A stretch of 64,000 bases of DNA from Sphaerolaimus hirsutus. Lineage: Eukaryota; Nematoda; Chromadorea; Monhysterida; Sphaerolaimidae. The notes beneath the pieces were generated by a model. It saw nothing but the letters and a program-made list of their open reading frames with translations, did not search any database and was not told where the DNA came from. This document shows positions 1-64,000 of the stretch, piece after piece. Positions within the stretch are counted from its first letter, which is position 1; the number at the start of each line of letters is the position of its first letter. Both the position numbers and the translations under genes were made by a program. Location of the stretch: contig OZ038451.1 of NCBI GenBank assembly GCA_964036195.1, positions 28,661,927 through 28,725,926 on the forward strand. The letters run 5' to 3'.

Positions 1-1365
1 CACGGATCCATTTTTTGCTGTGTTTATGCACAGAGACAGATTCCACAGAAAGAGAAAGCATACAGATGCTACATCAGAATCAAGGAAATCATCACACACA
101 CCAGTTTCTGGGGGGAAAAAGGCATTACAGGCAATTTTGAGAAATACCAGCAAGTTGGCGTGATAGCCTGTAACTATGCAAGAATTCACAAGATGTTCAG
201 AGGAACACCTTTAGTGGAAATGGAACCCAGAGTGTGGACAACTAATCAAACCTTGAATGTGGAATATTCATGGTGTTGTCATGACAAAGAAAATGTTGTC
301 AGTAACTTCTACATGGAAGAAGGAACCATGGCTTCACTTGATGGAAAGACTGTAATCAGTGATTTGCAAGATTTCAGCCAGTGCAGAGCCATGATGGGAC
401 ATTGTAGAGACCACAATTATGGAATCACAGTATGGGATATGGAGAATTTCAAGCATCAATGTGCATATGAGAGAATTGGCAGATTCAAATCAGAGATATC
501 TGGCCAGACAATTATTGTGTCAAAGTTACAAGCAGCATACTCTCACAGCAACAAGACAAAGAGGCCAATTGGCTCAGAATGTGTTCCAGGAGACACATAC
601 TACACCGATCAAGGAGGTGTATTCATCCAGTTTGACAGAAGAGAAGATGTGCCTGTGGAATGGGCAATGCCAGGAAAAATAGTGGAGGCAAGAGAATCGA
701 CAATCAGTGGAACCTTGTATGCTAGATTGGACGACAGAAACTCCAAGTTTCAATTCCTGCAACATGTGGTCAGAGAGATGACTCAAGCGCAACTTGCAAT
801 TGTATGGCATCAGTTATGTCAACTTCGCAAAAACCAGCTGGACATGTTGACTCAGCTTTTCCGCATCGATCCAACATTGGGGATTCGAGCCATGCTGGGA
901 AGACAGGATGTTCATGCAGAATGGGCTGGAGAAGCAATTATGTTTTGGGAATGCAAGGAAGTGCAGCCATACATAATTTATCAGACAGGAAAAGTGGGAG
1001 AGACATGTTACAAATATACACCAATGAGATTGGACAGAGATGGGCCCTTGTGGTTCAAGAGCCCAGGCAGCAGAGACTTGGTGGAGAAATCACCAGAAGA
1101 GGACTGCAGCCACACCACACCGCATCTGTACAGAAATGAACATGGACAATGGAAGTCCGCACATGGAATGGTGCACGTCACAGAGACGCCAATTGAAATG
1201 ACATGGAAAGGACAGTGGCAGGCTTTCACGTTTGATGCGCCTCACCTGTTCACCAACATTGTCAACAGAGCGACCAATTTCATGGATGTCAGAGGCCAGA
1301 TTCAGAGACTACAGAATCTAGAGCATGTGCAGAACCAGTTGATATGTCATTGGATCTCAGAGTGA
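1..1365 (+). CDS. Env-like viral/retroelement glycoprotein ectodomain, 5'-truncated by the window edge
   Basis: The frame is open from base 1 to a TGA ending at 1365, so the gene enters from the left; no start is visible. The product is cysteine-rich with N-glycosylation sequons. It aligns by eye with the env module inside the retroelement at 21949-28149: FWGEK matches FWGDV, a CC pair follows about 50 residues later, then G-x-C and CAYER versus CPYEK in the same order and spacing. No furin-type RxKR site is visible here, unlike the internal copy. The next frame (1344-2156) supplies the membrane anchor. The frame therefore changes near 1344-1365, either by an indel that breaks the gene or by a recoding event. 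The family may be a class III-type fusogen of the kind LTR elements capture, but I cannot prove this by reading. Homology between the two copies is seen in the sequence; the function is inferred. Confidence 0.7.
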   Translation, partial: HGSIFCCVYAQRQIPQKEKAYRCYIRIKEIITHTSFWGEKGITGNFEKYQQVGVIACNYARIHKMFRGTPLVEMEPRVWTTNQTLNVEYSWCCHDKENVVSNFYMEEGTMASLDGKTVISDLQDFSQCRAMMGHCRDHNYGITVWDMENFKHQCAYERIGRFKSEISGQTIIVSKLQAAYSHSNKTKRPIGSECVPGDTYYTDQGGVFIQFDRREDVPVEWAMPGKIVEARESTISGTLYARLDDRNSKFQFLQHVVREMTQAQLAIVWHQLCQLRKNQLDMLTQLFRIDPTLGIRAMLGRQDVHAEWAGEAIMFWECKEVQPYIIYQTGKVGETCYKYTPMRLDRDGPLWFKSPGSRDLVEKSPEEDCSHTTPHLYRNEHGQWKSAHGMVHVTETPIEMTWKGQWQAFTFDAPHLFTNIVNRATNFMDVRGQIQRLQNLEHVQNQLICHWISE

Positions 1366-2156
1366 TCAGAAATTCAATAGAAGGTATTGGAGCTGGAATT
1401 GGACAGACAGCAGCAGGAATCGGCAAAGCATATGGTCACTACATATCCGGAGTATCAAAAGGGTACACCAACTTTATGGGAGGAATGCTGAAAGGACCCT
1501 TTCAAGTGATCATCAACACAATCGCAATGCTGCTGGGGATCATAATTCTGATAGCTGGAATCGTAGCTGCAGGATACCTGTGGTACAATTGGAGAATTGC
1601 CACAGGAAAGCCAGTGATTCCACCATGCATATACACATGCATATGGAAATGCATAGTGTGTCCGTTCAAGTGCATATGGCTATGCTTCAGAGCCGTCAAA
1701 TATACTATCAAGAAGTCATCTCAGAAAGAAACCAATTATCCACAGAGGAAAGTGCGCAAGACAGAGTTGAGACCAGCAATCAAGAGGAGAGCCAGATCCA
1801 ACTCAACACAGTCCGTCAGATTTGCCAGGAGAGCAGAAACAGAGGACAGAATGGCAAAGTCACTATCAGCATACGTTCAGCCAGATGAAAGTTCAGCTGA
1901 TGAGGGACAAGTCAGAGCCAGGAACAGAGGCAGTGTTCACATGCCTGATATCCGCAAATTCACCGCACGCGAACGCGCAGGAAGCGACACAGGCAACTAC
2001 CTACTTCATCATCAGGCTAGGTTGGCGTTGGCATCACCAGCAACCGGACCTGCGACTTCACGCACGCCCACGACTTCGCGCACAACCACGTTCACCACTG
2101 AGGCGACTGTGGAAACGCCACTCATCACGTTGGCGCCCACCACCACCAGCATGTGA
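1344..2156 (+). CDS. C-terminal part of the env-like glycoprotein: stem, membrane anchor, cytoplasmic tail (other frame)
   Basis: This frame overlaps the ectodomain frame by 22 bases and continues the same protein architecture. A glycine-rich amphipathic stem comes first (residues about 10-45). A strongly hydrophobic segment of about 25 residues follows (roughly 50-78), then a cysteine-dense juxtamembrane stretch with seven Cys in about 22 residues (candidate palmitoylation sites). The tail is long, basic, and rich in Ser, Thr and Arg. This is the usual order for the C-terminus of a type I viral envelope protein. The ATG at 1344 is probably not a true start; it lies where the upstream frame ends. 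The stop is only about 43 bases before the repeat beginning TGTGTTGAC at 2199. That would suit env as the last gene before a 3' LTR. Whether the frame change is a mutation or recoding cannot be settled here. Confidence 0.6.
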   Translation: MSLDLRVIRNSIEGIGAGIGQTAAGIGKAYGHYISGVSKGYTNFMGGMLKGPFQVIINTIAMLLGIIILIAGIVAAGYLWYNWRIATGKPVIPPCIYTCIWKCIVCPFKCIWLCFRAVKYTIKKSSQKETNYPQRKVRKTELRPAIKRRARSNSTQSVRFARRAETEDRMAKSLSAYVQPDESSADEGQVRARNRGSVHMPDIRKFTARERAGSDTGNYLLHHQARLALASPATGPATSRTPTTSRTTTFTTEATVETPLITLAPTTTSM

Positions 2157-2198
2157 CATTGCTGCAACAACGGGGTGCAGCAACTCTTCTGCCCGGAG

Positions 2199-5048
2199 TG
2201 TGTTGACTGTGGCAAAATGGATGGATAAAGAAATACAGAGAATTGATAATTAGGTTCATATTTGTCCATTTACTTATTTGCACTATTTTACATTTCATGC
2301 ACTATATTAATTTACCACGCAAAGCATATTTCCTACAATATATTATTTATCCATGGAGAATATTTAATTAGGAAAGTGTTTTATGAGTAATCGATATGTT
2401 TATGTGGAATATTTAGGTTTAAAAGTCAAATAAGTTATTATTAGGTTTATGAATATGAAATTAGGCTCATTCAACTCGCCGTAATTTTCTGATCATTATT
2501 ATATATACATTTACATGGTTTACTTGGAATCTGAGAAAGTCAAATCTTGTAAAATATTATGTGCTACGTATTTACTTAGGCCAACGTCCTAATGGAGAAA
2601 TAGTGCCCTGTGTGTAACTAGCATTTACTGTACGTGTTTAACAAAGCCCTTCGCATAGGCATAATTATTAACCCTGCTCACTGTTTATTATTTACTTTGA
2701 CATTTATAATAATACCCTGCTTAAGCTAAATATATTACAAACCCTGCTCAATTAATACACCCATTTACCTCAAATAAGTCCCAATTTGCTAGATTATTGA
2801 ATATACGTTTTCAGGAAGTGATTATTATTGTTGTATTGAATACCCTGCTCTATTTACATCATTAGGAACATTTCCACTACTATTTACAGTTTCCAAATCC
2901 TATTTATTAGTTCCAATGTGCGTCAATGTTTCCTGACAAATTGCAGCAAATTAGTAAATCGGCCAAGTTTGCCGACTTTGCACCTCGTAAGATTAATAGT
3001 TTTTCTATTAGCCCAATTTGTACTTGGTATTTCTTTACCATAATTATTTGAATGTATGCACGCGCAGTATAAGCCAACTGTCTCGGCTAAATGTGTCTTA
3101 TTGTTGTATTTGTGTTTTATTTGTGCATTTGTATTAAGAAATTACTGTATTAAGTTTCTATACATGATTTCCGTGTCTTAGCTACTTTGAAAGTTTTTAC
3201 TTCAGTCTGCGGACCCACCCCAAGTCTTCTGACCCCAAGCTTCTGAACGAAAATAAGCTAGCGATAGAAACTTTGACTAGGAAGCTCGCTAGGCTTTGCG
3301 CTTTTGTATTTGGCTGCATCTGATCAAATAAAGTACCTGAAACAATTTCGAACCCCTTTCAACACGCAACCACGAAATAAACTCAACTTGGCTGTTGACA
3401 AGTGGACGTTCGGCTACAACGGGAAATCAACCACTCTAAAGGCCGTTTCTCACTACGGTCTTGGAGTTGCCGGATTTGGTGGTAGAAGACGCTGACTTCG
3501 GTGGCTTCATCACAAGTGTCCTTTGCACGTGAGCATAGAACCGCTCCCAGGATGTAGACATGAATGCCGTGACTTTGGCACAATGCTGTCTGCAAATCAA
3601 CAGCCAACGCTCAGCCAAGGCCAATTGATGATCAGCAGGACCTTTGAAGTTCTGCCATCTGTCGCACAATGTTTGTTCCGGCTTGGTGATAGCACAATGT
3701 CATGCAATCACCCTGCTCGCTGCGCCATGTGATGAAGCCACCGAAGTCAGCATCTTCTACCACTGATTCCGGCAACTCCAAGACCGTAGTGAGTGACGGC
3801 CTTTAGAGTGGTTTGATTTCCCGTTGTAGCCAAACGTCCACTTGTCAACAGCCAAGTTGAGTTTATTTCGTGGTTGCATGTTGAAAAGGGGTTTCAAAGT
3901 TGTGTCAGGTATTTTATTTCGATCAGATACAGCTTGAATACAAAAGCGCAAAGTTAGCGAGCTTCCTAGTCAAAGTTTCTATCGCTAGCTTATTTTCTGG
4001 GTCGGGACGTGGGTCATAAGACTGGAGTAAAAACTCCAAAAGTTGCCGAGACAAGGAAATTGCATATAAAAACATGGCTACAATAATTCCCTAAATACAA
4101 ATTCACAAATGAGACACAAATGCACCAATAAGACACATTTAGCCGAAACAGTTGGCTTAAACTACGCGCATGTACATTCAAATAAGTATGGTAAAGAAAT
4201 ACCAGGTACAAATTGGGAGAATAGAAAAACTATTAATCTTGTGAGGCGCAAAGTTGGCAAACTCGGCCGATTTACTTATCTGTTTCAATTTGTCAGAAAA
4301 CATTGACACACTTTGGAAACTAATATGATAGTGTTGGAAATTGTAAATAGCAATGCAAATGTTCCTAATGACGTAAGTAGAACAAGGTTTATTCAACATA
4401 ATAATAATCACTTCCTGAAAACGTATATTTAATAATTAGCAGGTTGGGACTTATTCAAGGTAAATGGGTATTTTAATTGAGCAGGGTTAAAATAATATAC
4501 TTGATATAATTCGATCAGTGTATTCACTGTGAAATGTCAAAGTGATGTAAATATATAAAGCATTGTGTAGCTATAATAAATATGCCTACGCAAAGGGCTT
4601 AGTAAATACGTGCTAGTCACACACAGGGCACCATTTCTCTATTAGGACGCTCATTCAAAGAAGTTATGTGAAGTAATGTACCGTAAATATTATTTATAAG
4701 ATTTGAGTTTCCCAAATGGCAAGTAAACTAAACATGTGTGTATATAGTAATAATCAGAAAATTATGGTGAGTCGAATGAGCCTAATTTTATGTTCATAAA
4801 CCTAATTATAACATATTTGACCTTTTAATCTAAATATTTCACATAAACCTATCAATAACTTATAAGACACTTTCTCAATCAAATATTCCCCATGGATAAA
4901 TAATATAGTGCAGGAAATATATTTTGCATGGTAAATTAATATAGTGCATGAAATAGATAAAGTGCGTGAATATAATTGTTGAACAAAATAAACCTAATTA
5001 TCAATTCTCTGTATTTCTTTATCCATCCATTTTGCGACGGTCAACACA
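2199..5048. repeat. Large imperfect palindrome (two ~1.3-kb inverted arms)
   Basis: The left arm, about 2199-3515, is repeated as its reverse complement at about 3728-5048, with a spacer of about 210 bp. Both arms start with TGTGTTGAC on their outer ends and share blocks such as GGATGGATAAAGAAATACAG. The inner ends match through CCGAAGTCAGC-type sequence next to the spacer. Arms look roughly 80-85% alike by eye, so the structure is old. Because the left arm follows an env stop, and the right arm abuts a fragment matching the retroelement LTR tip, the arms are probably two LTRs plus adjoining leader in head-to-head orientation. No flanking target duplication was found. Confidence 0.75.
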
Positions 5049-5051
5049 CAT

Positions 5052-5136
5052 ATGGTCATTCTCGAGTCGTCAGGTTGTCTGCGCTGGGGGTCGTTATGTT
5101 TTCATGCATGGTTTACTAGCCATATTTCTACCCACA
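5052..5136 (-). repeat. LTR-tip relic related to the 17.6-kb retroelement
   Basis: About 85 bp match the outer end of the LTR at 13980-14066. Shared blocks include TCTCGAGTCGTC, GTGTCTGCGC-like sequence and GCCATATTTCTACC, ending in CACA where the intact LTR ends in TACA. Orientation is the same as the intact element (minus strand). It directly joins the palindrome at 5048. Confidence 0.7.
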
Positions 5137-5520
5137 CCCTCCCCCTTGAATTAACCCCCCTTGAAATACCCCCTAAAATTTGGCTGAGGAAATAATAAAC
5201 CCCCCTCGAAATACCCCCTAAAATTGAGTGTAAAGAGAACGTACAAGACAAATACCACAGTTTGTCATCTGTACAATGCAGAACACACGTTAAAACCAAT
5301 GATTGAGTGACGTTAGGGAAGGGTTTGTGTGTATATACAGTTATATATGCTTATAAACACATATACATCTATGTAATTGTTTGATTTTACTACGAGTGAG
5401 TATGAGGAATTTCCAAAAATTTCTGGCAAAATAATAGACCCCCCTCAAATTATCCCCCCTCAAATTTTGCTGGAGAAATAATAAACCCCCTGGGGTTATT
5501 TTGAGGTAATATGGTAAATA
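5137..5520. repeat. Family A MITE remnants (CCCCTCGAAATACCCCC motif)
   Basis: C-rich units of the type CTTGAAATACCCCCTAAAAT recur at 5147-5225 and 5440-5490, and the stretch ends near GAGGTAATATGGTA. They belong to the dispersed hairpin family described at 62455-62623. Between them lies unremarkable AT-rich sequence. Confidence 0.5.
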
Positions 5521-6134
5521 TGGGGAAAAAAGCGTAAAAAGCGTATGCAAGCGTAAAAATGGGGAAAAATTCTAAAAATAGCTAAAAATGGCAAATATGG
5601 ACTAATGAATTTGAAGGTTAAAATGATCAAAAAGTATGAAAATCGTAAGTTTCGTAAGTTCATGTTTACTCATGAGTAAAAGTAAAAAAAATTACTTAAC
5701 GTTTTCTGTACTCAGGGTGTGAGTAAAAAATAAATACTTTATGTTTACGAATACTTTGAAAACAGTTCAGTACTTGTAACAACTCTGCTGCCATGCATAT
5801 GATTGCAAAATCTGCTGAAAAATACTGAAAATTTTGAAAATTTACCAGTTTGACATCAAAATCAAAATTTTTTGGGCTGCGCATTACGCCCAACAGAGTG
5901 CAAGGTGTCAAGGGAGAAACTAAAAAGTGAATGGTTTAATTGGGGAATTATCACAAACACCCACCAAAAAAATTTAAAAATGGGTTTCCAAAAAAGGAAA
6001 TCATGATTTCCGGAAAATTTATATATAAATGAAATTTGTTTTAACTCAACCTTGATATTTTTAGGTGCATGTTTTAACTCAACCTTTAACTAATGAATTC
6101 TGTCATGCAGCAGCATTAACTATGGGTGAGTTTT
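5521..6134. other. AT-rich intergenic or intronic DNA with a partial foldback repeat
   Basis: No coding exon is supported. Repeated AAGCGTA and AAAATGG words and an end reading AACAACTCTG (about 5780-5795) resemble the CAGAGTTG-type repeat ends seen at 54660 and 56820. Confidence 0.4.
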
Positions 6135-6335
6135 TCAAACTACCCAAAATCCATTACTGACTTGAAGTGTGGCCCCCCACAATGGTCCATTGCACCATGC
6201 ACTTGGTGGTGGTATTACACTTTGATTGACACTTCCATCCACATTGAGCATCACCCATGGGCCATTGAAATGTGCTGCATTCACTGAGACATTGTCCCGA
6301 CGAAAATTCATCCATCCACCAATTTGGGCAAGTGT
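6135..6335 (-). CDS. Candidate terminal exon C of an uncharacterised extracellular protein
   Basis: On the minus strand an acceptor TTACTCACAG precedes an open phase-0 frame ending in TGA at 6135, giving 66 codons. The sequence has three or more tryptophans, a GPWVM-N-DGS motif and W-C-NGP. This faintly resembles the second half of a C-type lectin-like fold (W, then DGS, then WC-GP), but the canonical calcium-binding EPN or WND motifs are not obvious. The neighbouring candidate exon at 6533-6906 lies upstream and its proposed end is phase 0, which fits. No polyadenylation signal was established. I infer one gene from strand, phase and composition only, and I do not recognise the family securely. 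Confidence 0.4.
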   Translation of the reverse strand, partial: TLAQIGGWMNFRRDNVSVNAAHFNGPWVMLNVDGSVNQSVIPPPSAWCNGPLWGATLQVSNGFWVV

Positions 6336-6357
6336 CTGTGAGTAATGATGGCCATTT

Positions 6358-6417
6358 ACTGTATTTCCTCGAATTACCCCCCCCCCGGCGAGGATGGGGG
6401 TATTTCGAGGAAATACG
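6358..6417. repeat. Short family A hairpin MITE
   Basis: TGTATTTCCTCGAATTACC is followed within 60 bp by its inverse, GGTATTTCGAGGAAATACGG. This is a minimal copy of the CCGTATTTCCTCGAAATA family, lying in the candidate intron between exons B and C. Confidence 0.65.
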
Positions 6418-6532
6418 GCAGTTAAATTCAATGTTTGCAATCCAGTCTACACAGTAGTTTTCAACGGCCGCTCGTTGTCAACCAATATTTTGAAAACTCA
6501 TAAATCTGCTTGAATGCATTTCACTCAACCAC

Positions 6533-6906
6533 AATGAGCATAAGTTGTATAAAATTGTTGGACATAAGTTTTGACAAAAACTGTTGTTTGATAAATTCTG
6601 GAAATGTCAAAAAATTCTTTCCACAGGGACCATGATTTGCTCCTATTAAATTGCTGAGTGAAGCACCTCCCTTTATGTTGAAAGAGTCAATTGTGTTCAA
6701 AAAATTCAGCAATTCAAGTTGACTAACTGGAAGTGCCAAGTCATGCATTGCACGTGATTTTGAAGCTGTATTGATGTAAACCAGCTGGGCCCTGAGTTGT
6801 GTTACATTGGCAATGTGCCCACACTGGGTGAATGCATCCCCAACTGTGGCTATGTTTACACCGGATATCAGTATGCATTTCCCGCGATGATATACCACAT
6901 TTGTAC
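6533..6906 (-). CDS. Candidate exon B of an uncharacterised extracellular protein
   Basis: On the minus strand the acceptor ATATCACACAG is followed by about 124 open codons, and a weak donor (ATT/GTGGTT) is possible at 6533. If no splice occurs, the frame stops at 6521. The peptide has a KC-ISG start and DAFTQCG, then AQLVYINTASKSRAMHDL. That pattern of a Cys pair with a helix resembles the first half of a C-type lectin-like domain, as in secreted invertebrate lectins. Together with exon C this could form one such domain. The assignment is weak and rests on pattern reading. No signal peptide is present in this exon. Confidence 0.4.
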
Positions 6907-7279
6907 CTGTGTGATATGCAATCTATTTTTGAATGTATTTTTTATCATCATGTGTATTGCATAGTTCTTAAAACGTATTTATGTTTCCTCAATAAATACT
7001 TGAGTACTGCGTAAATACGTTTATGTTTCCTTGCGTAAAAATACCGGTACTCACATACTCATGTACGTTTTGAAAGTACACGAGTACATAAAACGTATTT
7101 CAGATAGGCTTTTATACAAGATTTTTCAAGGAATAAAGGGAAAAAAGATAAAAAAATAATAAAGATAGGGAAAATATCCAAAATATCATCAAGAATAGAC
7201 AAAAACAAATTAACTAGTGAATTTGAAGGGTAAAAATTGATGTGTTTATGTGTTTTATGCAAAAAAAACAATTCCTCAC

Positions 7280-7447
7280 ACTTCTTGTTGCAGGCTGCCA
7301 ATTACCTGGGATAGTTGCATGCTCTTCACAGATTTCATTGAAAGTTTTCTGGGCTCCAGCACCTTCTGGTTTACGACACATTTGTTCTGAATTTAGATCG
7401 TAGCTCAGTGGATCAGGGACAGATTGCAATGTACACACTTGGTCTAT
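7280..7447 (-). CDS. Candidate exon A of the same minus-strand gene
   Basis: The acceptor CTTACACAAAG and the donor AGT/GTGAGG bracket 56 phase-0 codons. The peptide contains three cysteines, with CTLQSVPDPLSYD near the start and EICEEHATIPGNWQP near the end. I do not recognise the family. Strand and spacing place it upstream of exons B and C. Base composition is clearly more balanced than in the AT-rich flanks, which supports coding. Confidence 0.4.
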
Positions 7448-8391
7448 CTTTGTGTAAGAGAATCCTGTATAGAGGTAAAAGTATAAATAAAGTGCTTTTT
7501 TTGACCAATAAATGTGTGAATATGTCAATGCTTGTATTTAAGTAGTGTATAAAACACAATAATGTGCCACTGGAAATCTTTGGGGCAGAACCCCCCAAAA
7601 AAGTGTACACCAACAACTAGAAAAAAGCTTGTACAGACATTTTATGCAAGTACAAATAAAGTTACTCAATTTACATTTCCACCAAAAAAGCAGATACTGG
7701 ACAAAATAAAAGTATTTTATACTCGGCGTACATGATACTCTGCCCTCGCACTGATTTATGTCTCGTGTTGGAAGCGTGCCAATGATTATTAAATCATGCG
7801 ATTTCCGTAAAATTATATAAAATATTCATCGATGTGAATATGTTAATGAATAACATTATAACAACAATCAATTTTGTCATTTTTCTATGAAACTCGGACG
7901 CGTTAACCATCGTTGGCACACTTTCAGCGGGAACCACGCGTGCAGGGTGTAAAGTAACCGGAGTATACAAGTGTATTTTTTGCATGGGTGAAAAAGTAAA
8001 AGTTTGGTACTTTTAACAATACTGCTCAAAAGGCAAACACAGAAGAAAACTTTTATCTCGTTGTTGAACCATCACAAAATTGTTTGCCGACAAAGATATC
8101 TTCCAAAATATTCTACAAAGACATTATTTTTGTAGTGAAAAACAAACCAATGCAATTCTCCTGTTGATGGCACAATGCAGCACCAGAAGTGTTGTAAAGA
8201 ATAGAAAAACAAGATACACATAAATCTAAGCCCAACGTTATTCCCAACTGCTCCAGTGTCAAGTTTACTTTCAATTGGCAAAGAGCAAAAAAAGCTCTTT
8301 ATGGAACTTGGCCATATCATGTCTCAAGTAAAACTTTCAAAAATTCAGTTCATCAATATGTGTACAGAAAATGACCATTCTTCACAACACT
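7448..8391. other. AT-rich non-coding stretch with a dispersed repeat (about 7725-7965)
   Basis: The block at about 7725-7965, containing CATGATACTCTGCC and TTGGAAGCGTGCCAATGAT and ending in ACCACGCGTGCAGGGTGTAA, recurs at 38340-38570. Its ends are partly inverted (GCGTGCCAA versus TTGGCAC). No exon is supported. Confidence 0.5.
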
Positions 8392-8531
8392 ACATTTGAG
8401 CTTGTGGTCGACTTGGGCGACGAGCAGAGGCTCCCCTTTCTCGGCTCTGGCATATGCCCCAGCCCGCTGCAATTGCTGGTGCTCCTGGGAACAGCTATAA
8501 CTGTTTTCTGGCCGTGCACTGAACCCGTCGC
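8392..8531 (-). CDS. Possible further upstream exon (minus strand)
   Basis: A GC-richer island follows an acceptor-like AACTCAACCCAG on the minus strand. One frame is open, with a plausible hydrophilic peptide containing SYSCSQEHQQLQRAG. The donor is not clear (perhaps AAAT/GTAGTG), and the reading frame cannot be fixed. It is listed because composition changes sharply here and the strand agrees with the exons at 6135-7447. Confidence 0.25.
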
Positions 8532-8621
8532 CTGGGTTGAGTTTTCAGAAGATTTTTAAATAGGGATTAATATTTATAAACACCTGCCCTAACAAGTCCG
8601 TCACTAACATTCCACAAACAC

Positions 8622-9044
8622 TCACCCCTTAAGTGGCAAACAAGAAAAATTACTTCTGCAAATTTTAAAATGCACCCTTTGCTTTTACTTTTCACACACT
8701 TCACATGCTGGTTAAGTATGTTTTAAAGAGAGGGGGGGGGGGTAAAGTTCCAAGTTGCGTAAAAAACTTTACCTCCATTGGAAATTTCAATTTGGGTGAA
8801 TTTTATGACATCATAATGACGTCATCACGGGAACTACAATTGTCAAAAATTTACAATTTTTAATTCACCCTAAGTAAATTTTCTAATGGAAGCATTTTTG
8901 TGGTAAAGTTTTTTACACAACTTGGAACAGGAAAACCCTCCTCTGTAAAACATCCTAAACCAGCGTGAGAAGTGTGCAAAAAATGAAAGCAAAAAAGTGC
9001 ATTTTAAAATTTGCAAAAAATATTTCTCAAAGGGGGTGGGTAAC
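8622..9044. repeat. Foldback element, about 0.42 kb
   Basis: Left-arm sequence such as TGCAAATTTTAAAATGCAC (near 8655) recurs inverted as GTGCATTTTAAAATTTGC (near 9000). AAAAAACTTTACC pairs with GGTAAAGTTTTTT nearer the centre. The ends are C-rich and G-rich (CACCCCTT and AAGGGGGTGGG-like). Confidence 0.6.
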
Positions 9045-9507
9045 AAGGGCAAACCATCTGGAATAAAGTATTTAAATATTTAAGTGTTTTTCACAGATGA
9101 CTATTAATTTCTGGTATATTTGTTTTATGCAGCCTGGTATATTTGTTTTAAGAAAATTTCTCCAGGTTTATCTAGAGACATTTGATTATATCTAGTTTTT
9201 AGGTGAAGAAAACAAAAAGTATATGTGGGTATCCTATAATTTCTCTGTTTTTTTTCAGTGAGATTGAACTTAATTTAATTCTTTGAGAGATATTCTGACT
9301 TCTGAGATTATATTTAATTATATTTGCTGGAAAACCCCCCAAATTTTTGGAATGTCAAATGAGATCTATTGATGACAATTAATGTTTGTCCAAGGCAATG
9401 AGGCTAATCGACATCAATGTGTCCAACACAACAAATCATCAATTTTCATAAAAAAGGGTGGTTGAAAGCTGGAAAATTTTGTCATCACACCGAGGCCATC
9501 TGAACGA
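9045..9507. other. AT-rich non-coding DNA
   Basis: I see no gene, splice-bounded exon or clear repeat boundary here. Confidence 0.4.
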
Positions 9508-9870
9508 GGGTGCACTGATACGCACATTTGCCCGTTTTTTTCACTTGACACTTTTTAAAGTGATTTTCAGATATCAGTAAAGTGAAAAAGTTGCGCAATG
9601 ACATTAGTGAACTTTTTTCACTTCACTCATATCTGAAAATCACTTGAAAATGTGTCAAAAAAACAGTGAAAAATGGCTTTTTTTGACCGTTTTTTCACTT
9701 GACACTTTTTCAAGTGATTTTCAGATATGAGTGAAGTGAAAAAGTACACTTATGTCATTGCGCAACTTTTTTCACTTTACTCATATCTGAAAATCACTTG
9801 AAAAGGTGTCGTCAAGTGAAAAAAACGGGCAAATGTGCGTATCGGGCAGATGTGCGTATCAGGCCTGCCC
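9508..9870. repeat. Foldback element, GATACGCACAT family (copy 1)
   Basis: GGGTGCACTGATACGCACAT at the left is answered by ATGTGCGTATCAGG at the right. Inside, the unit TTTTTCACTTGACAC...AAGTGATTTTCAGATATGAG and its complement occur twice, so the element is a double hairpin. A second, shorter copy lies at 47752-47977. Confidence 0.75.
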
Positions 9871-10788
9871 CATCGGAACGCCTTTATTGATATTCACCTT
9901 TTACTTTGATGAGAAGCTGGAGTAGTATCCAAACATTGAACAAATTTGTTATGCTCATTTTGCCACCACTCTTTCAACGTGATTTCTAGTTCTACCTGCC
10001 GTTCTATTGGAGTTATGTCGTTTTATTCGAAGAAATATGGTATTTTGGTTTCCACTATCGGTGAATCTTACCGTTTGCAAAGATGTCCTTAGAAACATAC
10101 AAAAAGCATATACCTAGCTTTACATGTTACAAATAATACTAAAGTTTTGAGTAGATGACATAAGTGCAATGCAATCGTTTCTGACGTTCAAGCGTTGCGA
10201 CAAAAACATCAAGAATGTGCCGTTTATCCTGGAATTAGGGTGTCAAATTTCCGCAGGCAAATTTCCGTTTTCCGCAGGCTAATTTTTTCCGTTTTCCGTT
10301 TCGTTTTGTGGGCCGCATGATATAGACTTTTCTGAATAAAACACCCCAACCTGCCGTCGTCAATAATAAAAAGAAATTGTACCAAAGTATTATATCAAAA
10401 ATGCAATTCCGATCACAATCATCGACTCGAGTTGTGGAGCCTCAATCCCTCAATTTCGATGATTTTTCCACCGCGACGCCATTAGAAACCAGCGCCATTT
10501 CTATGGCGTTTTCGCAACGCTACATACTTAGCAGCCCAAATGTGAAGACGCATGTGTCAGTCTGATAACGTGTGAAAGTTATCGCGCGTGGCTCAAAACA
10601 CTTTTGTATTTACCGTATACCGGATTTTCGCAACCCTACATAAGGCGCCAGGCTTTTCTGCGTATAGAAAGGCTCCCTGGTTACTTGGCTGCGCAGATGT
10701 CAAGATTAATGCGCCAGTCTGATAACAAGTGAACGTGATCGAGCATTCTGCTAAATATAATACTTGAAGCTACTTCTAAATGTCGATA
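9871..10788. other. Non-coding stretch with a truncated TAGGGTGT repeat
   Basis: Near 10227-10310, TAGGGTGTCAAATTTCCGC followed by TTCCGTTTTCCG runs matches the left end of the complete element at 61143-61736, but its right end is missing. No exon is supported elsewhere in the stretch. Confidence 0.5.
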
Positions 10789-11200
10789 CCGTAAATGCTC
10801 TAATAATACAACAGGTCTCCAATAATACGACATCTCCAATAGTGCGACAGGTTTGGGCACGTTGTGTAAAAATAATCCGACACTCTCCAATAGTGCGACA
10901 CCCGAGAAAAAAAATAAAAAACAGCGTAATGATGTCGCAATCTGCGGAAGCCGTGGATTCCGCGCTTTTGGACAATTGTTTTGTTAATGTTGATGTTTAA
11001 TGGCGATTTGATGGGCGATTGTTGATGTTTATTGCTTTACTAAGTCATGCTCACGTTTGAGTTATGTGGACAATGAAGTTGTTGATTTGATGAAAACAAT
11101 AATGCGACACTCTCTAATAATGCGACATCTCCAATAGTACGACACCTAAAAATGTGCTGAAAAAAATAGTACGACTGTCGTATTATTAGAGCATTTACGG
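10789..11200. mobile_element. Family C MITE (CCGTAAATGCTC ends, TA target)
   Basis: The terminal inverted repeats read CCGTAAATGCTCTAATAAT and ATTATTAGAGCATTTACGG, with TA on both sides. Internal units AATAGTGCGACAC and AATAATGCGACAC repeat in both orientations. No transposase is encoded. TA duplication fits a Tc1/mariner or pogo-type enzyme (inference). Copy 2 is at 46267-46680. Confidence 0.75.
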
Positions 11201-11309
11201 TATCTACAAAAAAAATATTTCGAGAAAATTGGCTTTGTTTCATTCCCAATCGGAGTCTCGTTGACTATTGTAAAGTTCCAAATGTTGATTATAAAGTGTC
11301 ACATTTTCC

Positions 11310-11620
11310 CAAGTGTCAAAATAACCCCCCTCGAATAAGCTCCCTTCCCCCGAATTAACCCCTCAAATTTTGCTGGCGAAATAATAAACCCCATGGAGGT
11401 ATTTCGAGGTAATATGTAGTGATGGAAAAGCGCCAGAAAAAATAGCGCCAGGCGCAAATGGCGCCATTCAAAAATATGGCGCCGGGCGCCAAAATGCGCC
11501 ACAGAAAATTGCACCATGCGCCAACGGCGCCAGGCGTCATCTGAAATAATGGCGCCGGGCGCCAAAGGGCGCCAGAAACAATGGCGCCAGGCGCCAAAAT
11601 GGCGCCAACAACAAAATTCA
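11310..11620. repeat. Family A fragment and adjoining GGCGCC-rich repeat
   Basis: 11318-11412 holds TCGAATAAGCTC and CCCCATGGAGGTATTTCGAGG. At 11416 starts TAGTGATGGAAAAGCGCCAG, the left end of the GCGCC hAT-like family, followed by about 180 bp of ATGGCGCCAGGCGCC-type palindromes. The right terminal repeat is missing. Confidence 0.6.
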
Positions 11621-11744
11621 CTATTTCAGCCTGTATACCATCATGGAAGTAAATATTTATAGAAAAGCAACATGCCGTTTTTCACCATTTTTCTGATGGT
11701 GACACAAGCCCCAAAACTCATCTTATCGCAAATATTATGTACCA

Positions 11745-12275
11745 TACTTACTGGAAATACCCCCAGGGGTTTATTATTTCATTAGCAAATTTTAAGAGAG
11801 TAAATCTAAGGGGCTTATCAGGGAGGATATTCGAGCAGGTTTATCATTTCACCGGACTTTTTATGTAATTTTATCACTGTATTTCCTCGAAATACCCTCC
11901 TCAAAATGTGCACTATGAAAAATTATATCGAAATAATTCCCCAACCTTGAAATACCCCCTCCCTCGATTAACCCCTGCAAAATTTGCACTATGAAAAAAT
12001 ACACCTGCTGGGGATATTTCGGGGAAATACGGTATCTCTTCATCGCTTCAGGTCTATAGAGATACCGTGTTTGCTTGAAACATTCCTCCCCTTCCCTAGG
12101 TACATAAATAGTTCCCCCCTGAAGAATTCCTGACGACAAAAACGAATTTCCAAGTACGACATTCAAGCAAATATAGTACCGTATTTTCTCGAAATACCCC
12201 CTTCCACAAAATGGGCACCGTGAATTTATTAGCCACCCCACCCCCCCTCGAAATAACCCCCCTCCATTTTGAGTG
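11745..12275. repeat. Cluster of family A hairpin MITEs next to the retroelement insertion
   Basis: Several C-rich and G-rich arms occur: TGTATTTCCTCGAAATACCC near 11877 pairs with GGATATTTCGGGGAAATACG near 12020. A further left end, CCGTATTTTCTCGAAATACC, begins at about 12179. The 17.6-kb retroelement inserted about 110 bp beyond. Confidence 0.55.
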
Positions 12276-12381
12276 TATTTTTTAAAGGGAACGTCAACGA
12301 TAAAAGCTATGGTTTGATCCGGGCAATGCAGAACAGACGTCAAAAATGACTGTGTTACGTTAACACCTGTTTTGCACCATA

Positions 12382-12385
12382 AATA
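12382..12385. other. Target-site duplication, left copy (AATA)
   Basis: AATA directly precedes the left LTR and is repeated at 29946-29949 directly after the right LTR. Four bases is typical for Ty3/Gypsy integrases. Confidence 0.8.
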
Positions 12386-14066
12386 TGTCAGATATTTTAC
12401 GTTTTTACTAATTTTACTAGTTTCCGTTTTTACCACAAAAATACGCCACTCGTCGAATTTTGCCGCGGCAGAGAATTGTAAATTCCGGTCCCTTTGCGCT
12501 TCTAATTGCGTGCGTAATTAAATAAATAATTGTTTTTATGGTACGGGGATTTTACACGCAAATCAGGAACGGCGCCAGTACCCCTTGGGGTCCTGACAGT
12601 TCCTGAGGACGGACACGGCAACTTACCAATCCCTTTTCGTAACTGCTGCCGGCGGTTTACTTCGATTAATTGTTAATAAGCCGTAATTAAAGTAAAGCCG
12701 AAATTAATAAAATTCAAATTAAAATTTAAGCAGTTAGTATGCTTCAGGGGGACCAAGTTGGTTTCACGGGAACTTTATTTAGCAATATAGTCAGAGTCAA
12801 TTTCACAATAGCTCAAGTGAGTCGTATAGCCTCTAGTGGGTGAAAAAATGTAAAATCAGCGCGTTTTATAATCACCAAAATCCACCATAAACGAAATGAA
12901 TACTAAATCAAAGACACAACAATTAACCGTAATGAGCGAATTAATAAGGCGAAATCAATGATCACTGCAAAAACTGTCAACGTAGCGTACAAGGCACAGG
13001 TAATTTAATTGAATGCGGGAAAAATTAACTAATTAAACAAACGGGTGCAAACGTAATTTAAATCAAGCGTAAAGTAACTGTGGTTATCCAAGACGTAATT
13101 AAATGCAATTTATCTCACAGGTGAGTGTCATAAACTGGGTTTTTATTCAGGGGTTACGGTGCAGTCGAGAGCAGGTGGTGTGACACGTGTTATCAACCTG
13201 CGCCCCTTTAGGTGAAAAATATTTTTATAGCACGCCCGACCAAGGCCACAGAAAGAACGCTCATTTGCGGGGGTTGTTCAAGGTTATTGCATTGCCGGGT
13301 AAGGGTTGGAAGCTTCGGGCCTGAACACACGCCACAAGACACTAGCACTTGTGAGTTCACCAATCACCCTGGGTGATGGGAATAATTAATTGGCACTGCT
13401 GTGCTCTTCACTGTAAACTGTGCTCTGCATGTGCCTTGCAGTTGCGTGCCGACAATAATTGCCGTTTGCCACTTTTCCACCCATTACCTAGTCCTAAATA
13501 AAAATGCACTTGGTCGGGGAATTTTCTGAATGTTATCTATCGGGGCGGCTAAGCATTTAACAGAGTCAACACCTTTTAGCTTAGTTAGAAACCTTAAAGC
13601 CTTTCTAACCCATTCCCAGACACTGCACCCTTTTGATTAAAATGTAAATTTGATAAAACCTAAAAATCATAACATTCGAAAGTGCATATTGGGAAATGCA
13701 ATTCAAAAAACGAAAGAAATCACTTAATTAACTTAACTAAAAAAATGCGGGTAACCTAATTAGCTCAATTAACGAAACATGAAATGAAAAATTATCATCA
13801 CACAAGAAATAATTATGCAATTAACGGAAAAGAAAATAATTAATAAATTCATGGCCGCAGTAGTGTCCATTCGGGCGTACCGTCCTGGGGCTGCGGCTTC
13901 GTTGGCGGATTTGCAGTGCACAGCGAACCGCACGTTCACTGTGATTTCCCTGTGCACCGCGGGTCGTCATTCGGTCGCACATGGTCGTTCTCGAGTCGTC
14001 GGAGTGTCTGCGCAAAGTTGTCGTTACGTTTTTAAGCATGATTAGTTAGCCATATTTCTACCTACA
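12386..14066 (-). repeat. 3' LTR (1681 bp)
   Basis: Starts TGTCAGATATTTTACG and ends CATATTTCTACCTACA on the plus strand. It is the same length as the copy at 28265-29945. Differences seen by eye include G/C at 12587, C/T in the AAGCCGAA block, A/G in CTCACAGG, C/A in GCGCCCCT and A/C near the right tip. Small frames inside (for example 13769-13957) are identical in both LTRs and are not taken as genes. Confidence 0.95.
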
Positions 14067-14644
14067 ATCCCACCAGCCATTAATTTTTTACCTCCGGGCT
14101 AAAAACGACATGTTCAGAAAAAGTGTTTGCGCCGTTTTTTGGTTATTCAAAAATCATGCCTTCTCTGCATTTTTCGGTGGACGGCTGTGGCAGTCACATG
14201 CCCTGGGGGTGCAAATATGGCTCGTCTTCATTCGAATTATGGCATCAGCTTTCTGCCGTGCCGGCTTTTTGTGCTCGAAACTTCGAAATTTTGGTTCCTG
14301 CTCAGGGCTCCATGTAAGAAAAAGTTTTTTTTCTTTTTGGAAACTAATTAATCAGACTACTAATCTGTGTTATTTCACAGCATCGTGCCACTGTTGGATG
14401 GGCAGTTTGGAATCAACATTCAAGTTACCTGCTCGACCGACATGTCGCAGTCCGTGCGTGTGAAAATTGATCGTCAACAAGATTTTCTAATTGTTTTCAT
14501 GGAATATTAACAAGTATGTTTTTAATTACTGATTTTTGTTACAAAGTTGTCTGTTTCTCCTGATGACAAAAAGTTGTGCATGAATTATTACATTGAAACT
14601 TTGATAACTGGTTTTTTGACAAAAATTGTTTCGTATCAATTTTC
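14067..14644 (-). other. Retroelement 3' non-coding region with weak polypurine tract
   Basis: It lies between the helicase stop and the 3' LTR. On the minus strand the bases touching the LTR read GGCTGGTGGGAT, a short purine-rich run that is the only PPT candidate. Frames here are short and are not supported as genes. Confidence 0.5.
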
Positions 14645-17600
14645 TCAATTACCATTTTCCATGTGGTGTTCTACCTGTTGCGCTGGAGCCTCCTCCGGTG
14701 GCAGTGGGATGGCCTCGACTGCGTCGTGGTGCTCGGGCGGCGGCGAGGGGGGCTCGGCGACGTTCTGCAGTGCCATGGCCGCCATGTCGTTGCTAATGGG
14801 GGAATATTCTTCATTAGGGCGGTAAACTGGTTCGACAACGGGCACCACTTCCTCCAACACCGGCACACCCTCCTCCCGCGCGTCTGCGGAGGAGTCCGAG
14901 CCCGCGGTGGCGGTTTCAATGTCAGACAAACATTCCGCCTGCAGTTCTTCTTCGAGGGCCGGGTATCTGTCCGGTCCGACTAGTTCTTTCAAGTCGGCCC
15001 GCGGGCGCCATTCCGGGGGCCAAAATCCCAACACGTTTCCCCAAATTTGGCCTGACTCGTAAGAGTAAATCCGGTCGGCTTTGTGCTCGACCGTTAGAAA
15101 CCGGTGGAAAAAGGTTGACCACAACATGGTCTCGGCGTTGGCCACCACGATGCGCACACATTTGGCGCGGGAGGTGGCTACGTTTCCCCGGGGCAACTCC
15201 GCTACAAATCCAACTCTACCATACGCCTTCTTGGGGTCGGCATCCAGCTGGGCGGAGTCGGTAGGCGGGCTGCCGCGCACGCAGGAAATGATGACCACTT
15301 CCGCTTCACGGGCCTGTGCTTTGTCGGCAGTGATTACGCGGGTGGCCCAGTAAGCCGCGTCGTGTTCTGTATGGGCTACTAGTCGACTGATTAGGGCGCG
15401 CGCCTGCGCCGCATAGAAACACACAATTAGCAAACTAGCGGGATCTGTAAGGTCTGCCCAGGGCAGGGTGGGATCTTCTTTCACCGTGGCCACGAGATAG
15501 TCGTACAGGTGCAGGATGATGCGCAGCTCCTTCTTGTTGATAATGGACATGCCCTCTTTTGATTCGCAGCCCTGGTGCACCAACGTTGATGACAGCATGA
15601 CGCCATCCTCGAAGTCGCCAGGTGCGGGCAACATGGTGGCGCCGTGCGCTGCTGTGTCGTTGTAGGCGCGTAGCAGTCCGTTGTACGCCGCCACTGAGTT
15701 GGCCTGAATGAGCTGGCGATGCCCGCGGAACACTGTTTCCAAGTGAACCACGGGACATAGTTGATATTGAGTGAGCCTATCAATGAGGGTGGGGTCGGGT
15801 TTCAGGACAGGCTCTACCCAGTCTTGCACGCGAATCATACGCGTCAATTGTTTACTGTCTCCAAATAGAAGCAGCATGCCGTTCACTGGGAGCTGAGCCG
15901 CCTGAACCACGCTAATTACTGCAGCGTCAGACGCCAAAGACGCTTCGTCAATAATTACCGCACACGCAGTCACACTTTTTATACGGGCGTCGTGGGCGGA
16001 GTCTAAAGTGACATGGATTTGACCGGGCTGCACCACTTCCAAGAACACCCGGTGCAGCCTGACCGTAGCCCTGACATATTTAGACAGCGCCCTACGCAGC
16101 ACCTTACCCCAAAATCCCTGGTCAGCTAAACTAGCCTCACCAGCCCGGGCGCCCGCCACGCCTGCCTCGAAGTCATCGAATGGCTGCTCGTCTCCATCTT
16201 CGGCGGTGAGAAATGGCACCTGTTCGGTCAGCTGTGCACGTATAACGGCGTCGTCCGTGCAGTTGTTGATAATTTCGTCCACCAGCTCGTAGTCCTTCTT
16301 GGCGCCGTCGTACTTCTCCAGCGCTGCCGTCCATTCGGGACTGAGGCGGACGATGTTGTGGCCGGTTCGCTGTGCTAGGGTGTGCAGGGTTGGCAATTGG
16401 GTCGCGGGGGTGGTATTGTAGGTGGGGTCAGTTTCCCACATGGGGCTCAAAACGCGCACCGGAAATGCCGCTCTTAATTTCAAAAATTCTTCAAAACCCT
16501 CCAGTTTTTTCATTTCAGAAAATGGCGTATCAGCCATAGCGGTCCATTTCGCGCGCTCCCGCAACAAAACTTCCAAAGCCCCAAAAATATCCCGCTGCCC
16601 TAATTTATTCAGATTGGTCAGGGCCCTGCGCGCGCCTTCATTGGCCGCCGAGTTGACCGTGCACGTGATGAGCGTCGAATGGTATTTGGCGTTCGGCTGC
16701 TTGTCCGATGGCAAGTCGGAGCCCGCGCGCACCCTGGGTCTCGAGTTATAATAATTATAGCCGCGTGAGCACACATACGCCAGTTGATTTTGTGTGGTCG
16801 TCTTCCCGGACCCGAAAGGCGAGTCACACATAATCAAAAGGGGTTTGCGCATGCGCACGGCTGTGATCACAGCTCCTAAATCTTCTACCTGTCCCTGCTG
16901 CGGTAGAAACTCACCTAATTTGGCCTGAATCATCTGTTCGTTTTTTCCTCTGAACAGTGATTCGTACAACTCATTAGCCTCGCGGCTAATTAGCGCCCAG
17001 TCAGTTTCGTCATCCAGCAGACGCAAATTCAATATCACTGCTAATTGGATTTGCGCCTCCAGGGTGAGTACTTTTGAGCCCTGAACTACTTTTGGCACCC
17101 AGCCGACCGGCGCTTTGTTCAAGGCGGCTTGCAGCGACCGCATGGTTCGGTCGTAATTGGGTGAGTCGTTCGAGCCGCGCACCATGTATCTTCCACTCTC
17201 CAGGGTTCGGGGCAGTGCTGATTGCGACGCCGCCATGTCCAACTTCGCACGCAGCATTGTAGTGGTTGGCTCTGATTCCACGCTGGTAATTCTGACTGAT
17301 AGATTGGGGCTGCCCGCCGCTGGTTTGTCTTCGTCCGGTCTGGCCAGCACCAAGCTCAACACCGACATGGGCGTCGCCTGGTTCAACAGCTGTGTCTGCG
17401 TATTTACCTGCTCCAGCAGACGAACGCGCTGCTCTTCTGGTCCTTCGAAAGTATCAGCTTGTAATTCTTCTGGGTCCGGGCGACGCACCATAATGTCGCA
17501 TGCAGTGCCCTGCGGCGTGTGTTCCCAGGACACATGCGCGCACACATCCGTTGCGCGTTTCGCCCGAAATCGCAAGAATGACTCGTTATAGCAGTGGGCC

Positions 17601-18607
17601 GCTGCTAAAATGCCCAATTTATACCTGAGAAACGCGTCCATGTTGTCTCGGTTCTCTGTGTCTGGCTGGATGCCCGTTGTGCTGATGTCCTCGGCCGTGG
17701 CGACCTGCAGCCCGTACGCATGGCCGTAGAATTCGTCGCCGAACACGTCCAAGTCGTTCAGGTCGTGATATTCGACGTGGGCCAGCCCCAGCTGCCCAGC
17801 ACTCAAATTTTCCACTCTGCTGTCACTCACGTATTCTCTGTGCAAAATGACCAACTTTTCCGGCCCGGCATCGCCCCGCTCCGCCGCGCCCAGCGGTTCC
17901 AGATTTTTGTAATTCGACGGCGTGAAGGCCGCTCGCAGCCGCGCCGTTTTCCAGTCGCTCGTGTAGGGCTGGTAGCCGGAAGTGTCGCCGCGCGTCAATG
18001 TACGTGCCGCTTGAGTGACGCGCCGCGTGCCCTGCGTACTCACGACCACTGGGGCGGCAACGTTTAAGGGGCACTTTGTCTGATTACCCCATATCGCGAC
18101 GCCGGTGAACTCCCAGTATCTTGGATTTTCTATTTTCTGTGCGATTGCGGTCGCCGAGAAACGCATTCCGTGGCGCACCAGGGGCAAAAACATCGAGGGG
18201 TGTTGCTTCTGAATTCTCGCGCATAGATCCACCAGCTGGGTGGTCCGTTTGTCCCTAGCCGCCTTGGCCCGCTTATTCGAATAATAAAAATACGGATAAG
18301 CTTCATCCGCATTCACCCACTGCTCGTTTTCGCTGAGTATCGCCATCGTTTGCTCAGAAATTCTCACATGGCACTGATACTCAACATGCCCGTCGGCGCC
18401 CGAGTCAATATACACCCTATCTACCCAACCTTCGAATTTCCCTCTGCTGGGGTAGATTTCCGGTCCATTTTGCATCTGCTGCGCGCGGTAAAGTTGTCGC
18501 GGGGGGATGGTTCCGCCGCCGCAGGCACCATGTGTATTTGTCTCCTTGGACTTAATGGGCGGGGCATCTGCACCTTCAAATGGGCGTTTGCGAGAGGCCG
18601 AAGCCAT
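14645..18607 (-). CDS. UPF1-like superfamily 1 helicase (third gene of the retroelement)
   Basis: The frame has 1320 codons from a true ATG (18607) to a stop at 14645. The C-terminal half carries the SF1 series in order: Walker A GSGKTTT (about residue 595), Walker B IIDEAS (about 887), motif III GDSKQL (about 915), ETVFRGH (motif IV region), TADKAQAREAEVVIISC (motif V, about 1100) and VATSRAK (motif VI, about 1140). This arrangement is that of UPF1/NAM7/DNA2-type helicases, which unwind RNA or DNA 5' to 3' using ATP. All key residues are present, so activity is plausible. The N-terminal 560 residues are not recognised; the extreme N-terminus is basic (SRKRPF), a possible nuclear signal. The gene takes the position where env normally lies, 226 bp after pol. 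It would probably be expressed from a spliced RNA. Its role in the element is inferred. Confidence 0.92.
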   Translation of the reverse strand: MASASRKRPFEGADAPPIKSKETNTHGACGGGTIPPRQLYRAQQMQNGPEIYPSRGKFEGWVDRVYIDSGADGHVEYQCHVRISEQTMAILSENEQWVNADEAYPYFYYSNKRAKAARDKRTTQLVDLCARIQKQHPSMFLPLVRHGMRFSATAIAQKIENPRYWEFTGVAIWGNQTKCPLNVAAPVVVSTQGTRRVTQAARTLTRGDTSGYQPYTSDWKTARLRAAFTPSNYKNLEPLGAAERGDAGPEKLVILHREYVSDSRVENLSAGQLGLAHVEYHDLNDLDVFGDEFYGHAYGLQVATAEDISTTGIQPDTENRDNMDAFLRYKLGILAAAHCYNESFLRFRAKRATDVCAHVSWEHTPQGTACDIMVRRPDPEELQADTFEGPEEQRVRLLEQVNTQTQLLNQATPMSVLSLVLARPDEDKPAAGSPNLSVRITSVESEPTTTMLRAKLDMAASQSALPRTLESGRYMVRGSNDSPNYDRTMRSLQAALNKAPVGWVPKVVQGSKVLTLEAQIQLAVILNLRLLDDETDWALISREANELYESLFRGKNEQMIQAKLGEFLPQQGQVEDLGAVITAVRMRKPLLIMCDSPFGSGKTTTQNQLAYVCSRGYNYYNSRPRVRAGSDLPSDKQPNAKYHSTLITCTVNSAANEGARRALTNLNKLGQRDIFGALEVLLRERAKWTAMADTPFSEMKKLEGFEEFLKLRAAFPVRVLSPMWETDPTYNTTPATQLPTLHTLAQRTGHNIVRLSPEWTAALEKYDGAKKDYELVDEIINNCTDDAVIRAQLTEQVPFLTAEDGDEQPFDDFEAGVAGARAGEASLADQGFWGKVLRRALSKYVRATVRLHRVFLEVVQPGQIHVTLDSAHDARIKSVTACAVIIDEASLASDAAVISVVQAAQLPVNGMLLLFGDSKQLTRMIRVQDWVEPVLKPDPTLIDRLTQYQLCPVVHLETVFRGHRQLIQANSVAAYNGLLRAYNDTAAHGATMLPAPGDFEDGVMLSSTLVHQGCESKEGMSIINKKELRIILHLYDYLVATVKEDPTLPWADLTDPASLLIVCFYAAQARALISRLVAHTEHDAAYWATRVITADKAQAREAEVVIISCVRGSPPTDSAQLDADPKKAYGRVGFVAELPRGNVATSRAKCVRIVVANAETMLWSTFFHRFLTVEHKADRIYSYESGQIWGNVLGFWPPEWRPRADLKELVGPDRYPALEEELQAECLSDIETATAGSDSSADAREEGVPVLEEVVPVVEPVYRPNEEYSPISNDMAAMALQNVAEPPSPPPEHHDAVEAIPLPPEEAPAQQVEHHMENGN

Positions 18608-18833
18608 TGTAATTATAACAATGTGATAAACTAATTAATTACGAAGTTTTATGAACGGGGAAAGTAATAAGAACTCGTGCGGTCCAGTTGCCCGTGGGCA
18701 AAAGGGGTGCACGAGCTTCCTAAAAACACACGCACACTTTCACACACACTTCATACCTGTTATACCTGGTTCCGTGTTGTTTGACGCGGCGGCGATGGTC
18801 GTAACGGCTAATCAATCAGCTAATTAATCAATT
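18608..18833 (-). other. Pol-helicase intergenic region with candidate splice acceptor
   Basis: On the minus strand the tract GTGTGCGTGTGTTTTTAG ends at 18720, so an exon could begin at 18719, 112 bp before the helicase ATG. A spliced subgenomic mRNA from the donor at 27716/27717 would use it. The tract is T/G-rich rather than a classical pyrimidine run. Confidence 0.4.
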
Positions 18834-21593
18834 TTAGTCGTCGCCGTATAATTCACTGTAAGAAGGGGGAATTAAATATTCACTGGTTGCCTTGCAACGG
18901 TCTGCATGAACTACATAAATTTTCTTATTAATATTGTTGAATAAAGTCACTAATGGGTGGGCATAATCAATGCACTCATACGGGCCGATAAAGCGAGGCG
19001 CGAATTTCTTACTGGGGCCTGTCAACTGAGTAATGCGCGGCGTGTATACGCGTACTGCTTGCCCGCGTTGCACATTCAATCGGCGCGCACGGCGATTGGC
19101 GTAAAATTGCTCCTTTTGCTGCGCCTTTGCTAAAGCGGTGTGCGCTGCTTCGCGTGCGGTGGTCAGACGCGCGCCTAATTCATTTATAAGAGCGCGCTTA
19201 TGCGGCAATGAGGGCAATGCCTCAGTGTCGGGGGGAGGCTCGATCATACGCTCCCACATAGACGCAGCAGGCTTGCCAAATAGCAACGCATAGGGGGTGG
19301 TTTGCAAGGAAGGGTGTTTTGACGTATTGTACGCATGTACAGCGGCGCCTAAATGTATGTCCCAATCGTCATGTGTACGATTTACGTAGTGAGATACTAT
19401 TTCCATCAGAACACCATTCCTACGTTCCACCATTCCGTTGCTCTTGGGGGTGTACGCAAATGATGTATGTTGGGTCGCGTTCAAATATTGTAAAAGCTTG
19501 GCAAAAGTGCCCTCGGTAAAGCTAGGGGCGTTATCACTGAGTATAATGGCCGGCACACTAAATATAGGCAAAATGTGCAACAAAAATGCAAATGATACTG
19601 TGTCTTGTTTTATGTCGGGAACGGGCACGGCAATTCCAAAACGTGTACACTGATCAACAAATACTAACACATGTCGGTTTCTGCGTTTCGTGGTTAGTAA
19701 AGGTCCTATTGCGTCTACTGCTGTCACATCACCTGGCCTTTTGGCTACCTGGCGGCACACCATTTGAGTTCGCATTGCCGCTCTGAGACCTTTCTTGGCG
19801 TTGCACGAAGGGCAGGTGGCAACCCAGCACGCACTTTCTGGCCGCATTCCTGGGAACCACGCGAATTCCTGTAATCTTTCAAATGTTTTTATTATTCCTA
19901 AATGGCCCGCCGTGGGGTGATTGTGCGCTAATTCTAATACAAATGGGACTAATTCCGATGGGATACATACGGGGTCGTATAACTGTATACCTGGTATCTG
20001 GGACGTTCCCGCTTGGCGACGTAACAAACCGTATTGGTCAATAAAATACGGCGCAGCGCTGTAAAAATTATCTGCGCGACACACTTCTATAGTTGTGGCT
20101 ATGTATGGTTCTTCTGCTTGTAGTCGCTTCAATTTGTCAACCGAAGTCATTGGAGGTAGTGCCATGATTGTACTGCGCTTAGTTGCACTCGTTAAACCCG
20201 AAACAACTCCATTTCCGGCGCCTGAACCACCAGCCATTGTTCCAAGTCCAGGTGCTTCCGCATTCCGCTGCCGCTCTCGCAGCCCGGGTGACTCCGCCTC
20301 TTTTCGCCCACGCGTTCGGTCGCTGATTGGTCGCAGTAACTCCGCCTCCTCGTTTACGCCGCTTTGTTCGCTGATTGGCTGAAACGCTGCCCTGCTCGCC
20401 GCAGCTACCGTAACCTGCTTATCGTGCGGGATAGCGATTTCATGGCACGTAACTTGTGCGAACTGCTCAAAAGCCTCATCCAGGTCCTTTTTCTCGTCGA
20501 ATACCACTGGCGCGTCTTGTCTTCTAGATAATGCATCTGCCAATTCGTTACTTTTTCCCCTCAAGTGTTTGAACGTGATTTGGTACGGCGTAATTGCTAG
20601 AGCAAACTTGTGTAACATGGCGTGCGGGGTAGTCTCTAAATTAGGATTCTTTACCCACGAAATACTCTTGGCGTCAGTCCAAACTTCAAAGGGCCGTCCC
20701 GCCAGATAACAATGCCAGTTACGTATACTTTCGTAGATTGCACACGCTTCCAGTGAAATTGCTGGCCATTTGCTTTGGGTTGCGCCTAATTTCCGGCTGT
20801 AAAAGGCACATGCATGTAGTATTTTCTCGTCCTCTGCTCGTTGCGCCAGTACGCCTGCAACGGCAATTTTAGAAGCGTCTGTGATAATTATGAACATGCG
20901 TTTAGGGTCTGGAAATTGCAAACATGGGCTTCCTAGCAATGCTTCCTTGAGCTTATGAAAAGCCTCCAGTGCCTTGGGTTTCGATGTCAAATCTACTGGG
21001 GTGTCGCTATTATAATTTTCTCGTGGTCCCGTACGCGTGAGATTTGACAAAGGTACAGCTAATTCTGCACATCTGTGAATCATGCGTCTGAAAAAACCGA
21101 TAGCTCCCAGAAAACCCTTGACCTCTTTTACGGTAGTGGGTACCGGCCAGTCCTGAATTATGTGTCGTTTGTCGTCCGGTACGCACACGCCGTCACGTCC
21201 AATCATAAATCCTAGAAAACGTACGGCTGTGACGCGTGCGAAAAAACACTTTTTTGGACTAATTTTGAAATTATTTCTAATTAATCTTTCTAACACCTGT
21301 CCTATGTCATATAAATGGGTTTCCCAGGTTGCACTATAAATTAGTAAATCGTCGATGTATAGTAACACATTTCGATGTATCAGACCGGCCATAGCTAATT
21401 CAAAACAGCGTTGCGCTAAGCTAGGTGAGCATTTTAATCCCATGGGTAAACGTTTCAGCTGAAATTGTCCAAAAACATTTCTAAATGACGTGATGTGTCG
21501 ATCGTCTGGATGCAAAGCAATGTTATAGAAAGCTTGATTTATATCGGCACTGCTAAAAATACTTGCAGCTACATAAAGATTCAACTGTTTCAT
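18834..21593 (-). CDS. pol: Retroelement Pol: RT core, RNase H, integrase
   Basis: This is a 919-codon frame. RT palm motifs come first: SSADINQAFY, LPMGLKCSP and the catalytic YIDD at residues 79-82. RNase H follows, with TDAS at about residue 236, an LEACAI glutamate, TDAKS and NELADALSRR. Integrase has an HHCC zinc finger (HPTAGHLGI then CPSCNAKKG) and a DDE core: D in TAVDAIGP, D in LSDNAPSF and E in KSNGMVERRNG. It ends with a GPY/F module (RFIGPYECI). This is the Ty3/Gypsy order RT-RH-IN. The start at 21593 is not biological: the RT fingers lie in another frame at 21553-21945. No chromodomain is visible after GPY/F. Synthesis of cDNA and its integration follow from the family; activity of this copy depends on the frame break. 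Confidence 0.95.
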   Translation of the reverse strand: MKQLNLYVAASIFSSADINQAFYNIALHPDDRHITSFRNVFGQFQLKRLPMGLKCSPSLAQRCFELAMAGLIHRNVLLYIDDLLIYSATWETHLYDIGQVLERLIRNNFKISPKKCFFARVTAVRFLGFMIGRDGVCVPDDKRHIIQDWPVPTTVKEVKGFLGAIGFFRRMIHRCAELAVPLSNLTRTGPRENYNSDTPVDLTSKPKALEAFHKLKEALLGSPCLQFPDPKRMFIIITDASKIAVAGVLAQRAEDEKILHACAFYSRKLGATQSKWPAISLEACAIYESIRNWHCYLAGRPFEVWTDAKSISWVKNPNLETTPHAMLHKFALAITPYQITFKHLRGKSNELADALSRRQDAPVVFDEKKDLDEAFEQFAQVTCHEIAIPHDKQVTVAAASRAAFQPISEQSGVNEEAELLRPISDRTRGRKEAESPGLRERQRNAEAPGLGTMAGGSGAGNGVVSGLTSATKRSTIMALPPMTSVDKLKRLQAEEPYIATTIEVCRADNFYSAAPYFIDQYGLLRRQAGTSQIPGIQLYDPVCIPSELVPFVLELAHNHPTAGHLGIIKTFERLQEFAWFPGMRPESACWVATCPSCNAKKGLRAAMRTQMVCRQVAKRPGDVTAVDAIGPLLTTKRRNRHVLVFVDQCTRFGIAVPVPDIKQDTVSFAFLLHILPIFSVPAIILSDNAPSFTEGTFAKLLQYLNATQHTSFAYTPKSNGMVERRNGVLMEIVSHYVNRTHDDWDIHLGAAVHAYNTSKHPSLQTTPYALLFGKPAASMWERMIEPPPDTEALPSLPHKRALINELGARLTTAREAAHTALAKAQQKEQFYANRRARRLNVQRGQAVRVYTPRITQLTGPSKKFAPRFIGPYECIDYAHPLVTLFNNINKKIYVVHADRCKATSEYLIPPSYSELYGDD

Positions 21594-21945
21594 CTAAGCG
21601 GGGTAACGGGAATTGGGGAGCGTGCAAAACAGCGTTCAGGCGTCTGTAATCAATTACCATCCGCTTCGATCCATCCGGTTTGGATACCACCAACGTGGGG
21701 GCACAATACGGGCTCGTACTGGGTTCCACAATGTCGTGCTCGATGAGGCATCTCAAATGATTTTCTAAGTATTGCTGATCATCCAGGCTCAACCGGTACA
21801 TTCTGCATGCAATTGGTTTTTTGTCCACTAATTGCAACCGGTAGTCCACTAATTCGCTGTAGCCGATGTCATACTTATGTCGGGCAAAAGCTTCTTTGTA
21901 CTGCAAAATCACCTTTTTCAGTTCCTCTCTGCGTTCGTCCGTCAA
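21553..21945 (-). CDS. pol: N-terminal (fingers) part of reverse transcriptase
   Basis: About 130 codons in the same frame as the upstream gag-env-pro frame, from which a lone TAA (21949-21951) separates it. It contains the RT fingers signature: LIEHDIVEPSTSPYCAPTLV, then SKPDGSKRMVIDYRRLN and FPLPRLDETV. The frame ends in a TAG just after a run of five T residues. The palm continues one frame over at 21593 and downward. No ATG opens this frame, so it needs readthrough of the TAA or another recoding event. Joining of the two RT parts is broken in this copy unless frameshifting occurs at the T run, which is not usual inside RT; a one-base indel is more likely. Confidence 0.9.
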   Translation of the reverse strand: MTDERREELKKVILQYKEAFARHKYDIGYSELVDYRLQLVDKKPIACRMYRLSLDDQQYLENHLRCLIEHDIVEPSTSPYCAPTLVVSKPDGSKRMVIDYRRLNAVLHAPQFPLPRLDETVESLCSCKYF

Positions 21946-21948
21946 AGT

Positions 21949-24900
21949 TTATGGCACGGTGAATTCCATCACGTGTCCATCCGGACATGCAACTTGCAGT
22001 GGGGGTCCTAATTTGTCTTCGGCTACTTTGGGGGGAGGTTCAGTCGTTTGAACCTGTCGACACACATCTCTGTCATAGCACTGCTTCACCCATTCAGCGG
22101 GAGGGTCTCCAGGTTTCACCTTCAGCACGCAATCCACTGGTTCGACCACCGCAATGCGCTGTCCTACCTGTAGCACTACGGGCTGATTTCGTACATTTGC
22201 ACATCTCACCTGAAACACGGGGGCACTGGTTTCATACGCCGCTGAAGCAGCCATCACTCCACAGCGTTCGCCTACCGTATCCAATCCCATGACCGTAAAT
22301 AACTTTTCATCCATGGGGGCAGATAATTTCGCCGTCACTAGCGCTTCATGTCTAGCCAGAATTTCTATTTTTTCATTCACAATAGCGTAAATTCTGCGCT
22401 GCTGCACTTCCGGGTCTGGGTTATCAAAGGGAATGATCGCATTAGCCGTAGGGATTCGTAATTCCCTTGCAGGTAGGTCTACTACCATGTGCCGTAAGAC
22501 ATCTGCACCAATTAGAATTTCACCAGCTAATCCGTTCACTGCCTGAAACACAATCCCGAAGGTGTGGTTTCCCATGGTTACCGGTACTTCCATTTGTCCC
22601 AATACCAAAAGTTTCGAGTCTGCTGCACACCTAAGGGCTCCAATAGGTGAAACTTCGTCATGCTTAGTAGCCTTTTCCTTGTGTCGCATCAGCACGTCTC
22701 TGTTGCATAATGAACGCATGGCGCCTGTGTCCAGTAGACATCTTCGATATTCTCTCCCATCGATGGTTATGGTAATGGATGGGCTGTAATACACATGCAC
22801 GATCTCTTCACGTCGATTGGCTACTTGATGTATGTTATCCCTTTCTTCCGTCGAGAAAGTGATCATGCATACTGATTCTTCTTCCAGATCGCATTTTCTG
22901 TTGATACTGTATTGTATAGCGGGAAAACGACGCGCGCCCGTGAGTGCGGGCATGCCACTTGGCATTCCCACGCACGGGTTAATTACCGTTCTTACCTTTA
23001 CCTGTTCGCTAGGGCGGTCCTCAGCCAATTCAACAATGATATTGGACTTTTCTTCTGTCTTTGGTCGCCTTTTGATTTTTTCCTTTGCCCGGTTCACCAA
23101 AGTCACGGCCGTTTCCGGCGCTGCCGCCATGAGTGCGGCTAGTAAATATTGCATAGTGACTAGAGCGCATATCAAGTAAATCCATACTTGCAGCCAGGTG
23201 CGCCAAGTGTCAAAATCCCACCATCCCAGCGCTAATACCGATTTTGCCAAGGTTCGATGTCTCTGCATGTGTGATTCCACCTTCGGCTCCGCCCCCTGCG
23301 TAATTTGCCGCACGATTGAATATGCATGCCATACGTCATTCAGGGTGGTCGTCGGCAATAGTTCTGACAAGTTGTACATGGTCGTGGCGGCAAAAATCTG
23401 ATGGTGCACATCCTTAACCTCTTCCTGTTGCCATTTCTGCGGGAAACTGTGCGTGTTATACATAGGTAAATGTTCCAGGCCGCCTACTTCCGGTAGATAT
23501 TTGTACCACTGTCCATTTAACATTACCACACGATTGTGAGCATTGGTGCATGATCCCGGGATCGCTTGAAAGTGCAAAATGTTTGTCAACCTATTCATGT
23601 GCAACGTCACATTTTGCCCGTGTACACTAACTTGCACAGGTACTGTTTCATAGCATTCTGGAGACTTTTCCTCTTTCATGATCTCGTATGTTTTTACCGC
23701 GAAACATTTGTGAACCAAAAATCCGTCCGGCGCGGGTTTAGCAATTAATTCGTTATCATTCATGTACCAGCGGGCTGTCGTAGTGGCGTGTTCACTCATA
23801 GCCAGGCGCACAAATTCTTGGAAGTGTTGCACATTCTTGCAGGTGGCTACGGCCTGTGCACACATGGTTTGCTCTGCTGTTTCGTATACTGCCTGCATGC
23901 TGGCTGCTAATTGGCCTGCGCTCACTATTCCCAGCGTGGGTCGACCTTGCGCTCGTTTTTGTCTGACGCTTCGAATCACTGCCTTTTCAAATGGGGCCAC
24001 TACTATATCCTGATCCGATTTCCATAATTTGATGCCGCATGATTCAACCTCTTCATGTGCTCTGAAAGACAGTGATAGTGTATGATCATCGGCTAGCCAG
24101 ATATCCTGTCTAATGCGTCCATGCATTTCGCGCCATTTTTCATACGGGCATTCCGCCTTCGGGTTCGGTTTCCATGTTAATTGGCTGCCGTCTTCTAGCG
24201 TGCATGCACCCATTTCATAATTGCACTTGCTAACCTCACCCAGCGTGCTTTGCATGGTGTTGGCTCCATATCTCATTCGTACTTCCCCTCGAAACAGCCC
24301 ACAGTGTGGCGTCGTTTCACTCACCCATTTGCAGCAGTACAATCCATGTCCTGAGTAACTAACATTGGTGGGGTACTGGGTGTCCCATGCGTTGTCCAGA
24401 TCACTCACAGGGGTCATGGGCCCATTGTTGCATTTGTGATACTTAATCATGCCTTCGCACTCGGCGGCGCCCACAGATCGGGGGTTAGAATCAAACTTTT
24501 CCAGCGTGACGTCGCCCCAGAAATTCTGATACGTCCTTGCCGTTCTGATAGAGGCCACACACCTGTGCGCTGCCGCACGATATTCTACCATATTTCGCTT
24601 GTAGATTGTCAGTGTCAATTTTCGTGGCCGTTCTAATGATGCCGTAGTGTCAACAATAGCCGTGCAATTTGGTAGAGGGGGGTACGTGTATAAATCGTAG
24701 TGATCTGTCAAGTCGCTGCAGAGCAGTGGAAACGAGGGCATGGTAGTCGCGCCCGCGCCCGGTAATAAAGCCAATCCCATCATAATTAACCCAATTGCCA
24801 ACACAAAAAACAGCGACTGTGCGACTTGGGGCATGTAGGGAGGTTCTGAGTACGCGCGCGGCGCGGGGCGCACCCCTTCCTCAGTAGACAGAAAGCCCAT

Positions 24901-27900
24901 ATACCTATCTATCTGGTTGCTGGAGCCAGTACGCAGTGGCAGAGCGGCCGGCGTGGCGTACAAAAACGGGTCCAGACTGATGTTCATGAGCACGTCCAAG
25001 GGCACCTCAGTCAGCGAGTCCGAGTGGTCGTCTGCGGGACAATTAGGCCACAACGTACAGTCCGTTTCCTTCAAATCATGCATTCCGATCCTGCGCAAAA
25101 AGGCCAGCCAGGTAGTTCGAAACAGGTAACCTTTTTCAGTTCGCATGTATGCCCACGGTTTGATCCAGAATTCCCGCTCCTGCGCGAGCACATGCATTCC
25201 AGTAGTGCGCTGCTGCTCTTCGGGTGACTCTGGAACCAGTTCGTCAGGTTCCTCATCCTCTAATTCCAAGCCTTGCATCACAGGGATTAATTTATTAACG
25301 GGACGTATCATCATGCAGCGATCATCTTCGCGCACATGCATGGTCATTCCAGTCGTACTGGACACTCGCGTGGGGTTCAGCGACTCTACGTGGGGGTTAC
25401 TTACCTGTACCGGTTGCATGTTATATTGTTGCATGCGCCCATCCGGTCCCATAGCCATCCAGTTAGCTGGCGGCGTTTGATAAGCCATCATTTGCGGTTG
25501 CATGTTCATATCGCCAGCCCTCTGTACCGTCTGCGCTGGTTGTACAGGCATCGGCTGCGCTGGTTGCCACTGCGGATATGCGTATTGCATGGGCACCATA
25601 CCTGGCTGCATCGCTTGGGCTTGATTATTTCCCTGATAGCCACCACGTTGTCCTCCGCCGCGCCCACGTCCATTTCCTCTGGATGCTCCGCCGCCGCGGC
25701 TCCTTTTGAAATACTGTTCCCTTTGTTCTGGGGTTAGTTTGGGGCACTCATATCTGATATGCTCTTCAGAGCCACATTCCCAACATCCTTTGTCAAATTT
25801 TCGTGGGGGCAATTTAGGGGGGTCCCTATTCAATCCCAAAAGTTTACCTTCCAACGCGCCCAGTTGCGCTAATTTCTTCGCTATCTCTTGGTGCACAGAG
25901 TCGAATTTGGCAACACTCTCAGTCATTTTCTGTTCCATTGTCTCTAACGTCTTGTCGGCCTGGGACGGCAGTCCAGCCATGGCGGGCATGTTTAGCGCCA
26001 TCAACCTGTCCATTACCTTGTCTGTAGCGCTGGCAACCACATCCTGTTTGGATTTTTCTCCCTTATTCTGGCTCTGTTCCGCTTCCAGAAAGCTCTCTTG
26101 TGCGCGTGCGTTGTCAACCATCTCTTTCCAAGTGATAGACGCCGTGACAGGTACATTGCGCCGAATTTCATTTCTCAGCCCTCCATGAAATTTTATCATG
26201 CATGTGTCACCTCGTTTTTCATGACCCATGCCGGGATAGGCGCGTTTTATCAACTTTTCCAAACGTACCGCCCATTCCAGTACCGACTCATCTGCTCCCT
26301 GTCGCGTCTCAAAAATCTCTCTCTGTGCATGATGTTTGTCATTCGGATTTTCATAGAACTTTTCCAGTGCTTGCATCATGTCCTTGTAGTTCAGGTCGCG
26401 CAATTCTCTGTACCGTGTGTTGAAAATGGCTCTGGCACTGCCCTTCAGAAACAATTTCACCAGCGGCTTCCGCTCCTGTAATTTTATGCGCAGCGCATCA
26501 CATACCGTGTCCCAGCTCCTTCTCCAGTCCCTGAAACCCTCATTTGGCTTGCCGCGGAAATATCCACATTGTTGTGCTAAGGCTGTGATGACTGCCGCAT
26601 TACTTTGCTCTAATTGCCAATTTTGTCCCGGATCTGTGGGCCGCGCCACTTCAGATGTAGCCGACGAGCTCCTGGAGGATGCTGGCGAACGGGATCGAGC
26701 GCGCCGCTGCGTAACAGTTCTCACCTGGTTCGTTCCAGCTGCCGACGGGGGCGCCGCTGGTGCCGTTGATGACTGTAAAGGCGCTGCTTGACCATTGGTC
26801 AGCACTATTGGCTGCTGGCCACTGGCCGGTGAATTTCCTCCCAGCGTCGCATTTTGATTTTGTAGGGCTTGATTATGCTGCTGGTACGCCGTCGTCAGGT
26901 CAACTATATCATCGCCATGTAAGCTGTGGTGCGCTTCGAATTCCTGCAGATAATGTTCCACCCTAGGTACCTCGGCGACTGGGTCACTTCCCCATAAGTT
27001 CATAGCGATTTTAATTAGTGTCACCATATGCAAATCCCCTGGTTCACCATTCTGTGAGAACGCGCCAACCGGTCTCGCCTGACTCATCATGTTTGCCCAT
27101 TTCTTTGCGGCTTCACATGCCTTTTTGGGTGTCCATTGTGCACAGGATGGCGTTGTTTGCACCGGGTCCAGGTCCATTATGGTAGCTTGGTAAATTAAAT
27201 TCGCATTAGTGACCTTAGCGTATCTGTCTTCCAGCGCCGGGGCCGCCGTCTGGTTTGCGCCATTGTTTGTCATTCTGCTAGCGGGACTGCTAATAATTAT
27301 CACGGGGGGGTTACTTGGAAATTCGGTCTTAATTAACTGGCGTCTAGCCTTTGCAGTGGCGCTCTGCGATCTCGACTGGTCGCTCGATAAATTCCGACTG
27401 CTGTTGCCTGACACGTCTCTCGGCGTCGAAGTGCTCTTCGGGGGGCTTAACTGCAGCGCCGGGGAAGTGTCTCCACTCTGCGCCGCTGTCTCCAACAATT
27501 CCTCTACGGTATTTTCAATCACAGGAAATTGATCTGCAGTAGCTCCAAGCTCAGCTGCAATCAAAGGATAATCACGTTGAATCGACGGCTGCCCTAGAGG
27601 CTCGCTGTCACCAACGTATCCGTCTGAACCGACTTCAGAACCCGATCGCACTCCAGGCGATATGGATGAGCTGCCCGCGCTCCAACCCAATGTCCTCCGA
27701 AGCTTAGACCACTTACCTGTCTTACCTGCTTCCTTTCCTGCAGCTTGTCTGCTTGTCCCAGGCGCTTCTTCAGCTTCTGCGCTGGACGTTAGCTGCCGCG
27801 CCGCTGCCGGTACAGCTGGCGTCTTCCACTGACTGAAACTGTCTGGCGCAGGCCCTGCACCTTCAACCGTTGATAACCTGATTACCGGGGTGTCCTCAGC

Positions 27901-28149
27901 TGTCTGTCCAGACCAGCGTTGACTTTCACTCTCCTCTAGCGCTTCCGGCGCCTCTGTTTCAGGGTTAACCGAATCGTTCGACTCACTGTCTCCTGCTTGA
28001 CTCTCAGCTGCAGCAAGTTGTGCGTCCACTTCTTGCCCAGCCTTCTGTTGTCGCGCGCGCCTTCGTGCTTGTTTTTGCTTCTCCAACGCAGCGTGCCAAA
28101 CTTGTTCTATGGTGTCCCCTTGTAAGCTTGCTGGCCCCCTCGATCTCAA
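21949..28149 (-). CDS. gag-pro: Gag - env-like glycoprotein - protease polyprotein
   Basis: The frame is open for at least 2066 codons. Residues 1-292 are acidic, Ser/Ala-rich and lack any Met; the first AUG is residue 293. A helical Gag core follows (about 500-770), then a CX2CX4HX4C zinc knuckle at 789-802 and an RGG-rich and Gln/Pro/Met-rich linker. A hydrophobic segment (about 1111-1135) opens a cysteine-rich glycoprotein with N-glycosylation sequons, a furin-like RQKR near 1395 and a second hydrophobic segment (about 1652-1676). A basic tail leads to an aspartic protease with LLDTGA (D1807) and the ILIGADVL flap region near 1880. The final residues resemble the Ty3/Gypsy PR-RT linker (QVGQRIAVVEPVD). 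The frame is stop-free throughout, so the env segment is maintained inside gag-pro rather than being a broken insert. Upstream the frame is open to a stop near 28237. Confidence 0.93.
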   Translation of the reverse strand: MRSRGPASLQGDTIEQVWHAALEKQKQARRRARQQKAGQEVDAQLAAAESQAGDSESNDSVNPETEAPEALEESESQRWSGQTAEDTPVIRLSTVEGAGPAPDSFSQWKTPAVPAAARQLTSSAEAEEAPGTSRQAAGKEAGKTGKWSKLRRTLGWSAGSSSISPGVRSGSEVGSDGYVGDSEPLGQPSIQRDYPLIAAELGATADQFPVIENTVEELLETAAQSGDTSPALQLSPPKSTSTPRDVSGNSSRNLSSDQSRSQSATAKARRQLIKTEFPSNPPVIIISSPASRMTNNGANQTAAPALEDRYAKVTNANLIYQATIMDLDPVQTTPSCAQWTPKKACEAAKKWANMMSQARPVGAFSQNGEPGDLHMVTLIKIAMNLWGSDPVAEVPRVEHYLQEFEAHHSLHGDDIVDLTTAYQQHNQALQNQNATLGGNSPASGQQPIVLTNGQAAPLQSSTAPAAPPSAAGTNQVRTVTQRRARSRSPASSRSSSATSEVARPTDPGQNWQLEQSNAAVITALAQQCGYFRGKPNEGFRDWRRSWDTVCDALRIKLQERKPLVKLFLKGSARAIFNTRYRELRDLNYKDMMQALEKFYENPNDKHHAQREIFETRQGADESVLEWAVRLEKLIKRAYPGMGHEKRGDTCMIKFHGGLRNEIRRNVPVTASITWKEMVDNARAQESFLEAEQSQNKGEKSKQDVVASATDKVMDRLMALNMPAMAGLPSQADKTLETMEQKMTESVAKFDSVHQEIAKKLAQLGALEGKLLGLNRDPPKLPPRKFDKGCWECGSEEHIRYECPKLTPEQREQYFKRSRGGGASRGNGRGRGGGQRGGYQGNNQAQAMQPGMVPMQYAYPQWQPAQPMPVQPAQTVQRAGDMNMQPQMMAYQTPPANWMAMGPDGRMQQYNMQPVQVSNPHVESLNPTRVSSTTGMTMHVREDDRCMMIRPVNKLIPVMQGLELEDEEPDELVPESPEEQQRTTGMHVLAQEREFWIKPWAYMRTEKGYLFRTTWLAFLRRIGMHDLKETDCTLWPNCPADDHSDSLTEVPLDVLMNISLDPFLYATPAALPLRTGSSNQIDRYMGFLSTEEGVRPAPRAYSEPPYMPQVAQSLFFVLAIGLIMMGLALLPGAGATTMPSFPLLCSDLTDHYDLYTYPPLPNCTAIVDTTASLERPRKLTLTIYKRNMVEYRAAAHRCVASIRTARTYQNFWGDVTLEKFDSNPRSVGAAECEGMIKYHKCNNGPMTPVSDLDNAWDTQYPTNVSYSGHGLYCCKWVSETTPHCGLFRGEVRMRYGANTMQSTLGEVSKCNYEMGACTLEDGSQLTWKPNPKAECPYEKWREMHGRIRQDIWLADDHTLSLSFRAHEEVESCGIKLWKSDQDIVVAPFEKAVIRSVRQKRAQGRPTLGIVSAGQLAASMQAVYETAEQTMCAQAVATCKNVQHFQEFVRLAMSEHATTTARWYMNDNELIAKPAPDGFLVHKCFAVKTYEIMKEEKSPECYETVPVQVSVHGQNVTLHMNRLTNILHFQAIPGSCTNAHNRVVMLNGQWYKYLPEVGGLEHLPMYNTHSFPQKWQQEEVKDVHHQIFAATTMYNLSELLPTTTLNDVWHAYSIVRQITQGAEPKVESHMQRHRTLAKSVLALGWWDFDTWRTWLQVWIYLICALVTMQYLLAALMAAAPETAVTLVNRAKEKIKRRPKTEEKSNIIVELAEDRPSEQVKVRTVINPCVGMPSGMPALTGARRFPAIQYSINRKCDLEEESVCMITFSTEERDNIHQVANRREEIVHVYYSPSITITIDGREYRRCLLDTGAMRSLCNRDVLMRHKEKATKHDEVSPIGALRCAADSKLLVLGQMEVPVTMGNHTFGIVFQAVNGLAGEILIGADVLRHMVVDLPARELRIPTANAIIPFDNPDPEVQQRRIYAIVNEKIEILARHEALVTAKLSAPMDEKLFTVMGLDTVGERCGVMAASAAYETSAPVFQVRCANVRNQPVVLQVGQRIAVVEPVDCVLKVKPGDPPAEWVKQCYDRDVCRQVQTTEPPPKVAEDKLGPPLQVACPDGHVMEFTVP
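23049..24849 (-). other. Env-like glycoprotein module inside the gag-pro frame
   Basis: Residues about 1100-1700 of the polyprotein. It begins with a membrane segment (SLFFVLAIGLIMMGLALL), which may act as an internal signal peptide. The ectodomain has many Cys, sequons such as NCT and NVS, and an RQKR cleavage site followed by a Gly/Ala-rich segment. A second membrane segment (YLICALVTMQYLLAALM) and a Lys/Arg stop-transfer stretch end the module. It shares conserved blocks with the glycoprotein at 1-1365. Confidence 0.8.
27711..27720 (-). promoter_or_regulatory. Consensus splice donor in the gag 5' region
   Basis: On the minus strand ACAG/GTAAGT is a perfect donor; a second, GCAG/GTAAGA, lies nine bases upstream. 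Both are in the AUG-less part of gag. This could be the major donor for subgenomic env or helicase RNA (inference). Confidence 0.45.
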
Positions 28150-28244
28150 TTCCCTGTGGGGTGACTCGTTATCCGTGAAGCCGTTTTTTGTAGAGGCGTT
28201 GATCAGGCGCCCCAGACAGAAAACTTTATGGCTTGCTTAGGAAA

Positions 28245-28262
28245 CCACTCGCTACGCTACCA
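28245..28262 (-). other. Primer-binding site
   Basis: Two bases inside the 5' LTR end, the minus strand reads TGGTAGCGTAGCGAGTGG. TGG is the complement of a tRNA CCA end. The first seven bases match what I recall of the metazoan initiator tRNA-Met 3' end (GCTACCA); the rest diverges, so the primer is uncertain. Confidence 0.6.
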
Positions 28263-28264
28263 GT

Positions 28265-29945
28265 TGTCAGATATTTTACGTTTTTACTAATTTTACTAGT
28301 TTCCGTTTTTACCACAAAAATACGCCACTCGTCGAATTTTGCCGCGGCAGAGAATTGTAAATTCCGGTCCCTTTGCGCTTCTAATTGCGTGCGTAATTAA
28401 ATAAATAATTGTTTTTATGGTACGGGGATTTTACACGCAAATCAGGAACGGCGCCAGTACCCCTTCGGGTCCTGACAGTTCCTGAGGACGGACACGGCAA
28501 CTTACCAATCCCTTTTCGTAACTGCTGCCGGCGGTTTACTTCGATTAATTGTTAATAAGCCGTAATTAAAGTAAAGCTGAAATTAATAAAATTCAAATTA
28601 AAATTTAAGCAGTTAGTATGCTTCAGGGGGACCAAGTTGGTTTCACGGGAACTTTATTTAGCAATATAGTCAGAGTCAATTTCACAATAGCTCAAGTGAG
28701 TCGTATAGCCTCTAGTGGGTGAAAAAATGTAAAATCAGCGCGTTTTATAATCACCAAAATCCACCATAAACGAAATGAATACTAAATCAAAGACACAACA
28801 ATTAACCGTAATGAGCGAATTAATAAGGCGAAATCAATGATCACTGCAAAAACTGTCAACGTAGCGTACAAGGCACAGGTAATTTAATTGAATGCGGGAA
28901 AAATTAACTAATTAAACAAACGGGTGCAAACGTAATTTAAATCAAGCGTAAAGTAACTGTGGTTATCCAAGACGTAATTAAATGCAATTTATCTCACGGG
29001 TGAGTGTCATAAACTGGGTTTTTATTCAGGGGTTACGGTGCAGTCGAGAGCAGGTGGTGTGACACGTGTTATCAACCTGCGCCCATTTAGGTGAAAAATA
29101 TTTTTATAGCACGCCCGACCAAGGCCACAGAAAGAACGCTCATTTGCGGGGGTTGTTCAAGGTTATTGCATTGCCGGGTAAGGGTTGGAAGCTTCGGGCC
29201 TGAACACACGCCACAAGACACTAGCACTTGTGAGTTCACCAATCACCCTGGGTGATGGGAATAATTAATTGGCACTGCTGTGCTCTTCACTGTAAACTGT
29301 GCTCTGCATGTGCCTTGCAGTTGCGTGCCGACAATAATTGCCGTTTGCCACTTTTCCACCCATTACCTAGTCCTAAATAAAAATGCACTTGGTCGGGGAA
29401 TTTTCTGAATGTTATCTATCGGGGCGGCTAAGCATTTAACAGAGTCAACACCTTTTAGCTTAGTTAGAAACCTTAAAGCCTTTCTAACCCATTCCCAGAC
29501 ACTGCACCCTTTTGATTAAAATGTAAATTTGATAAAACCTAAAAATCATAACATTCGAAAGTGCATATTGGGAAATGCAATTCAAAAAACGAAAGAAATC
29601 ACTTAATTAACTTAACTAAAAAAATGCGGGTAACCTAATTAGCTCAATTAACGAAACATGAAATGAAAAATTATCATCACACAAGAAATAATTATGCAAT
29701 TAACGGAAAAGAAAATAATTAATAAATTCATGGCCGCAGTAGTGTCCATTCGGGCGTACCGTCCTGGGGCTGCGGCTTCGTTGGCGGATTTGCAGTGCAC
29801 AGCGAACCGCACGTTCACTGTGATTTCCCTGTGCACCGCGGGTCGTCATTCGGTCGCACATGGTCGTTCTCGAGTCGTCGGAGTGTCTGCGCAAAGTTGT
29901 CGTTACGTTTTTACGCATGATTAGTTAGCCATATTTCTACCTACA
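28265..29945 (-). repeat. 5' LTR (1681 bp)
   Basis: Direct copy of 12386-14066 with the same ends. As the 5' LTR of a minus-strand element it should hold the promoter; I did not find a convincing TATA box. Confidence 0.95.
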
Positions 29946-29949
29946 AATA
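29946..29949. other. Target-site duplication, right copy (AATA)
   Basis: Matches 12382-12385. Confidence 0.8.
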
Positions 29950-30412
29950 CCCTCTAAATACCCCCAGGTCTGAACAAGCAGGGGAAATAATACCCCGCCC
30001 CCCTGCGAAGGTATTTCATGCAAATACAGTGCATTGTAAATAGGTAATCAATTAGATTTAGGTAACATTCCAATTGTTATACATGAACATTTGCTGTTTA
30101 TGTGGCATAAAACAATTCACGTAAACCCAAACTTACAATGCTGGCAAAAAATTACAAAGGTGAATGTGTTAAACATCACCTAAATGATATCATTCGGCAG
30201 AAAAGGCTGAATGGCTGGAGAATATGGCCAAATATGACCGTTCATCCCGCCATCTTGGCGCCATTTCCGGCGCCATCCAAAACAATGGCGCCGGGCGCCA
30301 AATTGGCGCCAAGCGCCAAGGGCGCCATGGCGCCATTCGAAATAATGGCGCCAGGCGCCAGATGGCGCCACAGAAAAGGGCGCCAGCGCCATGGCGCCAT
30401 TCCATCACTATT
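29950..30412. repeat. Family A remnant and GCGCC-rich hAT-like remnant
   Basis: 29950-30030 has AAATACCCCCAGG and GAAGGTATTTCATGCAAATAC. About 30250-30408 is an ATGGCGCCGGGCGCC palindrome cluster ending CATTCCATCACTA, the right end of the TAGTGATGGAA family; the left end is not identifiable. Confidence 0.5.
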
Positions 30413-30972
30413 TATATGGTATAATACATTCGTGTGATTGAAGAAAAACCTGCAGGAGGTTTGCCTATTTGGCTCTGCTTGTGGTAGCTGTACAGCGAAC
30501 TTATAAATTAGAAGGTGAAAATCGACAAAAGCATATGAAATTAGTGATTTTGAGTCACTTCTTTACTCGTTGGGTGAGTTAATGTAAACTTAATAAGTTC
30601 TGTTATTTCACTTTATTTTTTTGACATTTCAGAGTGTATTTTATAGGGTCTGGGACCAGCTGAGCAGCAAAAACAAGTTCTTCTCTAGTTGATTGGGAAG
30701 TGAATACAGTATTATGAATTCAAACATGAAATATAAACCAATGACAATCAAACAATTAGAAATAGATATGTAGATATAGAGAGCAATGACAAATAACTCA
30801 TAACTGATGACAAAAACGACAGTTTAGGGTGTAGTGGAATAAGGTGATGTGGATCAAGGTTAATTTTATCATTTTTTCATAGCCTCCAGTTTCCACAACG
30901 ATAATGAGTTGCCATTGAAATGGCCATGATTTTCCGTTTGCGGCAACTTCAAACCGATGTCCACTCAAAAAA
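30413..30972. other. AT-rich non-coding DNA
   Basis: No exon or repeat boundary that I can support. Confidence 0.4.
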
Positions 30973-31232
30973 TTATTTAATATCGAACCAAATATATCCA
31001 AGAGCTGGCACTTTGCCAACATTCACAGGGGGGTCCAAAAAATCATACCCATACTCATCATATTCAAATCTTTGCAGCAGACAAATTTTCACAATCGGAT
31101 TGTATGCAAAACTTGCACATTCATCCAAATGCACACACTGCATGCCACAAGTTTTCTGTGACACAAAGTTCAATGTTTTTAGAATGTGTTCATGAATAAT
31201 ATGTTCTCCAGTCAATTTCACAACAAATGTTG
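30973..31232 (-). CDS. Apple/PAN-like domain exon, truncated by an assembly gap
   Basis: The minus-strand frame runs out of the gap at 31232 and ends in TAA at 30973. The peptide shows C-GMQC, then C-ASFAYN and a later C-LLQ. That is the pattern of an apple/PAN module (Cys pair on a helix, then CxSFxYN, then CxL), as found in secreted or membrane proteins that bind sugars or proteins. The upstream splice site is in the gap. It may be the last exon of a gene, or, if an internal donor is used, part of the minus-strand gene at 6135-8531. In that case the retroelement would sit in its intron. The domain call is by pattern only. Confidence 0.5.
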
Positions 31233-31432
31233 NNNNNNNNNNNNNNNNNNNNNNNNNNNNNNNNNNNNNNNNNNNNNNNNNNNNNNNNNNNNNNNNNNNN
31301 NNNNNNNNNNNNNNNNNNNNNNNNNNNNNNNNNNNNNNNNNNNNNNNNNNNNNNNNNNNNNNNNNNNNNNNNNNNNNNNNNNNNNNNNNNNNNNNNNNNN
31401 NNNNNNNNNNNNNNNNNNNNNNNNNNNNNNNN
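31233..31432. other. Assembly gap (200 N)
   Basis: A run of exactly 200 N at the left edge of the satellite array, so the array length is not known. Confidence 0.99.
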
Positions 31433-34400
31433 GCCTCTGGGGAGGCTGTGGATTCTGAAAGAGGATGTTCTCAGCTTCGCAATGGTATAAAGTATAGCCG
31501 TTACGTCTCCTTAGTTCCGGCCTCACATGAGATGCAATCACCCAAGAGTAGTGCATGCAGCACGTTTTGCAATCTTAGGTATAAAATCGTGACGGTGAAC
31601 CTTCTTGAGAGTGGTAGATTCTGAAAGAGAATTTTCTCAGCTTTCCAATGGTATAGACCACAGCATTTAGTTTTTCCTGGTTCCGACCTCACATGTGATG
31701 CTATCGACCCTCTATTAGGCCACACAGCACGTTTTGAAATCTTAGGTATAAAAATGCTAATGCGAGCCTCTGGGGAGGCTGTGGATTCTGAAAGAGGATG
31801 TTCTTAGCTTCGCAATGGTATAAAATATAGCCGTTACGTCTCCTTAGTTCCGGCCTCACATGAGATGCAATCACCCAAGAGTAGTGCATGATGCACGTTT
31901 TGAAATCTTAGGTATAAAATCATGACGGTGAACCTTCTTGCGAGTGGTAGATTCTGAAAGAGAATTTTCTCAGCTTTCCAATGGTATAGACCACAGCATT
32001 TAGTTTTTCCTGGTTCCGACCTCACATTTGATGCTATCGACCCTCGATTAGGCCACACAGCACGTTTTGAAATCTTAGGTATAAAAATGCTAACGCGAGC
32101 CTCTGGGGAGGCTGTGGATTCTGAAAGAGGATGTTCTCAGCTTCACAATGGTATAAAATATAGCCGTTACGTCTCCTTAGTTCCGGCCTCACATGAGATG
32201 CAATCACCCAAGAGTAGTGCATGATGCACGTTTTGAAATCTTAGGTATAAAATCATGACAGTGAACCTTCTTGAGAGTGGTAGATTCTGAAAGAGAATTT
32301 TCTCAGCTTTCCAATGGTATAGACCACAGCATCTAGTTTTTCCTGGTTCCGACCTCACATTTGATGCTATCGACCCTCAATTAGGCCACACAGCACGTTT
32401 TGAAATCTTAGGTATAAAAATGCTAACGCGAGCCTCTGGGGAGGCTGTGGATTCTTAAAGAGGGTGTTCTCAGCTTCGCAATGGTATAAAATATAGCCGT
32501 TACGTCTCCTTAGCTCCAGCCTCACATGAGATGCAATCACCCAAGAGTAGTGCATGCAGCATGTTTTGAAATCTTAGGTATAAAATCGTGACAGTGAACC
32601 TTCTTGAGAGTGGTAGATTCTGAAAGAGAATTTTCTCAGCTTTCCAATGGTATAAACCACAGCATTTAGTTTTTCTTGGTTCCGACCTCACATGTGATGC
32701 TATCGACCCTCGATTAGGCCACACAGCACGTTTTGAAATCTTAGGTACGAAAATGCTAACGCGAGCCTCTGGGGAGGCTGTGAATTCTGAAAGGGAATGT
32801 TCTCAGCTTCGCAACGGTATAAAATATAGCTGTTACGTCTCCTTAGTTCCGGCCTCACATGAGATGCAATCACCCAAGAGTAGTGCATGCAGCACGTTTT
32901 GAAATCTTAGGTACAAAATCGTGACAGTGAACCTTCTTGAGAGTGGTAGATTCTGAAAGAGAATTTTCTCAGCTTTCCAATGGTATAGACCACAGCATTT
33001 AGTTTTTCCTGGTTCCGACCTCACATTTGATGCTATTGACCCTCGATTAGGCCACACATCACATTTTGAAATCTTAGGTATAAAAATGCTAACGCGAGCC
33101 TCTGGGGAGGCTGTGGATTCTGAAAGAGGATGTTCTCAGCTTTGCAATGGTAACAAATATAGCTGTTACGTCTCCTTAGTTCCAGCCTCACATGAGATGC
33201 AATCACCCAAGAGTAGTGCATGCAGCACGTTTTGAAATCTTAGGTATAAAATCATGACGGTGAACCTTCTTGAGAGTGGTAGATTCTGAAAGAGAATTTT
33301 CTCAGCTTTCCAATGGTATAGACCACAGCATTTAGTTTTTCCCGATTCCGACCTCACATTTGATGCTATCGACCCTCGATTAGGCCACACAGCACGTTTT
33401 GATGACTTAGGTATAAAAATGCTAACGCAAGCCTCTGGGGAGGCTGTGGATTCTGAAAGGGGATGTTCTCAGCTTTGCAACAGTATAAAATATAGCTGTT
33501 ACATCTCCTTAGTTCCGGCCTCACATGAGATGCGATCACCCAAGAGTAGTGCATGCAGCACGTTTTGAAATCTTAGGTATAAAATCGTGACGGTGAACCT
33601 TCTTGAGAGTGGTAGATTCTGAAAGAGAATTGTCTCAGCTTTCCAATGGTATAGACCACAGCATTTAGTTTTTCCCGATTCCGACCACACATTTGATGCT
33701 ATCGACCCTCGATTAGGCCACACAGCACGTTTTGAAATCTTAGGTATAAAAATGCTAACGCGAGCCTCTGGGGAGGCTGTGGATTCTGAAAGGGGATGTT
33801 CTCAGCTTCGCAACGGTATAAAATATAGCCGTTACATCTCCTAAGTTCTGGCCTCACATGAGATGCGTTCACCCAAGAGTAGTGCATGCAGCACGTTTTG
33901 AAATCTTAGGTATAAAATCGTGACGGTGAACCTTCTTGAGAGTGGTAGATTCTGAAAGAGAATTTTCTCAGCTTTCCAATGGTATAGACCACAGCATTTA
34001 GTTTTTCCTGGTTCCGACCTCACATGTGATGCTATCGACCCTCGATTAGGCCACACAGCACGTTTTGAATACTTAGGTATAAAAATGCTAACGCAAGCCT
34101 CTGGGGAGGCTGTGGATTCTGAAAGGGGATGTTCTCAGCTTCGCAACAGTATAAAATATAGCCGTTACATCTCCTTAGTTCCGGCCTCACATGAGATGCA
34201 ATCACCCAAGAGTAGTGCATGCAGCACGTTTTGAAATCTTAGGTATAAAATCGTGACCGTGAACCTTTTTGAGAGTGGTAGATTCTGAAATAGAATTTTC
34301 TCAGCTTTCCAATGGTATAGACCACAGCATTTAGTTTTTCCTGGTTCCGACCTCACATGTGATGCTATCAACCCTTGATTAGGCCACACAGCACGTTTTA

Positions 34401-35535
34401 AAATCTTAGGTATAAAAATGCTAACGCGAGCCTGTGGGGAGGCTGTGGATTCTGAAAGGGGATGTTCTCAGCATCGCAACGGTATAAAATATTGCCGTTA
34501 CGTCTCCTTAGTTCCGGCCCCACATGAGATGTGATCACCCAAGAGTAGTGCGCGCAGCATGTTTTGAAATCTTAGGTATAAATATGCTAACGCGAGCTTC
34601 TGGGGAGGCTGTGGATTCTGAAAGAGGATGTTCTCAGCTACGCAACGGTATAAAATATAGCCGTTACATCTCCTTAGTTCCGGCCTCACATGAGATGCAA
34701 TCACCCAAGAGTAGTGCATGCAGCACGTTTTGAAATCTTAGGTATAAAAATGCTAACGCGAGCCTCTGGGGAGGCTGTGGATTCTGAAAGGGGATGTTCT
34801 CAGCATCGCAACGGTATAAAATATTGCCGTTACGTCTCCTTAGTTCCGGCCTCACATGAGATGCAATCACCCAAGAGTAGTGCATGCAGCACGTTTTGAA
34901 ATCTTAGGTATAAAATCGTGACGGTGAACCTTCTTGAGAGTGGTAGATTCTGAAAGAGAATTTTCTCAGCTCTCCAATGGTATAGACCACAGCATTTAGT
35001 TTTTTCTGGTTCTGACCTCACATGCGATGCAATCACCCAAGAGTAGTGCGCACAACACTTTTTGAAATCTTAGGTATAAAAATGCTAACGCGAGCCTCTG
35101 GGGAGGCTGTGGATTCTGAAAGGGGATGTTCTCAGCTTCGAAACAGTATAAATTATAGCCGTTACGTCTCCTTAGTTCCGGCCTCACATGAGATGTGATC
35201 ACCCAAGAGTAGTGCGCGCAGCATGTTTTGAAATCTTAGGTATTAATATGCTAACGCGAGCTTCTGGGGAGGCTGTGGATTCTGAAAGAGGATGTTCTCA
35301 GCTACGCAACGGTATAAAATATAGCCGTTATGTCTCCTTAGTTCCGGCCTCACATGAGATGTGATCACCCAAGAGTAGTGCGCGCAGCATGTTTTGAAAT
35401 CTTAGGTATAAATATGCTAACGCGAGCTTCTGGGGAGGCTGTGGATTCTGAAAGAGGATGTTCTCAGCTACGCAACGGTATAAAATATAGCCATTACATC
35501 TCCTTAGTTTTGGCGTCAGTCTTGATGCGATCACC
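31433..35535. repeat. Satellite array: 166-bp monomers, mostly as 333-bp A-B dimers
   Basis: The A monomer starts GCCTCTGGGGAGGCTGTGG at 31433, 31766, 32099, 32432, 32765, 33098, 33431, 33764, 34096 and 34430 (spacing 332-334). Then A-A spacing of 166 appears at 34596 and 34762, one more dimer step to 35094, and A monomers at 35260 and 35426. The B monomer (GTGACGGTGAACCTTCTTG) is a diverged version sharing TTTTGAAATCTTAGGTATAAAA. The array enters the gap on the left and ends in a degenerate unit. Small frames that recur every 333 bp are periodicity, not genes. Confidence 0.97.
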
Positions 35536-35836
35536 TCATGTCACCATTCCATGCTAAAATGCTCAATTTTGCTATATATAAGAGGAAACAGAAAAAATGA
35601 AATATCATTTTTTTATCAGTGTTATACAAGCAACACTTTAAGAAAAGAAAATTTTTTTTGAGTGTCCAACTTTTGGCTACTGACTCGTAGACTGACTCTT
35701 ATATACTTAGATTCTGTCTTTCAAGGCAGGAAATCAGCCTGATATTACAGGGAATAGTACCTTACTGACAACTCGCTGCCAGCTAGGAGACAACAAGCTA
35801 ACAAGCAGTTGTTTACACTTGGCAGCGAGCTGTCAG
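35536..35836. other. Short non-coding interval
   Basis: AT-rich sequence, then a region with repeated CAGCTAGC and GAGCTGTCAGC words which continues at 36180-36440. No gene seen. Confidence 0.4.
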
Positions 35837-36178
35837 CATAGGCGGCGCAAGGTCCCAATTTTCACTTGTGACATTCACATTAGCCAAAATTTCACCTTGT
35901 GACACCTTTTTATTGAAGCCCTTATGTGAAGTTGGCTGCCAGCCAAAAATTTCGAAATCGCTATAAATATAATTAAAATGGACTACAAATAGGTATAACC
36001 ATGTAAATGGATTAAAATAGTGCAAATCTTAGCGATTTTGAGTCAATTTTGAGATTTCACTCTCGTTTGTACAATACACGTTTGTGAATGTCACAATGTG
36101 ACAGTGAAATTTCCGCTTGTGACACCACAAATTCCGCTTGTGACATTCACAAGCGTACAAGCACTTACGCCGCCTATG
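35837..36178. mobile_element. hAT-like MITE, CATAGGCGGCG family, 342 bp
   Basis: Ends CATAGGCGGCG and CGCCGCCTATG are flanked by the perfect 8-bp duplication GCTGTCAG (35829-35836 and 36179-36186). Eight bases is the hAT signature. Inside are repeated CTTGTGACATTCACAAGCG words. A second copy is at 56185-56344. Confidence 0.85.
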
Positions 36179-36186
36179 GCTGTCAG

Positions 36187-36460
36187 CATGCGGCAGCTTG
36201 CTGGCAGTGAGTTGTCAGCATGTGGCAGCGAGCTGGCAGCTAGCTGTAAAAGGCTGCAGTGTAGTTGGCAGCGAGCTGTCAGCTTGCTGAAAGCACATAT
36301 TTAATAAACACATTACAGCATTTAAAGAACATGTCAGCGAGCTGGCAGTGAGGTGCAAAAAAGTTGTCAGCGAGCTGAACCTGATTTTTGCTGCTTGGCA
36401 AGTGAACTGGTTGCGAGTTGTCAGCAAGGTACTTTCCCCCAGAACAAAGTCCTTGCAAAG
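36187..36460. repeat. Degenerate short tandem repeat of GAGCTGTCAGC type
   Basis: Words such as GCGAGCTGGCAG, GAGCTGTCAGC and GAGTTGTCAGC recur at irregular spacing of about 20-30 bp. Confidence 0.5.
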
Positions 36461-36500
36461 TGCCAAATTCAATTTCATAATAATAACGGTGCCCCACAGC

Positions 36501-36573
36501 GGTTCCATGGTGTAGTGGTTATCACGTCTGTCTAACACACAGAAGGTCCCCGGTTCGAGCCCGGGTGGAGCCA
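36501..36573 (+). tRNA. trnV-AAC: tRNA-Val (anticodon AAC)
   Basis: This 73-nt cloverleaf is complete. The acceptor is GGTTCCA with TGGAGCC and discriminator A (one G-U pair). The D arm starts GTGT. The anticodon stem is TCTGT/ACAGA around loop CTAACAC, with AAC at 36534-36536. The T arm is CCCGG-TTCGAGC-CCGGG. A and B boxes are intact (GTAGTGGTTATC and GGTTCGAGC), and a T-rich pol III terminator (CTTTCTTTTTG) follows within about 10 bases. There is no intron. It delivers valine at GTT and, by inosine wobble, GTC codons. It appears functional. Confidence 0.95.
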
Positions 36574-36659
36574 GCTTTCTTTTTGCACTTTTTTGACCAG
36601 TTAAAATAAATGGCGCAATTTTGTAGTTGATATAACACCACACTACTAAAAAATTTACG

Positions 36660-36905
36660 CATGCTTGCGCCGAAAAAAAAAAACATAAACAGGGTTGGCA
36701 AAATCTCAGAAAAGAATAAAAATAAAATAAAAATAAAATGGAAAATTGAAGAATAAAATAAAATAAAATAAAATGGAAAATTTCAAAATAAAAATAAAAA
36801 TTGTATAAAAATTCGAATTTTTGTAAAATTAATGTAAAATTGTATACAAATTCATATTTTTGTAAAAATTGTATAAAAATTCATATTTTTTGTAAAAAGT
36901 TTTTG
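36660..36905. repeat. AT-rich low-complexity tract
   Basis: AAATAAAATAAAAT runs and TTTTGTAAAAATTG repeats. A similar tract occurs at 38815-38990. Confidence 0.7.
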
Positions 36906-36956
36906 TTGTTGTTTGTAGTTCAACCTGTTCATTCGTGGAGCTGGGGCAGTCCCAAG

Positions 36957-37986
36957 TAACGATGGCAAACAGTCGGAAAAAAAGTATTTAAATTTTTAAG
37001 TGTTTTTTTCTGAAATGAATTTTCGAATTTTCGAATTTTTCTCCAAAATAATTTTTGAATTTCGAATTTAATTTTCGAATTTCGAATTTTCAAATCTTTT
37101 TTGGCAATTTTCGAATTTTTTTGGCTATTTTTCGAATTTTTTAAAATAATTTTCGAATTTTTTTTGAAGAATATTGAATCCGAAGCTTAAAACACAGAAT
37201 TTGGACTGTTTTAATGTTTTGATAACTTTTTAACCTTATTTTCACCATAATTAAGCATTAAAAATGGCGGAAGGAAGGAGTTATGGGGACCAGTGTGCTG
37301 CATTGCGTGTTTGCACATTGGCCCTACACACTCTAGTTTTCATGGTGACATGGGTGAAAACTGAAATGACGTCATGGCGACATTTAGGTTACTGTACGTT
37401 ATTGTATGCCAAATGTGTTTTTGTTTTCAAATTTTTTAATTTAAACTTTCATTCATTAAAATTAAATTGAATCACCCACTGTGATGATTAATTTACATTT
37501 GAAAATTTTTCAGTTTTCACTAGTGATGTGAAAAGTGCCAGAACTTTGGTGCCAAGCGCTATGGCGCTTTTCTGACCCCTAGCGCCAATTGCCAATGGCG
37601 CCAGAGCAAAATGGCGCCAAGTGCCAGAAGCGCCATGGTGTTCCAAAAACACATGTCAGACACAACAAATATTCAATTTTCATGACATGAAAGCCAGAAA
37701 ATTTTTGTCGGCACACGTGAAAGTGTAAACGCCGCTTAACGTTTCCCTTTTTCATACGCGCCGCGTATCAATTGTCATTTTATTTCACATGTTGAACTTG
37801 AGAGTGTATTTTTGCATTGAATTCCCTGAAAAATTCGAAAACTATTTTCGAATTTTCGAATTTTTTAAAAAATAAATCGATTTTTAAGTGTTTTTTCTAG
37901 GGGTGAAATAAAAATTCGAAAATTCCAAAAAAATTCGAAAATTCGAAAATGTTTTCGAATTTTCGAATCTTTTTTTGCCATCGTTA
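36957..37986 (+). mobile_element. hAT-like non-autonomous element, TAACGATGGCAAA family (complete copy)
   Basis: Ends TAACGATGGCAAA and TTTGCCATCGTTA are flanked by the perfect 8-bp duplication GTCCCAAG (36949-36956 and 37987-37994). Subterminal TTCGAATTTTCGAATT runs are typical of the family. The interior has no transposase and carries a GCGCC-rich block at 37525-37640. Confidence 0.88.
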
Positions 37987-38104
37987 GTCCCAAGCCATGT
38001 AAAGTGTCAAAATGTCAGATGAAATGGAATGGAAAGTGTCAATTTTCATGAAAATGTTAAGTAAAGTGTCAATTGTCATGACAAATATAAATTAAAGTGG
38101 AAAC

Positions 38105-38245
38105 TGTAAAGCAAATTGTATCCAAATCTTATCTTTTGTATCCAAATCTTGGTGTTTTTGTAACCAAATCTTATGTGAACATTTGGATACAAAAAACATA
38201 AGATTTGGATCCCAAAATATAATGTTTGGATACCAAAACATAAGA
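38105..38245. repeat. Small hairpin of AAATCTTATGTTTTGGATACA type
   Basis: TATCCAAATCTTATC and TAACCAAATCTTATG are followed by their inverse forms CATAAGATTTGGATCC within 140 bp. Confidence 0.55.
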
Positions 38246-38339
38246 CTGAGATACACAATTTACACTCTGCACAACATTTGTCATGACAATTATACTTTGC
38301 TTGACATTTAAGATGCCAATTGACTCTTTACTATGCTGG

Positions 38340-38590
38340 GCGGACATGATACTCTGCCGTCGCACTCATTTATGTCTCACGTTGGAAGCGTGCCAATGAT
38401 GATAAGCATGCGATTTTTGTATAAAACATGAAAAAATCATTGTTGTGAGTAAGTTAACGTTTAGCATACGAACAACGATTACTTTTCTCAACGTTTTATG
38501 AAAATAGCATGCATAAAAAAATCGTTGGCACGCTTCCACGGGGAACCACGCATGCAGGGTGTAAAGTAACTGGAGTATACATTTGTCACA
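38340..38590. repeat. Dispersed repeat, second copy of the 7725-7965 block
   Basis: CATGATACTCTGCCGTCG and TTGGAAGCGTGCCAATGAT at the left; TTGGCACGCTTCCACGGGGA, inverted, at the right. A copy is at about 7725-7965. Confidence 0.6.
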
Positions 38591-39055
38591 ACAAGTGACA
38601 CTTTGCATGATGTTTTACAAATGCGCCCAGCACACTCCAGTAATCCTTCTACTGAAAATGCAAACCATTCTTATCGATAATTGTAACACACTTGCAACTA
38701 GCTAACAATACCTACTGCATGCAACTTTTGCAAATTAATGGAAAAATTTGTTGCACGTTTTTCATCTTTAGGTCTTATTATCACATTTTTCTGACCTTGC
38801 ATGCAATATTCTAATTTTTTGTAAAATATCTGTACAATTTTTGTAAAATTTTTGTAAAATGGTCCATTTTATTATTTTATTATTATTTTGGAATAAAATA
38901 AAATAAAATAAATTGAAACAAGAATAAAATAAAAATAAAATACATTTGTATACAATTTTTATACAATTTGTATACAAATGATTTTTATAAAACCAACCCT
39001 GAACATAAATACCTAGTTGCCGTTATTAGGTGACCGCATTTTACAGTCTGAAATA

Positions 39056-39250
39056 CCGTATTTACTCGAATAAGTCCCTCGGGGAATTATTATTTCCTCA
39101 AAATTTTCAAGTATGTTTCCATCACACAACATACACATGTATGTCCAATTTCCATTTGTAGTGCACATTCCTTTGCATCCTTACTAGTTATGGAAAAGCA
39201 CTTTGGCGCTAGCGCCAGGCGCCAGCGCCATGGCGCTTTTCCATCACTAC
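39056..39250. repeat. Family B half-element and short GCGCC element
   Basis: CCGTATTTACTCGAATAAG at 39057 starts a family B MITE lacking its other end. At 39184-39249, TAGTTATGGAAAAGC and GCGCTTTTCCATCACTA enclose GCGCCAGGCGCC palindromes; the flanks do not show a clear 8-bp duplication. Confidence 0.55.
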
Positions 39251-39409
39251 TGGTGACTATTTCTGATTGAAGGCGACGCACGCGTCGCAAGCATCGCAAA
39301 TGCGACGCTTAGTTTACCGTGACGTTGCATACGACTCACCATGTTTATGTTTACTGGAAACAACACACATGAGGGCAAAAGTAGAATGCGTAAAATGATA
39401 TGTACTTAC

Positions 39410-39608
39410 CAGCGGGTTTGCGAATACGGATGTGTTTGCCATCCAGACTCCCCACACAGTTCGGCATCTGCCACAGTTTCCAGTATTGCTGCGCGAAATC
39501 TTTCATTTGCCCTAAATCACTCCCCATAGGTTTCAAGTGGTCCTTCAAAACTTTCACTATTCCGGTGGACACTTCGTCAATAATCATTCTAATCGTAGCG
39601 CCGGAAAT
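39410..39608 (-). CDS. HARBI1-like PIF/Harbinger nuclease exon
   Basis: On the minus strand the acceptor AACATTTACAG and the donor GTAAGTAC bracket 199 bp. The peptide ends with WQMPNCVGSLDGKHIRIRKP, the hallmark first-Asp block of the PIF/Harbinger DDE nuclease and of the domesticated HARBI1 (PNCxGxxDGKHIRI). Upstream, SGATIRMIIDEVSTGIVKVL matches the helix-turn-helix-like part that precedes it. The rest of the nuclease (later D and E, about 130 residues) should lie to the left. It is not seen before the GCGACGC-rich sequence at 39270-39310. So this is either a truncated transposon or one exon of a host gene with distant partners. Confidence 0.75.
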
Positions 39609-39766
39609 CTGTAAATGTTTTTCCAAAATACAATGAACTATAAAGCAATCTAAAAGCATGAAAAATGGTATCACCTGTGACTGGCCGGCACAATCTTCAA
39701 CTTCCCGGCCGTTGCCATTGAAAATTGCTTCGATATTTTGCTTCGTACTGTAATCTATGTTTACAG

Positions 39767-39907
39767 TATGAAAATGTGCAGACAAAAGAACCGCCGCCGA
39801 ACACTGAACAGCGCCCTACCGTGCCACAGCCGATCCGCCAATCGCGCGCCAGTACGAGGCCGCGCAATTGCCCTTTAGATGAGGAGCGCTACGCCAAACA
39901 ACTTGTG
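39767..39907 (+). CDS. Candidate exon E1 (phase 0) of a plus-strand gene
   Basis: The acceptor CTATGTTTACAG and the donor GTG/GTACGT bracket 47 phase-0 codons. The peptide is Pro/Arg-rich and disordered, then LDEERYAKQLV. The next exon candidate at 40151 joins in phase. It may be an early exon of the zinc-knuckle gene continuing at 41727, or the end of a separate gene; the second, Myb-like gene of a Harbinger element is another possibility. Confidence 0.5.
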
Positions 39908-40150
39908 GTACGTATTCGGTTCAATTGTGGTTTTCAGGTGTTGTACATGTTTCAATGTGCAGTGTCTACTAGACTTTAGTATTTCTACAGTAATTGATAT
40001 GTACAGTTCCCCAGTGTGCATATATATTTCTGGGAAACAGTTGGAAAGTTTTCTATAAGTTTACCATTACAGATGTTCACAGATGTAAACTGTTTACTTC
40101 TAAAAATTTTAAAAAATATAACAGTATACTGAAATTGCACACATTCTCAG

Positions 40151-40198
40151 GCGACCAATGAAGACTATTACGAGGAACTGGAGGATTTTGATGATTGA
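40151..40198 (+). CDS. Candidate exon E2, acidic C-terminus with stop
   Basis: After the acceptor CACACATTCTCAG, 15 phase-0 codons encode ATNEDYYEELEDFDD and then TGA. It joins E1 in phase. It could be an alternative terminal exon if E1 also splices to 41727. Confidence 0.5.
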   Translation, partial: ATNEDYYEELEDFDD

Positions 40199-40740
40199 AA
40201 TGTGTTTTTTTTGGTAATGTGAAAGGGGCGTGTGCCTCTGTGCATGTTTACCCCATGTGCATGTCAGCGGTATTCTACATGTTGACTTTCCACGAGGCTC
40301 CAGGGGATTGGGTAGACTCCTCTGGAGCGATTGATAGTTCTTAAAAATAAAACACATGGACTAGTGGTTTCAAAGGTGAAAATAGATAAAAAGTTATGGA
40401 AATTGTCGAATTTGAGTTAAAATTAGGGTCCACATGCACACTGGGTTTACATGCACAGAAGGCTTCAGTCATGTGAAAGTGCTGAAAGTAGTGAATACGT
40501 TTTAATGCAGTTTCTTAGCATTTTACGTTTTCATCCAGTTCCTTTTTTGTAACATTTCAATCATTCGCAAATTATCACATTTCAAAGTGAAAACGTTATG
40601 TACTTTTTTAGTTTCTTCCGTATACAATTGTCAAATTTCGCATTCTGAGATAGGTAAACAAGTTCTAAATTTTGCTCAAAAGTGTAACTCTTGTCAACAG
40701 CAATAGAGTCTTGTTTTTGTTTTTTCTTAGTTTTTGTTAC

Positions 40741-40965
40741 AGCGAGAAGGAGAATGATTTCTTTTTACAGTTTTAGATTTAAATTGAAAATTGGCAAGTA
40801 CAAAGTTTGCATTTTTTTTTGTCGCACTTCCTTGCATTTCTTTTTGTCGAAGCGAGAAGGAGAATGATTTCTTTTTACAGTTTTAGATTTAAATTGAAAA
40901 TTAGCGAGTACAAAGTTTGCATTTTTTTTTGTTGCACTTCCTTGCATTTCTTTTTGTCGAACTTC
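40741..40965. repeat. Tandem duplication, about 112-bp unit, two copies
   Basis: AGCGAGAAGGAGAATGATTT starts at 40742 and again at 40853, with near-identical sequence to TTTCTTTTTGTCGA in each. No coding frame is supported. Confidence 0.85.
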
Positions 40966-41284
40966 CATACAAATCACGTGTCCATGTAATCTTTAATTTT
41001 TCTATCCGTAACAACATGATGAAATCACGCAATAAATCTGTTGAGTAGATTTCAATTTGTAAATTGAAGTAAAAAGTAACAAAAACAAATTATCAACAGT
41101 CACGATAAAAAACGAAATATCAACAGTCACAATAAAGAACAAATGTTAGCAGACACACACAAACGTAATTGTCACGTCTAAATTGTCTACGTTTCGCAAC
41201 AAAGATACGTTAGGGAATTTGAAAAGTCTAAAAAAATTAGTTTACTGCTCACCTGATAAGTCTCAGGGAATAAATCCTTCCTTA

Positions 41285-41580
41285 TTTTTGGCTGTACGAC
41301 GCGTCGCGAGTCGCATACGACGCGTCGCGCGACGAAAGCGACGCGTCGCATAATCGTCACTTCCAGTTTACCCAGCTGTGTCACATTTGTGTGTAATCGT
41401 GCGACGCGTCGCACTTTTGTGACTTGCTGAAACAACTAACCCCAGAAAGTGAAACACCAACGTAAACTAAAGTACACACGTCGATCAAAAATGTAAACCG
41501 ACGCGCGACGCGTCGCGTTTCAGTTTACATTTTTGATCGACGTGTCGTGTTGGTAAACTAGCGTGAACAGCCACATTCTC
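41285..41580. repeat. CpG-rich palindromic repeat cluster (GACGCGTCGC)
   Basis: GACGCGTCGC occurs at least six times in 230 bp. A larger hairpin follows: ACGTCGATCAAAAATGTAAA pairs with its inverse across a GACGCGTCGCG centre (41478-41545). Similar words occur at 39270-39310, on the far side of the HARBI1-like exon, so they may be terminal sequences of a Harbinger element. Confidence 0.6.
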
Positions 41581-41585
41581 CATCA

Positions 41586-41709
41586 TTGTGGGGGGGGGGG
41601 GGGGGATTATTCAAGTGGGGGAATTATATTTTCCTCACTCGTCTAGCAGGGGGTATTATTCGAGGGGGGAATTATTCAAGTGGGGGGAATAATTCAAGTA
41701 AATACGATA
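41586..41709. repeat. Family B MITE remnant with a long G run
   Basis: An 18-base G run is followed by AATTATTCAAGTGGGGGGAA and ends AATTCAAGTAAATACGATA, the right end of family B. Confidence 0.6.
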
Positions 41710-41726
41710 TTCAAATACCCATCCAG

Positions 41727-41909
41727 CCCGCCTTGCGCGCACTCGAAGTAAAAATCGCAAGCAGAAAACAGCAGAAGCAGCAGCAAAAGCGCCGACTTGA
41801 CCACTGGAATAAGACACAAAACTCAGCCAGAGTTGAACTGACGTCATCAAATTTAGTGGTGCACAGTTCCGATGGAACACCGGTAGCCAAGAAAGCGAGG
41901 AAGGAACAG
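41727..41909 (+). CDS. Zinc-knuckle gene, exon E3
   Basis: The acceptor ATACCCATCCAG and the donor GAACAG/GTGCGT enclose exactly 61 codons, phase 0 at both ends. The peptide is basic and low-complexity: SRKQQKQQQKRR, then a Ser/Thr stretch and AKKARKEQ, which could serve as nuclear or nucleic-acid-binding basic patches. The exon is grouped with the zinc-knuckle exons at 50322 and 52955 by strand and by the shared phase-0 pattern of all five exons. The first exon of the gene has not been found. Confidence 0.6.
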
Positions 41910-42084
41910 GTGCGTTTTACCGGTGTCTTGTGAAAAAATATGTTTTTCGTTCTGATGAAAAAGAAGTGTTTGCGCAGAACTACTCTGTAAGGTGATGATT
42001 TTTGGAAACTGAAAATGTGTCAGCGCTTTGAAAAATGATCATTTAATGGCACTTTCGTTGTATACATCCACTCCAAAAAGCATA

Positions 42085-42918
42085 CCGTATTTGGGGAGTT
42101 CCATTCTGAAAGTTCACAAGCGCCAAATCTAGAAAAATCGAGTTAAGTGTGGATTTGACCTCCACGTATAGTTTTTCACATTTAAAAATAAAATCAGCGT
42201 TATAGTCCATTTCGTTCCCGAGATACAGTGGTACCGTTTTTCAGAAAAATCACAATTTTCACATCGAAAGTGCACATATCCATCTCAGATCCCCTATGAA
42301 AAACGGGACTTTCATTTCGTAGGTGCACATATCCATCTCGGACCACCGGAGTTTCATTTCACAAGTGCACATATCCAAAAAATAGTTTCATTTCCAAAAA
42401 TGCATACGTGAATTTCCAAATCTATTTTGCACTACAAATCAAATATGCGTGCATATATTGATCTGAAAATTTAGGTAGAGGTACTTTTAGACACGGGCTT
42501 TGCAGTGATGTATTTCGTTTTATACTACGATGCATCGTTAAGAAGTTATAAACCATTTGATTTCAAATGTTCAGATTTGTTCCCAATTTTGGGTGACTTA
42601 CAAAATCTCACATAACTCCCTAAATATTTCCCGGCCAACAAAATTTGTGATTACAACAATTGTAGAAAAATGTCGGATCTATCTGAAAAGTGCGGGGCAA
42701 GCGTCGTTCCCCAAACATAGCGTCGTCGGGCCAGTGTCAAACTTCAAAATGCGATTTTGAAAAATCGAAAAACTTGGATATATGCATTTTTAGAATGAAA
42801 CTCCCCAATTACTCGAAAAATTCTCCCGCGTTGAATGATTCCCCTCGAATAGTCCCCATCGGCATCAAAAGGCTGCCGAAAAAATAATTTCTCGATGGAA
42901 TGATTCAAGTAAATGCGG
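42085..42918. mobile_element. Family B MITE (CCGTATT...ATGCGG, TA target) interrupted by another element
   Basis: TA/CCGTATT at 42083-42091 and AATGCGG/TA at 42912-42920 are the outer ends. TACTCGAAAAATTCTCCC and CCCCTCGAATAGTCCCC are the usual inner words. A 716-bp element has inserted seven bases inside the left end. Confidence 0.65.
42092..42807. mobile_element. TGGGGA(G/C)TT inverted-repeat element, copy 1 (nested)
   Basis: Ends TGGGGAGTTCCATTCTGAAA and TTTAGAATGAAACTCCCCA, with ATT on both sides. The interior shares long blocks with 54699-55488 (for example TTCACAAGCGCCAAATC and TCCATCTCAGATCCCCTATG). No transposase is encoded. Confidence 0.75.
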
Positions 42919-42955
42919 TAAATTCATTCAAAAACACAATTCCAACAATTCGCAG

Positions 42956-43156
42956 TCATCGCCAACTCCACTGCGTGAACTAGTTCGAAACAAACGACCA
43001 CCAAATGACAAATATATCAAAGTAGAGGGTTCGCAGGGACTGTACTCGGGGCGCCTAGTGTCCGTGGATTACTCGAATGACAAATGGAGGGGTGGTCATT
43101 CGAGATACAATTGTGATGTCCACAGGTCTACCACCAGCCTCACGACTGGAAATTTG
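42956..43156 (+). CDS. Zinc-knuckle gene, exon E4
   Basis: The acceptor CAACAATTCGCAG and the donor TTG/GTAGGT enclose exactly 67 phase-0 codons. The peptide has PPNDKYIKVEGSQGLYSGRL and VDYSNDKWRGGHSRYNCD. Its Tyr/Gly/Arg-rich, hydrophilic character suits a disordered or RNA-binding linker. I do not recognise a domain. The downstream intron of about 4.4 kb is almost filled by the nested hAT-like elements at 43384-47352. Confidence 0.65.
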
Positions 43157-43595
43157 GTAGGTAAAGGTACATTTTAGTCACATTTTACACTTCACAATTT
43201 TGTACCACTTAACATGATCACTTAATATGTCTTAAATTCGAATTTGGATGGATAGATTTCTATTCAGCTCTTGGTGCCAAGCTGTCGATGGGTGCCAACA
43301 TTTTTTTGAAGTGTTAAAGTGCCTCGCATTTATGATGACATGCGCTTTTTGTAGGATAACAATGCATGCCGCAAAGTCACAGCTAACGATGGCAAAAAAA
43401 GATTCGAAAATATTTTCAAATTTTCGAGTTTTTTCGGAAGTTTCGAATTTTTATTCCACCACTGGAAAAAACACTTAAAAATCGATTTTTTTGTAGAAAT
43501 TCGAAAATTCGAAAATTCATAAATTCAAAAATAGTTTTCGAATTTTTCAGGGAATTCAAGGAAATAGAACACATTCTTAGGTTCTATGTGATAAA

Positions 43596-44876
43596 TAACG
43601 ATGGCAAACCCTCTGAAAAAAAGTATTTAAATTTTTAAGTGTTTTTTTCCAAAATGAATTTTCGAATTTTCGAATTTTTCCTCACATTAATTTTCGAATT
43701 TCGAATTTAATTTTCGAATTTTTGAATTTTCGAATCTTTTTGGGTAATTTTCGAATTTTTTGGGGTAATTTTTGAATTTTCGAATCTTTTTGGGTAATTT
43801 TCGAATTTTTTTGGGTAATTTTCGAATTTTTTTATATACTTTTCAAATTTTTTGGAAAAATATAGAATTAAGAGCTGAATGTTGAAATAGTTATCGGTGC
43901 TCGGTGCATTCCTGCACATTCCTCAATGTGACCGGGTCCACCCATAGCTGGAATTGGGTGTGGCTGTTATGGGGGAGGGGGTCCACCAGACTTTTGTGTC
44001 ATTCCATTCTGTTGTACATTTGCTAATTATGTAATTACAAAAATTTTATGTCAATTTGACCCTGTATTTATGTGGTTTTTATATATACACTTACCATAAA
44101 TTCTTGAATAAGTCCCCCTCGAATAAGTCCCCTCAAACATCACTGACAAAAATAACAACCCCCATGGAGGACTTATTTGAGGATATACACTATTTATGAT
44201 GGCTAGTATATGATGGCATGTTCAGAAAAATTTATTTTAAGTGTTGAAATACTCGGTCAAATTGGCATAATGAATTTACCTATACATCACTCATCCAACC
44301 TCAAAAATAGAATCTACAGGTCGTGCAGATCATTTTAAGTAATTAACGGTCCAAATCGGCCAAGAAATGGTCATGTTATCAAGCCTCAAAGTCATTAGCC
44401 AGATCGGCCATGTAAAATCAACACCTTTTTTTTGACCCCCCTTATCTTGAGACTGGGGGCGATTCAAAGAAACAAAACCATTCGGTTGACGTGCAACAGA
44501 ATGGTGTGACACATAAGTCTGGTGGACCCACCCCCTAAAATGCCTTCCCCGATTCAAGCTATTGGTACGCCACGGATGCCATTTCAACGTTCATTGACGT
44601 TTTTTTCATTTCGATTAACTTTTTCACACGCACTGTGTATCAATTATCAATTAATTCAGCACATAGAACCTAAGAATGTGTTTTATCTCCTTGAATTCTC
44701 TGAAAAATTCGAAAACTATTTTTGAATTTTTGAATTTTTGAATTTTCGAATTTTTTCAAAAATAAATCGATTTTTAAGTGTTTTTTTCCAGTGGTGGAAT
44801 AAAAATTCGAAAATTCCGAAAAAATTCGAAAATTCGAAAATATTTTCGAATTTTCGAATCTTTTTTTGCATCGTTA
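43596..44876 (+). mobile_element. Inner hAT-like element of the same family, opposite orientation, 1281 bp
   Basis: TAACGATGGCAAACCC to TTTGCATCGTTA (one base lost in the right repeat), flanked by the perfect 8-bp duplication GTGATAAA (43588-43595 and 44877-44884). Arm order equals that of 36957-37986. Confidence 0.85.
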
Positions 44877-44980
44877 GTGATAAATCGATCGATAATTGAT
44901 ACGCGGTGCATCTGGAAAAGTCTATCGAAACAGAAAAAAACGTCAATGAACATTGAACTGGTAACCATGGCGGACACAGC

Positions 44981-46024
44981 TAGGGCTCGAACTCGACTCG
45001 ACTCGACTCGACTCGACTCGTGACTCGGGGGTAAAATAGGGTACCGACTCGACTCGAAAGACTCGACCGGAAAAATATGGCCCTGACTCGAGACTCAAGG
45101 TTTTTGCCTGACTCGACTCGAAATTTTGGCAAATTTCGAGTCGGGGTTCCCATTGAATAATGTCCAAAATATTTAATTTTGATATGAATTTTTTGACATA
45201 CTTTTCAAAAAATGTGCGCATGAGATCACACTTCCACACAATATGCATGATATATCATTGATTGGCTTGCGATGTATTGAATGATGTTAAAGCTCAAGTT
45301 TCTTATTGCCAATAGTGCCATGTTGTGGTGCCTATGAAAGGGCCAGTGTAATGGCATGAATCCGTTTGTGTAGATAAAATTTCTGTGTGTGCTAAGTATG
45401 CCCCCACCATTTATTCTCCATTACAGAGGGTAAACAAACACTCCCATTAAAAAATACTAGATAAATCCCTGGTTGTAGTTAATCATCTTCATATGATAAG
45501 TACCCCCATCTTTTGTGAATATAAAAAATACTTGTTTCTGTCAAGGGATTATCCAATCATTGCCTGACATTGGCTTTATGTGTGATTTACAAGGTGGTTT
45601 ACGGATGGCATTTTTCAATGGTTTTTCTATAAAAATATTGTTGTTTTTTATCATAAAAACCAAGTCATAAAAATATGTTGTATTTCCATCGCTAGACTAT
45701 TTTTTTTGCAACTTTATCTGTGCAACATCAAGAAAGTGAACATGTAAGTTATATTTTCACTTTATTTTTATAGTAAAATAAACTGTTGGCATTTAGACTC
45801 CATTAAGTGTGTGTGAAAAGAATGGTGGAGAAACAAGTATCTGAAATTTCTGCAAGCATCATGCCAAAAAGTAACGCTTCTGACTCGACTCGAGACTCGA
45901 CATTTTTGCCTGACTAGACTCAAATTTTCACTGGCTCGTCCGACTCGACTCGCCGACTCGACCGGAAAATTTTTTGGGTTGCGACTCGAACTCGAGTTTG
46001 AAAAAAATCGAGTTTCGAGCCCTA
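44981..46024. mobile_element. hAT-like element, TAGGGCTCGAA family, 1044 bp
   Basis: Ends TAGGGCTCGAACTCGA and TCGAGTTTCGAGCCCTA are flanked by the perfect duplication GACACAGC (44973-44980 and 46025-46032). Subterminal GACTCGACTCG tandem units occur at both ends (44996-45125 and 45880-45965). No transposase is encoded. Confidence 0.88.
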
Positions 46025-46266
46025 GACACAGCGCTGGAATCGGGGAAGGCATTTTAGGGGGTGGGTACACCAGACTTTGTGTCGCCACATTCTGTTGCAC
46101 TCAACCAAATTGTTTCGTTTCCTTGAATCGTCCCCCAGTCCCAAGAAGGGGGGGAAGGGTGTCTATTTATAAATACGTGTTGATTTTACATGGCAGATCT
46201 GGCTAGTTGACTTTGAAGCTTAATAACTCAATCATTTCTTGGCCGATTTGGACCATTAAATATTTA

Positions 46267-46680
46267 CCGTAAATGCTCTATTAGGACGACCCCCTCCAAT
46301 AAAGCGACCTCTCCAATAGTACAACCCCCTTTGGCACGTTGTCTAAGTATAAAGCGACCCTCTCCAATAATGCGACCCCCCCAATAATGCAACCCCCAAA
46401 GAAAAAAAAAATAGAAAATGGACATAAGAAAATGATGTTGCAATCTTCGGACGTTGCTAATTAGGCAAATTCAGCAAGTTTAATGGGATTGTTGTGATTT
46501 TTGCTTAACAATATTGTTTTATGATGCCTTGCTCATACGAGTTACATGAACAGTTGAGTTGTTGAGGTGTCGAAAAATACAATGCGACCCTCTCCAATAA
46601 AGCGACCCCTCCAATAATGCGACCCCCAAAAATGTGCTGAAAACAATAAACCGACAGTCGCCTTATTGGAGCATTTACGG
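46267..46680. mobile_element. Family C MITE, copy 2 (414 bp)
   Basis: CCGTAAATGCTC and GAGCATTTACGG ends with TA on both sides, almost the same length as copy 1 (412 bp). The host element's related copy at 44320-44345 shows the uninterrupted sequence at this point, which supports TA duplication. Confidence 0.78.
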
Positions 46681-46819
46681 TAAAATGATCTGCAGAACAT
46701 GTAGATTCCATTTTTGAAGTTGGATTAGTGATGTATAAATTAATTTTACAATTTGACCCAGTATTTCAATGTGTAAAATAAATTTTTCTGAACATGCCAT
46801 CATATACTTAATATAAATA

Positions 46820-46960
46820 CTGTATATCCCATATCCTCGAATAAGTCCCCCGGGGGGGGGGGGGGGCGGGGGTTATTTGTTGTCAGTGATTTTTGAGGGG
46901 TTATTCGAGAGTGAGTTATTTGAGGTGGACTTATTGAAGGATTTATGGTAAATATACAGA
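46820..46960. repeat. Family B-like remnant with G run
   Basis: CTCGAATAAGTCCCCC, then a G run, then TTATTCGAGAGTGAG and TTATTGAAGGATTTATGG. Both arms are recognisable but degraded. Confidence 0.5.
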
Positions 46961-47537
46961 TAAAAAGGTACAACAGAATGGAATGACACAAAAGTCAGGT
47001 GCCACCCCCCATAACAGCCACCCACAATTCCAGCTATGGGTGGACCCAGTCACATTGAGCAATGTGCAGGAATGCACCAAGCACCCATAACTATTTCAAC
47101 ATAACTACTTAACAGCTCAAAGCTCTAAATTCAATATTTTTTTGCAAAAAATTCAAAAACTATTTTTAAAAATTCGAAAATTACCCAAAAAAAATTCGAA
47201 AATTGCCCAAAAAAATTCAAAAATTCAAAAATTCAAAAATTAAATTCGAAATTTGAAAATTAATTTGAGGAAAAATTCGAAAATTCAAAAATTCATTTTG
47301 GAAAAAACACTTAAAAATTTTAATACTTTTTTCAGAGGGTTTGCCATCGTTAGTCACAGCATTCAAAAATTCAAACAACGTGAACGCTTCATTACTGTGC
47401 AGCTTGATTTGACATAAAAATATTTCAAATTGGCTTAAGTTTTTTAAACCAAGACTAGCGCCCCGGGCGCTATAAAGCTGTATTAATAGTGTAACATCCT
47501 TTCTATAGCATAATTTTTCACAAAAAAACATTTGCAG

Positions 47538-47735
47538 CCCCCTATTTCATGTCCAATGCACTACGGTCATGTTCAATTGCAAGGCGTCCATGCGACACCA
47601 AATAAAGAGATTCTCAGGGGAAGGAATTTCCAGGGGCGCCGCCCCAGCTACAGGGATACCAATTGGAATGGTTCAAATTCGAACAATAATTCCACTGTTC
47701 CCAACTTTATCCGGCCCGCGGTCACAAGCCATTCG
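47538..47735 (+). CDS. Zinc-knuckle gene, exon E5
   Basis: The acceptor AAACATTTGCAG and the donor TCG/GTAGGT enclose exactly 66 phase-0 codons. The peptide is rich in Asn, Arg, Gly, Ser and Pro (GRNFQGRRPSYRDTNWNGS, then NSNNN), as in disordered RNA-binding regions. A single Cys-x-x-x-His pair is present but no complete finger. The donor sequence GTAGGT is the same as that of E4. Confidence 0.65.
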
Positions 47736-47751
47736 GTAGGTTGATTGCTAG

Positions 47752-47977
47752 GGGGGTGCACTGATACGCACATCTGCCCGTTACACACATTTGCCCGTTT
47801 TTTTCACTTGACCTTTTTCAAGTGATTTTCAGATATGAGTGAAGTGAAAAACGTTCACTTATGTCATTGCGCAACTTTTTTCACTTCACTCATATCTGAA
47901 AATCACTTAAAAAGGTGTCAAGTGAAAAACACGCGCAAATGTGCGTAACGGGCAGATGTGCGTATCAGTGCACCCCC
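47752..47977. repeat. Foldback element, GATACGCACAT family (copy 2)
   Basis: GGGGGTGCACTGATACGCAC to GTGCGTATCAGTGCACCCCC is a perfect terminal inverted repeat of about 31 bp. The centre carries the same AAGTGATTTTCAGATATGAG hairpin as 9508-9870. It lies 16 bp after exon E5. Confidence 0.85.
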
Positions 47978-48204
47978 GTGGAAATCTGCCATGGCTCTTG
48001 TGCTTGGTGCTGGCGCCAATGACAATGAAAAAGTGCCATTGCGATTTTGGACTTTCACGCCAGAAGTCTTGGCTCTTTTTACCGGAGTTGCTAAAAATAC
48101 AAAACTTTTTTTAAAGTATACGGAAAGGTAAAGTATTTTTACTCACCTCCTGACTACAGAAAACGTAAAGTAAAAAGTTTTTACTTATACTCATGACTCA
48201 CGAG

Positions 48205-48644
48205 TAGTGATGGAATGGCGCCATGGCGCTGGCGCCATTTGAGGGTGCCAAAGTGCGCCGCGCCATGGCACCATTGGCGGTTGGCGCCCTTTTTTTGTGG
48301 CGCCCCTGGCGCCTGGCACCCACATTCTGAAAGGCGCCATGGCGCCCTTGGCGCTTGGCGCCCTGTTTCCGTGGCGCCCTTGGCGCCTGGCGTCTGCCCT
48401 AAAATGGCGCCAAAATGGCGCCAGCAGGGTTTCAAGGTGAAGGCCGCGGAAATGCAAAAAACAAATAAAAAGCGCTTCCGTGGATAATCAAAATTGCTTA
48501 AAAAAATCGATGAATGGATGGAGTGGATGAAAATATATTGTCCAAGGGTTCGTCAGACGCTTGGCGCCTTGCGCCCACTTTCCGAATGGCGCCATGGCGC
48601 CATTGGCGCCTGGCGCCATTTTTTCTGACGCTTTTCCATCACTA
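48205..48644. mobile_element. hAT-like MITE, TAGTGATGGAA/GCGCC family, 440 bp
   Basis: TAGTGATGGAA and TTTTCCATCACTA ends are flanked by the perfect duplication CTCACGAG (48197-48204 and 48645-48652). The interior is dominated by GGCGCCATGGCGCC palindromes. Confidence 0.88.
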
Positions 48645-48814
48645 CTCACGAGTAAATGTGTATAGACATACTTTTCCCCGGAAAACGTAAAAGTCAGTAT
48701 TTTTTTCTTCTTTGATTTTCACTCAAATCACAAATTTTCACCTTCAAGTTGATCGGTTCATATGTTTTTGCCCATTTACAGCTATTTTTGGGTTCTTCCA
48801 TGTGTTTACTATAT

Positions 48815-48955
48815 ACCGTATTACCTCGAAATACCCCCATGGGGGTTTATTATTTCGCCAGCAAAATTTGAGAGGGGTTAATTCGAGGGGGGTTTTTACG
48901 AGGGGGGTCAATCGAGGGGGGCGTTATTATTTCGTCAGAAATTTTTGTAAGGATC
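48815..48955. repeat. Family A MITE, left half
   Basis: TA/CCGTATTACCTCGAAATACC, then G-rich arm words (GTTAATTCGAGGGGGG). A matching right end, AATTCGAGGTAATACGG/TA, is at 50221-50239, so one element may have been split by the insertion at 48979-49979. Confidence 0.55.
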
Positions 48956-48978
48956 GTAGTAAAAACCAGACATTTGCA

Positions 48979-49979
48979 TAAAACTCGGCGGACATGAAAC
49001 GAGTCAGTGATTCGGCTCTTCGTTATACTGCGATTACAGCTCGGGCGTAAAATTGACTGGGCGTAAAATTGATTTTTGCGCGTAATATTGATTACAGGTG
49101 AATGGATAAATATATGGCATTGTAATTTCAGTCAAAGAAAGCGCACATGCAGATGTTGCTTGTGTCCAAAGCTCATCAGTTTATTTTAATTGTACTGGAA
49201 GTTATGAATTTTGGCGCAAATTATTTTAATTTTATGCCCTAATTTTACGTCAGTTACAGTGCATAATTGAAAAAATTGTGCTAAAATTCACAACTCCCAG
49301 TACAATTAAAATTAACTCATGAGCTTTGGACACAAGAAACGTCTGCATCTAAGCTTTCTTTGGCTGAAATAACAATGTCGTATCTTTATTCATTCATCTG
49401 TAATTAATTTTACGCCCAAAATCAATTTTTCGCCCGGTCAATTTTACGCCCGAGCTGTAATTGCAGCATTACCAATGACATATATTTTTTACAATTCGAA
49501 CTTAAATGGACGGATTCCATTTGGTTCACGACACATTTGATTCAATCCAACCTTTTATGCGAGAACGATATGAGTTTGATTGACAAATCGTTATAGAAAG
49601 TCGGAATGTAAGGTGATCTTATCGTCACGGCCCCATCAAATTCATTCAAAAAGTAATTCATATGAATTTGGCTCACGTCGAAGTTACCATTTACGTTTAT
49701 TCTAGAGTGAAAGACGCAGGATGTCTGTACGCGTCACAGATAATGGCCGCGCAATGCAATAAAGTCAACACAAGTGTCAACTAGTATTCGGGTCGGCATT
49801 AGCCCTCATTTGCTGTCGCTTAATTGCATACCGCAGCCATTATTTTTGACGCAGACAGAAATTCTGTGTCTTTCATTCTCGTTAACATTCTCCCAAACGA
49901 TAACTTGGACGTGTGCCAAGTATGAATATACGCAGTCATACGAAAACTGTTTAGACTTCTATAATGTCCGCCGAGTTTA
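48979..49979. mobile_element. TAAACTCGGCGGACAT inverted-repeat element with nested foldback
   Basis: TAAAACTCGGCGGACATGAA and ATGTCCGCCGAGTTTA are the ends. The interior at 49490-49700 shares long blocks with 52320-52520 (TGCGAGAACGATATGAGTTT). No clear target duplication was found. The foldback at 49033-49463 lies inside. Confidence 0.65.
49033..49463. repeat. Foldback element, CTCGGGCGTAAAATTGAC family
   Basis: ATTACAGCTCGGGCGTAAAA at the left is answered by TTTTACGCCCGAGCTGTAAT at the right. Arms continue for about 190 bp (ATCAGTTTATTTTAATTGTA and its inverse). A related AATTTTACGC block is at 51070. Confidence 0.8.
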
Positions 49980-50321
49980 CCCAAAACAGGTAATAAATGT
50001 GTCCAAACAGTATATATTTGGACATAAAAACGTAGATAGCTACACAAACTAGGTTATGTGTAGCTGCAATGCAAATTAGCAGTAATAAATACATCATGTA
50101 TTTACATTGCATACACGATGTACATCATTCCGGGGGGTATTTCGAGGGGGGGTTTATTATTTCCTCAGCCCAGAGGTTTATTATTTCCTCCTGAGTGGGG
50201 GGGGTAATTCGAAGGGGGTTAATTCGAGGTAATACGGTACTCAAATACCGCGTTTCTTTTAACAAAAGAGCATACTTCTATTTTTGCATCAACGTTTCAC
50301 CCGCCGCATGCGCACCATCAG

Positions 50322-50489
50322 AACTGCACCCGAAGCCCGCTGCGCATCTACAAGCCCATGCCGTGGGGGAGCCTTCGCTGCTGCATTTGCAGCGCCTGGA
50401 CGACGCACGCGACCGCGCAGTGCACCAATTGCAGCATGTGCAGAGTGGGCAACCACGATTGGCACGATTGTAGGAAGTTGTACTGCGCC
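50322..50489 (+). CDS. Zinc-knuckle gene, exon E6
   Basis: The acceptor GCGCACCATCAG and the strong donor GCC/GTGAGT enclose exactly 56 phase-0 codons. The frame contains CSMCRVGNHDWHDC, a perfect CX2CX4HX4C zinc knuckle, and more cysteines upstream (RCCICSAW, AQCTNC) that could form a second metal site. Such knuckles bind single-stranded RNA or DNA, or proteins. GC content is far above the flanks, which supports coding. A larger overlapping frame over the same bases is a shadow. Confidence 0.7.
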
Positions 50490-50516
50490 GTGAGTTGTGC
50501 TGCGATATGTGTACTA

Positions 50517-50936
50517 GTGATGGAATGGCGCCATGGCTCTGGCGCCGAGCGCCAAAAGTGCCATGGCGCTTTTCCAAACCCCAGCGCCAAGCGCCAGAAG
50601 CGCCATGGCGCTTTTTGCTCTGGCGCTAGCGCCAACCGCCAGTGCCATTTCGCTTTTCCATTACTAGTGCTGTTCAAGATCTACGTCTGCACCCAGCTCC
50701 GTGGGAGGGGTCTAGCAGGAGGGTTGGCAGCATTTTGTTCCTGGCGTCAGGCACATATAGCGTCAAGCGCCATGGCGCGTTTTATGGGGGTGGCGCCATA
50801 GCAGAATAACGCCAAGCAAGCGCCATGGCGCTTTTTCCTTTGGCGCCACAGCAGAATAGCGCCAAGCAAGCGCCATGGCGCTTTTTCCTTTGGCGCTAAC
50901 GGCAGGCGCCTGCGCCATGGCTCTTTTCCATCACTA
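50517..50936. repeat. GCGCC-family hAT-like elements (probably two, nested or adjacent)
   Basis: TAGTGATGGAATGGCGCC begins at about 50516. Right ends CTTTTCCATTACTA (near 50665) and CTTTTCCATCACTA (near 50936) both occur. Flanks contain a repeated GCGATATGTGT word, but I could not assign an exact 8-bp duplication. Confidence 0.6.
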
Positions 50937-51029
50937 GTGGTGCTGGTGCGATATGTGTGCAGGATTGCCTTGAATTAGCCGCCCTCGAATACCCCCCCAC
51001 GTAATTGGGCTGGGTACATCATAATACCT

Positions 51030-51376
51030 GAGATAATGCAAATAGCTGAAAGAAATAACTCCTGAGTGCCAATTTTACGCGTAAAATTATCAAATTTTGT
51101 GTTGAATCAATACACGCAATAACGTTGATATTTATTATATTCCTTGCATAAAATTGCATTTTAGTACTTTTTTTACATCCGATCTCGCTCTGAAAATTAA
51201 TGCTTAGTTTTGAAGATGCTTATTGTATTGATTAATATATTGTCCATGACAAATTGGAGACTTTATTTTTTTATTTAACACACGTACCACTGCTGGCTTT
51301 ACAAGTCAAGGGCATAATATAAAAGTTACAGAAAGAAGAAAATATAGAACAAAACTCTAGTCGAACAATAAAAATA
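51030..51376. other. AT-rich non-coding DNA
   Basis: Part of the intron between E6 and E7. No feature seen apart from a short TTTTACGCGTAAAAT palindrome. Confidence 0.4.
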
Positions 51377-51384
51377 GTTGAGAA

Positions 51385-52097
51385 TAGGGATGGAAAAAAA
51401 GCGCTTTTTTTTAACGGCCCCGCTTTTTTTTAAAAAAAGCGCTTTTTTTTAAAAAACGCGCTTTTTTCGCTTTTTTTCAAAATTGTCAAGACGTTACTTA
51501 AAAGCTACCAAATATGGTCCTGAGTCAATATGTACAGGTATATCAGACAAGTGGCAGTACTTGTGATGATATATAACCATAGAATGGCTATGTAATCATC
51601 TGATGGCATTATATGCGCTGATTTCTGCCAAAAAAAATCCAATTTTATGTCGACTGATTATGTATATCACCATATTTGAATGTTTCTTGACTGCTAGTGA
51701 AGTTAGGCATGGAATAGTGCTTAAATTTGGCTATAAAAGATGGCTAATACCTGACAGTGATGTTTCACACTGTAGAAAAGTGGAAGCACATTGGCTGGAT
51801 ATTAATTACTACAATGACATATCTCCTCAACTTATTATTACATGATACCATGCAGGAATACAAGCAATGCCACTAAAATGTTACAAAACCAATGAAAACA
51901 ACCACCAATGGCAATTTGCATGTGAAATTATGCGCTTGCGCGCAAATTTTTTTGCAAAATAACTAGTGAATGAGTACTAAAATTTTTGCCAGCGCTTTTT
52001 TTTTAAAAAAAGCGCTGGGACCCTTGCGCTTTTTTTTTAAAAAAAGCGGCGTTTTTTGAAAAAAAAAGCGCTTGAAAAAAAGCGCTTGCCATCCCTA
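51385..52097. mobile_element. hAT-like element, TAGGGATGG ends, 713 bp
   Basis: TAGGGATGGAAAAAAAGCGC and GCGCTTGCCATCCCTA ends are flanked by the perfect duplication GTTGAGAA (51377-51384 and 52098-52105). AAAAAAAGCGCTTTTTTTT palindromes fill both ends. The inner frame at 51603-51845 has no recognised domain and is not called. Confidence 0.9.
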
Positions 52098-52263
52098 GTT
52101 GAGAACAGAAAATAGTACCGGTAATACACTCAAATTTTAAGGCATAACATTGGGTTGAACAATACACATTTACGAACCTGAGCAAAGTTTTCAAGGAACA
52201 ACTTATAGAAAGAAAAATTCCTAAAACAGTTCACCTAATAAGCACAATGTATGTACATATATG

Positions 52264-52800
52264 TAAACTCGGCGGAAATGAAACGAATCAGTGATTCGGC
52301 CCTTGGTGACCAATGACGTATGTATTTTTAATTCGAACTTGAATGGACAGATTCCATTCGGTTCACGATACATTTGATTCAATCCGACTTTTTATGCGAG
52401 AACGATATGAGTTTTATAGACAAATCGTTATAGAAAGTCGGATTGTAGATTCTTGGGTCGGATCTTATCGTTGCAACCCCGACGAATTCCTCCGAAAAAG
52501 TACGTAAAAGAATTTGGCACACGTCCAAATTCCTTGCGTTCCGTACCAACAAGTATAAAGACGCACGATTTCTGTTCGTGTCACCGATGACCGCATAATG
52601 TAAACACAAGTGTCAACTAATATGCGGGTCGACATTAGCAACCATTTGCAGTCGCTTAATTGGATTCCGCGGCCATTATCGATGACACGAACAGAAATTG
52701 TGTGTCTTAAAACTTGTGTGTATGAAACGCAAGAAAGTTGGACGTGTGCCAAGTTTACGTATTCACACTCGTACAAAAATCCTGTAGAACAATGATTTCC
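52264..52800. repeat. Second copy of the TAAACTCGGCGG element (right end unclear)
   Basis: TAAACTCGGCGGAAATGAAA start. Long blocks are shared with 49490-49900, including TGCGAGAACGATATGAGTTT and CCGCGGCCATTAT-like sequence. Confidence 0.6.
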
Positions 52801-52954
52801 AAAAAGAGCAAACAGACTTGTATCTTGATCCACCACTCTCAAGTAATTAATTTTGTGGTAAAATTTTACATTTGCATTTTACATTGAGCTAAATGTCATG
52901 GCTTACAGGAAATACAAACCTAATATACCCACTAAAAAGTCCAATACATTTCAG

Positions 52955-53107
52955 GGCAGCCAAAGATTGGATGAAATGCGAGGCAAACTCGAGAGAGCAA
53001 GGGGCTTCCATTATGTGCAAAATGCATACCACATGATTTGGTGCAATGTTTGTGGAAGCAGGGAACACGGCTGGCCTGAATGTGCCACTAGGAAGCTGCA
53101 TGAAAAG
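52955..53107 (+). CDS. Zinc-knuckle gene, exon E7
   Basis: The acceptor AATACATTTCAG and a weak donor AAG/GTTTTG enclose exactly 51 phase-0 codons. A charged helix (LDEMRGKLERARG) precedes WCNVCGSREHGWPECATRK, a perfect CX2CX4HX4C zinc knuckle. The knuckle of E6 has the same H-x-W-x-x-C shape (HDWHDC versus HGWPEC), which is the best evidence that E6 and E7 belong to one gene. Function is probably nucleic-acid binding; the protein family is not identified. Confidence 0.7.
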
Positions 53108-53360
53108 GTTTTGGCATTTTGCCAGCTTATTTTGAAAATCTTGAATGAATGGCTCCTTTTTAGGCTGGCTATAAGGATTTGAAGAGGATGGTTTGCAACA
53201 AAAAAAAAATTTGTATGATAACATTAGGGTACCCATATTTGATACACAGTATTATTTGGGAAATTATACTTTTAAATATATTACTTCTACATTTTGAAAG
53301 AAATATGAGAAAAATTACTTATTGTTTAATCGCAGGTGGCGACGGGGAGATGCCAATCAG

Positions 53361-53390
53361 CCAGATGTGATGTATGTAGATATTAAATAG
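53361..53390 (+). CDS. Possible terminal exon E8
   Basis: After GATGCCAATCAG, nine phase-0 codons (PDVMYVDIK) end in TAG. An alternative acceptor at 53335 (TTAATCGCAG) would begin eight codons earlier in another reading. Weakly supported; included because E7 needs a 3' partner. Confidence 0.3.
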   Translation, partial: PDVMYVDIK

Positions 53391-53560
53391 GATTCAAAGA
53401 TGGACCAAAGTTGAATTTGACTTGAGAAATCACAGGGGATTCATTTGCATCATACTGACAGTATTATACGTTTTATGCCATGCTTTTTTATAAGTGTGTG
53501 ATAATCTAGTGAGTGTGATTATCTAATGTAAAAACAAATTATGATAAAAAGTGCATTTAC

Positions 53561-54163
53561 TAAACTCGGCAGACATTATGGAACTCAATGGTCTAAGGAA
53601 TTTTTGTACGAGTGCGGTATAAACCAACGATAGGGTCATATGTGAATTTGGCCCACGTCCAAGTCGCTCTGCGTTTCAGACAAATGAGAGCGAAAAACGC
53701 AGGTTTCATGTTCGCGTCACTGATTATCGCTGTAAATCGACCGGAAATGATCACAAATGGCCGCCCGTACACTAGTTGACACATTTGCGATCATTTCCGG
53801 TCACTTAATTGTATTCCACAGACATAATAAGTAACGCAAATATAAATCCTGCGTCTTTCACCTCATTCATATAATACGTAACCCGACGCGTGCCAAAGTA
53901 GCATACCGGATATCTATTACATTCGTCCTTTTTAGGAAGTTGTTAGCACTGTTAGAGCGAGATATCTAGCTTCACGAGTGTCTATTTTTATATCCGTGCT
54001 TAATCCATTTATTTTTCACATTTGAAAGTTCAATCGGTTTTAATAAACTGTGAATCGATCGGAATCCGTCCGTTCGAATTTGAATTTGAGACGTACATAA
54101 AAGTACATCTTACTCGTACTTAAAAGAAGGATAGCTGACTCGTTTCATGTCTGCCGAGTTTAT
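53561..54163. mobile_element. TAAACTCGGCAGACAT inverted-repeat element, third copy (603 bp)
   Basis: TAAACTCGGCAGACAT and ATGTCTGCCGAGTTTA ends. The interior has GCCCACGTCCAAGT and an inner inverted pair GACCGGAAATGATC/GATCATTTCCGGTC. No target duplication is clear. Confidence 0.7.
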
Positions 54164-54690
54164 GTGCAGTGCATCAGATATCAGACATATGCCAAATTAT
54201 ATTTGCAGGAGCTTTCCTTTGCAAATTAAAAGACAATCCCTATCTGCAAATTTCGATCCCAGTGATTAACCGACCACAGCAGAAGTTGTGTATTTTCAAA
54301 AGCCAGCATATCACCTCGGGAGAACCATTCGAGTAAATACGGACTCGACGGACCGCATGCTATGCATTTTTCTGAAGGAAACACTCCATCATGACGTCAT
54401 CATTGATAAAATCAAAATAATTCCAGTAAAAAAGTTGAAAAAACATAAGGGGAAAAACCATTCCTCATTTGTACGCGACTCCGCCTTTTTCTTTTCATGA
54501 AAGTGTACACATAAGTATCCAGCTCGCGCGTTATCGAAAAAGATATAAATAATTTTGGGCGGTCCGCTGAGTATATGTGTTTTGTATATTTAAACAATAC
54601 AAAACAACGCCACAAAAAGATGTCAGTTAATCATAAAAAACATTTATATGGTGATTACCAGAGTTGTTAAAATACCGGTATTTTTGGAAA
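54164..54690. other. Non-coding DNA
   Basis: No supported exon. TTCGAGTAAATACGG near 54330 is a lone family B end. Confidence 0.4.
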
Positions 54691-54698
54691 GCGTATAT

Positions 54699-55488
54699 GG
54701 GGACTTCCGTTCCAAAAGTTCACAAGCGCCAAATCCAGAAAAATCGAGTTAGCTGTGGATTCGACATCCACGTATAATTCTGCCCATTTTGGTTAAAAAA
54801 TCAGTGTTATAGTCCATTTCGTTCCCAAGATACAGTGGTACCGTTTTTCAGAAAAATCACAATTTTCATATCGAAAGTGCACATATCCATCTCAGATCCC
54901 CTATGAAAAACAGGACTTTCATTTCGTAAGTGCACATATCCATGTCGGACCACCTGAGTTTCATTTCATAAGTGCACATATCCAAAAAATAGTTTCATTT
55001 CCAAAAGTGCACGCGTGCTCCGGATCGCTCGCGAAGAGCCGGCCGGATTTCCCATACAAAATAAAGTTTCATTTCCAAATGTGCATACGTGAATTTCCAA
55101 ATTTATTTTGCTCTATAAATCGAGTACGGGTATAAATATAGATCTGAAAATTTAGGTTTGTGTACTTCTCAAAAAGGGCTTCTCAGTGGTGTAATTGGTT
55201 TTGCCCTGCGATGCACCCTTAGGAAGTTATTTACATTTCAAGTTCAAATTTTCAAATTTACTCCTTATTTTGGGTGGTTTACAAAATATGACATAACTCC
55301 CAAAATATTTACCAGCCGACAAAATTTAGGGACACAAAAATTGTAGACAAATGTCCGAGATATCTGAAAAGTGCAGGGCAAGCTTTGTCGCCCAAACATG
55401 GCGCTGCCGGGCCAGCGCCGAACTTTAAAATGTGATTTTGAAAAATCGAAAAATCTGGATATGTTAACTTTTGGAATGAAAGTCCCCA
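54699..55488. mobile_element. TGGGGACTT inverted-repeat element, copy 2
   Basis: TGGGGACTTCCGTTCCAAAA and TTTTGGAATGAAAGTCCCCA ends with TA on both sides. Long shared blocks with 42092-42807. It carries an extra segment (TCGCTCGCGAAGAGCCGG) missing from copy 1. Confidence 0.75.
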
Positions 55489-55719
55489 TATGTAAGCATA
55501 AATACACACTCCAAATGTTGACTATGGATACTGTAAGCGTAAGGTATCTTTAAAATACCTAGGAAAGCGTAAAAAAAGTGTAAGCATAAAAAACATTTTA
55601 GAAAGGGCTCTTGCTGTAGAGCATCGGAAAACGCCCTTGCTTTCACCTTTAGATGATATTAGATGGCTTATCAGATGTATGAACGTGGAGTGATGCACAA
55701 GGAAGTGGTGGAAAAGTGC

Positions 55720-55865
55720 CCTGGCAATGCACCTGGCGCCAGCGCCAACAAAAGGTGTCGTGGTGCTTCTGGCACATGGCGCCATTTTTTCTGGCACCAG
55801 TGGCAAATTGGCAATGGCATTCGAAAAAGCGCCATGGCGGAATCGCGCCATGGCTACCTAGGATC
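55720..55865. repeat. Diverged GCGCC-family remnant
   Basis: TGGCGCCAGCGCCAAC, then CATGGCGCCATTTTTTCTGG and GCGCCATGGC. Terminal repeats are lost. Confidence 0.5.
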
Positions 55866-56184
55866 GAGACCAGGCGAAGCCACATTTTTATGTCAATTAA
55901 AAATTTAGCTAAGGGTATTTTGGGTTGACCTGCAGTAGCCACTAGTGTTATGACATTGTTTATAACTTCATGGATACAGTTGCAATGCTTGGAACGGATG
56001 GCTGAATGATTTCACAGTTATTTTTTGTTAGACACCGTTTACACGGATTTTTTGTGACGACTCAACAACAATAAAATGTTCAATAAGTTGAGTAAAAAGG
56101 TTCCATATTCCTTAGAAAAAGTGGCCAAGTATACCTTCTACCTAAGCGAATATGCAGGCCAAGTTGCAGACTCATGCTTGTAGC

Positions 56185-56344
56185 CATAGGCGGCGCAAGG
56201 TCCCAATTTGTGCTTGTGACATTCACAATCACATTGGCCAAAATTTGACCTTGTGACACTTTTTACATGGTAAACCAGGTATTTCTGCTTGTGACACAGA
56301 AAATGCCGCTTGTGACATTCACAAGCGCACAAGCACTTGCTATG
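56185..56344. mobile_element. hAT-like MITE, CATAGGCGGCG family, copy 2 (160 bp)
   Basis: Starts CATAGGCGGCGCAAGG and ends GCTATG, with the perfect 8-bp duplication CTTGTAGC (56177-56184 and 56345-56352). It shares CTTGTGACATTCACAAGCG with 35837-36178. Confidence 0.8.
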
Positions 56345-56352
56345 CTTGTAGC

Positions 56353-57252
56353 TCAATATTTATAACGTTTGAAAAAAGTTTGCTATTGTCGCTGGCTGTC
56401 GGAGACAGTTCAACAACTGTCTGACAACTGCAAAAGTTTTCAAACGCCTTTGACTCATGAGCCACAAGCACAATTGTGCAATTTGACATGCATATTTGCC
56501 TAGGCAAGATGTATAATTGACAACTTTTTCTCATAAATATGGAACATTTTTACTCAAGCTATTGAACGTTTTCTTTTTGTCGAGTCGTCACAAAAAATCC
56601 GTGTAAACGGGGTCTTATGTGTTCTGGTTCACTTTCATTTTTTGTAGTTTTATACTTTTTCAAAAGTGTATAACTGTGCTGTGTGAAAAAATTTTTTACG
56701 CTTTTAGTACCCAGGTATTTCGGCCAGGAAAGTGTAATAAAGCGTACGGGTATTTTAAGAAAGCGTAAGCGTAAGTATAAATACCCATTTACCCGGGTAT
56801 TTCGGGTACGCGTAAATACGCTTTTGCAACTCTGGGTATTACATGTCCTCAATTTTGTGCTTGCGAGAAAAAAGTTTCCATTTTAACAGCAAACGTGACC
56901 GCAAAGAACATACCAAAATTTCATAAATTTATCACAATGTTTAAGCTTTATCTAGGCCCCTCACCTTTTTCCCCCTTTTCCCCAGACATTAATTTCTTCT
57001 GTTCTTTACTCGCAGATAAGACGAAGTTAGGTAAACATTTTCAAATTCCACCATGCAACAAACATAATATGTATTTATGATATCGAATGTGTCCACAGTT
57101 GATTCTAGTTCAAAATCTTCCACAACGGCCCCTACCCGCCATTTATTTTCCATTAATATAAAAAATGAACTTTGTATCAGAAACATGTCTCATGCAGAAT
57201 GGATAAGTGGATAGAATACATCCTGCCACACATGAATTTTTGTCACAAAAAC
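56353..57252. other. Non-coding DNA with a CAGAGTTG-type hairpin (about 56690-56835)
   Basis: The hairpin reads ATACCCATTTACCCGGGTAT around a symmetric centre and ends CTTTTGCAACTCTG. The remainder is AT-rich with no supported exon. Confidence 0.45.
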
Positions 57253-57260
57253 GCCATGTC

Positions 57261-57863
57261 TAGTGATGTTAAAAGCGCCAGTACTTTGGCGCCAAGCGCC
57301 AGGGCGCTTTTCCGAACCTCAGCGTCAAACCGTTGCAATGTAATTGAGGCGTCTAATTCTAAAAGTCGACAAGTCCACAAAATTCGCTTTTGAGTAAATC
57401 GCATTTTAAGCTTCGTTTTCAATTCCAGGCCCGTCGTGCGTGTCCAATTTGGCTCTCTCATGCTTTCCATCAAGTTCCATATGTTCCGCATGAAGCCAGT
57501 TAAATTAAGTTCATAATTTGATAAATAAATTTGACAAAGTTGATAACTCTCACCGTGATCATTCGCCCAATCATGGCATACTTCGCACAATTTGTCAGAC
57601 GGGCCGAATTTTTAGCTGTACGCGTCCATTTTTTTTTTTTATGTTTGCCCTGCAGCATTTTAATCGCAATTCGCTGCGTCAATTGCCGCTCTGCGCGTTT
57701 TTCACTGTCTGGCGCTTTTTTAAATGCTGGCGCCAGGCGCCAAAGTCGCCACCGATGAATAGCGCCAAGCGCCAAAAGCGCCACAGCATAATGGCGCCAA
57801 GCGACAAAAGCGCCATGGCGCTATTTGCTTTGGCGCTAGCGCCATGGCGTTATTCCATCACTA
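57261..57863. mobile_element. hAT-like element, TAGTGATG/GCGCC family, 603 bp
   Basis: TAGTGATGTTAAAAGCGCC and TTATTCCATCACTA ends, flanked by GCCATGTC and GTCATGTC (seven of eight match). The centre is unrelated unique sequence, unlike the compact copies. Confidence 0.75.
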
Positions 57864-57890
57864 GTCATGTCGCAGCACAGTGCACATACT

Positions 57891-59187
57891 CAACGATGGG
57901 TAAGTTCTCAAATAAAAAACACTTTCTGTGTTTTGAGTTTTTCAAAAATGAATACCTGTGTTTTGAGTTTTTTTCATGAAAAAAACTTGAGTTTCCGTGT
58001 TTTATTTCAGTGTTTTTTGAAAAAACTCAAGTTTTCCTGTAAAAACTCAAGTTTTTTGGTAAAAACTCAAGTTTTCCTGTAAAAACTCAAGTTTTTTGGT
58101 AAAAACTCAAGTTTTTTGGGTAAAAACTCAAGTTTTCTAACAAAAAGTTGCATTTTACAGCATTTTGATGTGAAAACAGGGGTTTTATTATGATATATAG
58201 GTTTTGCTATAGGTTTTGCTGGTATAGATGTTCCACATATTGAGGATCTGCATATTTGTTCATGTGTCAAAAAGTCCACAAAAATATCCACTACAGTCCA
58301 CAAAATTAAAAAAATAAGCATGTCCACTCCACAGCATAAGCATCAACAAAATGTCAAAAAATGACAATTCACACTGTACAATAAAATACTTCAATGGATG
58401 TGCACTGTATGTTGTACTGTGTGATTAAACTGCAACTATAATTGAACATGCACATCGTTGAAGCCTTCAAAGTATCTGAACTACTTACCCGTCCCAAAAC
58501 ACCTCATATTAAATTTCAACAAAAAATCACGTTCAAGAGAAAATGGGTTCATATGGAGATGCCTAGCGCCCAATATCCTGGGCACTGGCTTAAAGGACCC
58601 TCCACACTGTCAGTGGACACTGGCATGCTAAGTATACCACCTTGTCTCCAAAACCACACCGAAACTTGACAGCAGCAAAATCTTTTTAGTTCATCAAATC
58701 ATCACATTCTTTTGCAAAAACCATGTCAGCTCATCAGAAACATGTTTATTGAGAGCCTGATTAATTGACTCATGTAAATACATATAAAAATACTATACAC
58801 ACATACATGATGTATGTTCATACCGTATTTCCTCGAAATANNNNNNNNNNNNNNNNNNNNNNNNNNNNNNNNNNNNNNNNNNNNNNNNNNNNNNNNNNNN
58901 NNNNNNNNNNNNNNNNNNNNNNNNNNNNNNNNNNNNNNNNNNNNNNNNNNNNNNNNNNNNNNNNNNNNNNNNNNNNNNNNNNNNNNNNNNNNNNNNNNNN
59001 NNNNNNNNNNNNNNNNNNNNNNNNNNNNNNNNNNNNNNNNTTTCCGTGTTTCCGTGTTCTCTGAAAAAAAACTCATTTGAGTTTCCGTGTTTGTCAAAAT
59101 TGCTGAGTTTCCGTGTTTCCGTGTTAAACAAAAACACGGAAACTCATTGAGTTTCCGTATTTAATATGTGTGTTTTTGCCATCGTTG
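57891..59187. mobile_element. hAT-like element, CAACGATGG ends, containing an assembly gap
   Basis: CAACGATGGGTAA and TTTTGCCATCGTTG ends are flanked by the perfect duplication CACATACT (57883-57890 and 59188-59195). Subterminal tandem units AAAAACTCAAGTTTT (58020-58135) and GAGTTTCCGTGTTT (59040-59160) mark the two sides. The frame at 58441-58669 has no recognised domain. Confidence 0.85.
58841..59040. other. Assembly gap (200 N)
   Basis: It begins immediately after TACCGTATTTCCTCGAAATA, a family A hairpin end; the other arm is hidden in the gap. Confidence 0.99.
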
Positions 59188-59195
59188 CACATACT

Positions 59196-60000
59196 ACAAA
59201 CTTCATAATTTAAAAATTTGGTAGACACATAAATCAATTATCAATGCACTTGTGTTTACTGGAATAAGTTACTTTCACTCTCAATAAACTATAGTTGACG
59301 AACACCAAATTTCAGTCAACTGAAATGCCATTCAAAATTTATTTATGAGTTGACGAAATTTTTTGTTTTCTGGCGGTGAACTAGTGTGAGCGTGTGCAGT
59401 GCAGCGCCTATTAATCTAAGTGTATTTATCATAATTTAAACAACGCGAATTCCCTTTCTTCACTTCTTCACGTCTGAACTCTGAATTTCCTGTGACACAC
59501 ATGCGGAAATTAGGTCGCCTTTCAAACAAAGACATTTCGAGTGTACTCGTGTGATTTTCGAAATTACGGCAGAAAAATGTCACTACTCAAATCCGCATAG
59601 GATGTTTTTTGCCGACCAAAATCTGTAGATTTATCAATTTTTCATTCTATTCTCGACGGATTTCATTTAAAAAATAATACTTGAATTGCGTGACATTTTT
59701 GACGGTGCATTTATTGATGATTTATCCTTTATATTTGAATTATTTCCGAAATATCCGCTTTTATTTCGCTCAAATTTCATTCGACTTTCACACAGGAAAC
59801 TGAATTAAATCGTGATAACTATTTGCGTGATTACCCAGGGCCCCTATCCGCATTTTGTCACTAGACTTTACATCATTGACTAAAAATGTTCACACTCCAA
59901 GGTCAAAAATGATGAACTGCAACATTGCACAAGTGAATGTGCCGATATATATACCTATACCTACGCTAGTTTACTACCGAAGTTCCAAAAAGATTGTAAA
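59196..60000. other. AT-rich non-coding DNA
   Basis: No exon or repeat that I can support, apart from CTAGTGTGAG-type words related to 60091-60347. Confidence 0.4.
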
Positions 60001-60009
60001 AACGACATG

Positions 60010-60850
60010 TCAATCTTCAATCGTTGACACTTGATGAGCAACTTGTCAATTTTGAATCATTGACACTATGAGCAACTTGTCAATTTTGAATCATTGTGCC
60101 TACACACACTAGTTTTCACCGTGACTTCGTGTGAAAACTGAAATTTTTTCAAATGCAAATTAAAAATCACGGTTAAATGATTTGATTTTATTTAAATTTG
60201 AGTTTAAATAAATGATAGTTAAACTTTGAAAATTTGAAAAGTAAAACACATAAAGCATACAAAATGAGTAGGCTGGATGTCGCCATGTCGCCATTTCAGT
60301 TTTCACATCAGTCACGGTGAAAACTAGTGTGTGTGGGGCTATTGTCACTATGAGTAACTTGTCAATTTTGAATCATTGTCACTATGAGCAACTTGTCAAT
60401 TTTGAATCATTGTCACTATGACTATGAGCAACTTTTCAATTTTGAATCATTGTCACTATGAGCAACATGTCAATTTTGAATCATTGTCACCATGAGCAAC
60501 TTGTCAATTTTGAATCATTGTCACTATGAGCAACTTGTCAATTTTGAATCATTGTCACTATGAGCAACTTGTCAATTTTGAATCATTGTCACTACGAGCA
60601 ACTTGTCAATTTTGAATCATTCACATTTCATGAGCAACTTGTCAATTTTGAATCATTGAAATTTGATAAGCAACTTGTCAATTTGAACCATTAACATTTG
60701 ATGAGAAACTTGTCAATTTTGAATCGTTGACACTTGGGCAACTTGCCAATTCTGAATCATTGACATTTGAGGAACAACTTGTGAATATTGAGTTATTGAC
60801 ATTTGACGAGCAACTTGTCAATTTTGAATCCTTGACAATTGTCGAGCAAC
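60010..60850. repeat. Minisatellite, 34-bp unit, interrupted by a foldback
   Basis: The unit is CTATGAGCAACTTGTCAATT followed by TTGAATCATTGTCA. It is regular at 60350-60600 and degenerate on both sides. A foldback (about 60091-60347) with CACACTAGTTTTCACCGTGA and its inverse TCACGGTGAAAACTAGTGTG has inserted into the array. Confidence 0.85.
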
Positions 60851-61142
60851 TTTTCCTGATTCCTGACGCGCATCTTGCCACTGGACAAAGTGCGAAATTC
60901 CATTCCCCTCTCACACTCAACTGCGGGTGGAATATTATTACACACGCACTTGTGGAAATCTTGACTTCACAATACTGAGAGTCGGAAATGTCTACCTACC
61001 TAGGATATTATCAGGTTTAATCCAGGAAAGATAATAGAATAGATGAAACGATAATTGGTACGTTCAACAAACCCACATAATGCAATTTGAATCTGTACAC
61101 TTACCTACCCCATCTGTTTTACCAGGGTGGGTAAGTGTTATA

Positions 61143-61736
61143 TAGGGTGTCAACTTTCCGTTTTCCGTTTTCCGTTTCCGCTTTCCGCATGCAAATTTTT
61201 TTCCGTTTCCGTTTCCATTTTCCAGCTGCTAAATTTTTTTCCATTTCCGTTTCCGTTTTTCCGGCCAATTTTCCGTTTTCCGGCAAATTTTTTCAGTTTT
61301 TCCGCCTCTTTCCGTTTTCCGGTTCAATTGTCTGTTTTTCCAACTTTTTTCCCATTACCAGCTCAATTTTCTGTTTTCTGTTTAAGCCAAACTGGTAAAA
61401 ATGCATACAGGTTCTCAATGAAGTGAATTTTTTCTATTTCTAGTGAGATTTCACCAAATTTTTTTAATTCAGGATAAATTTCTGCAATTTTTTTCTCCAT
61501 TTCTGGCAAAATTTCAGCAAATTTTTTTCCGTTTCCGGCATAATTTCAGCAAATTTTTCTGTTTCCATTTCCGTTTTCTGGCCTTCCATTTTACCGTTTT
61601 CCGTTTCCCGGCAAGTGCAAAATTTTTTCCGTTTCCCGGCAAGTGCAAAATTTTTTCTGTTTCCGTTTCCGTTTTCCGGCATGTGCAAAAAATTTTCCGT
61701 TTCCGTTTCCGCCAAAAAGTTTTTGTTCACACCCTA
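61143..61736. mobile_element. hAT-like element, TAGGGTGT ends, 594 bp
   Basis: TAGGGTGTCAAC and TTCACACCCTA ends are flanked by the perfect duplication GTGTTATA (61135-61142 and 61737-61744). The interior is almost entirely TTTCCGTTTTCCGGCA-type repeats; open frames in it are composition artefacts. Confidence 0.88.
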
Positions 61737-62014
61737 GTGTTATACATAATGTGCAATTTATATACCACTGAACTTTGAAAAGTCAGTATGAATACCGATA
61801 TTATTTATTTGTATAATTTTAGACCGTATCGCGTTAAGAGTGTGTTACATTTTTGTATTTATTTATTATTGCGTTTTTTGGAAATCCTTGGCCGCTGAAC
61901 AAACACACATAAATACTCAAGTGGACACTTCCTCCGTATATAAAACTAATGGTCGAAATGTTTTGCAGAACCATAAAAATATATAAACTTGGTAAAGCTG
62001 TCTCTCAAGTACCG

Positions 62015-62100
62015 TAATTCCTCGAAATACCCCAGGGGGCTTTTTTATTTATTTGTCATTTATTTTTCGCCAGCAAAATGTGAGGGCTATTCGGGAATGA
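62015..62100. repeat. Family A remnant
   Basis: CCGTAATTCCTCGAAATACC, then TTATTTTTCGCCAGCAAAAT, the usual inner words; the right end is missing. Confidence 0.5.
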
Positions 62101-62264
62101 ATCAGGCCAGTCCTGTTCAGGCTTAGTTTACTCATTCAGAGCTGGGACTGGGGGCAGTCCCGCACTGTGTAAAGTGTAAAGTAAAGTGTCAATAGACATG
62201 TAAAATGTAAATTAAAATGTATGACATTTACATGACATTTGACTAGTAATTTCACATGACATGA

Positions 62265-62315
62265 CTTTTCCTTGGCGCTAGCGCCAGCCAGGCACCAGCG
62301 CCATGGCGCTTTTAC
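62265..62315. repeat. Short GCGCC-family remnant
   Basis: TTGGCGCTAGCGCCAGCC and CAGCGCCATGGCGCTTTT without terminal repeats. Confidence 0.5.
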
Positions 62316-62454
62316 ACTTTACTGTGCACACGTTATTGCACACTTTGCTAAATCTGACACATTACTTTGCACTTAGCAGGGTGCTGGACTGCCACCAGGG
62401 TGTATTTCGGAGAGAGGGGGGGGGGGGTGTTAACTTATGTAAAGAATCTGTATA

Positions 62455-62623
62455 CCGTATTTCCTCGAAATCCCCCCCCCCCCCGTCTAGAAATACCCCC
62501 CTCAAAATGGCCACTATGAATTTATTAGCCCCCCCTCGAAATGGCCCCCTCGTTTAAATACCCCCCCTCAAAATTCTCACTCTGAAACAATCACCCCCCG
62601 GGGGGTATTTCGAGGAAATACGG
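62455..62623. mobile_element. Family A MITE (complete, 169 bp, TA target)
   Basis: CCGTATTTCCTCGAAATCCC and GTATTTCGAGGAAATACGG, each bordered by TA. The interior is C-rich with repeated CCCCCCTCGAAAT units. It is the best-preserved family A copy in the window. Confidence 0.75.
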
Positions 62624-62981
62624 TAGGTAGGTGTTTAATTCGAGATACCTAATACAATAATTGATACCACATATAGCACTAAGAAATGGCCCATTTCATG
62701 GATATATAAATTGACTGTAATTCGAATGTTCCACGCAGCTGCGGCAATTTCGTTTTATTGTTTTCACACGCACTAAATATTTTAAGCAGATAAATCATGG
62801 AATTCAATGCAATTTTCGCTTGCAAATTTTTACTGAATTGGTATTCCGCAAGATTTCAAGCCATTACTCCTGAAATTACCATTTTTGTTGTCGTATTGAA
62901 ATTTTACATTAACCATTATAAATACTCGAATTTGTCGATAATTTTATCGATAAAAAGTCTCAATTTATTTACCATTCAGAA

Positions 62982-63140
62982 ATGACCACATACGGCCGTC
63001 GGGGGCAGAGAGTAGCTGTTTTCATTATTACAGTGTTCTGCATTTGTCTACTTTCGCTGCAGTTATTCGTGGCCTATTCAAAACAAATTGTCAGTGAACA
63101 GGATGATATTTTGATACCCGAAAATGATCTTCAATCTGAG
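62982..63140 (+). CDS. First exon of a small type II membrane protein gene
   Basis: From ATG (62982, context AGAAATGAC) to the donor GAG/GTGAAG there are exactly 53 phase-0 codons. A short basic cytosolic N-terminus (TTYGRRGQR) precedes about 21 hydrophobic residues (VAVFIITVFCICLLSLQLFVA). It continues into an acidic stem (EQDDILIPEND). This is a signal-anchor arrangement, as in Golgi glycosyltransferases or sulfotransferases, but no catalytic domain is visible. The next exon is at 63755 in phase. Confidence 0.65.
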
Positions 63141-63179
63141 GTGAAGTTTTAGAATACTGTAACTTTGTGAACTCTAAAT

Positions 63180-63550
63180 GCTCGATTTCTTCCCCTCCCT
63201 CAAATATCCCCCTCTTGAACCCTTTTGAGTAGTCCCCTTGAAAACAGCCCCCTTGAATAATTCCCCCTTTAATGTATCCCATGAATGGTTCCCCCTTGAA
63301 TAATGCCTTTCACTGAATAATTATCCTTGAGAAGTTCCCCATTGAATAGTCCCCCTTTGAATAGTTCCCCCCTGAATGGATCCACATTGAGTATTTTCCC
63401 CTGAACAGACCCCCTTGAATTGTACCGCCTAGAATAGACCCCCTTGAAAAGATCACCTTAAATAGATCCCCTTGGATAGATCACCTTGAATAGTTCCCCT
63501 CTTGAGTAGATCCCCTTGAATAGACGTTTAAATAGACCTTGAATAGATGT
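63180..63550. repeat. Degenerate tandem repeat of CCCCCTTGAATAGT type (intron)
   Basis: Units of about 13-17 bp (TCCCCCTTGAATAGT and variants) repeat for about 370 bp. The wording is that of family B MITEs, suggesting local expansion of a MITE arm. Confidence 0.75.
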
Positions 63551-63754
63551 TTGTTTTGTGGGGACAGAATGGAAAGTTGCAAATGTACCAAAGTCCTTAA
63601 AGTATTAGGTAAATAAATTTACAATTACATGTGTAAATCAATTTACAATCTAGCTTATTGTAGTAGTTGATACAATCAAGTGCGATCAAATGCTACATTA
63701 TGATAAAACTACAAATTATCAAACATTCATCAATTTCCAAAAAAAAAATCGCAG

Positions 63755-63988
63755 CACCGCAACATGCTCACCGGCACATCGATCGGTTACAATCCGGAAT
63801 TGTGCTTACTAAAAGCACATCAAAAAAACAGACCTCCAAATGAAAAAGAATGTGCTGAAATCGTAGATGGCACTGGCGATGGCTGTGCAAAAAGGACTTG
63901 GGAAAAAGCACAATTTCCGCCCAGACTAGATGATTCAAAATTGGTGGATATTGACTGCGGCTGGATCACTTCGGCACCAGGGATGTAA
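63755..63988 (+). CDS. Second exon of the type II membrane protein gene
   Basis: The acceptor AAAAATCGCAG precedes 77 phase-0 codons ending in TAA at 63988. The luminal peptide has four cysteines (CLLKAHQ, ECAEI, GDGCAK, DCGW) and a charged middle. I do not recognise the family. With the first exon it would make a protein of about 130 residues. A donor inside the exon (TTG/GTGGAT near 63942) could instead lead to exons beyond the window. Confidence 0.55.
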   Translation, partial: HRNMLTGTSIGYNPELCLLKAHQKNRPPNEKECAEIVDGTGDGCAKRTWEKAQFPPRLDDSKLVDIDCGWITSAPGM

Positions 63989-64000
63989 TTTTATTAGCCA

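Follow-up and report, generated by a model that had tools for sequence, protein, structure and literature searches.

A young, multi-copy, retrovirus-like LTR element of Ty3/Gypsy type in Sphaerolaimus hirsutus carries a UPF1-like SF1 helicase as a standing part of its genome. The copy analyzed here spans 17.56 kb (12386-29945, minus strand) of a 64,000-nucleotide stretch of genomic DNA, hereafter the window. The COX1 match in the host contains 14 internal TGA codons and is readable with TGA as Trp; among the best 120 of 7999 hits, the closest named contigs, insects by name, matched at about 64-67% and other contigs at 89% and 79%.

Structure and family of the element

According to the LTR alignment and the termini, the element is bounded by two LTRs with TG..CA ends, which share 99.7% identity with 5 mismatches in 1,682 positions (alignment of 12386-14067 with 28265-29946). 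Given these termini and the AATA on either flank, the helicase ORF lies within the target duplication. It is located between pol and the 3' LTR on the minus strand, the same as gag and pol, just as the first-pass annotation of this DNA had described. The features of the window copy are as follows.

12382-12385, no strand: target-site duplication AATA, left, letters flanking the element
12386-14066, minus: 3' LTR, 1681 bp, TG..CA
14645-18607, minus: UPF1-like SF1 helicase, 1320 aa
18720-18726, minus: acceptor-like TTTTTAG preceding the helicase ATG, putative splice site
18834-21593, minus: pol in the +1 frame, with the remaining RT, RNase H and integrase (H2C2 and rve)
21553-21948, minus: RT, N-terminal portion, read in the ORF1 frame up to and including TTT-TAG (21558-21553)
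21949-28236, minus: ORF1 open frame, with an ATG-less 5' extension, Gag, Env-like glycoprotein and protease in a single frame
22720-22731, minus: DTGA, aspartic protease active-site motif (protease Pfam matches under cut-off)
23119-24813, minus: Env-like glycoprotein with hydrophobic signal, RQKR and C-terminal TM
23485-24258, minus: PF24664 Monjiviricetes_fusion match (Pfam) within the Env-like glycoprotein
25738-25785, minus: CCHC zinc knuckle of the nucleocapsid; zf-CCHC (Pfam) at 16 bits, under its cut-off
26221-26460, minus: Retrotrans_gag match (Pfam) in Gag
27274-28236, minus: ORF1 frame, initial 321 codons, without ATG, variation synonymous-biased
28245-28262, minus: candidate primer-binding site that begins with TGG, 2 nt inward from the 5' LTR
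28265-29945, minus: 5' LTR, 1681 bp, TG..CA
29946-29949, no strand: target-site duplication AATA, right, letters flanking the element

The element has the TG..CA LTRs with a 4-6 bp target duplication and the pol order PR-RT-RH-IN of Ty3/Gypsy (Metaviridae) elements, with DTGA in ORF1 followed by RVT_1, RT_RNaseH, Integrase_H2C2 and rve. A protein search returned 33 matches at E <= 0.001 (8000 scored), bearing RT, RNase H or integrase-type Pfam domains in varying sets. A 4-bp duplication was also found in four of five further copies with both ends located and was missing from the fifth; in a sixth copy checked, the 5' end was not located. The Troyka superfamily, which has CG..CG ends and a 3-bp target duplication (PMC12440569, in the part describing its ends), was ruled out by the TG..CA termini and 4-bp duplication.

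Within ORF1, the CCHC knuckle (residue 789), env (1113-1677) and DTGA (1807) follow one another, so that the Env-like glycoprotein, which the first-pass annotation had omitted, is in frame between gag and protease. Codons 1-320 showed 35 synonymous and 15 nonsynonymous variants among 7 copies, window included. ORF1 of the window copy closes at the in-frame stop 21949-21951, and this copy is not fully intact. As the stop is missing in all six other copies examined, programmed read-through between PR and RT was dropped. The frame change within the RT domain at TTT-TAG, a further addition to the first-pass annotation, is conserved in 7/7 copies. Among 50 copies chosen by pol, 10 had one or two stops.

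Sequence and relatives of the helicase

The helicase frame is open through 1320 codons, and residues 940-1158 match Pfam AAA_12 at 88.4 bits (cut-off 27), while AAA_30 and AAA_11 match under their cut-offs (AAA_11 at 17 bits). The SF1 motifs are legible as SPFGSGKT (aa 596-603), VIIDEAS (884), FGDSKQL (915), TADKAQAREAEVV (1093) and NVATSRAK (1142). An intact helicase with SF1 motifs, as originally noted, is thus borne out, and the AAA_11/AAA_12 core with SF1 motifs that characterizes UPF1-like SF1 helicases is present. Among solved structures, it matched 8ftm (E 1.6e-6), UPF1 (0.0036), NAM7 (0.028), SMUBP-2 (0.22) and SEN1 (1.3), and the nearest chain bears the name 5'-3' RNA helicase-like protein. 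The predicted UPF1-like SF1 class rests mainly on AAA_12 and 8ftm.

Compared with two host stretches that we labelled UPF1 by eye, the helicase showed 26-28% identity over 96-114 aa. Captured UPF1 was ruled out on this identity, which also argues against the helicase being simply a UPF1 copy serving as a decoy. Pfam gave no match to the UPF1 CH (UPF2-binding) domain in helicase aa 1-450, and on this and the low identity a UPF1 orthologue was ruled out. An RNA-virus-type SF1 helicase was likewise rejected, as PF01443 Viral_helicase1 scored 15.2 bits, under its cut-off of 21, versus about 90 for AAA_12.

Other profiles matched the helicase as well, namely PADLOC MkoA (56 and 46 bits), phrog_25411 of unknown function (24 bits) and NCBIfam PLuB_AAA (19 bits); these matches show only the common SF1 core. 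The N-terminus had a weak match to norovirus 3C-like protease, at E of 1 and above. When aa 450-1200 were searched against 5.8 billion proteins, none of the 7991 scored candidates reached E <= 0.001; this search scores word-sharing candidates only, so the null is weak evidence of rarity. Scanning viral contigs with helicase, pol and env returned no relatives. A single-sequence structure prediction of the core (aa 440-1200) had a mean pLDDT of 32 and was discarded.

The helicase is conserved in place across many copies

The host genome holds 148 element-type AAA_12 matches, window included, among 150 scored of 454 candidates; the element type was called by match range and score, and 40 copies (window included) were viewed as sequence. 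Open frames of at least 1285 aa contain 102 of the 148. Neither of the outcomes that the first-pass annotation had set against its own reading, a helicase found only here or stop codons in all sister copies, was therefore observed.

For the 30 copies with the top helicase protein scores, a choice that favors conserved proteins, the C-terminus of pol lies directly upstream of the helicase in 30/30 and an LTR directly downstream in 29/30 (window included in both). Conversely, 45 of the 50 copies chosen by pol had AAA_12 downstream on the same strand, with helicase scoring covering 150 of the 454 candidates. The spacing from pol to helicase was 3.03-3.05 kb in 44 of them and 4.1 kb in one. Many copies thus lie beside a Ty3/Gypsy-type pol, with an LTR next to 29 of the 30 viewed, in favor of the first-pass annotation. 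A second set of 10 copies came from 20 taken at every 7th row of the match list ranked by domain score, and it too is biased towards conserved proteins. Four of the 10 were open in the frame examined and six had at least one stop there; insertions or deletions relative to the window occurred in 7/10.

The helicase is under strong purifying selection between copies

Variants shared between copies numbered 203 synonymous and 20 nonsynonymous in the set of 30, giving a normalised N/S of 0.035; for the 10 copies plus the window the values were 184, 22 and 0.043 (codons with a gap or N omitted). The bias was significant in both sets (binomial p < 1e-79). Mean pairwise divergence at codon positions 1, 2 and 3 was 0.0091, 0.0036 and 0.0510, and that of the two non-coding gaps flanking the helicase was 0.0485 and 0.0320. 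GSGKT, GDSKQL, motif V and motif VI were each retained in all 30 copies, and VIIDEAS in 29, with VIIDKAS in the remaining one. These results indicate that the helicase is under strong purifying selection, the signature that the first-pass annotation had said to look for, and almost certainly a gene that functions in the element and is kept by selection. Since it appears functional and is kept across many copies, the element probably depends on it.

The helicase is most likely expressed from a spliced mRNA

The acceptor-like TTTTTAG precedes the helicase in 27/30 copies (window included), and in none of these 27 does another ATG intervene before that of the helicase. The ATG context, with A at -3 and G at +4, is the same in 30/30. 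Given its own ATG, its location 3' of pol and the conserved acceptor-like site, the helicase most likely comes from a spliced mRNA, which would yield it as an accessory protein and not within Gag-Pol. As the copies are many and near-identical, its expression can be searched for in host RNA data.

Possible role of the helicase

The best overall explanation, to which we assign a probability of about 0.45, is that the protein would be an accessory RNA helicase needed for the propagation of the element. In this reading, it would most likely bind the very long RNA of the element itself, where it would strip off or remodel RNA and protein. The element RNA would thereby be shielded from host RNA surveillance, either small-RNA silencing or nonsense-mediated decay (NMD), whose trigger would be the several kb of RNA past the first termination codon. 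Such protection against surveillance is a credible but tentative function. Against it count the lack of a CH-domain match in aa 1-450 and the low identity to the host UPF1 stretches. That an enveloped LTR lineage spreads through its own UPF1-like accessory helicase, overriding host RNA decay or silencing, is possible, though doubtful; if true, the countermeasure would occur alongside the fusion of gag, env and protease in one frame and the TTT-TAG frame change inside RT. We know of no retrovirus or LTR element with a UPF1-like helicase as such a countermeasure. NMD is reported to be antagonised by some retroviruses (PMC4358841, in part), and a LINE-encoded SF1 helicase (TRAS ORF2) to act as an RNA silencing suppressor (PMC5563155, in part).

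Alternatively, the helicase might help replication by unwinding structured RNA or RNA:DNA hybrids while a 17.6-kb genome is reverse-transcribed or packaged. The length of the element, the strong selection on the gene, the RNA helicase-like name of the nearest solved chain and the analogy with helicases of large RNA-virus genomes all speak for such a role. We nevertheless consider it rather unlikely: the helicase is an ORF separate from Gag-Pol, which leaves its entry into particles without support, and Burro elements exceed 30 kb with no nucleic-acid helicase named in the passages describing them (PMC6431247). The reported suppression of silencing by TRAS ORF2 (PMC5563155, in part) would fit a helicase that acts on dsRNA or small RNAs of the siRNA/piRNA pathway, as proposed for the virus-type helicases of LINEs. 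The TRAS helicase, however, is of RNA-virus type, whereas Viral_helicase1 stays under its cut-off here, and we regard this role as improbable.

LTR elements pick up host sequence, so a captured host transcript carried without function might be imagined. An N/S of 0.035-0.043 on shared variants, a constant place beside pol in 30/30 copies and only 26-28% identity to host UPF1 make such a passenger very improbable. No evidence was found that the window element alone had received a nested host gene or unrelated transposon, and the helicase downstream of pol in 45/50 copies chosen by pol alone (150/454 candidates scored) leaves this reading with next to no probability.

Comparison with known systems

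Helicase-bearing retroelements have precedent in LINEs and in two Copia-fusion ORFs, all with virus-type SF1 helicases (PMC5563155, in part). TRAS and Jockey LINEs are likewise retroelements with an SF1 helicase whose motifs are intact, but they are non-LTR elements with an RNA-virus-type helicase fused into ORF2 or ORF1 (PMC5563155), unlike the stand-alone UPF1-like helicase of the LTR element here. The SF1H-Copia fusions of Aedes aegypti and Leptopilina boulardi place an SF1 helicase beside an LTR-element domain; they are single ORFs joining a virus-like helicase to a Copia RNase H or integrase domain, and no whole element with LTRs is described in the passages on them (PMC5563155). The first-pass annotation's statement that no described element has such a gene therefore needs narrowing: SF1 helicases do occur in TRAS/Jockey LINEs and the two Copia-domain fusion ORFs, while these parts of the article describe no complete LTR element whose UPF1-like helicase is an ORF of its own (PMC5563155).

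Burro, the giant Gypsy-like LTR element of planarians, shares with the present element a Gypsy-like pol, large size, extra domains and env homology placed in frame after gag and before protease (PMC6431247, in part). By description, Burro exceeds 30 kb and has apoptosis/ubiquitin-type domains, whereas the present element is 17.56 kb long and Pfam found no such domains in ORF1; no UPF1-like helicase is named in the passages on Burro, in contrast to the separate ORF 3' of pol here, and one relative has midasin-like ATPase homology (PMC6431247). Bdelloid rotifer LTR elements also carry an extra enzymatic ORF 3' of pol, ORF3, which encodes a DEDDy exonuclease or GDSL esterase with proposed auxiliary roles; the passages on these elements mention no helicase ORF (PMC5408684). 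Anakin, a mosquito BEL/Pao element with a chuvirus glycoprotein, resembles the present element, with its PF24664 match, in having a glycoprotein of negative-strand RNA virus affinity, but is not Gypsy-type, and a helicase is absent from the article's main text (PMC7642597, in part).

The literature searched, with most subscription journals, bioRxiv and Repbase outside its coverage, yielded no complete LTR element that carries a helicase. To our knowledge, it is generally assumed that retroviruses and LTR elements rely on the cell for every helicase function. An element family with a strongly selected UPF1-like helicase of its own allows two questions to be tested: does a helicase benefit long reverse-transcribing genomes, as it does long RNA viruses, and do retroelements counter RNA surveillance with a copy of the enzyme type that the surveillance machinery itself uses?

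Element anatomy

Direct repeats at 12386-14067 and 28265-29946, with 5 mismatches over 1682 positions, delimit what is, by its anatomy rather than by RT phylogeny, a Ty3/Gypsy-type, env-bearing LTR element with the following features:

Both repeats, element on the minus strand: LTRs from the repeat alignment, 1681 bp each after trimming to TG..CA
12382-12385 and 29946-29949, both flanks: target-site duplication AATA
28236->21949, minus strand: long first frame (Gag, glycoprotein, protease), first in transcription order
23119-24813, minus strand: Env-like fusion glycoprotein (PF24664), flanked by gag and protease in one reading frame
21553-21593, minus strand: TTT-TAG site within RT where the reading frame changes, conserved between copies; a candidate programmed +1 frameshift with the stop codon in the A site
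21593->18834, minus strand: pol, second in transcription order
18607->14645, minus strand: helicase ORF of 1320 aa, third in transcription order, between the LTRs

The first-pass annotation had placed the helicase between pol and the 3' LTR, inside the target duplication and on the same strand, and the coordinates and AATA flanks agree. Both termini were located in five of six further copies examined for their ends. Four of these five carried 4-bp duplications (AATA, GCGC, AATG, CTAG) and one had none, so that a target duplication is present in 5/6 copies once the window is counted. Beside the GCGC of one copy elsewhere, we noted scattered tandem clusters in the window in which GGCGCC or GCGCC is abundant (11426-11607, 30285-30402, 48333-48392, 50764-50896 and 57730-57815). 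At 31433-35509, a tandem array of about 12 repeats (period 333, with related units of 166) starts right at a 200-N gap.

The helicase in other copies

Several helicase copies beside pol and an LTR, with purifying selection, were what the first-pass annotation named as support. We searched the host genome (348 Mb, 762 contigs) with the PF13087 profile and scored 150 of 454 candidates. All 150 matched; two were host UPF1-like stretches, and at least 148, including the window, were of the element type as called from match range and score. The frame around the match was open for 1285 aa or more in 102 of the 148 and shorter in 46. With the helicase protein as query, all 35 scored loci (611 candidates) matched end to end at 99-100% identity without stops. 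Among 30 of these copies, window included, the pol C-terminus lay directly upstream of the helicase in 30 and an LTR directly downstream in 29, as anticipated. In the pol search, all 50 scored loci (2387 candidates) showed 98-100% identity, with one or two stops in 10. An AAA_12 match followed on the same strand in 45 of them, at 3.03-3.05 kb in 44 and 4.1 kb in one; the remaining five fall outside the 150 scored AAA_12 loci and are not negatives. Divergence among forty copies had a median of 2.5% and a maximum of 5.8%. The helicase belongs to the element.

The mitochondrial contig of the same genome carries, by eye, cox1 followed by an ATP6-like ORF, with nad-like ORFs on the opposite strand. 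Host COX1 reads TGA as Trp, and its nearest relatives among the best 120 matches listed are at 89% and 79%. These matches and the TGA reading mark the host as an animal, probably an invertebrate.

Purifying selection

Variants common to at least two of the 30 helicase copies comprised 203 synonymous and 20 nonsynonymous changes (normalised N/S 0.035), and singletons 210 and 81 (0.139). Ten copies from down the PF13087 list plus the window gave 184 and 22 for shared variants (0.043), and 188 and 84 plus one stop for singletons (0.163); both samples lean toward conserved proteins, so these N/S figures are perhaps somewhat flattering. The selection anticipated by the first-pass annotation is thus seen in both. 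In pol 3' of the RT frame change, synonymous and nonsynonymous counts were 51 and 2 (shared) and 52 and 27 (singletons). Tested binomially against the proportion of synonymous changes expected, these six sets gave p from 3e-13 to 3e-92, values that are indicative, as variants are not fully independent events.

Across the helicase, mean pairwise divergence was 0.0091 at first, 0.0036 at second and 0.0510 at third codon positions, and the two gaps flanking the ORF gave 0.0485 and 0.0320. Third positions therefore vary as non-coding DNA does, whereas the protein sequence is conserved. Given the effect size and the free third positions, a wrong sign of selection is unlikely. Tight shared variants and relaxed singletons are consistent with a gene that the element requires to propagate and that is freed from constraint once a copy has inserted.

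Identity of the helicase

In a Pfam search, the helicase matched AAA_12 with 88.4 bits (aa 940-1158), and AAA_30 and AAA_11 below their own cut-offs; aa 1-450 had no match at E <= 1. Viral_helicase1 reached 15.2 bits, below its cut-off of 21, and an IGHMBP2-type NCBIfam model 53 bits, far below the curated 349. The top solved-structure match of the core was 8ftm ("5'-3' RNA helicase-like protein", E 1.6e-6), which we take to be a Sen1 protein, with weaker matches to UPF1 (0.0036), NAM7 (0.028), SMUBP-2 (0.22) and SEN1 (1.3); viral helicases were absent from these matches at E <= 10. From the AAA_12, structure-match and sub-cut-off Viral_helicase1 scores, we assign the ORF as a divergent UPF1-like SF1 helicase. 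We rejected host UPF1 itself, as identity was 26-28% over 96-114 aa to two host stretches labelled UPF1 by eye.

The Walker A motif, SPFGSGKT, lacks the usual leading glycine. About 286 residues separate it from motif II (15955-16813, minus strand), a spacing that presumably exceeds that of UPF1 and that we read as a large unassigned insertion.

The first-pass annotation knew of no described element with such a gene. More broadly this does not hold, as LINEs with a helicase and two helicase-Copia fusion ORFs appear in the available text of PMC5563155; for a stand-alone UPF1-like helicase in a complete LTR element it stands, none being found in the literature searched, whose coverage was incomplete.

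The first frame and the frame change in RT

No stop interrupts the first frame from Gag (Retrotrans_gag 26-28 bits; CCHC at aa 789) through the glycoprotein (PF24664 27-31 bits, cut-off 27; hydrophobic stretch at 1113, RQKR at 1396, TM at 1659) to a DTGA protease. According to the available text of PMC6431247, Burro, giant Gypsy-like LTR elements of planarians, were the first case of an env set between gag and pol without a change of frame; here, env lies between gag and protease in one frame. A second PF24664-type glycoprotein ORF (1-2156, plus strand, 57.5 bits) aligns with the Env of the element over 171 positions at 26% identity. Next to it comes a 270-aa ORF in which a hydrophobic stretch was seen by eye. 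The glycoprotein ORF may be the env of another element or an endogenous viral gene. Just behind it lies a long imperfect inverted repeat (2198-5049) of six arm pairs (65-262 nt, 79-96% complementary).

The first 321 codons of the first frame (27274-28236, minus strand) contain no ATG. Because this stretch varies synonymously (35 synonymous and 15 nonsynonymous variants in codons 1-320 over seven copies), it points to initiation at a non-AUG codon or to an exon further upstream, and is reminiscent of glyco-Gag.

The first frame continues into RT to ...KYF-TAG, and RT resumes in the +1 frame in 7/7 copies (window plus six), all keeping the letters TTTTTAGCAGTGC at the change. The downstream frame is 919 aa in 47/50 pol copies and 915 in 3/50, taken from the search output as stop-bounded at both ends. 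Selection on pol 3' of this point is strong, so there must be a way past the frame change, and a +1 shift at TTT-TAG-C would be the simplest reading. To our knowledge, a frameshift site inside RT is unusual. The available text of PMC5009743 describes +1 frameshifting for Gag-Pol in Ty1 and Ty3, as well as antizyme shift sites at stop codons. An extra stop at 21949-21951, missing from the six other copies, means that the window's copy is probably not autonomous.

Expression and proposed function

In the 226-nt gap before the helicase ATG, TTTTTAG occurs in 27/30 copies and TTTTAG in 28/30; no other ATG lies between TTTTTAG and the start in 27/27, and around the start, position -3 is A and position +4 is G in 30/30. 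We infer that the helicase may be made from a spliced mRNA, for which no splice donor was identified.

A conserved, amplified and selected helicase gene thus sits in a complete LTR element. It might help reverse transcription or packaging; size alone demands no helicase, because the larger Burro has none named in the available text of PMC6431247. Suppression of small-RNA silencing is another explanation, with a LINE-encoded helicase as precedent (PMC5563155, available text).

We favor an accessory protein, probably made from its own mRNA. Ribosomes on genomic RNA that do not shift +1 would terminate at the RT site, with about 7.5 kb of RNA, or more, still downstream of the stop (21553 to the 3' LTR start, 14066), and 3'-UTR length is a trigger for NMD. 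Rous sarcoma virus and HTLV-1 are retroviruses that appear to counter NMD, according to the available text of PMC4358841. An element-made UPF1-like translocase may displace or outcompete host factors on element RNA.
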